From Chamaesiphon minutus PCC 6605 (lineage in GTDB: Bacteria; Cyanobacteriota; Cyanobacteriia; Cyanobacteriales; Chamaesiphonaceae): DNA of 64,000 bases. The position numbers were made by a program, and so were the translations under genes. Below, in pieces: positions 1-64,000 of the stretch. The notes beneath the pieces are model-generated. The model did not search any database. It had not been told where the DNA came from and saw nothing but the letters and a program-made list of their open reading frames with translations. The stretch spans positions 3,568,385-3,632,384 of the forward strand of contig NC_019697.1 in NCBI RefSeq assembly GCF_000317145.1, in the 5' to 3' direction. The number at the start of each line of letters is the position of its first letter. Position 1 is the first letter of the stretch.

Positions 1-1582
1 ATTGTTTGCTGACTTGTCCGGCTTGGACTTGTTCGGTATAGAGTTGGAGATTTTTGAGCTGATTTTGGTCTAATTTAAGTTGAGAATGGGCGGTTTCATA
101 GTCAGCTAAAACATTAGGATCGATCTTATTCAAACTTTCCTGGAGAGTGCTCAATTCCTTTTTGATATCGCCGATGCTCTGCTGTTGGGGCAACAGATGG
201 AGCGTCTTGGTAAAATGTCCGAAACTGCGTTCGACTAGTTCTCTAGCTTCCTCTAAGGTATGAGTTTGGAGTAGATTTAAGACCATCCCATAAGTGGGCG
301 TAAATTGACTCACTAAGGGATCGGGTGCAGATGTGGCAAAGTCGCTTGCTTCCTTGGCACCTTCAAATCTCGTCTGAGTGGCCACTACATAGCCCACCAC
401 GTCCTTACCGCGTCGTCCGGCACGTCCGGCCATCTGGAGAAATTCGGATGCCGTCAGCAGGCGATGTCCTTGGTCTGTGCGCTTGGAGAGGCTGGAAATT
501 ACTGTCGTCCGGGCGGGCATATTAATCCCGGCGGCGAGGGTTTCTGTCGCAAATACGACTTTGATCAAACCCATGCCAAATAGTTCTTCTACCAATGATT
601 TCCACGCGGGGAGAATGCCTGCATGGTGAGCGGCAACACCTTTATACAGTGGTTCTACTTGTCCCGCCCGTGCTGCTTCGGGATTTTTATCGAGAAAGTC
701 ATCGATGCGGATCTTGAGTAAAGCTGATTCAGCCGGAGTCACTAATTGCATCGTCGCCATCTCGGCGACAGCTTTATCGCACCCGCGCCGACTGAAGATA
801 AAGTAGATGGCGGGTAACATTTCCCGCTCGGCGAGCTTGCTGACGACAAAGCCGATGCTGGGGACATCTTCAGCTTTGCGGCTACCAGTCGGACGATGGG
901 TTTTGAGTTTGGGGTTGAGTTTGGCAGTATTAGGATCGAGTAATGGCAAAATTCCTTTGGGATTTACAAAGTGAAATTCCAAGGGGACGGGGCGAAAGTC
1001 CGAATAGATCAGTTCGGTGCTACCATGAACGGCACCGATCCATTCGGTCAATTGTTTGCTATTGGCAACGGTGGCAGAGAGCGCGACGAGCTGAATGTGC
1101 GGCGGACAGTAAATAATCGATTCTTCCCAGACGGTACCGCGCTGTTTGTCATTCATATAATGGCACTCGTCAAGCACCACGGCTTCGACACCTACCATCG
1201 AAGTCCCGACTTCGCCGATGCGGGTACCATATAGCATATTCCGAAAGATTTCGGTGGTCATCACCACGATCGGCGCATCCCGATCGATCGAAATATCCCC
1301 AGTCAGCAAGCCGACATTACCTTCACCAAATTCCGCCCTGAAATCTCGATACTTTTGATTGGAGAGAGCTTTGAGCGGGGTGGTATAAAAGACTCTGCGT
1401 CCCTGTCGCAGGGCGCGATGAATGGCATATTCACCAATTAACGTTTTGCCCGAACCAGTTGGAGCGCAGACTACCACCGATTTTCCGGCATTGAGTGCAT
1501 CTACCGCCTGAAGTTGAAACCGATCGAGTGGAAATGGAAATATATCTTTTAATTGCTCGGTAGTAATAGCAGAGGTGGTCAT
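1..1582 (-). CDS. Ski2-like DEAD/DEAH-box RNA helicase (C-terminus off the window)
   Basis: The gene begins with ATG at 1582 and runs off the left edge, so 527 residues are visible. Helicase motifs appear in order: Walker A APTGSGKT near residue 40, a DECH box (VVLDECHYMND), SATVAN, and the motif VI arginine finger QMAGRAGRRG near residue 380. This order and the DECH box fit the Ski2/Mtr4 superfamily 2 group, ATP-driven RNA helicases that cyanobacteria commonly encode. The visible part ends in a glutamine-rich, probably helical stretch where the arch and C-terminal domains would begin. Its RNA substrate cannot be told from sequence. The family call is firm and the exact role is open. Confidence 0.9.
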   Translation of the reverse strand, partial: MTTSAITTEQLKDIFPFPLDRFQLQAVDALNAGKSVVVCAPTGSGKTLIGEYAIHRALRQGRRVFYTTPLKALSNQKYRDFRAEFGEGNVGLLTGDISIDRDAPIVVMTTEIFRNMLYGTRIGEVGTSMVGVEAVVLDECHYMNDKQRGTVWEESIIYCPPHIQLVALSATVANSKQLTEWIGAVHGSTELIYSDFRPVPLEFHFVNPKGILPLLDPNTAKLNPKLKTHRPTGSRKAEDVPSIGFVVSKLAEREMLPAIYFIFSRRGCDKAVAEMATMQLVTPAESALLKIRIDDFLDKNPEAARAGQVEPLYKGVAAHHAGILPAWKSLVEELFGMGLIKVVFATETLAAGINMPARTTVISSLSKRTDQGHRLLTASEFLQMAGRAGRRGKDVVGYVVATQTRFEGAKEASDFATSAPDPLVSQFTPTYGMVLNLLQTHTLEEARELVERSFGHFTKTLHLLPQQQSIGDIKKELSTLQESLNKIDPNVLADYETAHSQLKLDQNQLKNLQLYTEQVQAGQVSKQ

Positions 1583-1763
1583 AGCGTTTAACTTCACAGA
1601 CGGTGGCGCGAGGTTAGATTGTGGCGGTAGCTAAGTCTCGATACTATACAGTATATTCGGAAATTACGGTCGGGCGCGATCGTCTTAAAGCTGACACGTT
1701 GTTTGGTGACGATCGAGCGACTACTGGTATCAATGCAACGACTAATAAATGGATCTAGCCCAA

Positions 1764-2036
1764 TCAACGTTTGAGTTGTTTATAGACCTCATCATCGTTG
1801 CGCTTGCCAACCAAAGTTACTTCAACTAAATCCACATCTGGCTCGAAACGATATACAATTCGATATTATCCAGAATCGACGCGATAGTATCCCGGATAAC
1901 CAGTTAATTATTTGTAGTCTGCTGGGAAAGGATCGATACTCAACGACATCACTTTGTTCGCAATTTGGGCAACTATTTTAGGTTGTAATCCCTTGAGAAA
2001 ATCCAGAACTGCTTCGAGTCCATCTAACTTTGCCAT
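1764..2036 (-). pseudogene. RelE/ParE-type toxin remnant with two in-frame stops
   Basis: Reading from ATG at 2036 gives 90 codons ending at a TGA at 1764. The protein looks like a small RelE/ParE-superfamily toxin: MAKLDGLEAVLDFL at the start, then GYPGYYRVDSG and YRIVYRFEPD, ending VTLVGKRNDDEVYKQL. Two TAA codons interrupt this one frame, at 1908-1910 (codon 43) and 1866-1868 (codon 57), and there is no frameshift. Both could have arisen by single substitutions, for example from CAA or GAA. Just upstream (about 2052-2090) a frame ending FDDISLRQVK-stop resembles an antitoxin C-terminus, so this may be a dead toxin-antitoxin pair. Confidence 0.75.
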
Positions 2037-2127
2037 CGTATTGTCATCTATTTTACTTGACGTAGACTAATGTCATCGAAAGAAACAGACTTTCAAAGTG
2101 TGGATGATGTAGGCTTTGAATATAAAT

Positions 2128-2850
2128 TCACTGTCTCGATCGACCTAAATATTCTCCTTCCAACCACCGCCGGACAATATTAGGGACAGCAATGCTGGCT
2201 TTTTCACTCCAACAGTTATAACCAAAAGGTTTTTTGTCAATTTCTAGACTCACGAGAATTTTTTCAGCATGAAACCTAGCCCGATTTAGTAACGAGGCGG
2301 CTGGATAAACTGTTAAAGACGTGCCAATAACTAGTACTTTACCCGCAGTATTGAGTGCGGCTCTGGCAACTTCAAAGTTTTGGATATCTTCACCAAACCA
2401 AACGACATGCGGGCGTAGCTGACTGTCTTTCTCGCATTTATCACCAAGTTGAATCTGGCGATCGCCAATCGGATATATTAGAGAACTATCGATCGAGCTT
2501 CTAGCTTTAGTAATTTCCCCATGAACGTGGATTATCTTCGATGAGCCAGCTCTTTCGTGGAGATCGTCGATATTTTGAGTGATGACAATTACTTCATATT
2601 TAGCTTCTAATTCGGCAATTGCCAAATGAGCTGCATTTGGCTGTGCCTTAGCTGTCTGTATTCTCCGCTCGTTATAAAATTGTAAAACTATTTCTGGATC
2701 TGCTTCCCAAGCACTTGGTGTCGCCACATCTTCAATTTTAGATCGACTCCACAATCCGTTTCGATCGCGAAATGTGGTTAATCCACTTTCAGCACTAATG
2801 CCAGCACCTGAGAAAATGACTACTCGATTTGGATCGATCGGTTGTGACAT
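2128..2850 (-). CDS. Sir2-family NAD-dependent protein deacetylase/deacylase
   Basis: The 240-residue protein has the sirtuin NAD-binding signature GAGISAESGL near residue 15, TQNIDDLHERAG near residue 90, the catalytic histidine in HVHGE near 110, VVWFGE near 150 and GTSLTVYPAA near 177. Sirtuins remove acyl groups from lysine using NAD and release nicotinamide. The two CxxC pairs that bind structural zinc in most bacterial CobB proteins are absent; only two isolated cysteines are visible. This places it in a zinc-less sirtuin subgroup. It is a single gene with no obvious operon partner. The toxin remnant lies downstream. Confidence 0.88.
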   Translation of the reverse strand: MSQPIDPNRVVIFSGAGISAESGLTTFRDRNGLWSRSKIEDVATPSAWEADPEIVLQFYNERRIQTAKAQPNAAHLAIAELEAKYEVIVITQNIDDLHERAGSSKIIHVHGEITKARSSIDSSLIYPIGDRQIQLGDKCEKDSQLRPHVVWFGEDIQNFEVARAALNTAGKVLVIGTSLTVYPAASLLNRARFHAEKILVSLEIDKKPFGYNCWSEKASIAVPNIVRRWLEGEYLGRSRQ

Positions 2851-3085
2851 ACTTTATTAACTGGAGATTAGATGAGTGTTGGCGTTAGGGATAATGTTTT
2901 TAATATGCTCTTAGCAGCATTGGCGGATCGCTTAAAACCCCGTATACTAGCCACTAGCCATTTTCGATCGCACTCGAACAGATGAGTTGCTTAGCATTCC
3001 TGAGTACATCCGAGCATCTGATTCAATCTCGATCTCGACAACGATTATCTCGCCGAACTTACCAAAAATTACAGCCGCGCCTCAG

Positions 3086-3502
3086 ATGAACACTGGCAAA
3101 CAAGGAGAAGAAGTTGTCGCCCAGTGGCTGACTCATCGGGGCGGCAAAATCCTGCATCATCGGTGGCGATGGAAAAGAGGCGAAATCGATCTGATCGCCA
3201 TTGAAGCTGACACCCTCCTATTTATTGAAGTCAAAACCCGCAATCGGGCGAATTGGGACGCTGACGGACTCTTGGCGATTACCCCTCAGAAGCAAGCCAC
3301 GATCGTCCGTTCGGCTGAATTATTCCTCCTTAAATACCCACATTTATCCGAATATCCCTGTCGCTTTGACGTTGCCATCGTCCGCCATCAGCCCATCGAT
3401 CGATCGATTGTGGGGATACCGTTGCAGATCGTTACAGATCTCACCACTGACGAGCGGTGGTTATTGCTCGATTATATTACTAGTGCCTTCGATGGAGTCT
3501 AG
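3086..3502 (+). CDS. YraN/UPF0102 family nuclease-fold protein
   Basis: From ATG at 3086 the protein is about 138 residues, the usual YraN size. It starts with MNTGKQGEEVVAQWL, followed by KILHHRWRWKRGEIDLIA and LLFIEVKTR, the conserved GEID...EVK core of the restriction-endonuclease-like fold. An upstream in-frame ATG at 2987 would add 33 residues without family similarity, so the internal start is preferred. The family's biological role is poorly defined and a DNA-related function is inferred from the fold. The gene stands alone between the sirtuin (divergent) and a gene-poor stretch. Confidence 0.85.
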   Translation: MNTGKQGEEVVAQWLTHRGGKILHHRWRWKRGEIDLIAIEADTLLFIEVKTRNRANWDADGLLAITPQKQATIVRSAELFLLKYPHLSEYPCRFDVAIVRHQPIDRSIVGIPLQIVTDLTTDERWLLLDYITSAFDGV

Positions 3503-3980
3503 GTTTAAGTTTTGTCCGATTCGATTATTTCTGGTAGGCGTAGCCAACGTAGATCGTTGGCAATTTCTAGCTAAAATGCTATACCAACATTGGTCATTTG
3601 ACAGCTTTAAAAATCTCTCCAAAGAGATAATAACCGATTGCGAACATATGAGTTTGGAGGCAAACTAGTTGGGGATCGTAATTTTTTAATAATCTAAAAA
3701 TTTGTACGAAGAAAATGTGTCGATATATACTAAAAAAAACGGCTGAAAATATGCTGACTTTAAGAATATCTGCGCTATGATATTTCAGTAGATTTACAGT
3801 TGCTGGTAAAGTGTCAGCTAAGACATGATGCAAGTAGTACTTAAATCTCTAGCTACCAACTTGGTTGGTAAATTGAGGCTGATGACCGCTTTAGTATGAA
3901 GTTCGACCATTCTTTCCGGAAACCGCTCGTTAATGCTTGTAGTTTATCTTTAGATGAACATTCCATTAAGGAGCAACGTC
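3503..3980. other. Gene-poor stretch
   Basis: No convincing gene is visible. A short palindromic motif (GGCGTAGCCAACG, near 3537) resembles the small cyanobacterial repeats seen elsewhere in the window. A 79-codon minus-strand frame at 3594-3833 is hydrophobic but has no recognisable features and is not called. The run-up to 3981 contains a good ribosome binding site (AAGGAG at 3968-3973) for the next gene. Confidence 0.5.
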
Positions 3981-4367
3981 ATGAATAGTTATCTCCTCGA
4001 TACCATTAATACTTCTCATATTATGGGTTCTAATCTATCAAAGCTTGCTCGTTTGCTGGCAACTAGAATAATGTCACGGGAAACCACCAACTCTCTGCAC
4101 ATACCTAAATTCGATCCACTCAAGCCGCTGCGTCACTGGTTGGAAAATCTCAAAATCTCCAATCCCCGATTAGCTCACAATCTTTGTAAACTGATCCCTT
4201 CTCAATGTCCCTTCGAGCGCGACCTCAATTTATTTGGAAGGACACTGGTACACATTCCCCCCATGTGCAAACTCAACCCCCTCTATGAGGAAGTTGTGAT
4301 GCTTCGGTTCAAGGCAATGTGTTATCTAGCCGACGAATGTGGCGAAGACATCAGCCAATATTGCTAG
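3981..4367 (+). CDS. Mo-dependent nitrogenase C-terminal-domain protein
   Basis: About 128 residues. The C-terminal two thirds carry the Mo-nitro_C signature: LIPSQCPFERDLNLFGR, then HIPPMCKLNPLYEEVVMLRF and YLADECGEDISQYC. This domain family is widespread in cyanobacteria, including strains without nitrogenase, and its function is not established. The start at 3981 is chosen because AAGGAG lies 7 bases upstream; ATG at 3954 is in frame and would add nine residues. Conserved cysteines in CPFERD, PPMCKLNP, RFKAMC and ADECGED could bind metal, but that is inference. No nif genes are visible nearby. Confidence 0.82.
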   Translation: MNSYLLDTINTSHIMGSNLSKLARLLATRIMSRETTNSLHIPKFDPLKPLRHWLENLKISNPRLAHNLCKLIPSQCPFERDLNLFGRTLVHIPPMCKLNPLYEEVVMLRFKAMCYLADECGEDISQYC

Positions 4368-4489
4368 TTAGTGGATAGTGGATAGCGATTCGCGCTTGTC
4401 GAGTTCCCCGACAGTTAAGCGAATCAAGATAGTGGATCGGTCGCCTCGATAGGACTTAGAATATAAAGTCCAGCCTAGATTGATGTACC

Positions 4490-6046
4490 ATGTCCAAGCC
4501 ACAGTCGCCACAACAGCCAGAACCACATTCGACATTAGCCGAAATTCGGGCTACGCGCCTGGTTAAAGCAGACAAACTCCGAGAACTAGGGATGAATCCC
4601 TACGCCTACAACTGGGTATCTACCCACCAAGCCGCCGCCTTACAGCTAGAGTACGCAGATTTAGCTAATGGCGAAGAGGTAGATACTCCAGTCTCGATCG
4701 CCGGACGCATCATCGCACGGCGCGTGATGGGCAAGTTGGCTTTTTTTAGCATTCAAGATGAAACGGGTACGATTCAACTTTATTTAGCCAAGCAGCAGAT
4801 AGAAGAGGGGATGCCAGCTCTCCCCGATGCTTTTAGCCATCTCAAGCAATTAAGCGATGTTGGGGATATTATCGGTGTCAGAGGCACGATCAAACGTGCG
4901 GACAAAGGAGAATTATCGATCCTCGTCAACGAGTATACAATTCTCACCAAATCACTACTGCCATTGCCAGATAAATGGCACGGTTTAACCGATGTTGCCA
5001 AACGCTACCGTCAACGCTATGTCGATCTGATCGTCAATCCAGAGGTACGCGATACCTTTAGGAAACGCTCTCTCATTACCGCTGGAATTCGCCGCTATCT
5101 CGAAAACTTAGACTTTATCGAGATCGAAACTCCCGTCTTGCAGTCGGAAGCTGGCGGTGCTGACGCGCGTCCGTTTAATACCTATCACAATACTCTGGAG
5201 ATGCCGCTGTATTTGCGCATTGCTACCGAGCTGCACCTAAAAAGGTTAATCGTCGGTGGTTTTGAGAAGGTATTTGAATTGGGGCGGATTTTCCGCAATG
5301 AGGGCGTTTCTACCCGTCACAATCCCGAATTCACCAGCATTGAGGTTTATCAAGCCTATGCTGACTACGAGGATATGATGAAACTTACCGAACAGATGAT
5401 AACTACTGTCGCTCAATCGGTACTGGGGACATTGGAGATTAGCTATCAGGGTACGCCGATTAGTCTCACGGCTCCCTGGCGGCGGGTGACGATGAACGAT
5501 ATCGTCAAAGAAGTCACGGGTTTAGACTTTAGTAGTTTCGACTCGTTAGAGACAGCTCGATCGGCTGTCAAAAATGCGGGGATTGGCGGCGGCGATGATA
5601 TTCAAACCCTCGGAAAACTGATGAATGAGGTATTCGAGCAAAAGTGTGAAACTACCCTAATTCAGCCCACATTCGTCCTCGATTATCCCGTCGAAATCTC
5701 ACCACTAGCCAAACCCCATCGATCGAAACCAGGGATCGTCGAGCGGTTTGAACTATTTGTGGTGGGGCGCGAATTAGCCAATAGTTTCTCAGAGTTAACC
5801 GATCCGGTGGATCAGCGGGAACGGTTGGAAGCTCAAGCCGCGCGTAAAGCCGAAGGGGATGACGAAGCTCACGATATCGATGAAGACTTCCTCACTGCTT
5901 TAGAATATGGGATGCCCCCGACAGGCGGATTGGGAATTGGCATCGATCGATTGGTAATGCTCTTGTGCGATTGTGCTAGCATCCGGGATGCGATCGCCTT
6001 CCCACTGCTCAAACCCGAACCTAGCGAACAATCAACAGACGATTAG
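4490..6046 (+). CDS. lysS: Lysyl-tRNA synthetase, class II
   Basis: The 518-residue enzyme charges tRNA-Lys with lysine using ATP. An N-terminal OB-fold anticodon-binding domain (about residues 60-170, including [23 protein letters not shown]) precedes the class II catalytic core. Motif 2 is visible as [11 protein letters not shown]...[11 protein letters not shown] and motif 3 as [13 protein letters not shown] near the C-terminus. Length is normal for the bacterial enzyme, and a short Gln/Pro-rich N-terminal extension precedes the domain. A strong hairpin terminator follows 7 bases after the stop codon, so it is probably transcribed alone. Confidence 0.97.
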
Positions 6047-6053
6047 ATGCCAT

Positions 6054-6086
6054 AGGGTGCTTTACCCCATATGTGTAAAGCACCCT
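6054..6086 (+). terminator. Intrinsic terminator after lysS
   Basis: A perfect 12-bp inverted repeat (AGGGTGCTTTAC / GTAAAGCACCCT) with a 9-base loop lies just after the lysS stop. The run of six T residues begins about 8 bases downstream. Confidence 0.8.
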
Positions 6087-6271
6087 ACTTGATTTTTTGC
6101 TTATGTATTTTTTCAATTGCATCAACGATCTCCCCTACCCCAACCAATCACACCCGAACTAACTGCATGTAAGGACGATTAACGCCTCTAAAGCTGGCGT
6201 TGCTGGAGCTGGGGATGAGAACGCAGGGAGTGGTGGCTCTTTCTCGATGCGCGTTTGCAGATCGCGAACAT

Positions 6272-8443
6272 TTACCCCGCAGCCATTTCCATTAAAATCC
6301 GCTGGGTACTTTCTACCGCCGCGCCGGGATGGGGACAGCGTTGGATATAGCTACCATCAGATTGCATATCCCAGGCTTGACGATTGTCAGAGAGCATAAT
6401 GCCTAATATTTCTTGGAGATCTTTGGAAATATCTGGATCTTCGATCGGGGTAATGACTTCTACCCGCCTGTCGAGATTGCGCGTCATCCAGTCGGCACTG
6501 CCAATAAATATGTTCGCCTCACCGCCATTACTAAAATAATAGATGCGGGAATGTTCGAGAAATCGACCGATAATGCTAATTACGCGAATATTTTCGCTGA
6601 CTCCTGGTACCCCCGGACGCAGACAACACATGCCGCGAATAATCAGATCGATCGAGACGCCAGCTTGTGATGCTCGATAGAGACTAGCAATCATTTTGGT
6701 ATCGACTAAGGCATTCATTTTGGCTACGATGCGGCCAGTTTTACCTGCTTGGACGCTATCGATTTCTTGTTGAATTAAGCGAGTGAATGAGTCGCGAGTA
6801 TTTACAGGTGAAACTATTAATTTACGATAAGATCTTTGTTGGGAATAGCCAGTTAGATAGTTAAATAAGTCTGTCAGATCTGCACCTAGTTCGGGACGAC
6901 AACTAAATAAACCAACATCTGTATATAGTTTAGAAGTTTTGGCATTATAGTTACCCGTACCGATGTGAACGTAACGGCGGATTTTTTCATCTTCTCGCCG
7001 CACGACTAATACTACTTTAGTATGTGTTTTTAAACCTACTAATCCATAGACAACATGAATGCCAGCTTGTTCGAGCATACGGGCTAGATTAATATTGTTT
7101 TGCTCGTCAAATCGGGCTTTGAGTTCGATCAGCACCGAAACTTGTTTGCCATTTTCAGCAGCTTCAATCAATGCTTTGAGAATATGTGAGTCTCCAGTGG
7201 TACGATAAAGTGTCATTTTGATCGCGAGCACTTTAGAATCATTCGCCGCACAGGTAATAAATCGTTCGACCGTATCTGTAAATGATTGATAGGGATGATG
7301 GACGAGAAAATCTTTTTGAGCGATTAAATTAAAGAAATTACCACTATCTTCAGCTATTTTAAGTCGCCGTAATTGTGCGGGCACGATCGCATTCCAGGGC
7401 GGATCTTTTAATTCAGGAGCGGGAAGGGATAAAAAATACATCAGATCTCCCAAACCCAGCATTCCATCAACTTCATAAATGTCTTGCAGGTTGACTTCTA
7501 ACTCCTCTTGCAACATTCGGCGAATTTGCTCTGGCATGGCGGAGTCTACTTCAATGCGGACTGTAGAACCACCTTTACGCCGTTGCTGCAAGCCATCTTC
7601 GATCGCTTGGAGTAAATCGTCAGCTTCATCTTCAGCCACGCTAATATCCGCGTTACGAGTGACTCGAAAGGTGAAACAACCTTGGATATTCATGCCCGGA
7701 AAGAGGGATTCCAAATTATGGGCAATTAATTGTTCGAGTGGAATTCCCGTCCAAATTTGACGGCGTTCTTTATTATTCTGTTCGATCGACTTTTCTGTCG
7801 GTCTGAGTACATCCACTACTTGCAATTCTTTGGGTAGACTGATAAAGCGCGGTAACACTTTTGGCACCTTAACTCTAGCAAACAATTCCTCACCAGTATC
7901 GGGATGTTTGATAACTACGGCAAGATTTAAACTCAGGTTAGAAATATACGGAAATGGATGGCCGGGATCGACTGCTAAAGGTGTGAGAACTGGAAAAATT
8001 TGCTCTTCAAAATAGGTTTGCAGATAGCTACATTGCTCTTGATTGAGATCGAAGTAATCTAATAGATAAATACCGCGCTCGATCGCCGCCGGACGTAATA
8101 CTGTCTCAAAATGCTGATGTTGTTGGGTAATTAATTGCTGTACCCGCTGACTAGTTACCGCTAATTGTTCGCTAGGCGTTCTACCATCTGGAGTAAGTCG
8201 AGTAACTTTGGCTTCGATTTGTTGAGCGATCGCTGCAATTCTTACCATAAAAAATTCATCGAGATTCGAGCTAAAAATCGACATGAATTTCAGCCGTTCT
8301 AGTAGTGGCGTGCGCTCGTCTATGGCTTCATGTAGGACTCGAGCATTAAATTCTAGCCATGTTAATTCTCGACTGAGGTAGTATTGAGGATCGGATAAAT
8401 CGATTTCTGATGGATTAGCAAGTGGCGATTGCGGGAAATTCAT
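6272..8443 (-). CDS. ppk1: Polyphosphate kinase 1
   Basis: The 723-residue protein reversibly polymerises the ATP gamma-phosphate into polyphosphate. N-terminal domain: ELTWLEFNARVLHEA near residue 27, then NLDEFFMVRIA near 60. The phospholipase-D-like catalytic half contains HHPYQSFTDTVERFI near 390, the family motif IKMTLYRTTGDSHI and ELKARFDEQNNI. The two catalytic histidines fall in VYGLVGLKTHTK (about residue 475) and in the C-terminal SRIYYFSNGG region. Length is typical. It stands alone, with about 600 bases of upstream non-coding DNA shared with the divergent coiled-coil genes. Confidence 0.96.
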   Translation of the reverse strand: MNFPQSPLANPSEIDLSDPQYYLSRELTWLEFNARVLHEAIDERTPLLERLKFMSIFSSNLDEFFMVRIAAIAQQIEAKVTRLTPDGRTPSEQLAVTSQRVQQLITQQHQHFETVLRPAAIERGIYLLDYFDLNQEQCSYLQTYFEEQIFPVLTPLAVDPGHPFPYISNLSLNLAVVIKHPDTGEELFARVKVPKVLPRFISLPKELQVVDVLRPTEKSIEQNNKERRQIWTGIPLEQLIAHNLESLFPGMNIQGCFTFRVTRNADISVAEDEADDLLQAIEDGLQQRRKGGSTVRIEVDSAMPEQIRRMLQEELEVNLQDIYEVDGMLGLGDLMYFLSLPAPELKDPPWNAIVPAQLRRLKIAEDSGNFFNLIAQKDFLVHHPYQSFTDTVERFITCAANDSKVLAIKMTLYRTTGDSHILKALIEAAENGKQVSVLIELKARFDEQNNINLARMLEQAGIHVVYGLVGLKTHTKVVLVVRREDEKIRRYVHIGTGNYNAKTSKLYTDVGLFSCRPELGADLTDLFNYLTGYSQQRSYRKLIVSPVNTRDSFTRLIQQEIDSVQAGKTGRIVAKMNALVDTKMIASLYRASQAGVSIDLIIRGMCCLRPGVPGVSENIRVISIIGRFLEHSRIYYFSNGGEANIFIGSADWMTRNLDRRVEVITPIEDPDISKDLQEILGIMLSDNRQAWDMQSDGSYIQRCPHPGAAVESTQRILMEMAAG

Positions 8444-9038
8444 GTCAGATAACTCCGAGTTAAAGTTTTTGGATATTTTTTACAGTTAGGAATATCGTGG
8501 ATTCCGATCTCTTGCTAATCCTGGCATGTTGCATCAATGCATAGATACGATTACTGCCACTGCTTGGTGCGCTTAACCGTCAGCGAAACTCCGAATCAAA
8601 AGGCTGCTCGCTGGCACTGACGCGAAGTCGAAGTAAGCCCAAACGTGGGTACCCCCATCTATATTAACGCCTCTAAATTATCCTGTCAGGGAGGCAAATC
8701 GGCAGCGCAGAGATGAATGTCGATCGTTTTACAAACGCCGGGGCAGAGATTGACTAGTACAAATTTCCTAAAAAGTCTTGACAATAGTGCTTGTCAGAGA
8801 TACAATAGTACTACTACTCAAAGAAAGCCGTCAATCTAATGTCGATCGATATATCCATACCGCGCGCATGTATGGGTAAAAATCGCTTGGCATCTAGGAA
8901 CTTCATTGGCGCAGCCTCTTGTTATAAGAGTCGAATATTTGGGCACAATTAGTAAGCGATCGAGACAAGACCAAATTCTCATCCTGCAATGCAGGTGGGC
9001 TGGTTTTTATGCGTTATTATCCTCAAGGCATATCAATT
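8444..9038. other. Divergent intergenic region between ppk1 and coiled-coil genes
   Basis: Nearly 600 bases without a gene. It holds a strong promoter (annotated separately) and a partial copy of the small repeat TTGGCGCAGCCTCT near 8910. A short inverted repeat (CCTGCAATGCAGG) followed by a GGTTTTT tract lies just before 9009 and could act as an attenuator or weak terminator upstream of the first coiled-coil gene. Confidence 0.5.
8778..8806 (+). promoter_or_regulatory. Consensus sigma-70 promoter
   Basis: A perfect -35 box TTGACA at 8778-8783 is separated by exactly 17 bases from TACAAT at 8801-8806. It points toward the coiled-coil gene at 9039 and predicts a leader of about 225 bases. Confidence 0.7.
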
Positions 9039-10028
9039 ATGGCAATAGTAAAAGATAGTAAAACCCAAATTCTAACAGAATTAGAGCGGATTTTAGCAGA
9101 GCAATATCGACCTGGTTCTAAAGTTGCAACCAAAGAGGAAGAAGCGCAATTAGCCAAGAATAAAGAAATTGTTACTAAAGCTGCTAATTATACCGTTGAC
9201 ACGATCGTCAAGGGGATGGCAAATTTACAATTAGAATTTGGCAGTATCGTTACGGGGTTGTCAGACAGGCTGACTGTAGAGGTTGAAAAATTAGCTGAAG
9301 TCAAGCAGTCGATCGAAATCGAAACCCAACATCGATCGGATCTCCAGCAAGTTAGGATCGTTGCCGATGCACTATATATTATCACTCAGGAGCATCAACA
9401 AAGTTTAAAAACAATTGAAGAAAAACTTGCAGCCGATCGCGAAAATATCGAGAAAGAGCAAACAAATCTTCGCAAGCAGTGGGAGCGTAACGATCGCGAA
9501 TATGCCGAGCAACAAGCAGAATTAGCAACAATCGTTGCCAAAGAGCGTCAAAAAGAACAAGACGAAGTTCAATATAAAATTACTCGAGATCGCCAGCTTC
9601 AAACTGATGCATATACCGAAGCTAAACGCAATCAGGAGCAAGATATTCAATCTCAAGATCGCGAGCAGCAGAAGCAATGGAAAGAGCGGGAGAAATTCTT
9701 GAAAGACAATCAAAAACTAGCCGACGAGAATACTGCCAAAGTAGCCGCATTCCCTGACGAACTGGAAGAAGCAGTTAAAAAAGCTCGTGAAGAAGCTATT
9801 AAAGAAACGAGTAGCGATGCTAAGGTTAAAGCCGATTTAGCCGAGAAAGAATGGGAAGGCAACAAGCAAGGATATGAGATGAAGATTCAATCCTTAGAGC
9901 GAGTTATCGAACGTCAGAACGAACAAATTATTGCAATTAACGAGCAGTTGCAAACAGTAATGAGCCAAGCTCAGTCCCTAGCGATGAAAGCATTTGAAAC
10001 CTCAGCCAAAATTAGTGAGAAAAACTAA
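9039..10028 (+). CDS. Coiled-coil-rich protein A (function unknown)
   Basis: About 330 residues, almost entirely predicted helix and rich in Glu, Gln, Lys and Ala; no transmembrane segment or signal peptide is seen. The start at 9039 (MAIVKDSKTQILTELERI) is preferred over 9009 because it aligns with the N-terminus of the next gene, its paralogue. Both share a ~20-residue N-terminal motif, a segment of the type VKGMANLQLEFGSIVTGLS or IASLDSLQLGFGAAVSELS, a long charged coiled coil, a KVAAFP/KVAAFV break and a C-terminal IxSLExxI...QxQxLAxKAxE segment. I do not recognise a named family. Such proteins often form filaments or scaffolds, but that is inference. Confidence 0.75.
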   Translation: MAIVKDSKTQILTELERILAEQYRPGSKVATKEEEAQLAKNKEIVTKAANYTVDTIVKGMANLQLEFGSIVTGLSDRLTVEVEKLAEVKQSIEIETQHRSDLQQVRIVADALYIITQEHQQSLKTIEEKLAADRENIEKEQTNLRKQWERNDREYAEQQAELATIVAKERQKEQDEVQYKITRDRQLQTDAYTEAKRNQEQDIQSQDREQQKQWKEREKFLKDNQKLADENTAKVAAFPDELEEAVKKAREEAIKETSSDAKVKADLAEKEWEGNKQGYEMKIQSLERVIERQNEQIIAINEQLQTVMSQAQSLAMKAFETSAKISEKN

Positions 10029-10120
10029 TTGCGAACGATAGAAATCGATCCACAGTGCATCGTCTCACCATAGCGCAATAGTCAAATCTTCACAGTAACA
10101 CCTAAGAGCGATCGTCAATT

Positions 10121-11212
10121 ATGGCAACAAAACCGACAGATAAGAACACTAAAGCAGAAATTTTGACTGCTTACAACCAACTTGTTGAAGAGAAAAAAGC
10201 TCTTGAAACTCAAGTCAAAAATAGCCAAAAGCAAACCGCCATACCTGCACCTGCTGCCACAATCGTTAAAGAAGTAGTAAAAAGCGAACCAAAAACAATT
10301 ATGAATGCAGCACTGATTCAAGATAAGGTAAATAACACGATCGCCAGTCTCGATAGTCTCCAGCTCGGTTTTGGTGCTGCTGTGAGTGAATTATCCGAGA
10401 AGCTGACTACCGAAGCTGCAAAATTAGCAGAGATTCGCGAAGGTGTCACCGCCGAAATTACCGACTTGCAAACCTTGCACAGTCTTGAAGTAGATGAAGA
10501 TACATTTGAAGAACTAATCGAGAGCTACGAGACTAGTTCTAAAGCCTTTGGGGAAGAACTCCGCGAACGCCAAGAAGCCGCTCAACAAGAAATTCAAAGT
10601 TTAACCAAAGCTTGGAATAAAGAACAAGAACAAACTGGTATTGCGGTTAAAGAACGGATCGAACTCGATCGCAAAAATAGCCAGCGCGAAGTTCAAGAAT
10701 ATAAATATAATTTAGATCTGCAACGCAAACTCGATCGCGAACAATACGAGCAACAACAAGCAGCTTTATATTACGAACTAGCTGAAATTAAAGAAGCCCA
10801 AGAAAAAGCCTGGGCAGAACGCGAATTGGCTCTTGCCGAACGCGAAAAAACCTTCAATGAAACCAAAGCTAAAGTAGCGGCTTTCGTTCAAGATAAAGAA
10901 AAAGCAATCGAGAAAGCTAAAGGAGAAGGCAAAGGTATTGCTACATATCAAGCCAAAATCAAATCCGATCTCTATGCAAAAGAAGTCGAAGGTCAAAAAC
11001 GCTTTTATGAAGGTAGAATTGAATCTTTGGAAGATACGATTAGCAACCAAGGCGAACGTCTTAACAGCCTCTCCAAACAACTAGAAGCCGCACTCAAACA
11101 AGTTCAAGATCTCGCCGTCAAAGCGATCGAAGGTTCTGCCAATGCTAACTCTTATCAAACTCTTAAAGAGATTACGCTAGAGCAAGCCAAGTCACAAGCT
11201 AAGACTAAATAG
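10121..11212 (+). CDS. Coiled-coil-rich protein B, paralogue of A
   Basis: The 363-residue protein lies 92 bases after its paralogue on the same strand. It begins MATKPTDKNTKAEILTAYNQ and has an insert with a Pro/Ala-rich linker (IPAPAATI) that the first protein lacks. The long heptad-like region contains repeated ERE/EQQQA/KEAQEKAW patterns, and the C-terminus ends with a tail rich in Lys and Gln. No enzyme motif is visible. The tandem arrangement and shared segments point to gene duplication and probably hetero-oligomers. Function unknown; structural or scaffold roles are plausible only by composition. Confidence 0.75.
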   Translation: MATKPTDKNTKAEILTAYNQLVEEKKALETQVKNSQKQTAIPAPAATIVKEVVKSEPKTIMNAALIQDKVNNTIASLDSLQLGFGAAVSELSEKLTTEAAKLAEIREGVTAEITDLQTLHSLEVDEDTFEELIESYETSSKAFGEELRERQEAAQQEIQSLTKAWNKEQEQTGIAVKERIELDRKNSQREVQEYKYNLDLQRKLDREQYEQQQAALYYELAEIKEAQEKAWAERELALAEREKTFNETKAKVAAFVQDKEKAIEKAKGEGKGIATYQAKIKSDLYAKEVEGQKRFYEGRIESLEDTISNQGERLNSLSKQLEAALKQVQDLAVKAIEGSANANSYQTLKEITLEQAKSQAKTK

Positions 11213-11261
11213 TCGCTCGACAAGATTGACGGTAGGGACAATTTAGGAATTGTTTTTACCC

Positions 11262-11373
11262 TCAATTTTGGCGTAGCACCCAATCGAGCTTGCTATAAAT
11301 CTCATGCAAATAATCTGCGCTATGGACTCGATCGGGAATACAACCTGGATACTCTGACAACTGCCAACTACTA
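11262..11373 (-). pseudogene. Possible gene 3' end cut by the IS5-like element
   Basis: Directly abutting the IS left end, one minus-strand frame reads SSWQLSEYPGCIPDRVHSADYLHEIYSKLDWVLRQN-stop in two pieces (SSWQLSEYPGCIPDRV, then HSADYLHEIYSKLDWVLRQN), ending at a TGA at 11262. It looks like a real protein C-terminus, but I do not recognise it. It is not in frame with the HNH gene on the other side of the IS. Confidence 0.3.
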
Positions 11374-12275
11374 GACCTCTTGCGTGAATAGGAATAGTTG
11401 AGGTAAAAGTAGAGAAAAGAGAAAGCTAGCATGACCTACGAACAACTCCAGCACTTACAGCCCAAAGCATTCAAACGAAGATGTGGAGTACAGCCAGACA
11501 CCTTCAATCTAATGGTTGAAATACTTAACCCTCATCTCGATCGAAGGGGCAAAAGGGGTGGACAGTGCAAACTCAGTGTCGAAGACCAATTACTATTAGT
11601 ACTAGAATATTGGCGGGAATACCGAACACAGTTTCATATCGGGACAAGTTGGGATCTAAGTGAGTCAGCGGTCTGCCGACTAATTAGTAAAGTAGAAAGG
11701 CTGCTGATGGATTCTGGCAAATTCCGATTACCAGGTAAAAAGCAGCTTTACCAACAGGCAGATAATTGGAGCGTAATTGTCGTTGATGTAACCGAGAGTC
11801 CGATTGAGCGTCCAAAAAAAACCAGCGAGCTTACTACAGTGGCCAAAAAAAGTATCACACATTAAAAGCGCAAGTGGTTGTCAATCAACAGACAGGGCAA
11901 ATAATTTGTACTGCGTTTGGGAAAGGACGAGTTCATGACTTTCGCTTGTTTAAAATAGAACAGTTACCAATGCTGCCAGAGCAATTATGCCTTGCGGACA
12001 AGGGCTATCAAGGACTTGCTAAATTACATTCAAGTAGTTGTCTTCCGACCAAAAAGCCTCGTCAGAGCAAATTGGCTAAGTCGGAGCGTCAACACAATCG
12101 TTTGTTAGCACGACTGCGAATCGTTGTTGAACATGTTAACCGCCGACTTAAAATATTTCGCATTTTAGCTGAACGCTATCGCAACCGACGCAGACGATTT
12201 GGTTTACGATTTAACCTCATTTCCGCTATCCTCAATTTTGAACTTGCTTCTCCTTCTTGATTCACGCAAGAGGTC
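11374..12275 (+). mobile_element. IS5-like insertion sequence, about 0.9 kb
   Basis: A perfect 16-bp inverted repeat, AGACCTCTTGCGTGAA at 11373-11388 and its complement at 12261-12276, brackets a transposase in two overlapping frames. The flanks allow a TA (or CTA) target duplication. The element has cut into the 3' end of the HNH endonuclease gene on the minus strand. Confidence 0.85.
11431..12260 (+). CDS. IS5-family transposase made by -1 frameshift
   Basis: Two frames make one DDE transposase. The first (11431-11865) has the N-terminal DNA-binding part, WREYRTQFHIGTSWDLSES and a first acidic motif in VIVVDVTESPIERPKK. The second supplies VVVNQQTGQIICTAFGKGRVHDF, LADKGYQGL and the glutamate-bearing LRIVVEHVNRRLK. 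The frames join at a run of eight A residues (11814-11821). A -1 slip there gives KNQRAYYSGQKKYHTLKAQ, the expected family sequence. This is the known organisation of several IS5-group elements, so the gene is probably functional rather than broken. Confidence 0.85.
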
Positions 12276-12629
12276 TAATGCAACAACAGTTGCTCTCCCA
12301 ATTGCTGTTACTCCCACAATCAGCAACCCATCCACCGACCAAATAAAATGCTCTCGCCACTTGTCTTGTCGAGGATTGAAAATTGCGACTTCTGTTGCCG
12401 ATTCAGGATCTATTGCTGTAAGTCGATTAGTTTTCCGGCGATTGCAATGGAAGCAAGCCAGTGTGAGATTTGCAAAGCTATCGTCTCCGCCTAACGATAA
12501 TGGCATCACATGGTCTACATTGAACCGCACATATTGCCACATCTCATCAGCGTGACAAAACTCACACAAATACCGTGCTCGTTGGCGCACTTGCGCTTGG
12601 ATGGTTTCAGGAATCTTATTGCGAGACAC
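12204..12629 (-). pseudogene. HNH endonuclease, C-terminus replaced by IS sequence
   Basis: The first ~117 codons from ATG at 12629 encode an HNH nuclease. CEFCHADE gives the first cysteine pair, then NVDHVMPLSLGGDD carries the catalytic histidine, followed by FANLTLACFHCNRRK with the second cysteine pair. Family members normally end with a conserved segment after GRATVxALxL. Here the frame enters the IS5-like element at 12275 and ends inside it, so about 30-40 native residues are missing. The catalytic core is complete and some activity might remain. It follows a 94-residue gene with a 2-base gap, suggesting co-transcription. Confidence 0.75.
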
Positions 12630-12631
12630 TG

Positions 12632-12916
12632 TTACGATGCTTGGGGAATTTCATTTAGGGCGATATTCCGCATGGTACGGTTCACAAAGCTGAGATAGTC
12701 ATCAATCTCTTCATAGCTGTCGAGTTCTTGCTCCTCTTCTGGGCTGAGAGCGGAGTCTTGTTGTTTTGCTATTAACTGCTCGATTCTAGCCAGAACGAAA
12801 CTGGATGCTGTGAATAGCGGAATGCCTTCTGCTAGCTCGATTCGCACGGCACCTTCGATCGGGAGATTATTCGGTAAGCTACTTAATTTTGGTAAAGATG
12901 GGATTGGCATGACCAA
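12632..12916 (-). CDS. Small acidic protein upstream of the HNH gene
   Basis: 94 residues, acidic, with no membrane segment. The C-terminal half reads LIAKQQDSALSPEEEQELDSYEEIDDYLSFVNRTMRN, given here in overlapping parts: SALSPEEEQELDSYEEI and DDYLSFVNRTMRN. The pattern resembles the small cyanobacterial proteins found beside HNH genes or in toxin-antitoxin-like pairs, with a helix-rich acidic tail. The stop lies 2 bases before the HNH start, so both are probably one operon. Function unknown; an antitoxin or regulator role is inference. Confidence 0.6.
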   Translation of the reverse strand: MVMPIPSLPKLSSLPNNLPIEGAVRIELAEGIPLFTASSFVLARIEQLIAKQQDSALSPEEEQELDSYEEIDDYLSFVNRTMRNIALNEIPQAS

Positions 12917-13064
12917 ATTAGTGAAACTATCTCGATTTTAACATTGTGTCGAATAGGATAATTCCCGTAGAACGATCTCGAGACACTTTCAGATTTTTAG
13001 GTTGGGTTGAGTAAATCATCGACTTAGCCTCTATCCCAAGAGAAAACCTCATGCCATCAAGATC

Positions 13065-13345
13065 GATCGATTCCAAAACCATCGCACAAAAGATCGATCG
13101 AATCAACTACGATCGACCAAACCCAAGCCAATCGATTACCTCCGGTACGCTACGCGATCGATAATTCCCACAGGATATAAAAATACTCCTCAATACCGAT
13201 CGATCGAACCTCAAACACTGAAATTGTTGGGTTTCTCGAATTAGGTAATCGATCGATCATTCCGACAGGGTATAAAGATGCTCCTCAATGGCGATAGAGC
13301 CTCAAACAATAAAGTTACTGGGTTTCGAGGCTCAATCTACGGCTA
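13065..13345. repeat. Dispersed GATCGATCG-rich repeat, copy 1
   Basis: This gene-free stretch shares long blocks with 14058-14290 and 15022-15090. Shared blocks include CCAAAACCATCGCA, GATCGAATCAAC, ACCAAACCCAAGCCAATCGAT, CAGGATATAAA and GTTGGGTTTCTCGAA. It holds two tandem ~100-bp subunits with the order ATCGATCGATAATTCC, ACAGGATATAAAGAT, CTCCTCAA and CCTCAAACA. No frame is conserved between copies. The remaining part of 12917-13064 shows nothing recognisable. Confidence 0.75.
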
Positions 13346-13391
13346 AAAAATCTCACTGTTTACAACTTACCGCTTGTAGGGATGTTATGCT

Positions 13392-13424
13392 CGTTGGCGT
13401 AAGTCTCTCCTTATGGAGAATCGA
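13392..13424. repeat. Small palindromic repeat (GTTGGCG...GGAGAATCG), copy 1
   Basis: The sequence CGTTGGCGTAAGTCTCTCC plus TTATGGAGAATCGAT recurs at 14012-14044 and 43456-43486 with few changes. The inner CTCTCC/GGAGA arms can pair. This copy forms the last codons and stop of the 68-residue gene on the minus strand. Confidence 0.7.
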
Positions 13425-13617
13425 TAACCGAATCTGTTTTACCTAACAATCTTTCGCGATGTTGTTTGAGAAGATGTGCGTCGGCTAAAGCGAGTGTTTC
13501 ATCTAGCATGAGAATTGCTAAATCCCCTTGATGACGAGCTTCTCTCAGCTTGGCAAGAGTTTTAGCTCTAGTTTCAGGATCGGGAATTTTAAATTTGGTT
13601 TCCATAGCTAATTCCAA
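13411..13617 (-). CDS. Small hypothetical protein (68 aa)
   Basis: Charged helical protein starting MELAMETKFKIPDPETRAK, with KLREARHQGDLAILMLDETL in the middle. Its final residues (TDSVIDSP-stop) are encoded by the small palindromic repeat, so the native C-terminus may have been altered. The start overlaps the end of the upstream 112-residue gene by 10 bases, so the two are translationally linked. The METKFKIPD start at 13605 is an alternative. Function unknown; the overlap resembles toxin-antitoxin or other small-operon arrangements. Confidence 0.55.
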   Translation of the reverse strand: MELAMETKFKIPDPETRAKTLAKLREARHQGDLAILMLDETLALADAHLLKQHRERLLGKTDSVIDSP

Positions 13618-13946
13618 TTACGTTGGATATCTTGCAAGCTGGCAATACTGGCATCTATAAAAGACTGAGCTTGCTCCATAGATCGATATAATAAATCTAG
13701 CATATCCCTGGCGGCAATTGGCTGAGATTGGGCAATTCTCAGTAGGATGTTCTGTAGGCGTGAATATGAATTTACTAGCCGCTCTCTAATATTCTGTAGC
13801 TCTTCCAATTCTGGTAATGTGTCTGCTGTTTCGCCAATCTGCTGCCATAGTCTGAATTCCATAGCGGTAGTAGCGTCGAGGCATTCAACCAGATGGCGTT
13901 GCAGGGTAAAGACGTTATCGATAACAGAATCGGGTAATTTAGCCAC
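13608..13946 (-). CDS. Small helical hypothetical protein (112 aa)
   Basis: Starts MAKLPDSVIDNVFTLQRHLVE and is helix-rich throughout, with LPELEELQNIRERLVNSYSR and a C-terminal MEQAQSFIDASIASLQDIQR. No membrane segment, metal site or enzyme motif is visible. It overlaps the 68-residue gene downstream by 10 bases. The pair is bracketed on both sides by copies of the dispersed GATCGATCG-rich repeat and of the small palindromic repeat, which suggests it may have moved or duplicated as a unit. I do not recognise the family. Confidence 0.55.
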   Translation of the reverse strand: MAKLPDSVIDNVFTLQRHLVECLDATTAMEFRLWQQIGETADTLPELEELQNIRERLVNSYSRLQNILLRIAQSQPIAARDMLDLLYRSMEQAQSFIDASIASLQDIQRNWN

Positions 13947-14011
13947 AGGTGAATATATTTACAAGAATGTATAATCTGCTAATTTAGCAGGTTTGATAAG
14001 ACCTGCGGTAA

Positions 14012-14044
14012 TCGTTGGCGAAGCCTCTCTGTAAGGAGAATCGA
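14012..14044. repeat. Small palindromic repeat, copy 2
   Basis: CGTTGGCGAAGCCTCTCTG followed by TAAGGAGAATCGAG matches the copies at 13392 and 43456. It sits between the 112-residue gene and repeat copy 2. Confidence 0.65.
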
Positions 14045-14057
14045 GAATAATCATCAA

Positions 14058-14290
14058 CATCGATCGATCCCAAAACCATCGCATCAAAGATCGATCGAAT
14101 CAACCACAATCGACCAAACCCAAGCCAATCGATCGATAATTCCAACAGGATACAAAGATGCTCCTCAACAGCGATCGATCGAGCCTCAAACACCAGAATC
14201 GTTGGGTTTCTCGAAGTAGGTAATCGATCGATAATTTCGACAGGATATGAAGATGCGTCTCAATACCGATCGCTAATCAAATGGCGCGAT
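14058..14290. repeat. Dispersed GATCGATCG-rich repeat, copy 2
   Basis: About 230 bases closely matching 13065-13345 in the same order and orientation: CCCAAAACCATCGCA, GATCGAATCAACCAC, CCAAACCCAAGCCAATCG, ACAGGATACAAAGATGCTCC, then GTTGGGTTTCTCGAA and a second ACAGGATATGAAGATG. The two copies flank the 68/112-residue gene pair as direct repeats. The rest of the gap before higB holds nothing else recognisable. Confidence 0.75.
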
Positions 14291-14332
14291 TTAGCGTTAA
14301 ACTAGTTATTAGACCAGAACTCCGCAGATAAT

Positions 14333-14632
14333 ATGCACCTCCTTGCAATTAGTAGGTTGCGGGAAGCTGCTGATAAATTTCCCGACATTGATATCCAAAT
14401 TGAAGATTGGAATGAAATCGTTAAAGTTGCAAGCTGGCAAAACCTGACAGAGGTTCAACAAACATATGCTTCTGCCGAAGCGGTAGGAAACTTTACCGTA
14501 TTTAATATTAAAGGCAATCGCTATCGCCTAATTGTTTCTATTAACTATTCTAGACAGCTTATTTATTTTAAATATTTTCTCACTCACGCCGAATACGATA
14601 AGGATAACTGGAAAAATGACCCTTACTTTTAA
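14333..14632 (+). CDS. higB: HigB-type mRNA interferase toxin
   Basis: The 99-residue protein has the HigB/RelE-like order: an N-terminal helix MHLLAISRLREAADKFPD, a helix IEDWNEIVKVASWQNL, and the beta sheet FNIKGNRYRLIVSINYSRQL followed by YFKYFLTHAEYDKDNWKND. The NRYRLI and FLTHAEYD motifs are typical of the cyanobacterial HigB family, ribosome-dependent mRNA endonucleases. It precedes and overlaps its antitoxin gene by 17 bases, the toxin-first order characteristic of higBA. Confidence 0.88.
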   Translation: MHLLAISRLREAADKFPDIDIQIEDWNEIVKVASWQNLTEVQQTYASAEAVGNFTVFNIKGNRYRLIVSINYSRQLIYFKYFLTHAEYDKDNWKNDPYF

Positions 14633-15020
14633 TCGAGCAGCCTATGCCAATCTCTTAGCCGATGTATTACCACAGCCAATTAGATCGCAAGCAGAATACG
14701 ATCGGGTACTGGGAATCATCGAAGCATCAATGAATAAGGAGGCAGTTAGCAGTGAAGAAGAACAGCTAATCGATCTGTTTGTCATCTTAGTCGAAAAGTT
14801 TGAATCAGAACATTACCCATCTCAAAATCGATCGACTCCCCACAGCCGACTGCTGCATTTAATGGATGCGAATGACGTTCAGCCAGCAGATTTAGTTAGT
14901 ATATTTGGCTCTAGCGATCGAGTATTGGAAGTTATCGATGGTAAACAATCGATCGATCTCAATCAGGCTGAGAAATTAGGTAATCGTTTCAATCTGCCTT
15001 CAAAACTATTTTTGGCATGA
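14616..15020 (+). CDS. higA: HigA-type antitoxin
   Basis: From ATG at 14616 the protein is 134 residues. The N-terminal half (LLADVLPQPIRSQAEYDRVL) is the usual HigA toxin-binding region. The C-terminal half is an XRE-like helix-turn-helix: LLHLMDANDVQPADLVSIFG, SSDRVLEVIDGKQSIDLNQA, KLGNRFNLPSKLF. A longer frame from 14532 runs through the toxin gene and is not the likely start. The protein should neutralise HigB and repress the shared promoter, by family analogy. Confidence 0.87.
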   Translation: MTLTFNRAAYANLLADVLPQPIRSQAEYDRVLGIIEASMNKEAVSSEEEQLIDLFVILVEKFESEHYPSQNRSTPHSRLLHLMDANDVQPADLVSIFGSSDRVLEVIDGKQSIDLNQAEKLGNRFNLPSKLFLA

Positions 15021-15021
15021 A

Positions 15022-15090
15022 ATCGATCGATAATCTTAACAGGATATAAAGATACTCCTCAACAGCGATCGATCGAACCTCAAACACTAT
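15022..15090. repeat. Dispersed GATCGATCG-rich repeat, partial copy 3
   Basis: One subunit of the repeat seen at 13065 and 14058: ATCGATCGATAATCTTAACA, GGATATAAAGATACTCCTC, AACAGCGATCGATCGAACC, TCAAACACT. It follows higA directly. Confidence 0.7.
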
Positions 15091-15101
15091 GCAAGTCTAT
15101 A

Positions 15102-15836
15102 TTACTGTTCAACCGTAACTAATACTTCCGTATTGCAGTTGTCTATATTAGTTTTATTTTTCTCAGACTCTTTAGATCTTTTATCTTTTATAATGTTAAG
15201 TTGCCGTTCTGCTTGTTCTACTAAAAATGGTGCGTTATAGACATATTCTAGAATTGCTCTACATAAATCGTCTAGTATTGGAATTTCATCACGAGTCAAC
15301 TCACCAAGAGAAGCATGAGCACCAAAGTTTCTTAGTTTCCGAAGACTGTGAGCAACACCTACCAATTTGGTCGGAATTTCACCTTTGCTAGCTAGATCAT
15401 CTAGCCTGCTATATAAGTCTTTGCCTGTAGCATTTCGATCCTCACAAATCATTTCTAATATACGCCCGATGATAACTGCATACGCATTAACATCAATTAC
15501 ACGAACTTTGAATGCAATTTCATACGCCTGTTGAATTTTTGATGGTAAACCAGATAGTCTCGATCTTGTCGTAGGATAGAGAGTTTTAATAGTGATATAT
15601 TCGTCCAAGTACTCAGCCTCAGAATATTCCCGCAGAGTTACTTCTTTACAAGATAGACATAAAAGTAGATTGTATCTGAAACCCTCTTCTGGAACATAAA
15701 TAGGTATTTCATACGGATCGTCATCATCGCAAATAGATTTTGTCGATCGATAGTACTCAGCTACGATTTCCATCGGAGCATGATTTCCACAATGATTACA
15801 GGTCTGAAAATCTGTCTGCCGCTTTTGTTGGCTCAT
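15102..15836 (-). CDS. DUF4145-domain protein with zinc-ribbon-like N-terminus
   Basis: 244 residues. Near the N-terminus CNHCGNHAP and, about 40 residues later, LLCLSCKEV form a likely four-cysteine zinc ribbon. The C-terminal half carries the DUF4145 pattern: AYAVIIGRILEMICEDRNA, LYSRLDDLASKGEIP, LRKLRNFGAHASLGELTRD and a final helix with ILEYVYNAPF. DUF4145 is found alone or attached to restriction-type enzymes in accessory regions. The histidine in RNFGAHA matches the HEPN-like RxxxxH pattern, which suggests but does not prove RNase ability. It sits in the accessory island beside higBA. Confidence 0.78.
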   Translation of the reverse strand: MSQQKRQTDFQTCNHCGNHAPMEIVAEYYRSTKSICDDDDPYEIPIYVPEEGFRYNLLLCLSCKEVTLREYSEAEYLDEYITIKTLYPTTRSRLSGLPSKIQQAYEIAFKVRVIDVNAYAVIIGRILEMICEDRNATGKDLYSRLDDLASKGEIPTKLVGVAHSLRKLRNFGAHASLGELTRDEIPILDDLCRAILEYVYNAPFLVEQAERQLNIIKDKRSKESEKNKTNIDNCNTEVLVTVEQ

Positions 15837-16202
15837 AAGATCACTATTAGATCATCTTACCTTCGAGAATATTTTCTCAAGTAATCTAAACATACCCACC
15901 TGCACAAGCTAAATTTACATTGTCTTGTTCTTTGATTAAAATAAAGGGCTGATTCATGTTGTTGATCGATTCAAGTTTTGTAGGGATCTGTAGGTTAGTT
16001 TGAAGAATGAAACCCAACAAACTCAACTCAGATGCTCCGGCAGGAGAACCTGAGGTTAAATATTTGTATCAGTAGCCACCCTGCAAGCGGAAATGCGTTA
16101 GAAAATAGTAGGCTGTAGAATTAGCCTTTATTGTGCATTCTACGCCCTAGCCCGTTCGCGTAGCGTACCAACGGTAATCGATCCTTCCTACACCCTCAAT
16201 CC
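15837..16202. other. Upstream region of gltB
   Basis: Non-coding. Contains a stem (GTAGAAT...ATTCTAC, about 16114-16143) and a repeat fragment CCCGTTCGCGTAGCGTACCAA just before gltB. No NtcA box (GTA-N8-TAC) was found by eye. Confidence 0.4.
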
Positions 16203-19200
16203 ATGAACACCAGTCACCCCACCAAACAAGGCTTATACGATCCGCAGTTTGAGCATGATGCTTGCGGTATCGGTTTTATCGCGCAGATGAAAGGGGCGAA
16301 GTCGCATCAGATTGTGGCGCAAGCACTGACAATACTGGTGAATCTCGACCATCGCGGCGCGTGCGGTTGCGAGACGAATACCGGAGATGGGGCGGGGATT
16401 TTGATGCAGGTGCCCCACAAGTTTATGCAGAAGGTGGCTCAGGCGGAAGGGATTGAATTACCCGCAGCGGGACAGTATGGAGTCGGGGCGGTGTATGGAT
16501 CGCCCGATCCGGTGATGCGATCGAAGAGTCGGCAGATTTTTGCGGAAGTTGTTGCGGCGGAAGGTTTGAAGGTATTGGGTTGGCGGGATGTGCCGACGGA
16601 TAATAGTTCTTTGGGTGAGACGGCGAAATCGAGTGAGCCGTTTATGCAGCAGGTATTTATTGCTAAATCGCCGGAATTGGCGGATGAATTAGCGTTCGAG
16701 CGGAAGTTGTTTGTGATTCGCAAGCTTGCTCATGCGGCAATTCGGGCGGCAAATGTAGACGGACATTGGTATGTATCGAGTATATCCGCGCGGACGATCG
16801 TGTATAAGGGGATGTTGATGCCCGTGCAGGTGGGGCAATATTTCCCCGAACTTCAAGATCCTGACATGGAGAGCGCGTTGGCGTTGGTGCATTCGCGGTT
16901 TAGTACCAATACTTTCCCCAGTTGGGAGCGGGCGCATCCCTATCGCTACATTGCCCATAATGGTGAAATCAATACCATGCGCGGCAATATTAACTGGATG
17001 ACGGCGCGGCAATCGTTATTTGCGTCTGATTTATTCGGCGATGATATTCAGAAGATTAAGCCAGCGATTAATGTCGATGGTAGTGACTCGACGATCTTTG
17101 ATAATGCCCTGGAATTGTTGACTCTTTCCGGTCGCAGCTTGCCCCATGCGATGATGATGATGGTGCCCGAACCTTGGACGGCGCATGAGTCGATGAGCGC
17201 GGAGAAGAAGGCGTTTTATGAGTACCATTCTTGCTTGATGGAGCCGTGGGATGGCCCAGCTTCGATCGCGTTTACTGATGGTAGCTCGATCGGGGCAGTA
17301 CTCGATCGGAATGGATTGCGTCCAGGGCGTTATTATGTGACGACTGACGATCTGGTGATTATGGCATCGGAAGCGGGGGTGCTGACGATTCCGCCAGAAA
17401 AAGTGGTGGCGAAGGGACGGTTGGAGCCAGGGAAGATGTTCATGGTGGATACTGTCGCTGGGCGGATTGTGCGCGATGCGGAAATCAAGCATGAGATTAC
17501 TAGCGCGCAGCCTTATCAGGAGTGGTTGGACGAGCATTTAGTACGACTGGAAGACATCGCGAATCCTGAATCCCCCCCAACCCCCCTTAATAAGGGGGGA
17601 GCCGGAGCAGAGTCTCTCTTGTCCCCCCCTTCCCAAGGGGGGCTAGGGGGGACTCTCCAGCGTCAGATGGCGTTTGGGTATACGTTTGAAGAATTGCGGA
17701 TGCTGATTACGCCGATGGCGCGGGATGGGGTGGAAGCAACGGGTTCGATGGGAACTGATACACCGTTAGCGGTGTTGTCCGATCGACCAAAATTACTCTA
17801 CGATTATTTCCAACAGCTATTCGCTCAAGTTACTAATCCCCCGATCGATTCAATTCGGGAAGAAATTATCACTTCAGCGCAAACTACGATCGGATCTGAA
17901 CGGAATTTACTCCAGCCTGAACCCGCAAGTTGTCATTTAATCGCGCTGAAAACGCCGATTTTAACTGATGCTGAACTGGCGAAGTTAAAGCACCTAAATG
18001 AGGGTGGTTTTAGTTCTGTAACTATCCCAATGCTATTTAACCCTAAAGATGGGGTAAAAGGTCTGGAAGCAGCCTTGGATGTGATTTTTGCGGCGGCTGA
18101 TAAAGCGATCGAATCCGGTATCAGTATTCTGATTTTGAGCGATCGAGGCGTAAATGCTGAAACTGCACCAATTCCCGCTTTACTGGCGGTTTCTGGCTTA
18201 CATCACCATCTAATTCGCACAGGTACTCGTACTCGCGTGGGATTGGTATTAGAATCCGGCGAACCCCGTGAAGTCCATCATTTTGCGACATTGATTGGTT
18301 ATGGTTGTGGGGCGATTAATCCCTATCTGGCATTTGAGACGATCGCGGATTTAATCGCTCAGAAAATGTTGCTCGATGTTGACTATCCTACTGCTGTTAA
18401 AAACTACATTAAAGCGGCAACTAAAGGCGTAACTAAAGTCGCCTCGAAGATTGGGATTTCCACGATTCAAAGTTATCGCGGTGCCCAGATTTTTGAAGCT
18501 GTCGGCTTGAATCAAGTGACGATCGATAAATACTTTACCCGCACCGCCTCGCGGATTGAAGGTGCTGATGTGGGCGTAATTACCCAAGAAACGATTACCC
18601 GTCACACCCACGCCTTCCCCGATCGACCAGCCAAAGGTGCTACGCTCGATGTCGGTGGCGATTATCAGTGGCGCAAAGATGGTGAGGAACACTTATTCAG
18701 CCCCGAAAGTATCCACGCTTTGCAACAAGCGGCGCGGACGGGTAAATACGATCTGTACCAGAAGTACGCCAAGCTGATTAACGAGCAGGATAAAAAACAC
18801 TTTACCCTGCGCGGCTTGTTAGATTTTAAACCGCAAACAGCCATTCCAATTGAAGAAGTAGAACCGATCGAGAATATCCTCAAACGCTTTAAAACTGGGG
18901 CGATGAGCTATGGCTCGATCTCTAGTGAAGCACATGAAGGACTAGCGATCGCGATGAACCGGATCGGCGGTAAATCCAACACAGGCGAAGGCGGCGAAGA
19001 TCCCGAACGCTACACCTGGACAAACGAGCAAGGCGATTCCAAAAATAGCGGAATCAAACAGGTAGCATCAGGACGATTCGGCGTAACTAGCCTCTACCTC
19101 TCCCAAGCCAAAGAAATCCAAATCAAAATGGCACAGGGAGCCAAACCAGGCGAAGGCGGACAACTCCCAGGTAAAAAAGTCTACCCCTGGATTGCCAAAG

Positions 19201-20843
19201 TGCGCCACTCCACCCCAGGCGTAGGGCTAATTTCACCCCCACCGCACCATGATATTTACTCGATCGAAGATCTCGCCGAACTGATCCACGATCTCAAAAA
19301 TGCCAATCGGGATGCGCGAATTAACGTCAAACTGGTATCCGAAGTCGGAGTCGGCACGATCGCCGCAGGCGTAGCCAAAGCCCACGCCGATGTAGTATTA
19401 ATCTCCGGCTTCGACGGCGGTACCGGAGCTTCCCCCCAAACCTCGATCAAACACGCCGGATTACCCTGGGAACTCGGACTCGCCGAAACCCACCAAACCC
19501 TCGTCCTCAATAACCTCCGCAGCCGCATCGTCGTCGAAACCGACGGCCAACTCAAAACCGGACGGGACATCGCCATAGCAGCCCTTCTAGGTGCAGAAGA
19601 ATTCGGATTCTCCACCGCGCCCCTCGTCACCCTCGGCTGTATCATGATGCGCGTCTGCCATCTGAATACCTGCCCCGCCGGAATCGCCACCCAAAACCCC
19701 GAACTCCGCGCCACCTATACCGGAGATCCCGCCCACACCGTCAACTTCATGCGGTTCATCGCCCAAGATTTACGGGAAATCATGGCTTCCCTCGGCTTCC
19801 GCACCCTCAACGAAATGGTGGGACGTACCGATATCTTAGAATCCAAACAGGCGATCGCCCATTGGAAAGCCAAAAACATCGACCTCTCCAAGCTGCTCTA
19901 TCAGCCGGAAGCAGGCGCAGAAGTCGGACGTTACCAACAAATCGCCCAAGATCACGGACTTGACAAATCCCTCGACATTACTACTTTATTAGACCTGTGC
20001 AAAGACTCGATCGAGCATGGCACACCCTCTAAAGCCACCCTGCCAATCTGTAACGTCAACCGCGCAGTCGGCACCATCCTCGGTAACGAAATTACCAAAA
20101 AACACTGGCACGGACTCCCCGAAGATACTGTTCACCTCCACTTCAAAGGCAGTGCCGGACAAAGCTTCGGTGCCTTCGTACCCAAAGGAGTCACCCTCGA
20201 ACTCGAAGGCGATGCCAACGACTACATCGGCAAAGGACTTAGCGGCGGTAAAATCATCCTCTACCCCTCGCCCAAATCCACCTTCATCGCCGCCGAAAAC
20301 GTCATCGTCGGTAACGTCGCCCTCTACGGAGCCACCAGCGGCGAAATCTACATCAACGGCATGGCAGGCGAACGCTTCTGTGTCCGCAACTCTGGTGTGA
20401 GTGCAATTGTGGAATCGATCGGCGATCACGGTTGCGAATACATGACAGGCGGACAAGTTATCGTCTTGGGTACCACAGGACGCAATTTCGCGGCGGGAAT
20501 GAGTGGTGGTGTTGCTTATATCCTCGACGAGCAGGGTGATTTTGCGACGCGCTGCAATACCCAGATGGTGGGATTGGAAACCATGAGCGATCCTGAAGAG
20601 ATTGGGAAGTTGAAGGGTTCGATCGAGAAACATGCCCAATATACCAAGAGTCAAAAAGCGATCTCGGTGCTAGCTAATTGGGATGAGATGGTGCCGAAGT
20701 TTGTGAAGGTGATGCCGCGTGACTATAAACGGGTGTTGCAAGCGATCCAGAATGCGCTGGCTTCGGGGTTGAGTGGTGATGATGCTCTAGATGCTGCTTT
20801 TGAGGAAAATTCTCGCGATGTGGCTCGCATTGGGGGAAGTTAA
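16203..20843 (+). CDS. gltB: Ferredoxin-type glutamate synthase, large subunit
   Basis: 1546 residues. Converts 2-oxoglutarate plus glutamine to two glutamates, the second half of the GS-GOGAT cycle. The N-terminal glutaminase nucleophile is Cys21 in [11 protein letters not shown], exposed after propeptide removal. The central and FMN-binding synthase domains follow ([55 protein letters not shown]). The 3Fe-4S ligands are in [19 protein letters not shown]. The C-terminal GXGXG beta-helix ([17 protein letters not shown]) completes it. No small subunit gene is adjacent, consistent with the ferredoxin form. Residues ~455-485 are encoded by an inserted palindromic repeat. Confidence 0.96.
17567..17656 (+). 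repeat. Palindromic repeat inserted in frame inside gltB
   Basis: About 90 bases made of two C-run/G-run palindromes: CCCCCCTTAATAAGGGGGG and CCCCCCCTTCCCAAGGGGGG, followed by a third CTAGGGGGGACT arm. It is a typical cyanobacterial intergenic repeat but here keeps the frame open, encoding [19 protein letters not shown] then [10 protein letters not shown] between LVRLEDIAN and [14 protein letters not shown], a point between domains where related enzymes have no such segment. Confidence 0.85.
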
Positions 20844-20853
20844 TCTAAATGGC

Positions 20854-20895
20854 ATCTCACCCGCCTTCAGGATTGCTTGTTAGGGTGGGTGAGAT
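20854..20895 (+). terminator. Terminator after gltB
   Basis: Inverted repeat ATCTCACCC / GGGTGAGAT around an imperfect loop, ending in TTTCAAAATC, 11 bases after the gltB stop. Confidence 0.65.
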
Positions 20896-21167
20896 TTCAA
20901 AATCATCCTATATAACAGTTAAATTACCCTTTGATTAACTGTGTCAAAATTCGATCGATTTAGAAGGTTTAGATATTATTAGAATCGATCGGTTACACGG
21001 CAGTATAAATTAAATTCCAAAATTTCAAATTAAAATATAGTTAATAAAATGCAAACTAGTATTACAATCAATACAGTAAATATTTTTATTGAAATTGAAA
21101 ATCTAACAAATATTAACACAGCAAACATTAGTGCAACTACGAATAGTAATGCTTTCGTAATGAATGG
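20896..21167. other. A/T-rich stretch outside the CAST left end
   Basis: No supported gene. A 41-codon frame (21049-21174, MQTSITINTVNIF...) ends right at the transposon tip and is Asn/Thr-rich. It has no visible ribosome site and may be chance or a truncated gene. Confidence 0.4.
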
Positions 21168-21180
21168 TGTGTAAAAACAT

Positions 21181-21308
21181 AATAAAGTCGTATACTGTTA
21201 AAGGCTGAAAACCTTGATTTCTCGTCGCCATTTTTCAATTATTTAGAAATAAAGTTGTATACTTTGATTGCGCTATCTATCCAGATAGAGATAATAAAGT
21301 TGTATACT
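21181..21308 (+). repeat. Left-end TnsB-binding-type repeats (three, widely spaced)
   Basis: AATAAAGTCGTATACT at 21181-21196 and AATAAAGTTGTATACT at 21248-21263 and 21293-21308. Spacings are 67 and 45 bp. Wide spacing at the cargo end matches the asymmetric Tn7 left end. They are exact or near-exact complements of the right-end repeats. Confidence 0.92.
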
Positions 21309-21673
21309 ATCTCAAAAGCTTTGCTCTGATTAGGTTCTAGCTCAATCTTTTCTCAGTTAAGTGTCAAAAATACGACTAATGTCTTGCTCGCAGTGAACCA
21401 TGCTATTAAAGGCAAAATTTAGTTGAGCTTTGGCTCGATTTATGAATTCGGGTTATCAATTTTTATTCAGATATTAGGCGTGAAGAATTGGTGCTAAATT
21501 TTATAGGATTGATAAATCCCCTGATGATTTAGTGCATATCGATCGACCGAAAGCAAATAGATGCTTTGATTTTCAATCTGACAAGTTGCCAAGAGGTTAA
21601 GCTAAATATCCCAACTTGAGCAGAGGGAAATAGCTTTGCGGCATACTAGAAGAATGAAGTAAATAGAGTAGCT
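21309..21673. other. Cargo-side non-coding stretch of the CAST
   Basis: A/T-rich, no convincing gene, RNA or repeat. It presumably holds the promoter of the cargo operon. Confidence 0.4.
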
Positions 21674-22114
21674 ATGCCAGAACCAATTACCACCATGACT
21701 GCTAGCGCGATCGCGTCTCTTGCCTTTCAAGAGTTTGTGAAGTCTGGGACGGGAGAACTCGCGAAGAAGTTTACCGCAGGAGCGATCGTTAAGATGGAAC
21801 AGTTACGAGAACTGATTTGGAAACGTTTGGCTGGGAAGCATCCGGCGGCTGATGCGGCGATCGAAAAGGCTAAGGCTGGAGAACAGGAGGGAATTGACAC
21901 GGTGGCAACGTTTTTAGGTGTCGAACTGTTAGATCGGGAGTTTGCTGGGCAGGTGCAGGCGATCGCTCATGAAATCAATGCTGGGAAATTAGTAGATCGG
22001 AGTTCGATGGTTCAGAACAATTACGATAATGCTAAGGGTTGGCAGACGAAGGTGGAGGGTGGAACAGCTTATATTGGCGAAATTCACATCTTGGAAAAGC
22101 GGTCTGAGCCTTGA
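21674..22114 (+). CDS. Small partner of the STAND ATPase (CAST cargo)
   Basis: 146 residues. The N-terminal part is helical (MTASAIASLAFQEFVKSG, then LAKKFTAGAIVKMEQLRELI). The C-terminal tail has DNAKGWQTKVEGGTAYIGEI. The same tail type (DNATGFQ...STVYAGINHVY) begins the next protein, so the pair shares a motif that probably mediates contact between them. Such N/G-rich DNAxGFQ...VYxG motifs are common in cyanobacterial NACHT/NB-ARC loci. The gene lies 32 bases before the ATPase gene. A role as an effector-associated or adaptor component of a defence or signalling pair is inference. Confidence 0.6.
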   Translation: MPEPITTMTASAIASLAFQEFVKSGTGELAKKFTAGAIVKMEQLRELIWKRLAGKHPAADAAIEKAKAGEQEGIDTVATFLGVELLDREFAGQVQAIAHEINAGKLVDRSSMVQNNYDNAKGWQTKVEGGTAYIGEIHILEKRSEP

Positions 22115-22146
22115 TGGTTATTTAAGGGCGATCGAGAATCTAGGAT

Positions 22147-23919
22147 ATGCAGCAAGACAACCGAGATAATGCAACAGGTTTCCAAATAGATGCAGATAAT
22201 TCAACAGTTTATGCTGGTATAAACCACGTATATCAGTCGTCTCGTCCGCCCAAATGTATTCCTTTTCAGGCGTTGGCGTTGCCAAAGGATTATGTCGATC
22301 GACCAGAAATTCGACAATTAATTAAATCAAAGTCGCTCGATTCACTCCCTTCCAAAGCTGGAATACTGGCGGTAAGTGTAATTTACGGGATGGGTGGAGT
22401 TGGTAAATCAGTAATTGCAGCAGCACTAGCACACGATATTGAGGTGCAAAGTGTTTTTGTTGATGGGGTGCTGTGGGTAACTTTGGGACAAAGCCCAGAT
22501 CTGTTACCGTGCCTGTATGCTTGGGTTCAATCTTTAGGAGACTACGACTTTAAGCCCACAAACATTGATTCTACCTCCTCTCATCTTCGTAGTTTGTTGC
22601 GCGACAAAAAGATCCTACTGGTGGTGGATGATGCCTGGAATAACGATAGTGTAGTTCCTTTTCTGGTAGGCGGTGAAGGATGTCGAGTATTGGTAACAAC
22701 TCGTGAAGCCGATATACTTGATGCTGAACGGATTGAGATGGATGTCATGTCTCAATCAGAGGCTTTAGACCTATTGATGAGTAGGGCAAAAATTCAATCA
22801 TTAGCGGATTTAACGGCTGAAGAGATTAAACAATCACAAAGGTTAATTGATGTCCTTGGTGGCTTGCCATTAGCAGTCGATCTAGCTGGGGCACAGATTG
22901 CTGATGGTATGAGTTGGTCTGAATTATTAGAGGATTTGGAGGCGGAGATTGCCTATCTAGAATCGCTGGATCGACCGAATTTTGGGGGAGAGAGAAATGA
23001 CAAAAATCGAAAGCGATTGAGTTTAAAAGCGTCATTGAATTTGAGCTTGAAGTTATTGACAGCAGAACAGTTACAACAGTTTGCTTGGTTGGGAGTCTTA
23101 CCAGAGGATGTCTCAATTCAGCCAGAAATGGTGGCTACGCTGTGGTATATGCCAATCAAAAAAGCTGGGGCAGTCTTGCGAACTTTTAGAGCGAAAGCTT
23201 TGCTATTATCTGGGGTGGAAGGAGTAAGGAAAGGATCGAGTTATCGAATCCACGACTTAATGCACGATCTGGCAAGGGGTTTACTGACGAGTGCGGGTGA
23301 GAAGGATATTCCAGGTTTAGAGCTGGAATGGAATGACACGCATGGAATTTTGCTCGATCGATATCGTCAGCAAACTACGGAGGGTCAATGGCATACGTTA
23401 CCAGATGATGGATACATTCACGCTCATTTAGCTTGGCATTTAGAAAAGGCAGGCAGATCGGATGAATTACATTTATTGCTACAGAAAGTGACAACAAGGG
23501 GGCGGAATGCTTGGTATGAAGCCTGCCTATCTCTAGGTCAGAATGCAATATTTGTCACCGATCTGGGACGGGCTTGGCAATTAGCCGAAGAAATGTATCA
23601 AAGAGATACCTCACAATCGATCGGTTTACAAGTTAGGTATGCGTTGATTTTTTCTAGCTTAAATAGTTTGGCTGTTAATATTCCTTCTCAATTAATGGCT
23701 GCATTAGTAAAAAAGGAAAAGTGGTCGCCTAACCAAGCGTGGATTTATGCTCGACAATCAATAAAATCACATTCAAATAGTGAGATGATTCGAGATCTGG
23801 CACCCTTTCTACCACCGATGCTGCTTTCAGAGGCATTAGTTATAATGAGTGAATTTCAAGATGATGCTCAAAACCTGAGTTCGATGAGGCTGTGCCTCAT
23901 CATCAAATCAAGTCTCTGA
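22147..23919 (+). CDS. NB-ARC (STAND) ATPase, 3' end cut by a mobile element (CAST cargo)
   Basis: 590 residues as read. P-loop VIYGMGGVGKSVIAAAL near residue 85, Walker B KILLVVDDAWNN near 157, sensor-type VLVTTREAD near 180, GGLPLAVDLAG near 235 and a winged-helix MHD-like segment (YRIHDLMHDLA) near 370. This is the NB-ARC switch module; helical repeats follow. The last residues (SSMRLCLIIKSSL) come from a palindromic IS end at 23875, so the native C-terminus is lost. A likely tail, SDDRTIYSQKFTKISRTKLL, resumes after the insertion at 25213. NB-ARC proteins act in anti-phage defence or signalling; the effector here is not recognisable. Confidence 0.82.
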   Translation: MQQDNRDNATGFQIDADNSTVYAGINHVYQSSRPPKCIPFQALALPKDYVDRPEIRQLIKSKSLDSLPSKAGILAVSVIYGMGGVGKSVIAAALAHDIEVQSVFVDGVLWVTLGQSPDLLPCLYAWVQSLGDYDFKPTNIDSTSSHLRSLLRDKKILLVVDDAWNNDSVVPFLVGGEGCRVLVTTREADILDAERIEMDVMSQSEALDLLMSRAKIQSLADLTAEEIKQSQRLIDVLGGLPLAVDLAGAQIADGMSWSELLEDLEAEIAYLESLDRPNFGGERNDKNRKRLSLKASLNLSLKLLTAEQLQQFAWLGVLPEDVSIQPEMVATLWYMPIKKAGAVLRTFRAKALLLSGVEGVRKGSSYRIHDLMHDLARGLLTSAGEKDIPGLELEWNDTHGILLDRYRQQTTEGQWHTLPDDGYIHAHLAWHLEKAGRSDELHLLLQKVTTRGRNAWYEACLSLGQNAIFVTDLGRAWQLAEEMYQRDTSQSIGLQVRYALIFSSLNSLAVNIPSQLMAALVKKEKWSPNQAWIYARQSIKSHSNSEMIRDLAPFLPPMLLSEALVIMSEFQDDAQNLSSMRLCLIIKSSL

Positions 23920-23960
23920 CTGTGCTTGAGTCATAAACATCAATTATTAAAATGAGATAT

Positions 23961-24007
23961 TTCCAAGTCATTATCAATAAGCTTTGATTATTGATAATGA
24001 CTTGGAA
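23961..24007. repeat. Perfect 20-bp stem, 7-base loop hairpin
   Basis: Arms TTCCAAGTCATTATCAATAA and its exact complement (23988-24007) around the loop GCTTTGA. It lies upstream of the IS982 transposase, within the element, with no T-run after it. It could be part of the element's regulation or a separate insertion footprint. Confidence 0.8.
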
Positions 24008-24166
24008 GTAAAACGTCGATCGATAATTACAAATAATTAACAATTAATAAGTTATTAAAAGTTCTGAGGAGCGGTCGGCAAATAAAAGTACAAATAGCAT
24101 TGCAACCCTTATGTATAATCTCTGATTCTGGTTAAATTAATATATATATTAGAAAACCACACTTAG

Positions 24167-25057
24167 ATGATGGACTTAACCGAACTATTTTGTGAAATAG
24201 ATGATTTCTGCCAAGATTGGCTAGCAACTTTTTCATCAATATCTTTCCCTGCCAACGGTAATAGCTTACCAAAACGCTGCGGCCTATCACTGAGCGAGGT
24301 CATGACTATTTCTATTCATTTCCATCAGTCAAGCTATCGAACATTTAAGGATTATTACCTCAAAAATGTTTGTCAAAACTTAACTGATTATTTTCCAAAG
24401 TTGGTTAGTTACAATAGAATGGTGGAGTTGATGCCAAATGTTTTAATAGCTTGCCTTTATTATCTCAACTCTCGTCAAGGTAAGGTGACTGGAATTAGTT
24501 TCGTGGATAGCACGGCTATTCCAGTTTGTCACCCAAAAAGAATTAAAAGAAATAAGGTTTTCAAAGAAACTGCCAAGCTGAGTAAGAGTTCTATGGGATG
24601 GTACTTTGGATTCAAGCTTCATTTAATTATTAATGATTGCGGAGAGATATTAAGCTGCAAAATCACACCTGGCAATGTCGATGACCGCACACATTTGCCA
24701 TCAATGACACAGGGAATATCAGGAAAAATATTTGGAGACAAAGGATATATTAAGAAAGAACTATTTGAAGAATTATTAAATAAAGGATTGCAGCTAATTA
24801 CGCCACTAAAATCTAATATGAAAAACAAGCTCATCTTGATGGATGACAAAATATCACTTCGGAAACGCTCGCTGATTGAAACGGTAAATGACCAGTTAAA
24901 AAATATTTGTTATTTAGTCCATTCTCGCCATCGGAGCTTGCATAATTTCATGCTAAATCTGATTACAGCATTAATTGCTTATACTCATCAACCTAAAAAG
25001 CCGAGTTTGAAGCTAGATGAGCCTGCTCAAAACTTCTTTAGTATTGTTCCTATTTAG
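24167..25057 (+). CDS. IS982-family transposase
   Basis: 296 residues. IS982 DDE signature: GISFVDSTAIPVCHPKRI near residue 105 (first Asp), KLHLIINDCGEILSCKITPG, IFGDKGYIKKELF near residue 185 (second Asp) and KRSLIETVNDQLKNI near 235 (Glu). The KxHSRHRS-type segment LVHSRHRSLHNF follows. Length is normal for the family and the frame is intact, so the enzyme may be active. It is oriented the same way as the STAND gene it interrupts. Confidence 0.92.
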   Translation: MMDLTELFCEIDDFCQDWLATFSSISFPANGNSLPKRCGLSLSEVMTISIHFHQSSYRTFKDYYLKNVCQNLTDYFPKLVSYNRMVELMPNVLIACLYYLNSRQGKVTGISFVDSTAIPVCHPKRIKRNKVFKETAKLSKSSMGWYFGFKLHLIINDCGEILSCKITPGNVDDRTHLPSMTQGISGKIFGDKGYIKKELFEELLNKGLQLITPLKSNMKNKLILMDDKISLRKRSLIETVNDQLKNICYLVHSRHRSLHNFMLNLITALIAYTHQPKKPSLKLDEPAQNFFSIVPI

Positions 25058-25210
25058 CCGATTATTTATTTATTAACTTAACTCAATATTTTCAATCATT
25101 AATCATCTTAATGATGGGTTTTATCGTGCCAAAATTTACATAAAATTTGCTATTAAGCTGAACATGTTGTCACATCTGAGTTCGATGAGGCTATGCCTCA
25201 TCGAACTCAG

Positions 25211-25284
25211 GTTCCGACGATCGAACCATCTATTCTCAAAAATTCACTAAAATCAGTCGAACTAAACTGCTACAAGCTTTTTGA
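25211..25284 (+). pseudogene. Possible detached 3' end of the STAND gene
   Basis: Directly after the palindromic IS end, the frame SDDRTIYSQKFTKISRTKLL + QAF-stop looks protein-like and lies on the same strand as the NB-ARC gene. Frame restoration could not be shown because no target duplication is evident. Confidence 0.35.
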
Positions 25285-25409
25285 AGATTAGATTTCAACA
25301 ATCTACAAGCACCCCACACTAAATCTAAAACTCCATAAATCCTACGGGGACAAGAGTGTAGGTAATTTCTCACCAATTTCGGCTCTCACAGACACAGGTG
25401 CTTGTATTT

Positions 25410-26048
25410 TTAGTCAGTCTGAATCTGTGTCCAAGAAAGTGCTGGCGGCTTCCAATCAACAGATTTTATCAATCTATATCGCAACCAGCGAGTGCGTTCA
25501 GATCCTAACCGATCGATCCAATAAGGTAGAGTTATCTCCCCATACTCGTCTTGAGTAAGCCATTTCAAAGCTCCTTGCTGATGCTCATTTGTAAGTAAAT
25601 CGATCGAGTTTACCAAGTCGCGACTCTCACCCAAACAAATATTGCCGAACCTGACGACCGAACTTGGATTGACCATCGCATTATGAAGTCGTTCTGCAAG
25701 ATTGAGGATCGATCGATCTTCTGCTGCATCGATCCAGACAACAAACTTAATCCCAGTTAGGATCTCCTGGTAATCTGGTTTGGAGTTTTTCGATGAATTA
25801 ATATCTCGCTCTTTAAATCTGCGGACTTTCCTAATTACTCTGGATTTAGCCGTTTCCGATAGCATCGCGATCGCTAATTTCACACCACAATGCCTGAACC
25901 TATTCTCTTCGCCAACTGTCGATAACAACATACCATAAACAGTTGAAGGTGGTGGTACTGGATAAGTCGCAATGTATTCTCTCGCTCTGGAATCCCGAAA
26001 ACAGGCAATCGGGACTTCTACTTGCAAGGCAATTTTATTAATTGTCAT
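25410..26048 (-). CDS. cas5: Cas5 (type I-B/DevS-like) of the CAST
   Basis: 212 residues. Starts with the Cas5 ferredoxin-fold strand IALQVEVPIACFRDSRAREY, then the glycine/proline motif YPVPPPSTVYGMLLSTVGEE near residue 35, both standard for Cas5. The middle has VVWIDAAEDRSILNLAERL and SSVVRFGNICLGESRDLV. Cas5 caps the 5' handle of the crRNA in the Cascade complex. It is the last cas gene, 7 bases after cas7, and its frame is intact. No array follows that I can recognise. Confidence 0.85.
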   Translation of the reverse strand: MTINKIALQVEVPIACFRDSRAREYIATYPVPPPSTVYGMLLSTVGEENRFRHCGVKLAIAMLSETAKSRVIRKVRRFKERDINSSKNSKPDYQEILTGIKFVVWIDAAEDRSILNLAERLHNAMVNPSSVVRFGNICLGESRDLVNSIDLLTNEHQQGALKWLTQDEYGEITLPYWIDRLGSERTRWLRYRLIKSVDWKPPALSWTQIQTD

Positions 26049-26459
26049 TAGCTAATCACTTTTGCTTTGCCTCTAGTTCCAAATCCCTTGTTATTACCTC
26101 TTTTAAAGCATTAATGGCTGACAAACTACCAGGGAAAAGATGTGCGCCAAGCCCCTCTAATCCCTGAGATAGTTGACCACCAATCCAGAGTTCTTTTGGA
26201 TTAATATCTCCAGATTCCACTCTGTAAATTAGATCGGGTAACGATAGCTGCTCTTGTTCATCTTGCTCGAAACAGTATAGAAGTCGAGGGTTCAAATCTT
26301 TAGTCCAGCGCAGCACGATATTCGTGGGCGCAAAATCAAACAGAAATCTTCCATGATTTCCAGCCACTTTATCAATACCGACTAAACCATCTAAAACATC
26401 CAGAGTGCGAGATTTGTCTCGCAGATACTCAGGGGATAGACAAAAGCCATACTGATAGT

Positions 26460-27943
26460 CATTCGTGACAAGTTAAGAAAATCAGAGATTTGTCAAAAGG
26501 GTAATAAAAAGATGCCAAACTGTTTCTAGTCAAGAGTTTGAGGGAATAGAGGCCTGATGACCAGCCGCCGAAGAAGTAACCGCGACCACGCCAAAAAGAA
26601 CCACCAACCAGGTGTGGAAGATGAGATCATCGCCGCTCAAGTAGAGGCTTTATTGACACCAGCAATTTTCAATCAAAGTCATTACTACCGACAATTAGGG
26701 CTGAGAAATCGGCTGTTAAATTTACCCTTGATGATGGCAGCAGTGCTGACGCTACTGTGGCGGAATGTGCCAGGAGTCAGAGAACTAAGCCGAATGTTAG
26801 GGCGAGAAGGATTTTTGTGGTGTGAGCCAACACAAGTAAGTCAACAGGCGATTGCACAAAGATTTCTGACCTTTCCATCTGAGTTATTTGAGAGAGTGTT
26901 TAAGGAATTACTGCCAGAATTTAGAGTGAAGTGGCACCAGAGAAAACAGCGATTGTTGCCACAAAGCATTGAATTTGCTCAAGCAAAATTTGAGCGGATT
27001 TGGGCATGTGATGGCTCCACATTGGAAGCGATATTCAAGAAATTAGATAGCTTATCTGATGTGCCAATCGGACAACTAGCGGGAAAAATGGGAGTAGTCA
27101 TAGATTTGGTGACGAGATTGCCGATTGAAATCTGGTTTAGAGAAAATCCCAAAGCTTCAGATGTTAATTTTGAGAAAGATATCCTGAATTTAGTAACATC
27201 GGGCACTTTATTGCTCTTGGATCGAGGCTTCTATCATTTCCAATTTTGGCAAGAATTAATTAACAGAGATATTCATTTTATTACTCGATTAAAAAAAGGT
27301 GCATCGCTACAGATAGAGCGAGTATTTAGCAATAGTTATAGTATCCGTGACCGAATAGTGCGGATGGGGTCTGGCACCAAAAAGACTCCATATATAACTG
27401 TAAGATTAGTCGAAATTAAAGTGGGTAAAGTCTGGTATTCTTATCTAACTAGTGTACTCGACCCATTGAATCTTCCTCCCTATGTAGTCGCCGATTTGTA
27501 CGGAAGACGGTGGCGAATTGAAGAGGCTTTTAATACTGTTAAACGATTGCTCGGGTTGAGTTATTTATGGACTGGTTCAGTTAATGGAATTAAATTACAG
27601 ATGTGGGGGACTTGGCTGTTTTATGCAGTTCTAGTCGATTTAGGTGATGCTGTAGCTGATGAATTATCTCTCCCATTCGACCGCATTTCTTTAGAGATGA
27701 TTTATCGAGGTCTTTATCACTTTCATGTAGCTCATCATAAAGGTTTAGCTGCCAATCCAGTCACCTATTTTGCTGCCCCAGAGAATCAAGATTTAGGTAT
27801 TGTTAAAACTGTTCGTAAACCTAATGTTAAGTTAATTATTGCACCTTTTCCTGATTCTATGAGTCGAACAGACAATTTTTTCTTCGACTCATCGCCTCAA
27901 GCCCGCTTGACAAGTGCGATCGCTTCTTAACTTGTCACTAATG
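26460..27943 (+). mobile_element. IS4-family element inside cas7
   Basis: 1484 bp. Ends CATTCGTGACAAGTTAAG (26460) and complement CATTAGTGACAAGTTAAG (to 27943), 17 of 18 matching. Direct 9-bp duplication ACTGATAGT at 26451-26459 and 27944-27952. The intact duplication indicates a fairly recent, simple insertion. Confidence 0.93.
26557..27930 (+). CDS. IS4-family transposase
   Basis: 457 residues with an intact frame. First Asp in WACDGSTLEAIFKKL near residue 150, second in LLLLDRGFYHFQFW near 222, and the IS4 signature Y-x2-R-x3-E-x6-K in YGRRWRIEEAFNTVK near 315, followed by LLGLSYLWTGS. It is oriented opposite to the cas genes. The N-terminus is rich in Arg and His and probably binds DNA ends. 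Confidence 0.92.
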   Translation: MTSRRRSNRDHAKKNHQPGVEDEIIAAQVEALLTPAIFNQSHYYRQLGLRNRLLNLPLMMAAVLTLLWRNVPGVRELSRMLGREGFLWCEPTQVSQQAIAQRFLTFPSELFERVFKELLPEFRVKWHQRKQRLLPQSIEFAQAKFERIWACDGSTLEAIFKKLDSLSDVPIGQLAGKMGVVIDLVTRLPIEIWFRENPKASDVNFEKDILNLVTSGTLLLLDRGFYHFQFWQELINRDIHFITRLKKGASLQIERVFSNSYSIRDRIVRMGSGTKKTPYITVRLVEIKVGKVWYSYLTSVLDPLNLPPYVVADLYGRRWRIEEAFNTVKRLLGLSYLWTGSVNGIKLQMWGTWLFYAVLVDLGDAVADELSLPFDRISLEMIYRGLYHFHVAHHKGLAANPVTYFAAPENQDLGIVKTVRKPNVKLIIAPFPDSMSRTDNFFFDSSPQARLTSAIAS

Positions 27944-29228
27944 ACTGATAGTATGTCGCATGTCGTTCTGTGGCATGGAGGGAATTGCGGTCTTTTACAC
28001 CACTTCTAGCACTAAAAGTAACATCGCCGTGGAATGGTCGAGTAGAGACAGCCGGAGTAACATCAAGTGCCCCACGCCGTTTAACCGCTGTGCCTTTAGG
28101 TTTTGGCTTGCCTTTCGCTCGACCTTTGGCTGGAATTGGTGGTACTTCGGGATCTTCCTCCGCATCATCTATTTTTGCGGCTTCTGCGTGCATAAAGCCC
28201 AGAATATCGTCATCAAGATATTTATCTGGATCGAAATTAGGATCTTCCCATGTGGACTCTAGTATGAGCGGATTCCAGACCCGATTTACTGGCAATCCTT
28301 GTCGTTGCCAAGTGTAGCGTAATGACCAGCGAATAGCCTCAGCCGAGACTGTAGTGTGAGTTTCTCCGTGCCACAGAAGCTTTTGTAACTTGGAGATGTT
28401 TCCTTCATTTTCTCCACGATTATTAGCGGCAACACCATACGCAGTCAAAATATTACCAAAAAGATTAAACATGTCGAACCTCCGGTTCTGTAATGGCTGT
28501 TGATGGATCTTCGGCTGGAAGTTTATCAGGATCTGGAAGTTTCTCTTCCCCTTTGTAGCTAGCCAGTGCCAGGAAAAACAGACTTTTTGCCATCTTCCAG
28601 TCACTTTGTCCAGTTGTCAACGGTAATAGTTTTTGCCAAGATTCTTGCAAAACTTGGATGTTTCCAGCATTTCCCCAAAACGAGGTGATAAAGTCTCGAA
28701 ACGCTGAGGCATTTTGACATCGCTCCAAATTCGATCTCAGTTGGATGACTTTCCGCTCAAATTGCGGATAATCACCCTCTTTTGTTTTCCCGCCAATTTT
28801 GCCAAAAGTTATCCTCAAACCTTGGTGACAAGCTCTAACAAATAGTTCTTGTGACTCAGTATCCCATTCAGTTTTTTTCACCATATCATGTATTCGATCT
28901 TGACGAAATTTAATAGCTAAATATGCTTTTTTATGAATAAAAACATCCGTAAATCCCCACCACCAAGGTTTTCCTCGAATGAGATTTTCTGCAATAAACT
29001 GGGAAAGGGGATCGTCTTGTCTCGATTCCCCACAGAATGTCTGATAAAGCTCCAAATGTTGAGTCTCGATCTCGATCGTTTCGGCTGCTAGACGAGTTTG
29101 CTGCTGTTTTGACCAAGTAACTTTACCAAAAGGAATTACTAGGCATCTGTGAATATCAGCTTGAGACTGCTGATTAACCACAGTTGTTTTTAGTAAGAAT
29201 TTTAGTGCTGCGTCAGACCAGCCGTTAG

Positions 29229-30653
29229 CAGCAATTCCAAATTCAGATTTTGACAACTTGGTAGGGTGAGCAGGAGAATAGAGAGACTTCAAAAAGAGAA
29301 GCAGAATGGAGCCAATGAAGCTGAGTTTTGGGGTATTGATAGTCTATCTGAACCGAGCAATTCTTCAGATGAAAGATCCGCGCCTTGCCAGCAATGGCAC
29401 TAAATACACCATCAGAGATGCTGTGTTGGGAGCATTTTCGATGTTTTTCATGCAAAGCGAATCCTTTTTAGAACATCAGCGGCACATGAATAGCAATCAG
29501 GGCAAAAGCAATGCTCAGACACTGTTTGGCATGATTAAAATCCCAACAGTGCCGCAAATTCGGAATATCCTGGATGAAATTTCAGCCACAGCACTATTTG
29601 GAGTATTCAATCACGTCTATCAGTCTTTAAGACGAGAAGGTCACTTGAAACCGTTTGAATATCTCGGTGGATTACTAGTTGCGCTGGATGGAACTCAGTA
29701 TTTTGACTCGCACAAACTCAACTGTAAATGCTGTTCGAGCCGTACCCACAAAAATGGCACAGTAACTTACTTCCACAGTGCCATTTTGCCTGTAATAGTT
29801 GCGCCTGGGCAATCTCAAGTAATTTCCTTAGCTCCAGAATTCATCACACCTCAAGATGGTCACCAGAAGCAGGACTGCGAAGTGGCAGCAGCTAAACGAT
29901 GGCTCAAAACTCATGCCCCAGAATTCCAAGGACAAGCAATCACTCTACTCGGAGATGACCTCTACAGTCACCAACCAATGTGTGAACAGGTGATAGCGTC
30001 GGGAATGAACTTTATCTTTACCTGTTTAGAAACGTCTCATACTGCTGTTTATGATTGGTTGAAATACTTGGATGGTATTGGCGAGGTGAAAAAGCTAGAA
30101 GTGAAACAGTGGAACAGCAATTCAAGCGAATTATATAGCTATCAATATGTGAATGGAATTCCTCTAAGGGACTCCCAGCCAGCAATGAAGGTCAATTGGT
30201 GTAAACTAATCCATACCCGCCAATCAGATGGAGAAATATTATATGAAAATTCATTTATTACCCGCCATGAATTAAACGAACAGAGCGTACCTCTGGTTGC
30301 TGCGGCTGGTCGATGTCGTTGGAAGACCGAAAATGAAAATCATAATGTGCTCAAAACAAAGGGATATCATCTGGAGCATAACTTTGGGCATGGTCAGCAG
30401 CATTTAGCTGCTTGTTTATTGACGCTGAACCTGTTGGCATTCCTTTTTCACACTGTTTTGCATTTAACAGATCTTGCATATGGACAGATTCGTCTCAAGC
30501 GTGTTACTCGTAAAGGCTTTTTTCAAGATATCCTCAGTCTTACCAAATATTTACTCTTTGAGAGTTGGCCTTCTTTGATTGATTTCATGCTTTACGGCTC
30601 GGCTTCCACTCTGGTCGCCAACTCTTCCTAGATTTTTGAATTTGGAATTGCTG
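29229..30653 (+). mobile_element. ISNCY-like element inside cas8
   Basis: 1425 bp. Terminal inverted repeat CAGCAATTCCAAATTC, perfect over 16 bp, at 29229 and (complement) ending at 30653. The flanking 7-bp duplication CCGTTAG / CCGTGAG has one mismatch, so it may be older than the IS4 insertion. Confidence 0.85.
29306..30631 (+). CDS. Transposase, ISNCY-like DDE type
   Basis: 441 residues, intact frame. Likely catalytic acids lie in LLVALDGTQYFDSHKL near residue 125 (followed by the CKCCSSRTHKNGTVTYFH segment typical of this group), ITLLGDDLYSHQPMCE near 215 and RCRWKTENENHNVLKTKGY near 345. The last resembles the E of a DDE triad within an IE/TE-N-H-N motif. The C-terminal half ends with hydrophobic helices (LAACLLTLNLLAFLFHTVL). 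I assign it to the unclassified ISNCY group by these motifs; a remote IS4/IS1202-type relationship is possible. Confidence 0.75.
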   Translation: MEPMKLSFGVLIVYLNRAILQMKDPRLASNGTKYTIRDAVLGAFSMFFMQSESFLEHQRHMNSNQGKSNAQTLFGMIKIPTVPQIRNILDEISATALFGVFNHVYQSLRREGHLKPFEYLGGLLVALDGTQYFDSHKLNCKCCSSRTHKNGTVTYFHSAILPVIVAPGQSQVISLAPEFITPQDGHQKQDCEVAAAKRWLKTHAPEFQGQAITLLGDDLYSHQPMCEQVIASGMNFIFTCLETSHTAVYDWLKYLDGIGEVKKLEVKQWNSNSSELYSYQYVNGIPLRDSQPAMKVNWCKLIHTRQSDGEILYENSFITRHELNEQSVPLVAAAGRCRWKTENENHNVLKTKGYHLEHNFGHGQQHLAACLLTLNLLAFLFHTVLHLTDLAYGQIRLKRVTRKGFFQDILSLTKYLLFESWPSLIDFMLYGSASTLVANSS

Positions 30654-30776
30654 CCGTGAGGTGGTTGGAGTTTAAGATATTCGAGATATTTTAATTGGAC
30701 GAATAAACCCGCTACTCCTGCACGGTGGAGAAAGGTCATACTCGGATCGCGAATATCTAGGTGAATTTTGGCCATC

Positions 30777-31433
30777 TCAGGGAGTAAATAAGCCACAACC
30801 CATCTTCCGCCTTCCCCCAATACCTTGCTGTTGTAGCATTAGTGAATCTAGATCGCTAAGTCCCTCGACTCTAACTCCAAAGCCAACTACTTTCTTCTTG
30901 TTAATTTTGACGGTTCGACATCTCGGTTGACCATCAGAGCGAGTTAAAACCCGAACTTTACCAACAATCTCCAATCGATCGAGATGGTTCTGTGCGGCTG
31001 TGTCTAATGTACTTGCATCTAAAAAACCTTTGATCGTGACAATTCGAGCCTCTAAATTCTGAGACGGCACAATTAATTCCAATTCAGGAATGCCGAGATA
31101 GATTTTGTCTTGATGAATTTGAAGAGTCTTTCCTGCTAATTTGTAGATCGATCGAGACAGATCCAGCGGTAGTCGAATCTTCAATACAGAATCAACATCG
31201 ATGTTTAATCGTTTGGAGTAAGCCCCACTGAGCTTTCCATTAATCCCAAAGATACCAATCGAGTTGGACTCATGAAATTCTGGAATTATCTGGGAAATAC
31301 CGCCATACAAAGGATGTGCGTGATCTACCCCGATCGATTGCCCCTCAACCGGAAATAAATAATCACCGAATTCCTCGCTACAGGATCGGCAACAATCTCG
31401 CTCTTCTGAAGTGCGATCGGGGAGAATAGTCAT
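30777..31433 (-). CDS. cas6: Cas6 crRNA endoribonuclease of the CAST
   Basis: 218 residues. The C-terminus carries the Cas6 glycine-rich loop GIGGRRKMGCGLFTP, and the upstream KKKVVGFGVRVEGLSDLDSL leads into it. The N-terminal ferredoxin fold contains EGQSIGVDHAHPLYGGISQI and LLLP-type strands (VLKIRLPLDLSRSIYKLAGK). Cas6 cuts the pre-crRNA at the repeat hairpin. It is the first cas gene, 111 bases after tniQ, and its frame is intact. The likely catalytic histidine is in VDHAHPLYGG, by family position. Confidence 0.85.
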   Translation of the reverse strand: MTILPDRTSEERDCCRSCSEEFGDYLFPVEGQSIGVDHAHPLYGGISQIIPEFHESNSIGIFGINGKLSGAYSKRLNIDVDSVLKIRLPLDLSRSIYKLAGKTLQIHQDKIYLGIPELELIVPSQNLEARIVTIKGFLDASTLDTAAQNHLDRLEIVGKVRVLTRSDGQPRCRTVKINKKKVVGFGVRVEGLSDLDSLMLQQQGIGGRRKMGCGLFTP

Positions 31434-31544
31434 ACTTACGAGATTTTACTAAGCTTGACGTTATCAGTACTTGGTTACTATTTTAAACTATATTTTCATG
31501 CTGAAGTACCTTAAACTTGTTTATTTTTTGTTTTTGTACACTAA

Positions 31545-32504
31545 CTAATGTGACATCACAAAATCAGTAATTGAGCCAAAAAGATATCTGATAATTAAAA
31601 TATGCGCTACTCGATCGATCTTTGGATCTAAATCTCCTGCGAACAAGCAATGAATGAGGTACTTACCCTCAGTGTCTACAAAACGAGGCTCAATCCAGTT
31701 CAAAGATTCCTCATCATAAAAATCACGGAAAGATTGGAAAAGCTCCCGTTCATCAAATTTAAACTCTCCCCTGAGTAGTTTTTTGACCGATCCTCGTTTG
31801 CACAATTGAGCAATATATCGATCTCGCAACCACCCCATCCCACGGAAATCAATTCTCGTATCTACTAGCCAGACTAGATCGGTTGCTATCTCAAGTAGAT
31901 GTTTGAGACTGTCTGGAGCAAGCTCTGACTGCTCCATATCAACAATGCAATTTTCATCGCTAGCGGCATGATAGTGAACACCATGACTATCTATCAGCAC
32001 ACTACTGTCGAGCAGCAAAATCCGATGTTGAGTGCAGATTACCAATCCTGGAATCTGATGAAGGCGATGCCAGTATGGTTCTCCGTATTGTTCAATTTCT
32101 GTTGTTAAACACAGAGGGCAGAATTTTAAGTATTTCCGGCGATCGCTAGTACTATCTAAATCAACTCTAGCCTGTTCTAAGATTGAGCCACTGCGTTTCT
32201 CGATCGTTGCCGATCCTAATTTTCTTATCTCGATCGGGCTTAGAAAGGCAGCATAAAATGGATATAGAGTATTATGCTCCATTAACGATCTCACTCTATA
32301 GTCCGAGATATGAGCTATTTGTTTGACCAAACCCTTCAAGTTATTAGTCAGCGTGACTCGACAAGCTTGCTGAGAAGAGTAACCAAATAAATCTAAATCG
32401 GTTTGTCGAAAGCTCTGATTGCCACTGCGAATATGATATCTAGCCAATCCACTATATAAGAGTTCATCAGGGTAGAGGCGAGGAAAAGAAGCGAGGGCAC
32501 ACAT
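31545..32504 (-). CDS. tniQ: TniQ/TnsD-family targeting protein (short form)
   Basis: 319 residues. N-terminal TniQ motif FPRLYPDELLYSGLARYHIR + SGNQSF, followed by the zinc-binding stretch KFCPLCLTTEIEQYGEPYW and HRLHQIPGLVICTQHRILLL (CxxC...CxxH). It ends soon after VAHILIIRYLFGSITDF, where longer TnsD proteins carry a DNA-binding second half. It is thus either a Cascade-linked TniQ or a shortened TnsD. It is the only TniQ-family gene in the element, although the insertion lies at the glmS attachment site usually recognised by full TnsD. Starts 10 bases after tnsC. Confidence 0.88.
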   Translation of the reverse strand: MCALASFPRLYPDELLYSGLARYHIRSGNQSFRQTDLDLFGYSSQQACRVTLTNNLKGLVKQIAHISDYRVRSLMEHNTLYPFYAAFLSPIEIRKLGSATIEKRSGSILEQARVDLDSTSDRRKYLKFCPLCLTTEIEQYGEPYWHRLHQIPGLVICTQHRILLLDSSVLIDSHGVHYHAASDENCIVDMEQSELAPDSLKHLLEIATDLVWLVDTRIDFRGMGWLRDRYIAQLCKRGSVKKLLRGEFKFDERELFQSFRDFYDEESLNWIEPRFVDTEGKYLIHCLFAGDLDPKIDRVAHILIIRYLFGSITDFVMSH

Positions 32505-32514
32505 AATTTAGGCT

Positions 32515-34194
32515 TCAGTTGATGTACTCGGCTACTGGATCGCAAATCAGTCCTACCGATTTGATGTCTTCATATGCAGATGTGTTACTATCGATCGCTT
32601 TTGCAACAATTTGACGTAGATCATCTTTTTGATAAGCGGGTTCTACCTTTTTCTTCTTTGGTTGAGGTTGTTGTTTGACTAATGCTGAAGTATGTCCAGT
32701 AGATCCTACCAAAGAAAGTTTATAAGCTTGTTTGACCAGAACACTAATATCTGCTTCAGCTTTATTATTCGTTATTACCTGCTCTGCACATTCTTTTGCT
32801 ACATGAGGAGAGACATCTAATTCGAGTAATTCTGCAATTGTCGCTCTTAACAGATTAGAATCAATTTTATGATCCTGTAGCTGTTTATTTTTTCTCAGTG
32901 TTAATTCATGGAGTTTCTTCAGACATTTCTGCTCATATGCCAAAATGTCTAGTGGTGCAATATCTTTGTACCGTAACATTTCCTCCTTATCATTATTCCT
33001 TATCGCTGCTAGCATTGGCTTCAACAAGTGTAATCCGTCATTTGCGACTTGCCTAATCAAATCTACAGAAATAGCTTCATCACCATCTAAAGCAATACTT
33101 CGACATTGAACCATTCTAAATAATTTAATTGCAATATCAATTATACCTTGAGTTTCATCATAGAAAGCTTCTTCTAGTGCCGTCGATAGCTCTACCTTCT
33201 TTCTTGTCCATTGATATTTCCATAAGTTTTCAACAAATAAGTCCCATTCATCATCATCTTTCTGCATTCGATCCCAAATGACGCTACCTTCGCCTGTGCC
33301 TCTTCTAGCATTACGAAAATTACCCTGAAAGATCGGTAATGCCTCATTCGTTCCAACTTTAATGACTGGTACACCGATGATGTTATCCATCTTAACGAGG
33401 AAGTTTAATAAGTCATCCTTCCGTCTACGTGCATTTACTAGATTTTGCATTTCATCAATGACTAGCACTCCCAAGTGATGAGTGTTAGCAAGCTGTGCAA
33501 CTTGAGCTAGCATCAAGTCTTCTGTATGATTACGGGAACTGAATTTTGTATGATAAGTTGTACCCAAGAGTTTATCTATTGCCATAAATATATCAGTACA
33601 CAATCCCTTCAACGAACCAGCGTGAGGACAATCAACTTTTAGCCATACTATTTGATATGTACTTAATTTAGGATGAAAAATAACTTGATCGTAAAGTGAA
33701 AGTATTTTATGTAAGTTAGTTGATTTCCCCATGCCAGATGGCCCAATTAATGTCAACCCTGATGCAGAAGTTGGCTGACTGACATACCTTTCTAGTTCTC
33801 TACCACTAGAATTCTCAATCGCTCCATAAATTTGTCGAGATCTTAATGCAAAAGTAGGCTTTAATGGATTACGGGCGAGGTAGCCTCTTTTTATTAAAAT
33901 GCTGATATTATTATTCAGCTCGATCGTTTTACCCTGGGGATCGAAGTAGCTTGACAGTCTAGCAACGCAATGAAATCGCTCTGATTTATTTAGACAAACT
34001 TCATCATCATTATATTCAGGTTCTTCATAGACAAGATCTATGAATTCTTCGTTATCGAATGTGGGTGGTAGTGCCTGAATTAATAAATTTTCATTATATT
34101 CTCTCAACTTTTGATCGATATATATAGCTTCAACACCCATATGTTTTCGATCGATATTTTGAGGAATTGTTATTTTGTCATCAGTTTTTTCCAC
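32515..34194 (-). CDS. tnsC: TnsC, AAA+ transposition regulator
   Basis: 559 residues. Walker A GPSGMGKSTNLHKIL near residue 152, Walker B LGVLVIDEMQNLVNARRRK near 240, then a sensor-type VIKVGTNEA near 280. TnsC is the ATPase that links target recognition (TniQ/TnsD) to the TnsA/TnsB transposase and confers target immunity. The N-terminus has an extension with acidic motif YEEPEYNDDE that may contact TnsB or TniQ. The start overlaps the end of tnsB by 14 bases, so translation is coupled. Confidence 0.93.
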   Translation of the reverse strand: MEKTDDKITIPQNIDRKHMGVEAIYIDQKLREYNENLLIQALPPTFDNEEFIDLVYEEPEYNDDEVCLNKSERFHCVARLSSYFDPQGKTIELNNNISILIKRGYLARNPLKPTFALRSRQIYGAIENSSGRELERYVSQPTSASGLTLIGPSGMGKSTNLHKILSLYDQVIFHPKLSTYQIVWLKVDCPHAGSLKGLCTDIFMAIDKLLGTTYHTKFSSRNHTEDLMLAQVAQLANTHHLGVLVIDEMQNLVNARRRKDDLLNFLVKMDNIIGVPVIKVGTNEALPIFQGNFRNARRGTGEGSVIWDRMQKDDDEWDLFVENLWKYQWTRKKVELSTALEEAFYDETQGIIDIAIKLFRMVQCRSIALDGDEAISVDLIRQVANDGLHLLKPMLAAIRNNDKEEMLRYKDIAPLDILAYEQKCLKKLHELTLRKNKQLQDHKIDSNLLRATIAELLELDVSPHVAKECAEQVITNNKAEADISVLVKQAYKLSLVGSTGHTSALVKQQPQPKKKKVEPAYQKDDLRQIVAKAIDSNTSAYEDIKSVGLICDPVAEYIN

Positions 34195-36427
34195 GTTTAT
34201 TCTTCTCTCTTTTTGCTCTTAGTAAATCAGTGTAGTTAGGTTTCAAGGATGGTTGCGGTGAAATTGAGCTAGATTTGTCTGGGTCTGTCTTCGATAAAAT
34301 TTTACTACTGTCTTTTTCTTTAGGTGATAAGTCGAACGATTCTTCTTCACGGCGATTTTCTTTTTCAATACTTCTATTATCTCGAATTGCAGAAGTTCTT
34401 GCCAGTTTACTCATGGTAGGATCTTGAACAGCATTAGTCATATCAACTGCTCGATCGACAATCTTTTCAATTTCCTTATTCAAATCTATTGTTTGAGGTA
34501 GCTCACGATTGGCACTCTTTTGCCGTTGTAATTCCTCTTCAGCAAACAAGTACCCAACATCATAGAAGTTATGACTTTTATATTTCGAGTCTGGAGCGAT
34601 TAGAATACATTGTGTAAAACTACGACCATCTTGCGCTGGGATATAAATATAATCAGTTTTTCGCGGATCGTAGGAAACTTCTAGTTTTTTTTCTGCTCTA
34701 GATAGAGATCCAGCTCTAGCATTAGACAGCCACATCTCTTTATCTGCTCGATCGCAAGTATAGTAAATACCTTTGAATTTAATTCCTTTCTCCGTGATGG
34801 TAGCATTTCCCCTCGGCATTAAATTGAGTTTAATAATATCGGGATCTAAAGTTCTAAGCCTACCTGAGCAATGGATAATTCCCCATTTCCATAATTGGGC
34901 AGGAATAGGTAACACTTCATCTGCGATCATTTCTACTGTTCTTGGATAATCCTTCAGCATATGTTGGTTATTATGATGCAGAATCATCCGAATGATAATT
35001 TGAGTGAATTGATCTAGATCGAGCTTACTGTCTAACCGATAATCACGGCCACCTCTTTGATTGAAGTCTATATCAACGGCTCCGGGTATAAAAGGTTTTA
35101 CTTTTTCATTGATAATCCGAAAGCGTCTCTCTACAATACCTTTCCAATCTGGTCTGAATGGTGCTGCATTTTCAATCTTAATATTCAGATTTTGAGTTAC
35201 TATATTTGCATTTTTGCTAATTAATTCACCACGATCTCCTAAAATAGCATCTGGCAAATGATGACAGGGCCAGTCATCTTCCGAAATATCGATTCCATAC
35301 TGTCGGCAGTATTCAACCTTATCCATAGCCATATTAGCTAGAGCCATCATCATCCCCAACCAAGATGGCCCCTCTAGTCCAACATAGACTCCAGTAATCA
35401 TCCGACTAAAAACATCAATCACAACATAAATTACTGGTCTGCCAATAATCCATTTGCGGTTGTAACTGGAGACGAGGTAGACATCTCCCACTGTTGCATC
35501 TACTTGATAACGAGAACCAGGCCCAGTCACCTCTGCGGTTGAATTACCTGTGATCGGACGGTAATTTTGCAAATATTCTCTCTTTCCAATCCTTGTGCTT
35601 ATCTTTTTCTCTACATTTTGACCATGCTCCAAATCATACCAATACTTAAATTGTACTAACGAGGGTATTCGATCTTGCATAGCAATCGAACCATGCAAGT
35701 CATCATAATTAGACAAGTCCTCTTCAGAATAGTATTCTTGGATCATTTTTTCATACGCTGCTACCAACGATCTTTTTTCAGATGTATGATAAAACTGAGA
35801 AATTGCCACTCGAAAGGTCATTTTTGTCTCTTCTGTGACATTAACCCCAATCCCTATTTCAGGATCGTTAGCATATTTTCTAGGTCTGCCCCTTTTTACA
35901 TCTCCTGCTAACTTCTGCTTACCTTTTCCTCCCGAATTTTTATAATCCGGTAACAGTGCATTAATATTTTTACCTCTTTGCCAGTATCTCTTAAGATATT
36001 TGTAAACAGTCTTTTTAGTTAATTTACCCTCGACTTCACTTGAGCTTCTAGTTGTATTGTGATCTTCTATTAATTTGAGTACTAGAGATCCACGTTGATT
36101 TCGCTCGTATATGGGTGGTTCCTGAGTAACGATAGATGAAATGATTCTCCAAGCAGCGTCTCTTAGTATTTTATCCTTGGATGATAATTCTTCTTCTAAT
36201 ACTATCAAAACCCAAGGATCTTTTTTGATTATGATCGCAGCACTCGATTTAATACATGCTTCTATTTCATTGATAAATACTTGTCTAGGAAGTGATTTTT
36301 CTTCATAGATATTAATCAAAAATGCAACCTCATAACCTTCGTCAATCCATAGTATTCGATCGATCTGATTCTTTCCGTCTTCAGAGATCCACTCAACTAA
36401 GTTATTGACAAATAGATGAACTTGCAT
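34181..36427 (-). CDS. tnsB: TnsB, DDE transposase
   Basis: 748 residues. An N-terminal helix-turn-helix region (TKKTVYKYLKRYWQRGKN near residue 140) binds end repeats. The retroviral-integrase-type core has Asp in YQVDATVGD near 305, Asp in AILGDRGEL near 390 and Glu in DWKGIVERRF near 435. A Mu-type C-terminal beta barrel follows. The last ~60 residues (PKEKDSSKILSKTDPDKSS then KPNYTDLLRAKREKNKRGKN) form the charged tail that recruits TnsC in the family. Its frame is intact; it starts 22 bases after tnsA. TnsB cuts and joins the 3' ends and should bind the repeats at both ends. Confidence 0.95.
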   Translation of the reverse strand: MQVHLFVNNLVEWISEDGKNQIDRILWIDEGYEVAFLINIYEEKSLPRQVFINEIEACIKSSAAIIIKKDPWVLIVLEEELSSKDKILRDAAWRIISSIVTQEPPIYERNQRGSLVLKLIEDHNTTRSSSEVEGKLTKKTVYKYLKRYWQRGKNINALLPDYKNSGGKGKQKLAGDVKRGRPRKYANDPEIGIGVNVTEETKMTFRVAISQFYHTSEKRSLVAAYEKMIQEYYSEEDLSNYDDLHGSIAMQDRIPSLVQFKYWYDLEHGQNVEKKISTRIGKREYLQNYRPITGNSTAEVTGPGSRYQVDATVGDVYLVSSYNRKWIIGRPVIYVVIDVFSRMITGVYVGLEGPSWLGMMMALANMAMDKVEYCRQYGIDISEDDWPCHHLPDAILGDRGELISKNANIVTQNLNIKIENAAPFRPDWKGIVERRFRIINEKVKPFIPGAVDIDFNQRGGRDYRLDSKLDLDQFTQIIIRMILHHNNQHMLKDYPRTVEMIADEVLPIPAQLWKWGIIHCSGRLRTLDPDIIKLNLMPRGNATITEKGIKFKGIYYTCDRADKEMWLSNARAGSLSRAEKKLEVSYDPRKTDYIYIPAQDGRSFTQCILIAPDSKYKSHNFYDVGYLFAEEELQRQKSANRELPQTIDLNKEIEKIVDRAVDMTNAVQDPTMSKLARTSAIRDNRSIEKENRREEESFDLSPKEKDSSKILSKTDPDKSSSISPQPSLKPNYTDLLRAKREKNKRGKN

Positions 36428-36449
36428 TGTGAATTATTCAAATGTTAAC

Positions 36450-37262
36450 TTAGTTGAATTTGAGATCTTTTGTTGGGAAAAAAGTAAGTGATTTCTCCGT
36501 TAGCATGTCAACTGAGATCAATTTATTTGCCACAAGATACTTAAATAGGTAAAGTGATGTACCTAGCCCAACATTCATTTCTATATCCAAGTCATTAACA
36601 ACTTTACCGACAGTAGTAGTATCTGTTTCTAGCTTCGATCTCAAAATTTTGATTATGTGATGAAGCTCTTCTTTATTAGCCTCTTTATTTCCTTCTAGTT
36701 TGTGGGATGAATGAATCCATTCAACATTTTTTATCATTAACTTGGGAATATCTTTTTCCGTGACTATTTTCCAGTCGATCTCTTTAATGGCATAGTAACG
36801 CCTTTCTAGTTCTAGTTTCATTGCTGTCCGCTTATTATTTAAACTCTTGGAAGGTTTAAACGTTCTTGCCTCATAAGTATTTTTCCCTTTATGAGTAACG
36901 GTCAACATGAAATCTGTGCTCAGGACATAAGGGGCACCACTTTTGGGATCTTTAGGGTATTCAACTCCCATGTCTTCTGCAATCTTGAAGCACAACTCTC
37001 GATCGAGTAATGGAAATTGCTCTCGAATATCAACAATCCGATCTGACCACTCGAATAAATAGAACAGTCTTGTCTCACCATCGGACATGAAATGATGCTC
37101 TCGACTAGTCTTCCAGCCTAAAACTCTTGATACACGTCCACTGGAAGAAAAATCTGAAACTTTGATCCATGGATTGTAGTCTCGACCGATACCATGTCCT
37201 CGACCTTCCTTCATATATCGGTCGAGTTTCTCTTCTGTCCAGTCTCTTTTGCTTCTGACCAT
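36450..37262 (-). CDS. tnsA: TnsA endonuclease
   Basis: About 270 residues from ATG at 37262 (MVRSKRDWTEEK); an upstream in-frame ATG at 37277 adds five residues. TnsA-type core: LFYLFEWSDRIVDIREQFPL near residue 65 (first acidic residue), YVLSTDFMLTVT near 110 (Asp) and EARTFKPSKSLNNKRT (lysine), then LELERRYYAIKEIDWKIVTE. TnsA has a restriction-enzyme fold and cuts the 5' ends, enabling cut-and-paste movement. The presence of separate tnsA and tnsB distinguishes this element from type V-K CASTs. Its start lies only 42 bases from the right-end repeats. Confidence 0.92.
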   Translation of the reverse strand: MVRSKRDWTEEKLDRYMKEGRGHGIGRDYNPWIKVSDFSSSGRVSRVLGWKTSREHHFMSDGETRLFYLFEWSDRIVDIREQFPLLDRELCFKIAEDMGVEYPKDPKSGAPYVLSTDFMLTVTHKGKNTYEARTFKPSKSLNNKRTAMKLELERRYYAIKEIDWKIVTEKDIPKLMIKNVEWIHSSHKLEGNKEANKEELHHIIKILRSKLETDTTTVGKVVNDLDIEMNVGLGTSLYLFKYLVANKLISVDMLTEKSLTFFPTKDLKFN

Positions 37263-37303
37263 ATGAAAAATCTGCAAATGCTAAGTAAACACTCACAGAC
37301 AAT

Positions 37304-37360
37304 AGTATACAACTTTATTAGTCAGTATACAACTTTATTATTTAGTATACGACTTTATTG
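37304..37360 (-). repeat. Right-end TnsB-binding-type repeats (three, 20-bp period)
   Basis: AGTATACAACTTTATTA at 37304-37320 and 37324-37340, and AGTATACGACTTTATTG at 37344-37360: three 17-mers exactly 20 bp apart. Dense packing at the glmS-proximal end matches the Tn7 right end. Confidence 0.93.
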
Positions 37361-37370
37361 TGTTATCACA

Positions 37371-37394
37371 GTGTTATCACAATAACTAAACTAA
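37371..37394. other. attTn7-like insertion site next to glmS
   Basis: The 24 bases between the transposon tip and the glmS stop codon. The first 11 (GTGTTATCACA) repeat the last bases of the transposon, so a tip at 37381 with flank ATAAC is an alternative. The distance is that of Tn7 insertion beyond glmS in other bacteria. Confidence 0.75.
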
Positions 37395-39269
37395 TTATTC
37401 AACAGTTACCGACTTGGCCAGGTTGCGAGGCTGATCTACATCTAATCCGCGCATTGCGGCAATATGATATGACATCAATTGCATCGGAATAACCGTCAAA
37501 ACAGGCGATAACAATTCATCCACATCAGGTACGGGTAAAACCTTATCAAAAATCTCTGCTGCATCCTTGTCGCTAGCCGCAACTACCCCATACAAATGCG
37601 AATCTCGCGCCTTGGCTTCTTGAGCGTTAGAAACCGCTTTCTCATATACTTTCCCTGGCATCGTAATCGCAATTACGGGTACCTTAGCATCGAGTAATGC
37701 GATCGGGCCGTGTTTCATCTCGCCAGAGGGATAACCTTCGGCATGGATATAACTGATCTCTTTTAATTTTAAAGCACCTTCTAGGGCGATCGGGAAGTTG
37801 ATGCCGCGACCGAGGAAGATCGCATCGTGAGTATCTAGGAAGCTATGGGAGAGTTCTTGGATATATTTTTCTTGGGTTTCGAGAATGACTTCGATTTGGG
37901 AGGGGAGGACTTTTAATCCGGTAATAATTTCGGATAGTCGATCGACTGTAATAGTCCCGCGACGATGGGCTAGGTCGAGCGAAAGGAAGTAGAATGCCAT
38001 CAACTGCCCCATGAAGGTTTTGGTGGCGGCTACGCCGATTTCCATGCCTGCGTGGGTGTCGATTACACAGTCTACGACGCGGGTAATTGCACTGTCTGTC
38101 CGATTGGTGACGGCGAGGAGGCGGGAATGATATTTGGGTGCTTTATCTTTGCGGCGCGACTGTTCGATTTCGACTGCGGCGAGGGTATCGGCGGTTTCAC
38201 CAGATTGGGTAATCCCGATGGTGAGGGTGTTGGGTGTCAGGGGTGGGGGAGAATAGCGAAATTCGGACGCATATTGAATTGCGGTGGGAAGTTGGGCGAG
38301 TTCTTCGAGTAAATATTTACCGATCATTCCGGCGTGGAGGCTAGTTCCACAGGCAACGATTTGGATATTTTCGAGATCTTTATAGATAGATTCGGGTAAG
38401 TCGAGTTTGAAGGGGGATTTGTTGCTACTAGGAGTCCAATCGAGATCCAGATAGGCTTCGAGACAGGTGCGCACGACGGCGGGTTGTTCGTAGATTTCCT
38501 TAGCCATAAAGTGGCGGAAACCTTGTTTTTCAACAGCGATCGGATTCCAGGTAATAGAATGAGGCGTGCGGCGGACTTTGGCACCATCAAAGGTATATAC
38601 TTCGACCCCATCTCTGGTCAGTCTGGCCATTTCCCCATTTTCTAGGGGTAAAATCGTGCGAGTATATTGGACGATCGCGGGTGTATCGGAAGCACAAAAA
38701 TACTCACCTTCACCGATACCGATAATCAACGGTGCTTGTTGTCTGGCAATTACCATTTCGTCAGGATAGTCTGCCGAAATTACCGCGATCGCAAATGCGC
38801 CAGATAATTTATGAACGGCTTGTTGGACTGCTAACATTAATGTTTCGGCACCGTCTTCAAAACATTGGCAAATCAGGTGGGGAATGACTTCGGTGTCGGT
38901 TTCCGATCGAAATTCATGCCCTTGTTTTTTTAATTCTTCGCGCAGTTCGCGGTAGTTTTCAATAATTCCATTTTGCACTACCGCCAACCGTCGCTTGGTA
39001 TCGGTATGGGGGTGAGCGTTATATTCTTCTGGCTTGCCATGCGTCGCCCAGCGCGTATGTCCGATGCCAATGGGGGCAAGATTGCTAGCTACTTCGATTT
39101 TTTCGCGCAGGTTGTGCAGCTTACCTTTAGCACGAATGCAGTCTAAATTACCTTCAACAACGGTTGCTACTCCAGCAGAATCGTAACCTCTGTACTCTAG
39201 TTTTTCTAATCCTGAAACTAGAATGGATTGGGCTGGTTTATTGCCAATATAGCCAACAATTCCACACAT
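37395..39269 (-). CDS. glmS: Glucosamine-6-phosphate synthase (isomerizing)
   Basis: 624 residues. Makes glucosamine-6-phosphate from fructose-6-phosphate and glutamine for peptidoglycan. N-terminal glutaminase: catalytic Cys2 in MCGIVGYIG, IGHTRWATHG near residue 70, SETDTEVIPH near 120. Two sugar-isomerase domains follow: VACGTSLHAGMIGKYLLE near 310, GITQSGETADTLAA near 355, and AEGYPSGEMKHGPIALLD near 510. The C-terminus DVDQPRNLAKSVTVE is the conserved end whose DNA is the TnsD target in Tn7 systems. It is convergent with gltB across the CAST. Confidence 0.97.
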   Translation of the reverse strand: MCGIVGYIGNKPAQSILVSGLEKLEYRGYDSAGVATVVEGNLDCIRAKGKLHNLREKIEVASNLAPIGIGHTRWATHGKPEEYNAHPHTDTKRRLAVVQNGIIENYRELREELKKQGHEFRSETDTEVIPHLICQCFEDGAETLMLAVQQAVHKLSGAFAIAVISADYPDEMVIARQQAPLIIGIGEGEYFCASDTPAIVQYTRTILPLENGEMARLTRDGVEVYTFDGAKVRRTPHSITWNPIAVEKQGFRHFMAKEIYEQPAVVRTCLEAYLDLDWTPSSNKSPFKLDLPESIYKDLENIQIVACGTSLHAGMIGKYLLEELAQLPTAIQYASEFRYSPPPLTPNTLTIGITQSGETADTLAAVEIEQSRRKDKAPKYHSRLLAVTNRTDSAITRVVDCVIDTHAGMEIGVAATKTFMGQLMAFYFLSLDLAHRRGTITVDRLSEIITGLKVLPSQIEVILETQEKYIQELSHSFLDTHDAIFLGRGINFPIALEGALKLKEISYIHAEGYPSGEMKHGPIALLDAKVPVIAITMPGKVYEKAVSNAQEAKARDSHLYGVVAASDKDAAEIFDKVLPVPDVDELLSPVLTVIPMQLMSYHIAAMRGLDVDQPRNLAKSVTVE

Positions 39270-39413
39270 AAAGTCTAATTCTCCCGCAACGGTTATCTAT
39301 AGATTCGGTGTACGTATAGCAGTCTCTCTACTGTTGAGACTGGTTCCACTTTACTATTATAGTTACCCGATTTTCGATCGAATGTAACAAGGTGGGCAGA
39401 AATCTTTTGGATT

Positions 39414-39450
39414 GTGGATTGTGGATTGCGGATTGTGGATTTTAATTCCT
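39414..39450. repeat. Heptamer-type tandem repeat (GTGGATT)
   Basis: Four to five copies of the 7-mer GGATTGT/GATTGTG in a row upstream of glmS, with one substituted unit (GATTGCG). Confidence 0.65.
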
Positions 39451-39486
39451 TCGCTTCCCTATTGCCTATTTCCTATCCTCTTTCCC

Positions 39487-40858
39487 CACGGTTAGCGCAT
39501 CTCAAAACCTATTGACAAGCGGATGTGCTTGGATGGGAAGTGGGAACAGCCGCAGATAAGACAGCAAGCATATAGCGGTCATTCATCGCGGTTCGCCGGG
39601 ACTTTTGACGAATACTACGCCGAAAAGATGTCTCACGTTCTAAGGCATTAAGTGCAAGGCGACGTAACACGGCAAAATTCTGCGGACCGTGGAGAGAACG
39701 AATGCGAGATTTGTCCTCATCAAAGGTGACATCTAATGTCCAATGGACAGAATTCTCAATCCCCCAGTGCTGGCGAATCGCACTACCAATCCGGTTGGCA
39801 TCGCTGAGAAGACTGGTTAGGTAAAATTGGACTTCATGAGTGGTCTTGTTCCAATACTGAGACTTGCGTACAACCATCACAACTGTTTGCAGTCCACTCC
39901 ACTGGTCTTGTTGATACAGCAATGGTAGTTGTGAAACAGGGACAGTGTAAACTTTCCGGTTTTCAATCCGATGATGTCCTTTCTCCACCCGCTGACTAAT
40001 ACTGACATCTACGCCTTTAAACCCCTGTGATTGTGCTGTCTCAAACCAGCTTTTGACTTGTTGGTGTAGTGTTGGATGATTATCCTTAAGGCTTAACACA
40101 TAATCGGCATTTGCTCCAGTAATCTTCGTCGCCATCGATTTCTGCGTGCCCATTGCATCGATAGTGATGATACAGCCTTGAATGTCTAGCAATTCTAATA
40201 ATGCGGGAATCGCTGTGATTTCATTAGATTTAGCACTGACTTTTGTTTGTCCCAAGACCAATCGATGCTCACTCGCCCATGCACTCACCATGTGCAACGC
40301 TTTGACCCCAGATGCCCTGTCGTATGAACCTCTGTTGGTTTTACCATCAATGGCGACTACTTCCACTCCTAGTTGCTCAATTAGTGATTGCACCCACAGC
40401 CGAAAGCATTGCTCTAATTCTTTGGGATTGATTTTTTCAAATACTCTTCTAAATGTGTCGGCGCTGGGGATTCCGCCTGGTAGCTCTAGAAATGTACTTA
40501 ACCACTCTTGCTTATTCACACCATACTCTTCCATATCCTCCCATCCTTTTGCTCCTGCGATTACTGCCAAGATGGCAATGGTGATAATGTCTTTGAGTAG
40601 ATGTACTCTCGTCCTCTGGGTTCTGGGATCTTTAATATCTTGAAAGTATTGCCCAAACTTCTTTGTAATTTCTTGGCTGTCTAAATTCGTCGCTCCGACT
40701 GTTTCAGTTTTTTGCTTCTTCTTTTCTACTTGTGTCGGCATTACTTTCACTGTAATCGCTAGATGGACGCTCGTACCTACCCTAGCTCAGATCTTTCTCA
40801 AATAGAAGCCCTCAGCAGCAATCCCTTTGTCAATAGGGTTTGAGGTGCGCTAGCCGTG
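39487..40858 (-). mobile_element. ISAs1-family insertion sequence with 10-bp target duplication
   Basis: 1372 bp. Inverted ends CACGGTTAGCGCATCTCAAA and CACGGCTAGCGCACCTCAAA continue into CCTATTGACAA. The target duplication CCTCTTTCCC lies at 39477-39486 and 40859-40868. The flanks are short C/T-rich repeats, so the element interrupts no gene. Confidence 0.93.
39509..40750 (-). CDS. ISAs1-family transposase
   Basis: 413 residues, intact frame. Family features: QYFQDIKDPRTQRTRVHLL near residue 35, IIAIL/VIAGAKGWEDMEEYG near 60, PSADTFRRVFEKINP, first Asp in VVAIDGKTNRGSYD near 135, second Asp in IITIDAMGTQKSMA near 197, and IRQHWGIENSVHWTLDVTFD + EDKSRIR near 335 with the catalytic Glu. The C-terminus is Arg-rich. 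The enzyme moves its own element; nothing suggests decay. Confidence 0.94.
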   Translation of the reverse strand: MKVMPTQVEKKKQKTETVGATNLDSQEITKKFGQYFQDIKDPRTQRTRVHLLKDIITIAILAVIAGAKGWEDMEEYGVNKQEWLSTFLELPGGIPSADTFRRVFEKINPKELEQCFRLWVQSLIEQLGVEVVAIDGKTNRGSYDRASGVKALHMVSAWASEHRLVLGQTKVSAKSNEITAIPALLELLDIQGCIITIDAMGTQKSMATKITGANADYVLSLKDNHPTLHQQVKSWFETAQSQGFKGVDVSISQRVEKGHHRIENRKVYTVPVSQLPLLYQQDQWSGLQTVVMVVRKSQYWNKTTHEVQFYLTSLLSDANRIGSAIRQHWGIENSVHWTLDVTFDEDKSRIRSLHGPQNFAVLRRLALNALERETSFRRSIRQKSRRTAMNDRYMLAVLSAAVPTSHPSTSACQ

Positions 40859-40925
40859 CCTCTTTCCCCCTTTCCCCTTTCCCCTTTCTCCTAAAGCCTA
40901 AAGCCTAAAGCCTATCCCCCTAGTG
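40859..40925. repeat. C/T and CTAAAGC heptamer repeats
   Basis: CCCTTT units run into three CTAAAGC heptamers (40890-40916). Related GGCTTTAG/GGTTTTAG heptamers occur near 41804 and at 62140-62195. Confidence 0.7.
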
Positions 40926-40979
40926 ACTAGTGACCAAAGGCACCACAACGAACCCTCAGTCTCCAGTCACTATCGGGAA

Positions 40980-41273
<294 letters not shown>

Positions 41274-41448
41274 TCAAGGCTTAGTTTACCGCAGCCACAG
41301 AGGCTAGTTCTCAAAAAGGCTACATAAGTTAAAGGTTTTTAACTTTTGGCTGCTTGGCGGTTGGTTGCACGGGAGTTATTATGGGCGATCGGTTAAGTTC
41401 GCTTGAGATAGTTTAAAATTAGAGTCTCAAGCTCATTATGGAGATCTA

Positions 41449-41799
41449 ATGACGGAACTAGCGTCAATGCCTACTGAGGTAATTTTGACCCAATCGCGCG
41501 AAGTACTAACTAAAATTTATCTGGATTGGACGCCACAACCAGGTAATTATCTCGATCTCGATGGCAAGACCTATGCCGTGCTAGAACGTCGTCACCGCTA
41601 TCATTTACAATCCGGTCGCTATAAGTTACACAAAGTTGCTCTATACGTCCAATCGGCGACTCGTCCTGAAGAACAGAGTCTCATCGACGGCCAATGGGTT
41701 ATTGGCGATGCTACTTGTAAGTATAATGCTCGATCGATTCTGATTCGCTGTGCGATTCATCCGACCGGGCCATGTGAGGGCTGTCGGTTTCGGGAGTAG
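41449..41799 (+). CDS. DUF6464-type conserved cyanobacterial protein
   Basis: 116 residues. Middle segment NYLDLDGKTYAVLERRHRYH then LQSGRYKLHKVALYVQ; C-terminus DATCKYNARSILIRCAIHP then GPCEGCRFRE. The four C-terminal cysteines (CKYN, RCAI, CEGC) look like a metal site. The family is conserved across cyanobacteria without a known function, and the DUF6464 assignment is from memory of these motifs. It is divergent from psaC and next to tRNA-Trp. Confidence 0.7.
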   Translation: MTELASMPTEVILTQSREVLTKIYLDWTPQPGNYLDLDGKTYAVLERRHRYHLQSGRYKLHKVALYVQSATRPEEQSLIDGQWVIGDATCKYNARSILIRCAIHPTGPCEGCRFRE

Positions 41800-41944
41800 G
41801 GGATAGGCTTTAGGTTTTAGGGAAAAGGGTATTTATAAATTTAGATGTATTCCAAGCTTAAAAGGGTCTGTTTAATATTCAGTTAAACAAACCCTTGCTG
41901 TAATTTAGCTAACATCTAAAGCCTAATATTTAAAGCCTATTTTA

Positions 41945-42017
41945 CGCGCCCTGGAGGACTTGAACCCCCGACATTCGGTTTTGGAGACCGACGTTCTACC
42001 AACTGAACTAAAAGCGC
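41945..42017 (-). tRNA. trnW: tRNA-Trp (CCA)
   Basis: 73 bases. Acceptor stem GCGCTTT pairs with AGGGCGC, with discriminator G. D-arm AGTTCAGTTGGTAGAAC; anticodon loop CTCCAAA gives CCA, flanked by TCGGT/ACCGA; T-arm GGGGGTTCAAGTCCTCC. CCA is not encoded. It lies 92 bases downstream of rplS on the same strand, an arrangement common in cyanobacteria, but the usual secE-nusG-rplK genes do not follow here. Confidence 0.97.
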
Positions 42018-42109
42018 ATGGATGAAAAGGAAACGACCTTCCTGACCCTGTAGATTAGTATAGTACGAAACTAAAGTTTATGGCCAGGATACTCGGAAAA
42101 ATCTGATAA

Positions 42110-42475
42110 TTATTCCAAGGGACGATCGAACCGCTGTTTGACGCGAGTTGCTTTACCGACGCGCTCGCGAAGATAAAACAGTTTCGCACGACGGACTTTA
42201 CCGCGACGAATTACTTTGACGCTATCAATTTTGGGGGAGTGCAACAGGAATACCCGTTCCACGCCGATACCTTGAAAGACACGACGGACAGTAATAGTTT
42301 CATTAATGCCACCATTACGAGTAGCAATAATAATGCCTTCGTAGGGTTGCACCCGTTCTTTGTTACCTTCTTGAATTTTTACGCCCACACGGACGGTGTC
42401 GCCCACGTGAAGGGTAGGCAGATCGGATTTTAGATACTCCGCTTCGATCGAGCGAATAATTTCCTGAGCTTTCAT
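42110..42475 (-). CDS. rplS: 50S ribosomal protein L19
   Basis: 121 residues. Typical L19: [20 protein letters not shown] near residue 18, [20 protein letters not shown] near 42, [20 protein letters not shown], then [20 protein letters not shown] near the C-terminus. L19 sits at the interface of the two ribosomal subunits. Length is normal, with a basic tail ([14 protein letters not shown]). It probably shares a transcript with the tRNA-Trp downstream. Confidence 0.97.
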
Positions 42476-42701
42476 GTGGTTTGAAAAAATTCACAGACTC
42501 TTATCATAGCAGACCAGTGTGAATTTGTCTAAAATAATTTTAGATAGATTCGCTCGGGCCGACAATCTAGCTAGATCGGCGATAAGTAGCAGGCAAGTTC
42601 TCTACTATTAGCTGAACATAGCTCGATTCTAAAGCTACTTTATGCCATTATCGAATCTAGACTGCTAACATAATACTCACTACCTAGCCCTCTTCAATCT
42701 T

Positions 42702-43229
42702 ATGCCTCTAGATAGCCTGTTTTCGACCCAAGGTATCATGGTGATGCTGTTGGCAGCCTACGCTGGGGCGATGTGGCTGTTTTTGAGTAGTGCCCCCAAG
42801 GTGTATACGGTGATGGTGTCGGATCTCCAGATCGCGCAAGATTTATACGAAGGACTATTAAATCTGAAGATCGCGCAAGTGCCGTTGCACTATTACTACG
42901 ATTACGAGCAAACGATCGGGACGGCGGGTATCGATCCGATGTATTTAGCCGCACCGATGGGTCGTGCTAGCGTTCGCAGTATGAAGGGTTCGGAAGGGTT
43001 GTGGTATCAACTCAAGAAAAATGCCCAACTGCATGTGATTACTGGCTCTAGCTTGGGTGACAAAAATCGGCAGCGACACGTTTGTTTCGATCGCGAATGT
43101 CTGGAGCAGCTTTTGATGCGGATTCAAACCCGTGGTGTCAAGCATAAGATTCGCAGTGAGAAACCGTTAAACTTTTTGGTTAAGGATTACGAGGGTCGGA
43201 CGATCGAATTATCGGAAGCTGCTAACTAA
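42702..43229 (+). CDS. Conserved cyanobacterial protein with N-terminal membrane anchor
   Basis: 175 residues. An N-terminal hydrophobic segment (IMVMLLAAYAGAMWLFL) is followed by a soluble domain: VYTVMVSDLQIAQDLYEGLL near residue 35, PLHYYYDYEQTIG, SVRSMKGSEGLWYQLKKNAQ and HVITGSSLGDKNRQRHVCFD. The domain recalls glyoxalase-like folds and is conserved in cyanobacteria, but no catalytic role is evident. It probably faces the cytoplasm or lumen from a single helix. Function unknown. Confidence 0.7.
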   Translation: MPLDSLFSTQGIMVMLLAAYAGAMWLFLSSAPKVYTVMVSDLQIAQDLYEGLLNLKIAQVPLHYYYDYEQTIGTAGIDPMYLAAPMGRASVRSMKGSEGLWYQLKKNAQLHVITGSSLGDKNRQRHVCFDRECLEQLLMRIQTRGVKHKIRSEKPLNFLVKDYEGRTIELSEAAN

Positions 43230-43253
43230 TAACATTTTGGATTTTGAATTGAA

Positions 43254-43745
43254 TTAAATCGGGGTATTCATAAAATCGACAGTTTGCGCGATTACTGACT
43301 CATCCCGTAAAATTCGGCGGTGTCCCAAACCAGAAGTTTCAATCAACCGTGCAGTCGCCCAAATTTGCGAAACATGGAGACTTTCCTCAAATGCAACTTC
43401 TCGATCGCGACGATCGTGAAATAATATGGCTGGGATGGAAAGATTTCGGACAGTTCGTTGGCGTAGCCTCTCTTTGGAGAATCGATGTCTAATCTGTGCC
43501 AAACATCGTGCCCGAATTGTGCTTCAAATAGGTGTCCTAAGGCTGTGACTACCTCTGTCGAAAGTCTCGATCTTTTGGCAAACAGCGTCAGAGCATTTCA
43601 AATGGAATGGTAAAAGATGTCGCCTGTGCCAAATGAACCCGCTCTGGTTCGGAGAGTGCTGGTTTGGGTGGCGTCAGAAATTGTTTTAAGGCTTGCCGAG
43701 CCTCATTTGCGACTTGCGGTGTAAATATGTCGTCGAAGGATTCTG
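43254..43745 (-). pseudogene. Decayed alpha/beta hydrolase gene
   Basis: Fragments in different frames read, in order on the minus strand, DDIFTPQVANEARQALKQFL, then PERVHLAQATSFTIPFEML-stop, then RLSTEVVTALGHLFEAQFGH + DVWHRLDI, then RTVRNLSIPAILFHDRRDRE + VAFEESLHVSQIW and ARLIETSGLGHRRILRDESV. The last two have the C-terminal alpha/beta hydrolase pattern with the acidic residue (HDRRDREV) and catalytic histidine (GLGHRRI). A copy of the small palindromic repeat sits inside it at 43456-43486. The N-terminal nucleophile region is not visible. Confidence 0.75.
43456..43486. repeat. Small palindromic repeat, copy 3 (inside a pseudogene)
   Basis: CGTTGGCGTAGCCTCTCTT + TGGAGAATCGAT matches the copies at 13392 and 14012. 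Its insertion splits the alpha/beta hydrolase remnant between RLDI and TVRNLS. Confidence 0.7.
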
Positions 43746-43847
43746 TCAAAGCTGTGGCTCCTTGAAGAAGGTACCGATCTCAGTCATCCTCAGCATTGAG
43801 GATCTACGAGCATAGCTCGTTGTTATCTATGCTAGCTCATGCAAAAT

Positions 43848-43970
43848 TTAGCGATCGAGCGCAGAAGCTTGTACTCGGTCGATTTCTTCTGCGATCGTAC
43901 CAGCTAAGCCAAGATTATTGCACAGCCAGATGGCGACTCGCCAAAGATAATAAATCGCCATGAAAACCAT
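43848..43970 (-). CDS. Possible 40-residue small membrane-associated protein
   Basis: Reads MVFMAIYYLWRVAIWLCNNL then GLAGTIAEEIDRVQASALDR. One hydrophobic helix followed by an acidic amphipathic tail. It lies in a decayed region, so it may be a gene remnant. An in-frame stop lies four codons upstream of the ATG. No clear ribosome site. Confidence 0.25.
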   Translation of the reverse strand: MVFMAIYYLWRVAIWLCNNLGLAGTIAEEIDRVQASALDR

Positions 43971-44158
43971 AGGAAATGCTTAGTTTCTGCCCAGATGCAG
44001 AAGAAGCATCCTTGGAGCCTAGTTAATACTCACCTTTTATAACAAAAGCTCTCAATCAGAAAACTTCGAGCCAATCGGGACAGGCCGCCTGAAACTAAAT
44101 AGCAAGTCTTTCGGTGTCATAATAGGCAATGTGGAGTTGTCAGCAAAGGAGAATCAGC

Positions 44159-44986
44159 ATGAGTAGCCAATCGCCAATCCCTGTCGTCGTCAATGGTGCG
44201 GGGGGGAAAATGGGGCTAGAAGTCATTAAAGCAGTGGCTAATGCCCAAGATATGGTGCTGCTGGGCGCGATCGATCGCAATCCCAAAATTCAGGGTGAGG
44301 ATATCGGCGAACTCGCAGGCTGTGGAGCCTTAGAAGTGCCCGTAATGAACGATATCCAAGCAATCCTAGCAATGGCATCGCAAGAAAAACAAACCGCCGT
44401 GATGGTCGATTTTACCCATCCTGACAGTATCTATGAAAACGTGCGAACGGCGATCGCCTATGGCGTGCGTCCGGTTGTTGGGACTACCGGATTGAGTCCC
44501 CAACAAATTCAGGAATTAGCCGACTTTGCCGATAAAGCTAGTACTGGCTGTCTGATTATCCCCAACTTCTCGATCGGGGTAATCTTAATGCAGCAAGCCG
44601 CCATTCAAGCTGCCAAATTTTTCGAGCACGTCGAAATTATCGAACTCCACCACAATCAAAAAGCTGATGCCCCTAGCGGTACCGCAATCCAAACCGCGCA
44701 ACTGCTAGGCGAACTCGGCAAGACATTCAATCCTCCGAGCGTCACTGAATCTGAAAAAATTAGTGGGGCTAGAGGTTGCATCGCTGATGAAAATATTCGC
44801 ATCCATAGCGTCCGACTTCCCGGCTACATCGCCCATCAAGAAATTATCTTCGGCGCACCTGGCGAGATCTACTTACTTCGCCACGATACCACCAATCGAT
44901 CGTGCTATATGCCTGGAGTCCTCCTCGCTATTCGCAAGATTTTAGGACTAAAATCGCTAGTATATGGATTGGAAAAGATATTGTAG
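44159..44986 (+). CDS. dapB: 4-hydroxy-tetrahydrodipicolinate reductase
   Basis: 275 residues from ATG at 44159, preceded by AAGGAGAATCAGC; an in-frame ATG at 44129 is less likely. It reduces the dihydrodipicolinate precursor with NAD(P)H in lysine and diaminopimelate synthesis. Rossmann motif [13 protein letters not shown] near residue 12, [16 protein letters not shown] near 100, and the substrate-binding and catalytic motif [19 protein letters not shown] near 160. Length is typical of the cyanobacterial enzyme. Single gene. Confidence 0.96.
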
Positions 44987-45047
44987 TATTTTTGGATTAG
45001 GTCGAAAGATTCGGCTGGCGGGAACTGCCCACCCTAATTCTACTCAT

Positions 45048-45135
45048 TGACGTACTCCCCGCGATAAATGGACGGGGTTTTCAGCATGTTTCCTGTAGGG
45101 AGCGGCACTCCTTTGGCACAGATTGCCTGAATCCG
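45048..45135 (-). mobile_element. Relic right end of an IS200/IS605-like (TnpB) element
   Basis: On the minus strand the hairpin CCCCGTCCATTTATCGCGGGG is followed by AGTACGTCA, preceded by GTGCCGCTCCCTACAGGAAA and CATGCTGAAAA. This is the familiar layout of IS605-type 3' ends, where the omega-RNA of TnpB finishes. No tnpA or tnpB gene remains. It truncates the third ATP-grasp copy. Confidence 0.6.
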
Positions 45136-45239
45136 TATGCTACGATTTCCCATCCCATCTGCCGAAAACCATCATCCGCGATCGCACAATTAGGATTGGC
45201 AAATTCACCATATTTATCTTTGAGGATATAGACTTTCAT
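45081..45239 (-). pseudogene. ATP-grasp family copy 3, truncated
   Basis: The first ~33 codons from ATG at 45239 (MKVYILKDKYGEFANPNCAI then GFRQMGWEIV) match copy 2 nearly perfectly. The frame then runs into IS605-like sequence and stops at 45081 after 52 codons. Upstream spacing (TATTGATACTCAATAAAT-type) is the same as between copies 1 and 2, so it came from the same tandem duplication. Confidence 0.85.
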
Positions 45240-45247
45240 ATTGATAC

Positions 45248-45988
45248 TCAATAAATCGAATAATCTTTAGAGCCAGTTATCTGTGCCCATCTCGATGCTA
45301 ATAACCGTGCGTAATCTGGCGGAAATAAACCATAAGCACCGATCGAATAACCATCATTGACTTCGATGAGTAATGTTTCGCCTTTATCTGTCACGCCAAA
45401 ATCTGCTGCATATCCGGCGGGTGCAGAAGTATAAGCCGCGATCGCCTTTTCGATTACTTGCGGATCGAAATGTACCCGCCAATCGCCAGCATAAGATTTT
45501 ACGCCGAGGATTTCGCCATAACGAACGAAACATCGCCATTCTGCTAAAAACTTAACTGACTCCGAACACCAAATTTCGGTATCCTCAAATTCATCGCCAC
45601 AACTAATTAAATCTTTAGGACTGCTAAGTAGTCTACCCTTAAATTTTTTTGGTGAAGTTACTGGCTTGATGAAAACGCCCCATAATTCTGGATGTTTAGC
45701 AATATAATTAATCCGCGATTGCCACACCTTGCGTCCTAAAAAATCTGCTAATTCATCTGGATAATTAACTGCATCTGGCAAGGTAAGTTTCAGCTTGAGT
45801 AATGCCGTCTGAACGGTTTCAATAAATCCGACTACCACATCATCTGGCATTAAATCTGGTAGCAGAGGGTTATCTGACTGTCTAAATGGCACGATCTCCC
45901 ATCCCATCTGTCGGAAACCATCATACGCGATCGCACAATTAGGATTGGCAAATTCACCATATTTATCTTTGAGGATATAGACTTTCAT
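45248..45988 (-). CDS. ATP-grasp domain protein, tandem copy 2
   Basis: 246 residues from ATG at 45988 (MKVYILKDKYGEF). Conserved segments: DDVVVGFIETVQTALLKL, NYPDELADFLGRKVWQSRIN, GVFIKPVTSPKKFKGRLL near residue 110, CGDEFEDTEIWCSE, WRCFVRYGEILGVKSYAGDW near 165 and TLLIEVNDGYSIGAYGLFP near 215. The GxFIKP lysine and the E-N pair in IEVND fit ATP-grasp ligases, which join a carboxylate to an amine through an acyl-phosphate. Substrate unknown. The 3' half is almost identical in DNA to copy 1, so the duplication is recent or kept alike by conversion. Confidence 0.78.
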   Translation of the reverse strand: MKVYILKDKYGEFANPNCAIAYDGFRQMGWEIVPFRQSDNPLLPDLMPDDVVVGFIETVQTALLKLKLTLPDAVNYPDELADFLGRKVWQSRINYIAKHPELWGVFIKPVTSPKKFKGRLLSSPKDLISCGDEFEDTEIWCSESVKFLAEWRCFVRYGEILGVKSYAGDWRVHFDPQVIEKAIAAYTSAPAGYAADFGVTDKGETLLIEVNDGYSIGAYGLFPPDYARLLASRWAQITGSKDYSIY

Positions 45989-45996
45989 ATTGATAC

Positions 45997-46737
45997 TCAA
46001 TAAATAGAATAATCTTTAGAGCCAGTTATCTGTGCCCATCTCGATGCTAATAACCGTGCGTAATCTGGCGGAAATAAACCATAGGCACCGATCGAATAAC
46101 CATCATTGACTTCGATTAGTAACGTTTCGCCTTTATCTGTCACGCCAAAATCTGCTGCATATCCGGCGGGTGCAGAAGTATAAGCCGCGATCGCTTTTTC
46201 GATTACTTGCGGATCGAAATGTACCCGCCAATCGCCAGCATAAAATTTTACGCCGAGGATTTCGCCATAACGAACGAAACATCGCCATTCTGCTAAAAAC
46301 TTGACTGGCTCCGAACACCAAATCTCGGTATCTTCAAATTCATCGCCACAACTAATCAAATCTTTAGGACTGCGAACTACTCGTCCTGTAAATTTTTTAG
46401 TTGACGTTGTTGGCTTAATAAAAATGTTCCAAATCTCTGGATGTTTGGCAATGTAATTAATCCGCGATTTCCAAATTTTTCTACCCAGAAAAACTGTCAA
46501 TTCATCGGGATAATTAATCTCTACAGGGACTTCAATCCCTAACCGAACGAATGCGGCTTTGACATCTTCAATATATCCTACCACAACGTCTTCTTGCGTT
46601 AGATCGTCCAGATGAGTATTGTCTTGCCTACTAAAAGTGACGATTTCCCAGCCCATTTTCCGAAAGCCATCATAAGCAACAGCAAAGTTGACACTAGCAA
46701 ATTCGCCATCTTTATTTTGAATGATGTAGACTTTCAT
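45997..46737 (-). CDS. ATP-grasp domain protein, tandem copy 1
   Basis: 246 residues. MKVYIIQNKDGEFASVNFAV at the start, NYPDELTVFLGRKIWKSRIN, NIFIKPTTSTKKFTGRVV, then a C-terminal part (from RCFVRYGEILGVK to KDYSIY) nearly identical to copy 2. The N-terminal halves differ much more. This is the most upstream of three tandem copies and is followed immediately by copy 2. An ATP-grasp ligase role is inferred from the KP...E...EVND residues. No substrate or partner is evident, and no peptide-precursor gene was seen beside it. Confidence 0.78.
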   Translation of the reverse strand: MKVYIIQNKDGEFASVNFAVAYDGFRKMGWEIVTFSRQDNTHLDDLTQEDVVVGYIEDVKAAFVRLGIEVPVEINYPDELTVFLGRKIWKSRINYIAKHPEIWNIFIKPTTSTKKFTGRVVRSPKDLISCGDEFEDTEIWCSEPVKFLAEWRCFVRYGEILGVKFYAGDWRVHFDPQVIEKAIAAYTSAPAGYAADFGVTDKGETLLIEVNDGYSIGAYGLFPPDYARLLASRWAQITGSKDYSIY

Positions 46738-47016
46738 GTTAGTAGTCTCCGGTATAAATTTGGTTACTATTTTGGCGGGGAGCGGCGGCTCGCGTATCTG
46801 CTAACGCAGAGGCTATGCCTACGGCAGGCTCCGCCAACGCCAACGTCGGGTTTCCCGACGGTTTGCGGATGCAACCACGCGGAGGTTCCCTCCGCATGTG
46901 TTGCACCAAGCAAGCGAGACAAGACAGGGAGCGGGGAGCGGGGAGTTGAGAGTTTAAAATAGTAACCTAAATTGCTTTGCCTAGTTTTAGTTACAATTTT
47001 TGTTTAGTTTGAAAGC
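46738..47016. repeat. Nested palindromic repeats upstream of ATP-grasp genes
   Basis: Gene-free, dense in small palindromes: CTGCTAACGCAG, GGCTATGCCTACGGCAGGCT, CGTCGGGTTTCCCGACG, GCGGAGGTTCCCTCCGC, and a GGGAGCGGGGAGCGGGGAG tandem. The first part resembles the GCGTAGCC repeats elsewhere. Confidence 0.75.
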
Positions 47017-48150
47017 TTAGATCGAGAATCTTTGCCAATTCAATTCTCGATCGGAATTATAATTCCACCGCAATAAATTTGCATCTCGACCGATATAACT
47101 ACTAGATTGCCCAATTGCTTGGCGTGGCGCACTAGTCGCTAGCGCGATCGCGTCATCAATATCGCAAACGCCCCATTTTACTAAGTTTTGAACGCCGACT
47201 AACAGCGATCGAGTCGTGCCAGAAAGCGTTCCATCTGGTAATCTGGCCGTACCATTAATGACTTCGATTTCGCGATCGTCCCAAGGATATTTACCGTCGG
47301 GTAAACCCAATGGAGATAAAGCATCGCTAACTAAAAATAATCCCTCGCTATATCTACCCGCTCGTACCAGTACCTTTAACATCGCTGGATGAACGTGCTG
47401 TCCGTCGGCGATAAATCCGCATTGGACGTGAGGTTGAGTCAATGCAGCACCCAGCAAACCTGGCTCTCGATGGCCTAATCCTGGCATTGCATTAAAAGCA
47501 TGAGTCACCATCGATGCGCCGCCAGCAAATGCCAGCTCAGCCTGCTCGAAAGTTGCCACTGAGTGTCCCAAACTGACAATAATACCTAAAGATTTCAGAT
47601 AAGGGATAACCGAGTCTGTCCGATCTAATTCTGGCGCAAGGGTGATTACTTTCACAACACCAGTGTATTTACCTAGAACATCTGTAATAAATTTAATGTT
47701 TAATGGAAGTAAGTAAGCTTCTGGATGTGCGCCCCGTTTTTGAGGATTGAGAAATGGCCCCTCGAGGTGAACGCCCAGTACTTGCGCGGTATCGGGACGC
47801 TGCTGCGCCATGAATTTGGTAAATACAGCCAGCGAGCGATGGATATTCTCGATCGAAGTCGTGACGATCGTTGGTAAAAATCCATCTACTCCCTGTTCCC
47901 ACAGAAAATCACAGATCCGATCCAGTCGCTCTAGATCTCTGATTTGCACGTCGGGAAATGCTAATCCCAGCGCGCCATTAATTTGCAGATCGACACCACC
48001 GAGCGAAATCCGATCGCCTGCGACATCGATAATCTGTAGATCGAGATTCACAAATCGATCGATTGACACAATCTTTCGATCGCGAATGGCGATCTCTTGC
48101 AATCCGGCGTATCCAGGTACTCGTGCATTGGCAATTTTGTAGTTTTTCAT
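47017..48150 (-). CDS. nagA: N-acetylglucosamine-6-phosphate deacetylase
   Basis: 377 residues. Removes acetate from GlcNAc-6-phosphate, feeding amino-sugar recycling. Features: GGVDLQINGALGLAF near residue 55 (amidohydrolase entry, with Gln in the place of the usual metal-binding His), LGVHLEGPFLNPQKRGAHP near 123 with the metal-binding Glu, VSLGHSVATFEQAELAF near 190, VTHAFNAMPGLGHREPG near 213 and ADGQHVHPAMLKVL; the catalytic Asp is in FLVSDALSPLG near 275. Single gene, divergent from amt. Functionally linked to glmS through glucosamine-6-phosphate. Confidence 0.94.
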   Translation of the reverse strand: MKNYKIANARVPGYAGLQEIAIRDRKIVSIDRFVNLDLQIIDVAGDRISLGGVDLQINGALGLAFPDVQIRDLERLDRICDFLWEQGVDGFLPTIVTTSIENIHRSLAVFTKFMAQQRPDTAQVLGVHLEGPFLNPQKRGAHPEAYLLPLNIKFITDVLGKYTGVVKVITLAPELDRTDSVIPYLKSLGIIVSLGHSVATFEQAELAFAGGASMVTHAFNAMPGLGHREPGLLGAALTQPHVQCGFIADGQHVHPAMLKVLVRAGRYSEGLFLVSDALSPLGLPDGKYPWDDREIEVINGTARLPDGTLSGTTRSLLVGVQNLVKWGVCDIDDAIALATSAPRQAIGQSSSYIGRDANLLRWNYNSDRELNWQRFSI

Positions 48151-48415
48151 TGTGTCAACCTGTCGCTGTAAGCTTTGGGGATCGGTCGATCGTCAATATA
48201 CACAATTTGTATCTTATTTGACTATTTATCGATCTAGTCCGCTGTTTAATTAAATACATCACAAAGTGCTGAATCCAGCTCAATAAATTTCTCGACACAA
48301 TCGGCAGATAGCAGTATAGTTAAGCTCAATATGAGCCAACCGCTCTAATGACTGTCGTTCATCCTTCAATACACAGTTTATTCGACTTGTCAATCGAAAA
48401 AAGAGATAAGTATTT
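48151..48415. other. nagA-amt divergent promoter region
   Basis: About 265 bases. No convincing GTA-N8-TAC NtcA site was found by eye, although amt genes are often NtcA-controlled. Nothing else recognised. Confidence 0.4.
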
Positions 48416-49996
48416 ATGGTTTCAAAAATAAGCGTAACCCAACAGCGTAGATCTACCGACAAAGGCGTCGAGCGTCTACTGAGAAGGCTATTGGCGATTA
48501 ATTGGTATAGACAACTATCAGTAACTTGGCGTAGTTGCTTGCCAATTGGTATAGCAATTATCGTGTTCTGGAATGTTGCAGCCGTAGCACAGAACGCACC
48601 GCCAGATGCAATTAAAATGGCGGGAGAACTCAAAGTCAATCTCGATACGGCTTGGGTGACGATCGCCGCCATGCTCGTCATCTTTATGAATGCTGGTTTC
48701 TGCATGTTAGAAACTGGATTTTGCCGTGAGAAAAATGCTGTTAATGTCTTGGCAAAAAACCTGATCGTGTTCGCGCTCTCCAGCGTTGCTTTTTGGGTAA
48801 TTGGATTCGGCTTGATGTTTAGCGAAGGCAACAACTTCATCGGTACCGATGGTTTCTTCCTCATGGGCGCGGACAACAGCCCTGCAACTGGCGATGCTTA
48901 CAAGGGGGCATTTACCCCGCTTAATTGGACGGGAGTACCTTTAAGTACTAAATACTTTTTCCAGTTAGCCTTTGCGGGTACGGCAGCCACGATCGTTTCT
49001 GGAGCAGTTGCCGAACGGATTAAATTTGTCTCCTTCCTAGTGTTTAGCTTGTTGTTAGTCGGTCTCGTTTATCCGCTTACCGGACACTGGATCTGGGGCG
49101 GTGGTTGGTTGGCCGACTTGGGCTTCTATGATTTTGCTGGTTCCACTGTCGTTCACGCCGTCGGCGGTTGGGCTGCTCTAGTTGGAGCGTGGATACTTGG
49201 GGCGAGACTTGGTAAATACAATAGTGATGGTAGTGCCAATGCTATCCCAGGTCACAATATGAGTATTGCGACCCTCGGCTGCTTGATTTTGTGGTTGGGA
49301 TGGTTTGGATTCAACCCTGGCTCGACAATGGGCGTCTCGGCAGCGATCGGACATATTGCCGTAACGACTAATACTGCTGGTGCTTTCGGTGGGATTGCCG
49401 CCACAGTCGTCGCTTGGGTCGTACTCGGTAAACCAGATCTATCGATGATTATCAACGGAGTTTTGGCAGGACTGGTGGCTGTAACTGCTTCCTGTGCTTG
49501 GATTAGCGTGCCCTCAGCCGCAATTATTGGTACTGTGGGTGGGATCTTAGTTGTGTTTGCAGTTAGCTTCTTCGATAAAATCAAAATCGACGACCCTGTC
49601 GGTGCAACTTCCGTGCATTTAGTCAATGGCGTTTGGGGTACTCTCGCTGTCGGTTTATTCAGTCAGGGCGATGCTTACGGCGTTACTCCCGCACCGAAAC
49701 TTGGTCTCTTTTTTAATGGCAGTTTCGAGCAATTAGGTTATCAATTAGTTGGAACCTTGGCAGTTGGTGTAGTGACAGTCGTTCTGTGCTTTGTCTTCTG
49801 GGCGATTCTGAAAGCGACCTTGGGAATTAGGGTTACTCAGGAAGAAGAATTCCAAGGACTGGACATCAGCGAACACGGAATGGAGGCATATCCAGGCTCA
49901 TCACTCGGTGGTTCTGACTACAGTAAAGAGATTCACTCTGGGCGTAAGTCTAGTCGTGATAGTGCAGAATATCCAGAGGTGAGTGGCAATCTCTAG
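48416..49996 (+). CDS. amt: Ammonium transporter, Amt family
   Basis: 526 residues. An N-terminal hydrophobic segment with a probable signal-type cut ([10 protein letters not shown] near residue 60) is followed by about 11 membrane helices. Amt motifs: [20 protein letters not shown] near 100, [20 protein letters not shown] near 240 with the pore histidine and selectivity Asp region, [12 protein letters not shown] near 300, and [20 protein letters not shown] near 390 carrying the second pore His. A ~60-residue cytoplasmic tail ends the protein. It takes up ammonium or methylammonium. A strong terminator follows. Confidence 0.96.
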
Positions 49997-50032
49997 GATC
50001 TACGCTTAACGACTAACTTTAGAACTTAAGTT

Positions 50033-50075
50033 AAATTAAAAGACTAGGCTGGTATACAGCCTAGTCTTTTAATTT
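50033..50075 (+). terminator. Terminator after amt
   Basis: AAAGACTAGGCTG / CAGCCTAGTCTTT stem with a 5-base loop (GTATA), extended by A-rich and T-rich arms, followed by TTAATTTAAT. Confidence 0.85.
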
Positions 50076-50202
50076 AATAGACCTCCCGCACAAGTCAGGA
50101 GAGATAATTATCAATTATCAATTATTAATTCTTGAAGCTCGCCAATACAATATGATGCTCGTAGCTTTGAGTAACTATCTATCGATCGATCGATTCTTAA
50201 CT

Positions 50203-50718
50203 ATGACATCTCCCCTTATTGGCATCATCATGGGCAGCGATTCAGATTTACCAACGATGAAAGCCGCTATCGAAATCTGCGAACAATTTGAGATTTCCCA
50301 TGAAGTCGCGATTGTCTCCGCGCATCGCACCCCCGATCGAATGGTAGAATATGCCCAAACAGCATACCAACGAGGCTTGAAAGTAATTATTGCTGGTGCG
50401 GGTGGTGCAGCTCATTTACCAGGAATGGTAGCTGCTTTGACCCCATTACCAGTAATTGGCGTTCCCATTTGCACCAAGACATTACAAGGAGTTGATTCAC
50501 TCTACTCGATCGTGCAAATGCCCGCAGGCATCCCCGTGGCGACAGTCGCGATCGGCAATGCGACCAACGCTGGACTACTCGCCGTCCAAATCCTGGCTAC
50601 TCACGATCCAGAATTATCCGCCCAAGTCCAATCTTATCGACGGAGTCTCAAAGAAATGGTCTTCGACAAGCAAGCTAGGTTAGAAGCGGTCGGCCATCAC
50701 AATTATTTTGGAGCCTAA
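50203..50718 (+). CDS. purE: N5-carboxyaminoimidazole ribonucleotide mutase
   Basis: 171 residues from ATG at 50203 ([15 protein letters not shown]). An in-frame ATG at 50152 adds 17 non-conserved residues. PurE moves the carboxyl group of N5-CAIR to make CAIR in purine synthesis. Motifs: [15 protein letters not shown] near residue 9, [10 protein letters not shown] near 41, [20 protein letters not shown] near 75 and [20 protein letters not shown] near 115. Length is normal. Alone, with no purK nearby. Confidence 0.96.
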
Positions 50719-50889
50719 TCGACTCATCAATACTAAATTGAAAAGTCGATCGGTGTCAGTGCGATATGTTCTCAAATTCATATAGTGGAACATTTTGAGC
50801 GAGTGACAGAGATCGCAGGCACTCTAGTTTATCGGGAATACATTTTGATGTGAAGCATTAAATACCCCGATAAGCAGTTTCCACATCGC

Positions 50890-53800
50890 ATGTTTGACAC
50901 TCAAAATACCGCTCAAAACGTCTTGCTTGGCTCTGGCGTCCAATCTTTTGGTGGATCTGTTGCTAACCTTGATGGACTAGACTACTACAAGCTCCAAGTT
51001 AATAATCGCTCCAATGTGAGCATGAGTCTGTCAGGACTCGGCGGCGATGTCAATCTTTTTTTATTAGATAGTGCCTCCAGACAATTAGCAGCTTCAAGTG
51101 CTACTGGCATTCGATCGGAGTTAATTAAAACCACACTCGATGCTGGAACCTACTTTGTTAAAGTTCAGCAAGCTACGTCTACAACTAGCTCGCCATATCA
51201 AATTACTTTTTCTAACGATCCGCTGTTTAGCACTGCCAATAGCACGCCGCAAAGTCTCATTATTAATGGTGTGAGAACTAGCTATGCGGCTAATTCTACC
51301 CTCACACTCTCTACCAGTTATGTATCGGATAGCGATGGCTGGCAGGATGTTAGTAAAGTAGATTTTTGGTTGACAGATAGATCGAATAATCGGATTGAAT
51401 TAGCTGATGTCGATACTTTTACCTCTCATAACGCCGCATCAGCGAAGTTTGGTTATTCGACTAGTTTAAGCCAATTAGGATTGGCAGTTGGAGCATATCA
51501 GTTAAATGCGGTAGCATACGATCGGGCTGGAGTGGCTAGCAATAAATTCACATCGAGTGCTTTTAATGTTATCAATAGCGCGGCGCAAAATTTAAGTATT
51601 AGTGGTATCCAATCTAATTATGATTCCACTTCGACACTGACGATCGCTCCGAGTTTTGTAAGCGACAGTAATGGTTGGCAAGATGTTGCTAAAGTAGATT
51701 TTTGGTTGACTGACTCTGGTAATAGACGGGTAGAGTTAGCTGATGTTACTAGTTTTACTGGTAATGGCCTGACTTCTGCTCGATTCGGCTATTCTACTAG
51801 TTTGCTTGGATTAGCCTCTGGTGCGTATAAGTTAAATGCAGTTGCGATCGATAAAGCTAACGCCAAGAGTAGCACCTTTACATCGAGTACTTTTAATATC
51901 GCCAATAGCAAGTCTCAAGACTTAGAAATTAATGGCGTTCTTGCTAGCTATAATGTTGACGACAAGCTAACTCTAGGTACCAGCTATGTGTCGGATAATA
52001 ATGGCTGGCGAGATGTTAGCAAAGTAGATTTTTGGTTGACCGATAGATCGAATAATCGGATTGAATTAGCTGATGTTACTAGTTTCTCATCTAATAATCT
52101 CACCTCGGCTAAGTTTGGTTATTCTACCACTTTGACTGGATTGGTAGTTGGTAACTATAACTTAAATGCAGTGGCTTATGACAAGGCTGGTGTCGCTAGC
52201 AGCCAAGTTATGCGGTCTTTTAGCTTGACTAATGCTGCTCCAAAAACTCTGACACTAAACGGTATTAATGCTAGCTATGATGCTAATTCGACAATAACGC
52301 TCGCTCCGAGTTTTGTATCCGATAGTAATGGTTGGCAAGATGTTAATAATGTCGATTTCTGGTTGACAGATTCTAAAGGCAAACGGATCGAACTAGCTGA
52401 CGTTACTAGTTTTACCAGCAATAGTCTGACTACTGCTAAATTTGACTATGCTGCCAATCTGAGTCAGTTAGGTTTGACTACTGGTAACTATAACTTGAAT
52501 GCGATCGCGTATGACAAGTCAGGAGGGGTTAGCAGTCGATCGGTGAAATCTTTTGCGGTCAATAATACCGCACCAACAACTCTGACAGTTAACGGTGTTA
52601 AATCCAGCTACGATCTCAATTCAACACTGACTATCGATCCGAGTTTTGTCACAGATAATAACGGTTGGCAGGATGTTGGTAAAGTAGATTTCTGGTTGAC
52701 TGACTCCCTCAATCGACGGATTGAATTAGCCGATGTTACTAGTTTTACCTCAGATACTGCGATCGCTGCTAAATTTGGATATTCGACTAGTTTAGCTGGA
52801 TTGGCAGCAGGTAATTATAGTTTAAATGCTGTTGCTTACGATCGAGTGGGAGTAGCTAGCAATACATATGCCAAATCTCTGAATTTGGTAAATAGCGCGC
52901 CCCAAACTGTGACTCTTAATGGTCTCAAATCTGTCTATAGCAAGTCTTCTATTCTGGAACTCGCATCTAGCTATGTATCGGATATTAACGGCTGGCAAGA
53001 CGTTAATAAAGTAGATTTTTGGTTGACCGATAGCAAGAATAATCGGATTGAATTGGCTGATGTGACTAGCTTTACTGCCAATGGTACTAATTTAGCTAAG
53101 TTTGATTACTCAACTAGTTTGAGTGCTTTAGGATTGGCGGCTGGTGACTATAATTTAAATGCCGTTGCTTATGACAAAACTGGGGCAGCTAGCACTAGAG
53201 TCTCGCAGCTATTTAATCTTTCTGCGACGCTAGACTGGTTCGATCTCAATCTCAAAGATGTGGGTGTCGTTGGTTTAGCTCGGAGCAAAGCTGCTGACGG
53301 ACAACTCGATCGTAACGATCTGTTGTCGATTTTCCGCGATGTGCAAGATGGTAGTGTCGTCGATACTTCTGAGCTAACCGATCTCAAGAGTTTGATGGCT
53401 ACTACTACGCCATTTTCGATCTCCGATCCCGTTCGCTACTTATCTAATAAGTTAGTCACAGATGCCTACGCCAATATCAATACCACCAACTTCGAGGCGA
53501 GTCTGGGTAAATGGTTCTTAGGTACCGTCGCACCAACACCAACATTTACCAGTAGCGGTAAAACCACAAATTTCATCTATACACGGTTCCAAGGGCCTTT
53601 ATTTGGCACTAATACCAGCGCGCGGATCGGTGGCATCGATCAACGAAGTTTTGGAAATTGCGTACTCCTGGCAGCATTGGGTGCCACATTCGCACCGCAA
53701 TCTAATGATGCGGGGAATAGTATTAGCAAAACCATTAATGACATGTTGCTCGATAATGGTGACAATACCTATACCGTTCGGTTCTTTACTCAAGATCTCA

Positions 53801-54327
53801 AAGCTGAATGGGTGACTGTCGATAATCGCCTCGCGACTACCGATGGTAAAAATCTATTTGGCACTAGTAACAAAGACGGTTTGTGGGCACCAATTATTGA
53901 AAAAGCTTGCGCTCAGTGGCGAGAATTTAATGAGGGTTCTAGCACCAGAACCGGATGGGATATTATCGGCAATGGCGATTATCTAGACGATGGACTCCAG
54001 CGCGTTACGGGACGTGCTGCTCGCAACTACTATACAGGCGGGGGTAGCTGGGATTTCAGCTTTAATTTAATTAAAGACTCTCTTTCTGCTGGTAAGGCAA
54101 TTCTGTCAGCAGGCGTTCCCTCTGTAAATGGGCTAAATCTGATTAGCGGCCATGCTTATACCGTTACCAATGCCTATATTAGCAATACTGGCGAGCAACG
54201 CGTTGTAGTTCGCAATCCTTGGGGTATTGACTATGCTTGGAGTGGGGCTGCCGATGGTAACAATGATGGATTTCTCGATCTCTCATACGACCAATTCCGC
54301 ACTTTCGGCTATATTACGATCGCTTAA
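50890..54327 (+). CDS. Calpain-like cysteine protease with PPC domain and six 110-residue repeats
   Basis: 1145 residues. Residues ~1-115 form a bacterial pre-peptidase (PPC-like) domain (LDGLDYYKLQVNNRSNVSMS, LDAGTYFVKVQQA). Six tandem repeats of about 110 residues follow (residues ~125-775), each with S[YF]VSDxNGWQDVxKVDFWL, RIELADVTSF and LNAVAYDK; the DNA period is 327-336 bp. The C-terminal ~250 residues are a calpain-type C2 protease: catalytic Cys in RSFGNCVLLAALG, His in ISGHAYTVTNAY, Asn in RNPWGIDYAW. No classical signal peptide is seen, so type I secretion is possible. Single gene with its own terminator. Confidence 0.88.
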   Translation: MFDTQNTAQNVLLGSGVQSFGGSVANLDGLDYYKLQVNNRSNVSMSLSGLGGDVNLFLLDSASRQLAASSATGIRSELIKTTLDAGTYFVKVQQATSTTSSPYQITFSNDPLFSTANSTPQSLIINGVRTSYAANSTLTLSTSYVSDSDGWQDVSKVDFWLTDRSNNRIELADVDTFTSHNAASAKFGYSTSLSQLGLAVGAYQLNAVAYDRAGVASNKFTSSAFNVINSAAQNLSISGIQSNYDSTSTLTIAPSFVSDSNGWQDVAKVDFWLTDSGNRRVELADVTSFTGNGLTSARFGYSTSLLGLASGAYKLNAVAIDKANAKSSTFTSSTFNIANSKSQDLEINGVLASYNVDDKLTLGTSYVSDNNGWRDVSKVDFWLTDRSNNRIELADVTSFSSNNLTSAKFGYSTTLTGLVVGNYNLNAVAYDKAGVASSQVMRSFSLTNAAPKTLTLNGINASYDANSTITLAPSFVSDSNGWQDVNNVDFWLTDSKGKRIELADVTSFTSNSLTTAKFDYAANLSQLGLTTGNYNLNAIAYDKSGGVSSRSVKSFAVNNTAPTTLTVNGVKSSYDLNSTLTIDPSFVTDNNGWQDVGKVDFWLTDSLNRRIELADVTSFTSDTAIAAKFGYSTSLAGLAAGNYSLNAVAYDRVGVASNTYAKSLNLVNSAPQTVTLNGLKSVYSKSSILELASSYVSDINGWQDVNKVDFWLTDSKNNRIELADVTSFTANGTNLAKFDYSTSLSALGLAAGDYNLNAVAYDKTGAASTRVSQLFNLSATLDWFDLNLKDVGVVGLARSKAADGQLDRNDLLSIFRDVQDGSVVDTSELTDLKSLMATTTPFSISDPVRYLSNKLVTDAYANINTTNFEASLGKWFLGTVAPTPTFTSSGKTTNFIYTRFQGPLFGTNTSARIGGIDQRSFGNCVLLAALGATFAPQSNDAGNSISKTINDMLLDNGDNTYTVRFFTQDLKAEWVTVDNRLATTDGKNLFGTSNKDGLWAPIIEKACAQWREFNEGSSTRTGWDIIGNGDYLDDGLQRVTGRAARNYYTGGGSWDFSFNLIKDSLSAGKAILSAGVPSVNGLNLISGHAYTVTNAYISNTGEQRVVVRNPWGIDYAWSGAADGNNDGFLDLSYDQFRTFGYITIA

Positions 54328-54355
54328 TTAATCTCAATTTTTAAGCAAAAATTCT

Positions 54356-54395
54356 CGAAGATCCCCTTAATTATCTCTGACAATGGGGATCTTCG
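54356..54395 (+). terminator. Terminator after the calpain-like gene
   Basis: Perfect 11-bp arms CGAAGATCCCC / GGGGATCTTCG with an 18-base loop, followed by GAATATTTC. Confidence 0.7.
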
Positions 54396-54537
54396 GAATA
54401 TTTCTCTCCATTGATAAGTGCTATTACCAAAATATTCAATCTAACAAATCTTCCAAGCTATAGATCTACTGAAGATACTACCTTGACTTCCGATCTATGG
54501 TGAAAGACTAGTATTCCCTAATTCCCTATCTAAAATA

Positions 54538-55299
54538 ATGAGCAAACTTATCACTCAAGAAATTGCGATCGTCATTGCCGTTCCAGTTGAAAATCCGACA
54601 ATACTGAATGAAGTTTTTCTCAAGCAGACAGGAATTATCCCGATCGATTGGCAGTTAGAACGCGAGCCAGTTTATAGCGATCGCGTTGCCCAAATTATGT
54701 TTACTAATGGCTTGAGTATCGTCGCTCAACCCGATCGACTGATGTTCCTTGAAATGGTCGGCGATAAATCGATCGAAACACTACGTGCTGGCGAAGTCGC
54801 CCAAAAATATGTGTCTATACTGAAAATGGCCGACTATCGCTCTGTTGGTATCAACTTCCGCAGCTATGCCCCACAAAATAGTCCAGATTCCGCAACAGAA
54901 TATATCAATAATAAATTACTCACTACTGGCAATTGGCAGCAATACGGTACCGAGAAAATGCGTGCATCCATCAATCTCAATTACGATTTAGGCGATCGAC
55001 AATTAAACCTGTCGATCGATGCCGCTACAATTCAATTTCCTACTCCTCTAACTCATCCCGCCGTTATTTTTTCTGGCACATTTAGTTATGATACTACCGC
55101 ACATTCTGGAGATAGAGTAGATAAAATATTTACGATCCTTGGCAAGTGGCAACAAGAATTAAATGAATTTAGTTCTTTTATTTCCGAGCGATTACTTTTT
55201 GAAAATAGTGACATTCAAGAAAGCATTAAATCTGTAATTAATGACATTAAAATAGTCGATGCACCCGCACTCCCACCACTTTTATTAACTTATAATTAG
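54538..55299 (+). CDS. Hypothetical protein, 253 residues
   Basis: No family recognised. Starts MSKLITQEIAIVIAVPVENP; middle contains VAQIMFTNGLSIVAQPDRLM, FLEMVGDKSIETLRAGEVAQ, ADYRSVGINFRSYAP, and NLNYDLGDRQLNLSIDAA; the C-terminus is helical. The alternating strand pattern and DRLMFLEMV/GINFRSY motifs suggest an alpha/beta soluble protein. No signal peptide or membrane segment. It starts with ATG just after a run of A residues and no strong Shine-Dalgarno. Convergent with the protease gene downstream. Function unknown. Confidence 0.65.
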   Translation: MSKLITQEIAIVIAVPVENPTILNEVFLKQTGIIPIDWQLEREPVYSDRVAQIMFTNGLSIVAQPDRLMFLEMVGDKSIETLRAGEVAQKYVSILKMADYRSVGINFRSYAPQNSPDSATEYINNKLLTTGNWQQYGTEKMRASINLNYDLGDRQLNLSIDAATIQFPTPLTHPAVIFSGTFSYDTTAHSGDRVDKIFTILGKWQQELNEFSSFISERLLFENSDIQESIKSVINDIKIVDAPALPPLLLTYN

Positions 55300-55349
55300 A
55301 TCTAAAAAATTGCATCGAGGTCGGGAGTCAGGAGCACGAGCGTTAGAAA

Positions 55350-57191
55350 TTAAGATAACAATTTCAACAGCGCGAGCGTGTCTTGATAATCTTTGCCGCG
55401 ATTGCCACGTTTTTCATAAAGTTGCGCTGCTTTTTGTAAAGCAATTTTAGCCCGCTCGCGGTTGCCCAGTCCGATATAGGATACGCCTTGAATCACATAA
55501 GAATCGGGGGATGCGCCATTAATTTGGCTGGCGCGAGTAGCATCGGCGAGCGATCGGCGGAAATCTTTTTGATTGATATAGTAGATCGCACGCCCTTGAT
55601 AGGCAGTTTCGTTACTAGGATTGAGCTTGAGTGCCTTTTCGACATCTGCCAGACCCTGCTTGAAATTCTGCTGTTGCATGTGAGCAACACCCCGATTAGC
55701 ATAGGCACTGCCATAGTTAGGCTTGATTTGAAGAGCGCGGTTATATTCGGAGATCGCCCGCGCATAGTCGCCAGTGTTCGCATAAGCTTGTCCGCGCAAG
55801 CTATAACCGATCGCATTTTTGGGGCTGATGGCGATCGCTTTTTGCAGATCCGCAAAACCAGTTTCTTTTTTACCCGCAACTACTCTAATAAAGCCGCGAT
55901 AAACGTAAGCGAGGAAATTATTGGCATTGATTTGGAGCGCGCGCGCGAAATCTGATTCCGCAGCTTGGGGTTCGCCCAGGAGATATTTGGCAACTGCGCG
56001 CACCGCATAAGCATCGCTGAGATTGGGATCGATCGCTAACGCCTTGTCGATCGATTGCAGTGCTTGAGTGGGATCGCCATACTGCATCTGTCCGAAACCG
56101 CGATAGAAATAGCCACGGGGATTGCGCGGATTGAGGGCAATGGCTCGGTCTAGATCGGCAAAGGCTCCTTTGGCATCGCCAATCCCAATTTTGCCACCCC
56201 CTCTGAGGGCATAGGCATCATCAGAACGGGGATTTAAGTTCAAAGCACGATTGGCGTCGCGAATTACTTCTTCTTCATTGTCTAAATATAAATTAGCTTC
56301 GGCTCTGGCAATATAAGCCGCCGTATAATTGGGCTTAGTGGCGATCGCGCGATCGAACCCCTGAATGGCTCCAGGATAGTCTCCTTGGCGAAATTTGGTG
56401 GCTGCGGTGACAAAGAAGTCGTCGGCGGTAGTAGTGCGCGGTTGAGTGGCAATAACTGGTGCGGTTTTGCCGCCAATTTTGACACCCATGCTCCCGGCAA
56501 TTTGCACGAATGTATTGGCGGGTATGCCCAAGTTAAACCCAGTTTTGACAAAAACGTTGGCGTTTGCAGTAGCTTTATTTTCTTGGATGTCGCCTCTACC
56601 ATGGACGGCAATTAATTCGCCGCGATCGTTTAATACGGGGCCGCCACTCATGCCAGGTAATGTATTACAGCTATAGACGATCGAGTAACCATTACTAAAT
56701 GGTTTAGAACTATTGGCGGTAATCTTGCCATCGCTAAAGGTGTAAACCGATTGGGAAATTGCCGCAGTTTCGAGCGGAAATCCGGCTACATATGCCAAAG
56801 AGCCTTCTACTGCATCATTGGAGTTGCCAATCTTGACGACTGGATAGGTGCGATCGCTCTGAAACTTGACGATGGCTAAATCGATATTGCCAGTCGGTGA
56901 AATTTGGCGCGCGCTGACGGGATATTTTTGGCCGTCGCTCAATTCGATCGTATATTGGCTACCAGTTTTTTTGACGACGTGAGCGGCGGTGAGGACGGTA
57001 TAAGTATTCCCATTGCGATCGATAATTGCTCCAGATCCGCGCTCATCCGGCGTTTTAATCGCCACAGTCACGCTTTTAGCAATTCTTGATACTTCGGTAG
57101 GCGCGATCGCCGCCGCAGGCAAGATAATAACTAATGGAGTGACAATTCCACAGGTGACAAGCCAAGTTTTCATATAGCGCGATCGAGACAT
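55350..57191 (-). CDS. Secreted trypsin-like serine protease with C-terminal TPR array
   Basis: 613 residues. A signal peptide (MKTWLVTCGIVTPLVIILPA, from the likely true start at 57173) precedes a trypsin-fold domain: catalytic His in VLTAAHVVKK near residue 72, Asp in NIDLAIVKF near 105 and Ser in LPGMSGGPVLND near 180. From ~255 to the end lie about nine or ten TPR units of 34 residues (for example GAIQGFDRAIATKPNYTAAY, RAISEYNRALQIKPNYGSAY, QGLADVEKALKLNPSNETAY). No PDZ domain is seen, unlike Deg/HtrA. It probably acts in the periplasm, with the TPRs recruiting substrates. Its stop is close to a convergent hypothetical gene. Confidence 0.9.
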   Translation of the reverse strand: MSRSRYMKTWLVTCGIVTPLVIILPAAAIAPTEVSRIAKSVTVAIKTPDERGSGAIIDRNGNTYTVLTAAHVVKKTGSQYTIELSDGQKYPVSARQISPTGNIDLAIVKFQSDRTYPVVKIGNSNDAVEGSLAYVAGFPLETAAISQSVYTFSDGKITANSSKPFSNGYSIVYSCNTLPGMSGGPVLNDRGELIAVHGRGDIQENKATANANVFVKTGFNLGIPANTFVQIAGSMGVKIGGKTAPVIATQPRTTTADDFFVTAATKFRQGDYPGAIQGFDRAIATKPNYTAAYIARAEANLYLDNEEEVIRDANRALNLNPRSDDAYALRGGGKIGIGDAKGAFADLDRAIALNPRNPRGYFYRGFGQMQYGDPTQALQSIDKALAIDPNLSDAYAVRAVAKYLLGEPQAAESDFARALQINANNFLAYVYRGFIRVVAGKKETGFADLQKAIAISPKNAIGYSLRGQAYANTGDYARAISEYNRALQIKPNYGSAYANRGVAHMQQQNFKQGLADVEKALKLNPSNETAYQGRAIYYINQKDFRRSLADATRASQINGASPDSYVIQGVSYIGLGNRERAKIALQKAAQLYEKRGNRGKDYQDTLALLKLLS

Positions 57192-57252
57192 CTATTGAAT
57201 CTTAGTATAACCAAAATTTTTAGAGTTACTCCGAGATTGTAACTTACATTAA

Positions 57253-57675
57253 TCACTTAGATCCGATGCCGCCCCGCCCCTGAATTTGGTCGTAGATCAG
57301 ATAGATATTACTAGCTAAAATCGTACAGACGATCGTTATTAGTGCAAATTTAAGTAGTCCCAAACTCAAGTGAGTAAATTTGTTATTCCCCGGTGTTGGA
57401 AACCGCAGAAAGGATAATAATCGCTCCGTCCCTAATAAAATAATACTCGACCAAGCGATTCCAAATAATAAGAATAAAAATGATACTAAAACTTGGTTGA
57501 TGACGATCTCATGGATCGGCAGATAATATGAATTTTGCTCGTAATAGGGTGGGCCATCGTTTGCATAATTAAAGAATGTAATTAGTGGATAAGTAAATAA
57601 AGCCAGTAAAAAATCTAGCAACGAAGTGGTGCCAATCCAAAGCAACAAAATTATCTGCCTGACTTTTTTATTCAT
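57253..57675 (-). CDS. Small integral membrane protein (unknown)
   Basis: 140 residues from ATG at 57675 (MNKKVRQIILLLWIG). Three or four hydrophobic helices: IILLLWIGTTSLLDFLLALF, VINQVLVSFLFLLFGIAWSS, LGLLKFALITIVCTILASNI and the tail IYLIYDQIQGRGGIGSK. An upstream in-frame ATG at 57759 would overlap the glycosyltransferase by 80 bases and is rejected. It starts 4 bases after the glycosyltransferase stop, so the two are probably one operon. No family recognised; a membrane partner of glycan assembly is possible. Confidence 0.65.
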   Translation of the reverse strand: MNKKVRQIILLLWIGTTSLLDFLLALFTYPLITFFNYANDGPPYYEQNSYYLPIHEIVINQVLVSFLFLLFGIAWSSIILLGTERLLSFLRFPTPGNNKFTHLSLGLLKFALITIVCTILASNIYLIYDQIQGRGGIGSK

Positions 57676-57679
57676 TAAC

Positions 57680-58645
57680 TTATTCGCTCGCTCTGAGACT
57701 AGCTTGATAAGCGCGATGGACTTCCTGGACGCTATATTGATTGAGGAAAATTCTGGCAAACTGTTCGGCTAATTGGGGATTGCCACGATCGATCGACCAC
57801 TGTAATAAAGGCTTCATCGTGCGTTCGTTGAGCAAGCCACCGAGCGAGAGAATGTTCCACAAGATCCGATGAAAAACTGTCATCTGAATCATAATTTTTA
57901 CATCCATAGTTGGATGCTTCTTGTAGAAAATTACACCCATTTTGCCGCGTTCTAATTCTTGCTCGATCGAGCGAGGAATCCGATCGAGTGAGAAAGCTGG
58001 ATGCCAATGATAACCAACAGCTTCGGGGCATTTAACCATCTGGATGCCTTGGTTTTTGAGCCGGACGCCTAGCTCTAAATCTTCCCAGCCATAGAGATCG
58101 AAATCCAAATCGAATAAGCCAACTTCGATCAACCAATGTTTGGCGATCGCCACATTAGTGGTAGCAAAATAAGCATTAGAAAAGTCGAGCAGTTTGTAAG
58201 GTTCGCTAGTGGGGGATTCAAAATTGGCAGTATTAATTACGGCACCGTAAGTAAAGACGCGATCGTTACCCAGTTCTGCTTGTTTTGCCAGCAGCACATC
58301 GGCATGACATTGCAGAAATGTCGGCGTCACGACGATATCGCTATCGATAAAGACAATTGTATCTCCAGTGGCTCGCTCTACGCCCATGTTACGGGCAGCG
58401 GAGGCACCCTTGTGAGCTTGTTCGTAGATCTTGAGATGTGGCAATTCATTAGTGCTATTTTGCAACCACTCGATCGTGCCATCAGTCGAACCATCATCGA
58501 CGACGACTACTTCATAACCAGTTACGATCTTCTCGTCCAGGGTTTGAATTTCTAGTGCTCTCAAGCATTTTTGTAGAATGGGGAGTCTGTTGTAAGTAGG
58601 AATGACGATACTAAAAAACACCGATTTTGCCCTCTGAGTTGACAT
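57680..58645 (-). CDS. Family 2 glycosyltransferase
   Basis: About 321 residues from ATG at 58645 (MSTQRAKSVFFSIVIPTYNR); an upstream ATG at 58693 is in frame but less likely. GT-A fold: IVIPTYNRLPILQKCL near residue 13, VVVVDDGSTDGTIEWL near 45, KGASAARNMGVERATGD near 80 and the DxD-type metal site in IVFIDSDIVVTP near 100. Later, LYGWEDLELGVRLKNQG near 200 is the ED-type catalytic motif. It transfers a sugar from a nucleotide donor; the acceptor is unknown. Operon with the small membrane protein downstream. Confidence 0.88.
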   Translation of the reverse strand: MSTQRAKSVFFSIVIPTYNRLPILQKCLRALEIQTLDEKIVTGYEVVVVDDGSTDGTIEWLQNSTNELPHLKIYEQAHKGASAARNMGVERATGDTIVFIDSDIVVTPTFLQCHADVLLAKQAELGNDRVFTYGAVINTANFESPTSEPYKLLDFSNAYFATTNVAIAKHWLIEVGLFDLDFDLYGWEDLELGVRLKNQGIQMVKCPEAVGYHWHPAFSLDRIPRSIEQELERGKMGVIFYKKHPTMDVKIMIQMTVFHRILWNILSLGGLLNERTMKPLLQWSIDRGNPQLAEQFARIFLNQYSVQEVHRAYQASLRASE

Positions 58646-58792
58646 GTTACAAAACAGGATAGATGAACTATAACTAGTTATAGGCAACACCATCCTATCC
58701 TAGTTTTAGGACACGATCGAGCCTCAGACAGTTTCCGAAAGTTAGATATCTTTCGTTGTAGATAGATCTAATCTTGGTAACGAGGATCGAGC

Positions 58793-59110
58793 ATGACAAC
58801 GAGGCGGATCGAACGTTTAGGCGGCGTATTTATCGCCGTTATGGGTACACTGTTAACAGTCTGGAACTGGCATCTCGCGCTATCTGAGGGGCGTTTTTAT
58901 CCAATAGTAGCCATTCTGGGTCCAGTATTGGCAATTATCGGCATAGGTTTAATTATATTTCCTGGCTACCGCACCGAACGCCTAGCTCGTGGCGAAGATC
59001 TCGATCGATCGAGCGGTACAGCATTGATTACGGCACGTTGGTGGGGAGTGCTGGCGATTGCCGTCGGTAGCGGATTGATTAATCTTGCAGCATTAAAAGG
59101 CTGGAAGTAA
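58793..59110 (+). CDS. Conserved small membrane protein, 105 residues
   Basis: Three predicted membrane helices: GVFIAVMGTLLTVWNWHLAL, YPIVAILGPVLAIIGIGLII and WWGVLAIAVGSGLINLAALK, with a cytoplasmic-type loop YRTERLARGEDLDRSSG. The Asp/Arg-rich loop (GEDLDRSSG) is conserved-looking. Starts with ATG after a good GAGGATCGAGC spacing. Divergent from the glycosyltransferase. I do not recognise a named family; it is common for such short proteins to be cyanobacteria-specific. Confidence 0.65.
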   Translation: MTTRRIERLGGVFIAVMGTLLTVWNWHLALSEGRFYPIVAILGPVLAIIGIGLIIFPGYRTERLARGEDLDRSSGTALITARWWGVLAIAVGSGLINLAALKGWK

Positions 59111-59361
59111 TTGAGAATTGAGAATTAAAAATTGGGCGTTGCTCAATTATTTTATACATCTTAGAAAGTTGGCGATCGCCTCTATAAAATGATAGAGATC
59201 GATGTTTAATTAGTTAACTTGTCGATCGCACCCTGTAGTAATGTTGCGGCATCTGGCGGGGAGAATCGTTTATAGTAGTAAATAGTGATTTTCAATCCCA
59301 TCAAAGTTGGCGAGACAGCGAGGGATCGAGCAAAGCTGGTTAAAATTTAAACGCGATTTTC
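59111..59361. other. Intergenic region before the ABC operon
   Basis: Contains a short TTGAGAA heptamer tract (59111-59125) and a GGCGATCGCC HIP1-type octamer; otherwise nothing recognised. Confidence 0.4.
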
Positions 59362-60360
59362 ATGGCTAGTATTATTGTCGATCGCCTGAGTAAGGTTTAT
59401 CCGGTGGCAATTAAAGAGCCGGGTTTGAATGGTACTATCAAGCATTTTTTCCAACGTACTTACAAACAGATTCACGCGGTACGGGACATTTCCTTCCAGA
59501 TTGAGGCAGGAGAAGTTGTCGGCTTTTTGGGTGCAAATGGCGCGGGTAAAACAACCACACTCAAGATGCTCAGCGGTTTGATTCATCCATCGACTGGGCT
59601 GGTAAAAGTAGCAGGGCAAACTCCCTTCAAACGCGAGACTGCATTCTTAAAGCAAATTACTCTAGTCATGGGGCAAAAACAACAGCTAATTTGGGACTTA
59701 CCCGCATTAGATTCACTTAAGATTAATGCTGCTGTCTACGGTTTGAGCGATCGCACCGCCCAATTTCGGATTTATGAATTAGCCGAAATGCTGGCGATTC
59801 AAGACAAGCTGACTCAACCCGTGCGTAAATTATCGTTAGGCGAACGGATGAAAGCCGAATTACTCGCCGCGTTACTCCACGAACCGCAGGTACTTTTTCT
59901 CGACGAACCGACACTCGGATTGGATGTCAATGCTCAGGTAGCAGTCAGGAAATTTTTGAGCGAATACAATCAGCGATACAACGCCACAATTTTGCTCACG
60001 AGTCACTATATGGCGGATATTACCGCACTGTGCGATCGAGTCTTAGTCATCAATCAAGGGCAATTAATTTATGATGGCAATCTCAATGGTTTAGTCGATC
60101 GGTTTTCGCCATGTCGGGAAGTAAATGTCGAATTCAAACATATTTATCCCCAAGATAAGTTAGCCATGTATGCCGACGTGCGATCGGTTGAAGGTGCATC
60201 GGCGAAGTTTTTGGTACCCCAAGAAATGCTCACCAAAACTGTCTCCCAAATCTTAGGCGAATTAGAAGTAGTCGATCTCAGTATTACCGATCCACCGATC
60301 GATGATGTCATCGGCCAAATTTTTCAATCTGGCACAGCCGAAACAGCCATCCCTGCCTAA
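59362..60360 (+). CDS. ABC-2 exporter, ATP-binding subunit
   Basis: 332 residues. Walker A GFLGANGAGKTTTLKML near residue 55, Q-loop LVMGQKQQLIWDLP, signature RKLSLGERMKAELLAALLHE near 155, Walker B VLFLDEPTLGLD and H-loop TILLTSHYM near 215. The C-terminal ~90 residues (VEFKHIYPQDKLAMYADVRS) form the DrrA-type extension. It powers the two permease subunits encoded downstream (92 bases later). The family exports lipids, glycans or drugs; the substrate is unknown. Residues such as IKHFFQRTYKQIHAVRDIS near 30 are typical of the NatA/ABC-2 group. Confidence 0.93.
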   Translation: MASIIVDRLSKVYPVAIKEPGLNGTIKHFFQRTYKQIHAVRDISFQIEAGEVVGFLGANGAGKTTTLKMLSGLIHPSTGLVKVAGQTPFKRETAFLKQITLVMGQKQQLIWDLPALDSLKINAAVYGLSDRTAQFRIYELAEMLAIQDKLTQPVRKLSLGERMKAELLAALLHEPQVLFLDEPTLGLDVNAQVAVRKFLSEYNQRYNATILLTSHYMADITALCDRVLVINQGQLIYDGNLNGLVDRFSPCREVNVEFKHIYPQDKLAMYADVRSVEGASAKFLVPQEMLTKTVSQILGELEVVDLSITDPPIDDVIGQIFQSGTAETAIPA

Positions 60361-60451
60361 ACAAATCCCCTCCTCTGAGGGGTGCCCGAAGGGTGGGGTG
60401 GGTAGATCCTCACTACCCACCAATCTGCAACGATCGATCTAATTTAGACTC

Positions 60452-61240
60452 ATGAAACGACTATTCAAAATCTCTCGATCGCTGCTAGTGACCTACTACG
60501 CCTACATGCTAGAATATCGGGCAGAATTGCTATTGTGGGCACTTTCAGGGTCGTTACCGTTCATTTTAATGGGCGTGTGGACGCAAGCCGCACAACAGGG
60601 TAACTTTGGTTTATCCTCGATCGATTTCGCACGATATTTCCTAGCGGTTTATTTGGTTCGTCAACTTACTGTTGTGTGGGTAATTTGGGATTTCGAGCGT
60701 GAGATTGTCGATGGAAAGTTATCGTTTCGATTGCTACAGCCATTAGATCCTGTCTGGCATCATATTTGGTCGCATATTGGCGAACGATTTGCTAGATTGC
60801 CCTTTATCTTTGGATTGGTTGCCTTATTTTTCTGTTTGTATCCGAGTGCCTTTTGGATACCAAGTTTGAGTACATTGGGATTATTTACAATTGCCAGTGC
60901 TTGTGCATTTGCACTGACTTTTCTGATTCAATATACGTTAGCAATGTTTGCATTCTGGACTGAGAAAGCTAGTTCGATTCAGGAAGTAGTATTTTTAGTA
61001 AATCTCTTTTTGTCAGGCGCGATCGCTCCTCTCGAAATCTTTCCACCAGCAGTTAGAACGATTGCTTTTTGGACACCTTTTCCCTATATTATTAACTTTC
61101 CGGCCAGCATTATCACTGGATTGCAAGTCGATATCATACGGAGTTTTGGCATTATCTTCATTTGGCTGCTTGTCTTCTCGATCGCCAATCGCTGGCTCTG
61201 GCGCAAAGGCATCCGTCAGTACTCTGGAATGGGAGCATAA
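60452..61240 (+). CDS. ABC-2 exporter permease subunit 1
   Basis: 262 residues with about six membrane helices: AELLLWALSGSLPFILMGVW, LAVYLVRQLTVVWVIWDF, FARLPFIFGLVALFFCLYP, LTFLIQYTLAMFAFWTEKAS, VFLVNLFLSGAIAPLEIFP and FGIIFIWLLVFSIANRWLW. It belongs to the PF06182-like ABC-2 permease group together with the next gene. The conserved acidic element WDFEREIVDGKLSFRLLQP near residue 80 is typical. It pairs with subunit 2 to form the pore. Confidence 0.88.
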   Translation: MKRLFKISRSLLVTYYAYMLEYRAELLLWALSGSLPFILMGVWTQAAQQGNFGLSSIDFARYFLAVYLVRQLTVVWVIWDFEREIVDGKLSFRLLQPLDPVWHHIWSHIGERFARLPFIFGLVALFFCLYPSAFWIPSLSTLGLFTIASACAFALTFLIQYTLAMFAFWTEKASSIQEVVFLVNLFLSGAIAPLEIFPPAVRTIAFWTPFPYIINFPASIITGLQVDIIRSFGIIFIWLLVFSIANRWLWRKGIRQYSGMGA

Positions 61241-61241
61241 T

Positions 61242-61285
61242 CTTAATTGAGAATTGAGAATTGAGAATTGAGAATTGAGAATTGG
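61242..61285. repeat. Heptamer tandem repeat (TTGAGAA)
   Basis: At least five copies of the 7-mer TTGAGAA between the two permease genes, followed 40 bases later by three CTTCTGC heptamers (61326-61348). Confidence 0.85.
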
Positions 61286-61357
61286 GCATCGATCGTTAAT
61301 AAACTAACGCCCAGCCCCTTGACCTTCTGCCTTCTGCCTTCTGCCTTCAATCCAATT

Positions 61358-62140
61358 ATGAACAAATATCTAAACCTAATTCAACTATTTTGGAGAACTT
61401 CGATCGCTGCTGAGCTAGAATATCGCCTTAATTTTTTATTTGCTGCATTAAGCAGCTTAGGTGGACTTGCAGGTAGTCTATTTAGTTTATTTTTATTTTA
61501 TCAAAAAGGATACAACTTTCAGGGCTGGAAATGGCAAGAGGCACTGATCGTAGTAGGTATCTTCACATTTCTCGAAGGATTTTCTAGTACATTTTTAGCT
61601 AGCAATCTCAGTCGTATTGTCAAGCACGTTCAGGATGGCACCCTAGATTTTGTCTTGCTCAAGCCGATTAGTTCACAATTTTGGCTCTCTTTTCATAGTT
61701 TCTCGTTATGGGGATTGCCAGACATGCTGTTTGGATTGGCGATCGTGTTTTATGCTGGCAGTTTGCTGGATATTGGTGTGGGTGCATATTTACTGAGTGC
61801 GGTGCCCATTCTGTTTGGCTTGACGATTATTTATAGTCTCTGGTTTATCTTGGGTGCGACGAGTATTTGGTTTACTAAGATTTATAATATTACCGAGGTA
61901 TTGCGCGGTTTGCTGGCTGCCGGACGTTTTCCGATCGGGGCTTATCCGCCTGCGTACCGCTTCTTTTTTACGTTTGTGGTTCCGGTTACATTTCTGACGA
62001 CAATCCCCGCACAGACGCTGCTAGGGCGCGCAGATGCGACCTGGATTGTGAGTGGTGGCTGTTTGGCAGTAGTGTTGCTGATTGCCTCTAGTTATTTTTG
62101 GCGGTTTGCGTTGAGATTTTATACTAGTGCTTCGAGTTAG
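61358..62140 (+). CDS. ABC-2 exporter permease subunit 2
   Basis: 260 residues from ATG at 61358 (MNKYLNLIQLFWRTSIA). An upstream ATG at 61268 is in frame but reads through heptamer repeats, so it is not the start. About six membrane helices: NFLFAALSSLGGLAGSLFSL, ALIVVGIFTFLEGFSSTFLA, LWGLPDMLFGLAIVFYAGSL, LSAVPILFGLTIIYSLWFIL and FFTFVVPVTFLTTIP. The VQDGTLDFVLLKPISSQFWL segment matches the WDFEREIVDGKL element of subunit 1. The spacing to subunit 1 is occupied by repeats, yet the operon order is conserved. Confidence 0.88.
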   Translation: MNKYLNLIQLFWRTSIAAELEYRLNFLFAALSSLGGLAGSLFSLFLFYQKGYNFQGWKWQEALIVVGIFTFLEGFSSTFLASNLSRIVKHVQDGTLDFVLLKPISSQFWLSFHSFSLWGLPDMLFGLAIVFYAGSLLDIGVGAYLLSAVPILFGLTIIYSLWFILGATSIWFTKIYNITEVLRGLLAAGRFPIGAYPPAYRFFFTFVVPVTFLTTIPAQTLLGRADATWIVSGGCLAVVLLIASSYFWRFALRFYTSASS

Positions 62141-62200
62141 GTTTTAGGCTTTAGGTTTTAGGTTTTAGGTTTTAGGCTTTAGGTTCTGGGTTTTAGTGAA
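62140..62200. repeat. Heptamer tandem repeat (GGTTTTA/GGCTTTA)
   Basis: Seven or eight variants of TAGGTTT/TAGGCTT in a row immediately after the ABC permease stop. The same motif family appears at 41804-41823 and, in complement, at 40890-40916. Confidence 0.8.
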
Positions 62201-62276
62201 GAGGGTATGGGGAAAAGAAAATACTAACAGTCTTCCAGTCCCCCCTGTTTCCCTGTCTCCCCATCGCACCTATTCT

Positions 62277-62624
62277 CTACTTAAATTGCTTAAATATTTC
62301 TTCCGTCTTGGCGGCCATAATTAAGTCATTCATGTGCAAGCCACCGACTGTGTGCGTCCACCAGGTGACTGTAACTTTGCCCCATTCGGTTAAGAGTGCG
62401 GGATGGTGGGATTCGGCTTCGGCTAATTCGCCGATAGCATTGGTAAATGCTAGTGCGGTTTTAAAATCTTTAAATTGGTACAGTCTTTCGATGCGTTGTT
62501 CGCCTTTGACTTCGTACTGGCACCAATCGGGAATCTGCGGTTGAAAGGCATCAATTTCGGCTTGCGAGATGGCAGTTTCGCCGCCGTGACAAGGAATACA
62601 CTGTTGCTGGGTTAAAGTTGTCAT
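62277..62624 (-). CDS. Pterin-4a-carbinolamine dehydratase
   Basis: 115 residues from ATG at 62624 (MTTLTQQQCIPCHGGE); an ATG at 62639 is in frame. PCD/DCoH signature: NAIGELAEAESHHPALLTEW near residue 68, with the catalytic His pair, followed by KVTVTWWTHTVGGLHMNDLI and MAAKTEEIFKQF. It recycles 4a-hydroxytetrahydropterin or acts in pterin metabolism; in cyanobacteria its exact role is unclear. The N-terminal CIPCHGGETAISQAEIDAF is the usual zinc-free leader of this group. Single gene. Confidence 0.9.
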   Translation of the reverse strand: MTTLTQQQCIPCHGGETAISQAEIDAFQPQIPDWCQYEVKGEQRIERLYQFKDFKTALAFTNAIGELAEAESHHPALLTEWGKVTVTWWTHTVGGLHMNDLIMAAKTEEIFKQFK

Positions 62625-62715
62625 CGCGCTTATCCTCATAAAAACAATAAATAGTCCTACTAATTTAGTAATTAGCAGGACTATTTATAACTATCGACGA
62701 TCGGCTGGCGAAGAT

Positions 62716-63615
62716 CTAGTTAATAGCTGAGGAAGGTAAAGCTTTGGCTGTTGGCGTCTCTGGTGTTGCGGATGCCATTTCTAGCAGTTCGGTCATTGTT
62801 ACAAATTTATAACCTCGAGCGCGTAGCTGGGCAATAATTTCGGGCACGGCTTTAGCGGTATTGTCATGGCTGCCACCACCGTCGTGCATCAAAACAATTC
62901 CACCAGGAGTAGCTTCTGCCAAAATAGTTTTGACCATCGCTTCTGGAGATGGACGTTTGGGGCGACTGTCGCCAGAATCCACCGACCACATGTTCACCGA
63001 TTGATTTTGTTTGTGGGCGTATGCTACCAAGCCATTTGTCAGCACGCCTCCTGGCGGTCGGAAGTAGGCTGTCTCTACACCCAGGACTTCTTTAATGATT
63101 TTGGCGGTATCTTCAATTTCGCGTTGTGCGACCAACGGACTCATTTTTTTGTACCAGTGGTGGAGCGTGTGGTTGGCAATCATATGCCCGTCTGCGAGCA
63201 CTTTTTTACCAATTTCTGGGAAAGATTTTAGCGGTTGGCCGACCATGTAGAAGGTGGCCTTGACATTTTCTTTTTTGAGGGTGTCTAAAATTTGCTCGGT
63301 AGTTTGGGGCCAAGGGCCATCATCAAAAGTAAGGGCGATGACTTTTTCTGCACCTGGTACGGTGGCATCTTTAATGGTTTTAGCTTGAAAGCTTTTGGGA
63401 ACGTCAAAGTTCATCGGGATGCTGCTGGCAACCGCACTAGTTACTTTAGTAGTATCTGCAAGACCCGTTTCGGCAATTAATGTCTTTGGCGATATACCGC
63501 TAAAAATAGTGTGAAGCAAAACGATTAGGGCAAAAGATACCGCAGCGATTACCAGCCACAGCATCTTACCTGGTAAGAGTCGTTTTGTAAGATTTTGATA
63601 GTCACCTCTAGCCAA
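62716..63615 (-). CDS. Membrane-anchored polysaccharide deacetylase (NodB family)
   Basis: 299 residues. An N-terminal membrane anchor (MLWLVIAAVSFALIVLLHTI) is followed by the NodB catalytic domain: VIALTFDDGPWPQTTEQIL near residue 92 with the metal-binding Asp, IANHTLHHWYKKMS near 147 (HxxxH metal ligands), ETAYFRPPGGVLTNGLV near 180, SVDSGDSRPKRPS near 210 and GGIVLMHDGGGSHDNTAKAV near 240 with the final His. It removes acetyl groups from glycans such as peptidoglycan or chitin-like polymers outside the membrane. It ends a Ser/Thr-rich tail. Single gene. Confidence 0.92.
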   Translation of the reverse strand: MARGDYQNLTKRLLPGKMLWLVIAAVSFALIVLLHTIFSGISPKTLIAETGLADTTKVTSAVASSIPMNFDVPKSFQAKTIKDATVPGAEKVIALTFDDGPWPQTTEQILDTLKKENVKATFYMVGQPLKSFPEIGKKVLADGHMIANHTLHHWYKKMSPLVAQREIEDTAKIIKEVLGVETAYFRPPGGVLTNGLVAYAHKQNQSVNMWSVDSGDSRPKRPSPEAMVKTILAEATPGGIVLMHDGGGSHDNTAKAVPEIIAQLRARGYKFVTMTELLEMASATPETPTAKALPSSAIN

Positions 63616-64000
63616 TTTACTAACTCCCGATCTGTAAAAGTGTTCTCATCTGGATTGGTTATGCCGATCGCAATAACTACTCCAATGTTTGAATTATTAA
63701 TTCCGGATCTAATTCTCTCGCATCTGTACTCAAAATTTTGGAATGCGACTAAAAAAATTCCAATTTATTAGCGACAGCTCACTACAAGCGCATTTTACTT
63801 AATTCATTAGAGCTACGATTGAGTTAATTTTGGCTCTGTTCTTTATCGATGGCGGCGATCGATCTGTTGGCTATTCAAAGTCTATATCTGTCGATCGATA
63901 GAGACGTGCATTCTAGTTTTTATACTAGGCTCGTAAGTACACTGAGGCCATACTATGACATATAGATAAACTTAAATGTAAGTATGCCCAACTGAGGCAA
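63616..64000. other. Right-edge intergenic stretch
   Basis: No gene, RNA or repeat recognised beyond scattered GATCGATCG motifs. Confidence 0.5.

Follow-up and report, generated by a model that had tools for sequence, protein, structure and literature searches.

What kind of transposon sits just past glmS in Chamaesiphon minutus PCC 6605, and does it retain any means of choosing a target? The window (the whole stretch of DNA analysed, 64,000 nucleotides) contains a Tn7-like element of 16.2 kb, at 21170-37370, whose ends were set by homology between its two termini. The element is very probably a decayed type I-B1 CRISPR-associated Tn7-like transposon (CAST) at glmS, broken by insertion sequences (ISs), with its array and tnsD gone, and probably immobile unless TnsD is supplied in trans. 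It is newly found, yet of a known cyanobacterial I-B1 CAST kind. Its features in window coordinates are listed here; "sibling" denotes the related element of Chamaesiphon sp. 341R described below.

21170-21308, plus strand: left end of the transposon, with TGT at its terminus; TnsB-type sites, spaced apart, at 21181, 21248 and 21293
21674-22114, plus: cargo open reading frame (ORF), 146 aa; matches nothing in Pfam or PADLOC
22147-23872, plus: cargo NB-ARC ATPase gene; Pfam NB-ARC 9.4e-24
23873-25212, plus: IS of 1340 bp with a DDE_Tnp_1_3 transposase; no target duplication
25410-26048, minus: cas5, intact
26056-26459, minus: 3' part of cas7 (ORF 26056-26367); protein 95% identical to that of cas7 in the sibling
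26460-27943, plus: IS of 1484 bp inside cas7; 9-bp duplication ACTGATAGT
27944-28604, minus: 5' part of cas7; TIGR02585 6.8e-28, match from residue 53
28465-29228, minus: 3' part of cas8 (Csx13/Cmx1-type); TIGR03486 7e-38
29229-30653, plus: IS of 1425 bp at a deletion of ~575 bp inside cas8; no target duplication
30654-30799, minus: stretch beyond that IS that aligns with the opening ~146 bp of the cas8 ORF in the sibling (alignment coordinates; overlaps the cas6 end)
30777-31433, minus: cas6, intact
31545-32504, minus: tniQ of Cascade-partner type (TniQ_IB); PADLOC TniQ_IB 2.7e-108
32515-34194, minus: tnsC; Tn7 TnsC chain match 8.3e-87
34181-36427, minus: tnsB; Tn7 TnsB chain match 1.4e-119
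36450-37277, minus: tnsA; Pfam TnsA N and C domains
37304-37370, minus: right transposon end; three TnsB-type sites with 20-bp spacing, terminal TGT
37395-39269, minus: glmS, the host attachment gene

Ends, insertion site and transposition genes

The 16-bp end site AATAAAGTYGTATACT occurs in six perfect copies, three at each end of the element (21181-21308 on the plus strand and 37304-37359 on the minus strand); no other match with at most one mismatch was found in the window, and 100 shuffles produced none. The initial annotation's three TnsB-type repeats per end are thus borne out, and so is its placement of a Tn7-like terminus 24 bp from the glmS stop codon, since we measure 24 nt from the stop to the right end. 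Of its bounds, 21168-37370, the right one stands while the homology of the termini moves the left one two bases inward. Insertion shortly past glmS is a trait of I-B1 CASTs; in ten other elements checked, the sibling among them, the first end site lies 36-38 nt past the glmS stop. A 5-bp target duplication is absent from the outer ends (flanks TGGTG and GTGTT), a result without a positive control because no left end could be located for other elements, including the G064 element, for which a further 40 kb was searched. The left flank may therefore not be the original one.

The initial annotation proposed looking in relatives for an empty gltB-glmS site, and no clean one was found in those read. 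In G388, the closest to the window by glmS, the two genes lie 5.5 kb apart on the same strand, an arrangement that differs from the window's, and there is no trace of a right end (score 18 vs a shuffled mean of 19.4). In G391, G390 and G389 they lie on different contigs, those of G390 and G389 being too short to exclude neighbourhood. The 326 bp between gltB and the left end had no match beyond chance in the fetched sequences (best E 0.079), and a genome search with the DNA downstream of glmS in G388 returned repeats and scattered fragments (40 of 245 candidates scored). It is possible that an inversion has carried the element along.

The reading frames of tnsA, tnsB, tnsC and tniQ are all open, and TnsB has D310, D398 and E433, which we take as its DDE residues. 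TnsA and TnsB are separate proteins of the Tn7 branch, as in I-B1 CASTs, and among solved structures TnsB and TnsC best match the Tn7 chains (values listed above). The element also shares the glmS site with Tn7, but differs from it by its cas genes and CAST-type TniQ. Where the initial annotation had written "tniQ/tnsD", only the first half holds: the sole TniQ-family gene of the element encodes a 319-aa TniQ_IB, not TnsD.

A sibling element and the I-B1 family

As described in PMC11406308, I-B1 CASTs live in cyanobacteria, have separate TnsA and TnsB near Tn7 and a TniQ of Cascade-partner type, lack cas1, cas2 and cas3 alongside their type I-B effector, and insert just past glmS; some I-B1 elements are said there to have no glmS-targeting TnsD. 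Measured against this description of the type (AvCAST, Tn7743; the AvCAST sequence itself lies outside the comparison), our element is alike in TnsA/TnsB, TniQ, effector set, glmS position and host, but differs in having no TnsD, no CRISPR array and broken cas8 and cas7. Among the matches listed for a literature search on decayed CASTs, no paper carried the term CRISPR-associated transposon.

The nearest relative is an element of Chamaesiphon sp. 341R_metabat_111 (L067, L093 and L126), whose DNA is 87% identical to the window's along 6.9 kb that start at the glmS end and run beyond cas6. The two are alike in their right-end sites and in lying exactly 24 nt past glmS. Unlike the window copy, the sibling has unbroken cas8 (494 aa), cas7 (352 aa) and cas5, a six-repeat CRISPR array (L067:10051-10446), a 627-aa TnsD (L093:3575-5458) and Hma defence cargo genes. 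Between the two, dS is 0.29-0.74 for element genes, 0.94 for glmS and 0.48 for the gltB end; element genes thus fall below glmS, though they are similar to the gltB end, which leaves shared vertical descent of the two elements unproven. We also considered crRNA homing to glmS. The sibling's five spacers were compared at every position with the glmS locus of the sibling itself (4872 bp); the best fits, 17/30 to 23/37 bases, look chance-like (no control was run), so such homing is unsupported.

Trees place this pair within the family. The window element pairs with the 341R CAST in both the TnsB tree (support 99/100) and the TnsC tree (100/100). In the latter, a branch with 100/100 support sets apart 15 of 16 cyanobacterial rows, with L144 outside; that side also holds L134 and L145, which have tnsD and no detected cas genes, and L133 and L135, whose loci do not extend far enough to decide. 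In the TnsB tree, the corresponding branch of 16 rows is supported at 83/99. Because L134 (Hydrococcus) and L145 (Iningainema), without detected cas genes, are interspersed with CASTs by TnsB, CASTs do not form a single clade in that tree. The Cas5 tree, too, upholds I-B1 membership: a 100/100 branch separates the 12 CAST rows of I-B1 kind (11 at glmS, plus L127, where no glmS was seen) from the rest. Gene order agrees: relatives read glmS-tnsA-tnsB-tnsC-tniQ-cas6-cas8-cas7-cas5, with TnsD beyond cas5 in at least 6 of 24 loci (many of which end early). Taken together, the order of the genes, the point of insertion, the arrangement of the end sites and the trees support the annotated type I-B CAST at glmS, and specify the I-B1 kind.

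The Chamaesiphon pair forms a long separate branch: leaving the sibling aside, TnsB of the window element shares 53-56% identity with its counterparts at the ten other cas-bearing loci. The chances seem about even that Chamaesiphon holds a long-separated branch of I-B1 CASTs with repeated use of glmS; in four of the eight genomes with a readable site, an intact element, a decayed one and short remnants are located past glmS, and behind the intact one are stacked the remains of a further element. The intact sibling is a candidate I-B1 system whose branch is distant from the Nostocales members in this comparison.

Apparent loss of the aiming modules

The annotated cas6-cas8-cas7-cas5 without cas1, cas2 or cas3 is present as a gene set of type I-B (a Pfam scan of 14 element ORFs detected none of the latter three), but cas8 and cas7 are not whole genes: both are interrupted by ISs, and ~575 bp is missing from the 5' half of cas8. 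The 5' part of cas7 is listed from a GTG at 28604; translation more likely begins at an ATG near 28472, which leaves the first 44 listed codons as overlap with cas8. With the third IS, at 23873, the "IS-riddled" description is apt. The reported NB-ARC cargo gene is there too, though its frame enters this IS and ends at a stop at 23919, so that we infer a truncated gene.

Where this IS adjoins the NB-ARC gene, the sibling has its array, other cargo and tnsD. The sibling's repeat was not found in the window or the genome at up to three mismatches, nor was any TnsD found in the C. minutus genome, whose only two TniQ-domain genes are the element's tniQ and one at another Tn7-like locus. We read the absence of array and TnsD as secondary loss; the sibling and other relatives suggest that the window copy once had both, of which no fragment was found. 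With cas7 and cas8 broken, and neither a matching repeat nor a TnsD found, the element seems to have lost both routes of aiming but kept its transposase and ends; it has the look of an unremarkable fossil from a known family.

A possible objection is that the element still works as a CAST, its remaining Cas parts and TniQ guiding insertion with a crRNA from elsewhere. Indeed cas6, cas5 and tniQ are open and conserved, and the surviving 3' part of cas8 includes the region (sibling residues 366-476) with a match to the Cas11 chain in a solved type I-B complex; the deletion in cas8, the splitting of cas7 by 1484 bp and the missing repeat nevertheless make this scarcely credible. A second objection is that this is now a plain Tn7-like element inserting through TniQ alone, untargeted or loosely targeted, with the cas genes as decaying passengers. 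Intact TnsABC, TniQ and ends would allow this, and TniQ-only Tn5469, which appears untargeted according to parts of PMC11406308, offers a precedent. However, the TniQ is of Cascade-partner type, and the only full-length TnsB match in the genome is the element's own, hence no sign of recent copies; we hold this reading to be very unlikely.

We instead favour decay of an I-B1 CAST. Its ancestor would have inserted 24 bp past glmS, most likely via a TnsD reading the glmS 3' end, as position and the sibling's TnsD suggest, and, judging from the family, could also have reached other DNA by Cascade-crRNA through TniQ. ISs would then have interrupted cas7 and cas8, the latter with its deletion, and the array, presumed further cargo and tnsD would have been lost. 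What is left is a TnsABC-TniQ core that is intact, together with both ends, but nothing evident to aim it; for that reason it is probably immobile unless a related TnsD acts in trans. The element thereby illustrates a way for a CRISPR-guided transposon to die.

Both aiming modules seem to have been lost recently, given purifying selection on most genes, among them cas6, cas5 and the cas7 part (dN/dS ~0.1), and the 99-100% identity of the ISs that broke the element to other copies in the genome. Against the sibling, dN/dS is 0.085-0.137 for seven genes or parts, with weaker constraint on the cas8 piece (dN 0.075, dS 0.291). We looked for a partner copy that might explain why the IS at 23873 has no duplication; the sole other duplication-less copy (L159) does not fit by eye. 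Other examined copies of the two ISs that lack duplications here mostly have them (6/7 and 10/11).

A decayed I-B1 CAST beside glmS

The Tn7-like element at 21170-37370 of the window is a real but decayed type I-B1 CRISPR-associated transposon (I-B1 CAST), of a kind that is itself already known; its ends, gene order, TniQ_IB match and trees agree with the initial annotation, which had correctly called a Tn7-like CAST at glmS. The window is G000:C1:3568385-3632384, on a contig of 6,284,095 bp. Its relevant features are these:

minus strand, in order from glmS: tnsA, tnsB, tnsC, tniQ, cas6, cas8 (broken), cas7 (broken), cas5
plus strand, left end: cargo (ORF of 146 aa; NB-ARC gene)
23873-25212: 1340-bp IS abutting the NB-ARC gene
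26460-27943: 1484-bp IS in cas7
29229-30653: 1425-bp IS in cas8
39509-40750: transposase gene (DDE_Tnp_1_assoc), not part of the element, immediately upstream of glmS

The genes tnsA, tnsB, tnsC, tniQ, cas6 and cas5 stand in the order first listed for them, but cas8 and cas7 are broken by IS. TnsB and TnsC both find their best match among solved structures in Tn7; TnsB has D310, D398 and E433, presumably the catalytic residues if Tn7 is a guide, and TniQ matches the PADLOC model TniQ_IB at 2.7e-108. At 1e-20 the NB-ARC protein had no match beyond its own gene among 30 genomes (the source and 29 relatives). A review (PMC11406308) describes I-B1 CASTs as cyanobacterial elements near Tn7 that combine a TnsD directed at glmS with a TniQ that partners Cascade, and says that TnsD is absent from some of them.

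The 16-bp site AATAAAGTYGTATACT occurs in six perfect copies, three per end and oriented inward, and in none of 100 shuffles. The sites are spaced by 20 bp at the right end and by 67 and 45 bp at the left, and homology of the two ends (repeat I3) places the termini at 21170 and 37370. The right end lies 24 nt past the glmS stop codon, as it does in the congener Chamaesiphon sp. 341R_metabat_111 (G391), bearing out the earlier claim of three TnsB-type repeats per end and a terminus 24 bp from that stop. In ten other elements, G391's included, the first site falls 36-38 nt past the glmS stop; three sites with 20-bp spacing exceed the match threshold in eight of the ten and two sites do in L131 and L132, the ten being those whose right ends were scanned, a set without L133, L135, L143 and L148. 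We saw no 5-bp duplication at the outer ends, where the flanking bases are TGGTG and GTGTT.

An intact sibling and the glmS site in relatives

In the G391 sibling at glmS every gene of the set is open: tnsA, tnsB, tnsC, tniQ, cas6, cas8 (494 aa), cas7 (352 aa) and cas5. Its proteins are 82-95% identical to those of the window across matching parts (TnsB, 88%), and its Cas8 best matches type I-B Cas8 among solved structures (1.7e-56). A CRISPR array of six repeats lies ~250 bp past cas5, followed by genes matching HmaA, HmaC and HmaB, a GmrSD-type gene, and a 627-aa TnsD (Pfam TnsD, 5.1e-114). The site pattern found no left end for the sibling. Beyond tnsD, L093:5466-6340 contains part of a cas5 gene, a single CRISPR-repeat-like sequence and a stretch like the right end and tnsA start; the right-end-like stretch scores 60, reached by 0 of 300 shuffles. 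These remains look as if older CASTs had been stacked at glmS.

The glmS 3' flank was readable in seven of ten congeners and family members (G386-G395). Besides G391, short right-end-like or tnsA-start-like stretches were found in G390 and G389 (scores 42 and 52; 0 of 300 single-base shuffles reached them), so that an element or remnants lie past glmS in four of eight genomes, the window counted. Nothing clear of shuffles was found in this flank in G388, G387, G394 (score matched or passed by 56 of 300) or G395 (152 bp readable). No empty gltB-glmS site of the kind proposed was found in the relatives read. The two genes are no fixed pair: they lie 5.5 kb apart on one strand in G388 and on different contigs in G391, G390 and G389. 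The DNA around the 39509-40750 transposase gene is uninterrupted in G388.

IS damage in the window copy

Alignment to the sibling shows three interruptions. The cas7 IS, a simple insertion, is flanked by copies of ACTGATAGT; a target duplication likewise borders 18 of the 19 further copies examined. The cas8 IS has no duplication at its borders (10 of 11 other copies have one, of 9 bp); ~575 bp of sibling cas8 (L067 6902-7477) are missing there, and the first ~146 bp of the ORF survive on its far side. The third IS likewise has no duplication (six of seven other copies carry one); to its right, alignment ends 55 bp short of the sibling's first repeat, and to its left the NB-ARC frame runs into it.

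Since genome copies of the three IS are 99-100% identical (at least 21, at least 11 and at least 7 other copies, with 40 of 125 candidates scored), the damage looks recent. This fits the low dN/dS against the sibling (0.085-0.137) of tnsA, tnsB, tnsC, tniQ, cas6, cas5 and the 5' part of cas7; constraint is weaker in the remaining cas8 piece (dN 0.075, dS 0.291). The sibling's CRISPR repeat has no match within 3 mismatches in the whole genome, whose only two TniQ-domain genes are the element's own and one at a second Tn7-like locus (G000:C1:1193417-1196214; L003, L006) beside a TnsB relative. Given where the sibling and relatives carry the array and tnsD, and given that both are absent from this genome, we infer that they were probably removed in connection with the third IS.

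Family comparison

A species-genome scan with the TnsB alignment gave 23 loci, or 24 with one from G064. Of the 24, 11 have genes of the cas6-cas8-cas7-cas5 set beside tnsB, 16 have glmS upstream of tnsA, and six have TnsD on the far side of cas5, many loci being cut by contig ends or fetched length. In the phylum, TniQ_IB is matched with an E value of at most 0.001 in 28 of 386 genomes surveyed.

The TnsB (23 rows) and TnsC (20 rows) trees first suggested as a check do pair the window with the sibling CAST. The CASTs do not form a single clade: in the TnsB tree they are interspersed with Hydrococcus and Iningainema elements, which have tnsD directly after tnsC and in which no cas genes were found. 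With three other cyanobacterial type I-B loci for comparison, rows of the window's kind, the Nostoc linckia FACHB-104 element (L127) included, fall on one side of a branch in the Cas5 tree (15 rows; 100/100) and the Cas6 tree (14 rows; 99/99, with a tool warning of long branches meeting). Window Cas6 is no closer to most rows of its kind (36-43% identity) than to those three loci (40-41%).

Cyanobacterial Tn7 surveys are the likeliest place for this genome to be tabulated, and may already list the element. Literature searches for Chamaesiphon with Tn7, transposon and CRISPR gave no mention of the genus among the matches listed, such surveys perhaps lying outside coverage; Chamaesiphon minutus together with glmS gave nothing.

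The L127 CAST (tnsABC-tniQ-cas6-8-7-5) has no glmS match within 9 kb upstream of tnsA and may use another attachment site. Two further I-B1 CASTs are reduced: L130 is without tniQ, most of tnsC and most of cas6, and L139 keeps a scrap of cas8, with no cas7 match.

Follow-up and report, generated by a model that had tools for sequence, protein, structure and literature searches.

Decay of a glmS-linked type I-B1 CAST has very probably left a lone short TniQ in Chamaesiphon minutus PCC 6605

Beside the glmS gene of Chamaesiphon minutus PCC 6605, in a stretch of 64,000 nucleotides that was analysed as a whole (hereafter the window), lies a Tn7-like element that extends from a left end at approximately 21170 to a right end at 37370 (Table 1). 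With its right end at glmS, it carries separate tnsA and tnsB genes, tnsC, tniQ and type I-B-like cas6, cas8, cas7 and cas5 genes, as expected of a type I-B1 CAST. Among the further parts of a complete I-B1 CAST, neither a long TnsD nor a guide matching the attachment site is present in the window element, nor are a CRISPR array and an intact set of Cascade genes. Its tniQ is the only full-length TniQ/TnsD-type gene both in the element and in the 6.76-Mb genome. The initial annotation of this DNA had described a single short TniQ-family protein at a glmS insertion, and this description holds, as the open reading frame is intact and the right-end terminus lies 24 nt past the glmS stop codon. 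Two other TniQ remnants are found elsewhere in the genome: a 145-aa TniQ behind pieces of a TnsC-like gene (L002, C1:1195828) and a 60-aa stub (L003, C1:1465139), which we take to resemble the TniQ of type V-K CASTs.

Table 1. Features of the glmS-linked element, with coordinates in the window
Feature	Position	Strand	Remarks
Left end	21170..21308	+	terminus TGTAAAAACAT; exact, widely spaced TnsB-like sites at 21181, 21248, 21293
Cargo, 146-aa protein	21674..22114	+	no family found
Cargo, NB-ARC (STAND NTPase) gene	22147..23872	+	cut off by IS
IS (DDE_Tnp_1_3), 1340 bp	23873..25212	+	no target duplication; lies where the array starts in relatives; proposed deletion junction
cas5	25410..26048	-	212 aa, intact
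cas7, 3' part	26065..26457	-	
IS (DDE_Tnp_1)	26460..27943	+	interrupts cas7; flanked by 9-bp direct repeats ACTGATAGT, by eye
cas7, 5' part	27945..28511	-	
cas8, C-terminal remnant	28465..29259	-	residues 225-488
IS replacing cas8 codons 46-224	29228..30654	+	ends by eye from inverted repeats
cas8, N-terminal remnant	30647..30778	-	residues 2-45 of MAG Cas8
cas6	30777..31433	-	218 aa, intact
tniQ	31545..32504	-	319 aa; ATG at 32504, stop at 31545
tnsC, AAA+ ATPase	32515..34194	-	559 aa
tnsB, transposase (Mu-transpos_C)	34181..36427	-	748 aa, separate from tnsA
tnsA, endonuclease	36450..37262	-	270 aa
Right end	37304..37370	-	terminus TGTGATAACAC; exact TnsB-like sites at 37304, 37324, 37344, 20 bp apart
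glmS, host attachment gene	37395..39269	-	

A 16-bp TnsB-like motif, AATAAAGTYGTATACT, is present in three exact copies at each end of the element. The distance between the right-end terminus and glmS is that of the group: of 16 other cyanobacterial elements or remnants, 15 have a TGT terminus 20–26 nt past the glmS stop codon, and such a constant insertion point shortly behind glmS is the expected product of a TnsD-type selector. The exception is L109 (G569), where the apparent right-end terminus is only ~5 nt past the stop, through a deletion or a different insertion. Short tnsA-like and right-end-like traces just past glmS in two genomes without an element (L060 in G391 and L061 in G392) suggest that the site has been used repeatedly. 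A 5-bp target duplication joining the two element ends was sought and is not present (TGGTG versus GTGTT, plus strand); a rearrangement of the left-end flank is the probable reason. The gene order relative to gltB differs from that of the relative G388, and the block from glmS to a hydrolase gene (window 20843–21170 and 39269–43502) is opposite with respect to gltB when compared with G388; the rearrangement is probably an inversion with a breakpoint near the left end. In the cargo next to this end, the 146-aa protein and the start of the NB-ARC protein have a short motif in common (NNYDNAKGWQ and NRDNATGFQI, respectively), and PADLOC gives no match for the pair (window 21674–23872).

The TniQ protein of the window combines a Pfam TniQ domain (residues 7–164, E 1.1e-28), including an invariant CCCH zinc motif (C129, C132, C157 and H160), with a partial TnsD domain in which residues 206–316 align with positions 1–106 of the 355-position profile, below the cut-off. 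The same architecture is seen in L046, L005 and L109. The initial annotation had remarked that the protein stops where longer TnsD proteins continue, which the short profile match and the alignment both confirm, glmS-homing TnsDs (~500–640 aa) having a full TnsD domain and a C-terminal extension, with ~300 residues that the window protein does not have. As judged by sequence comparison, the length of 319 aa is native rather than the result of a chance truncation: the orthologue in a Chamaesiphon MAG is also 319 aa long, and all but two of the short relatives measure 313–319 aa. The AlphaFold model (mean pLDDT 86.5) has its best structural match in residues 1–318 of Tn7 TnsD bound to TnsC (TM 0.77). 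I-B1 TniQ derives from a truncated TnsD (PMC11406308), and this closest match, together with the distance from the TniQ of type I-B2 CASTs discussed below, agrees with such an origin.

What kind of TniQ is it? Its position between tnsC and cas6 is that expected of an I-B1 TniQ, and the PADLOC model TniQ_IB matches it end to end (residues 6–317, E 2.7e-108). Placement in a TniQ/TnsD tree, a check proposed in the initial annotation, puts it among the short proteins: in a maximum-likelihood tree of 34 N-terminal regions, which does not include the AvCAST reference proteins, a 100/100 branch splits 16 short TniQs from 18 long TnsDs, and the nearest neighbour of the window protein is the TniQ of the Chamaesiphon MAG. 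On the grounds of gene order, model match and tree branch, the protein is best classed as the crRNA-linked TniQ of a type I-B1 (AvCAST-like) CAST.

It is very unlikely that this short protein recognises glmS alone and is itself the homing protein of the element, as the initial annotation had allowed. Admittedly, the element sits at the canonical glmS point and encodes no other TniQ-family protein, and three other glmS-linked elements have a short TniQ only. However, the close homologues of the protein are clearly crRNA-linked TniQs, an outcome that the initial annotation had named as refuting, and in the tree it falls with TniQs whose elements also encode a separate TnsD. CAST TniQs consist of a ~300-aa core, and it is to the C-terminal extensions of TnsDs that target recognition is ascribed (PMC10293859); this part of the glmS-homing proteins is absent here. 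In Tn7, TnsD fragments from 1–350 to 1–498 fail to bind attTn7, residues 1–309 still bind TnsC, and a stop at residue 305, 306 or 340 has a dominant-negative effect (PMC2918618). By analogy, the window protein corresponds to the TnsC-binding part of Tn7 TnsD and, being shorter than truncations that lose attTn7 binding, would not be expected to find glmS.

Intact relatives indicate where a TnsD would have been. In Nostoc calcicola the order is glmS-tnsA-tnsB-tnsC-TniQ (315 aa)-cas6-cas8-cas7-cas5-CRISPR array-TnsD (635 aa). Eight further complete elements are arranged alike: where the window has its 319-aa protein they have a short TniQ, and their long TnsD comes last, beyond cas5 and the array. 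The closest counterpart of the window element is the orthologous element of the Chamaesiphon MAG, whose TniQ is 91% identical to that of the window at a dN/dS of 0.15 (0.09–0.13 for the other element genes), values that reflect the whole period since the two elements diverged and are no gauge of present TniQ use. The tnsC gene of the window is likewise orthologous to those of the MAG (L004, 84%) and N. calcicola (L005, 56%). The MAG encodes a TnsD of 627 aa on the same contig, 13.6 kb past cas5; this gene adjoins remnants of a second element and might belong to it, and the left end of the MAG element was sought and not found. In the stretch after the MAG tnsD (L047 11965–12800), a piece of cas5, a single CRISPR repeat, TnsB sites like those of a right end and a tnsA start follow each other in direct order; this remnant of a second I-B1 element suggests tandem or successive insertions at glmS. 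Homologues of HmaA, HmaB and HmaC (the Hma defence set) lie between array and tnsD in the MAG (L004 17072–20602, L047 674–7469).

The Cascade genes of the window element are in decay. Compared with the MAG, cas8 is short of ~574 bp and an insertion sequence (IS) sits at the gap, while the IS in cas7 is a simple insertion. The homology with the MAG ends at 25213, exactly at the edge of a further IS (23873–25212) and 54 bp before the first CRISPR repeat of the MAG; on the other side of this IS lies the truncated NB-ARC cargo gene. A perfect 5–6-bp target duplication flanks 13 of the 14 other complete copies of the IS in the genome, whereas the window copy has none. The stop of homology at the IS edge and the missing target duplication make an IS-adjacent deletion likely.

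No TnsD was found in searches of the window and of the whole genome, and no fragment of tnsD survives, so the second TnsD in trans that the initial annotation had wanted looked for did not turn up. Sub-threshold matches to PF15978 elsewhere in the genome cover short parts of the profile at no better than E 0.002; we treated them as noise, since sub-cut-off matches of the same family also occur in 12 of 14 control genomes. Could the element instead have arrived without a tnsD of its own, the TnsD of a second element in the same cell having directed it to glmS? In related genomes, this site does bear traces of several Tn7-like elements, including the tandem remnant of the MAG, and glmS-homing TnsDs could in principle work in trans. 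Nevertheless, this is improbable: all complete I-B1 relatives whose glmS locus was examined have a TnsD gene of their own, and nine other genomic copies are 100% identical over their full length to the IS at the break, an identity that suggests a recent event in this lineage, later than the arrival.

A CRISPR array was not detected in the window by repeat search or by best-match scoring against shuffles, and the repeat of the MAG array has no match in the genome even when 3 mismatches are allowed. Nor does the genome contain an intact Cas8 of this type, which is present as two fragments only. These absences bear on the reading that TnsD had become dispensable through homing by a crRNA against the attachment gene, the situation in the I-B1 subgroup that targets comM. 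Some I-B1 CASTs are documented to have made this switch (PMC11406308), but we give it next to no credence here, where array and repeat are absent from element and genome, cas7 and cas8 are broken with no other Cas8 of the type to replace them, and the arrays of 12 relatives hold no glmS-like spacer. Two I-B1 elements with TniQ, Cascade and array and without glmS beside tnsA (L106 in G508 and L107 in G410) are possible members of the guide-homing subgroup; the one in G508 has its cas genes in inverse orientation to tniQ, and that genome also encodes a ~350-aa C-terminal piece of a TnsD on another contig.

We estimate at roughly 93% the probability that the element is a decayed I-B1 CAST in which the crRNA-linked TniQ remains after arrival by the TnsD route and subsequent loss of tnsD and array. 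The initial annotation had given loss of the homing protein after arrival as its second option, and the 627-aa TnsD of the MAG, the far-end tnsD of the intact relatives and the duplication-free IS at the break all favour it. In an intact system, the long TnsD reads the 3' end of glmS and places the element some 20–26 bp beyond the stop codon, and the short TniQ bridges the Cascade-crRNA complex to TnsC for RNA-guided jumps. From its position and its relatives, the window element would have reached glmS by the TnsD route and then decayed in place: insertion sequences would have broken cas7 and cas8, and the IS-adjacent deletion would have removed the CRISPR array and everything up to the cargo gene, very probably including tnsD, which in the relatives lies in the corresponding segment. 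TniQ would thus be left without either partner, and an element in this state should be immobile by any known targeted pathway; we therefore expect it to be inactive now.

How common are glmS elements without TnsD? Among 14 scored glmS-linked elements with tniQ, a set without G436, whose contig breaks off within tnsD, 10 have a TnsD and four do not (the window element and those of G531, G143 and G056). All four of the latter, versus one of the 10 with TnsD, have broken or missing Cascade genes (one-sided Fisher p ~0.005, calculated by hand, for small sets whose lineages are not fully independent), which speaks for decay and against specialisation of the short protein for homing. The elements in G143 (L021), G056 (L023) and G531 (L104) each have a short TniQ with Cascade broken or missing, and no TnsD was found in these three genomes. 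The G143 TniQ has been shortened to 280 aa, and a transposase gene follows it closely; the G531 element lies on a short contig and has kept its array. If the four elements kept tnsABC and tniQ working, with TniQ directed by a partner in trans, the orphan TniQ state would be a working lifestyle and not simple decay, a prospect that we regard as highly improbable.

The window element belongs to a known family and has decayed to a fossil; it does not represent a new mode of homing. The two-selector rule of I-B CASTs thereby loses an apparent exception, the short protein being a leftover and not a replacement for TnsD. The gene order also offers a reason why TniQ outlives TnsD, as tniQ lies next to tnsABC on the glmS-proximal side, and it is from the opposite end that IS insertions and deletions strip tnsD and the array. 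Surveys count elements with a TniQ too short for target selection and no partner (PMC10293859), and such surveys should allow for decayed fossils like the one described here.

Comparison with known systems places the element more precisely. The TniQ of a type I-B2 CAST (PDB 8fcu), a type with fused TnsAB and a tRNA-homing TnsD (PMC11406308), is structurally far from the window TniQ model (TM 0.38), although the two are predicted to have the same functional role as adaptor between Cascade and TnsC. Residues 1–318 of Tn7 TnsD (PDB 8glu, 8glw) have the fold, the CCCH zinc motif and the TnsC-binding part in common with the window protein, which naturally ends where the full-length TnsD of 507 aa extends into its attTn7-binding region. 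The I-B1 CAST of N. calcicola FACHB-3891 keeps a CRISPR array and its TnsD downstream of cas5, which the window element does not, and has the same order from glmS through cas5. Finally, whereas AvCAST (type I-B1, Tn7743) is complete and active (PMC11406308) and the window copy has lost tnsD and array and has broken cas7 and cas8 genes, the two are alike, by description rather than by sequence, in having a short TniQ whose TnsD domain is partial, next to a type I-B Cascade, and an attachment site at glmS.
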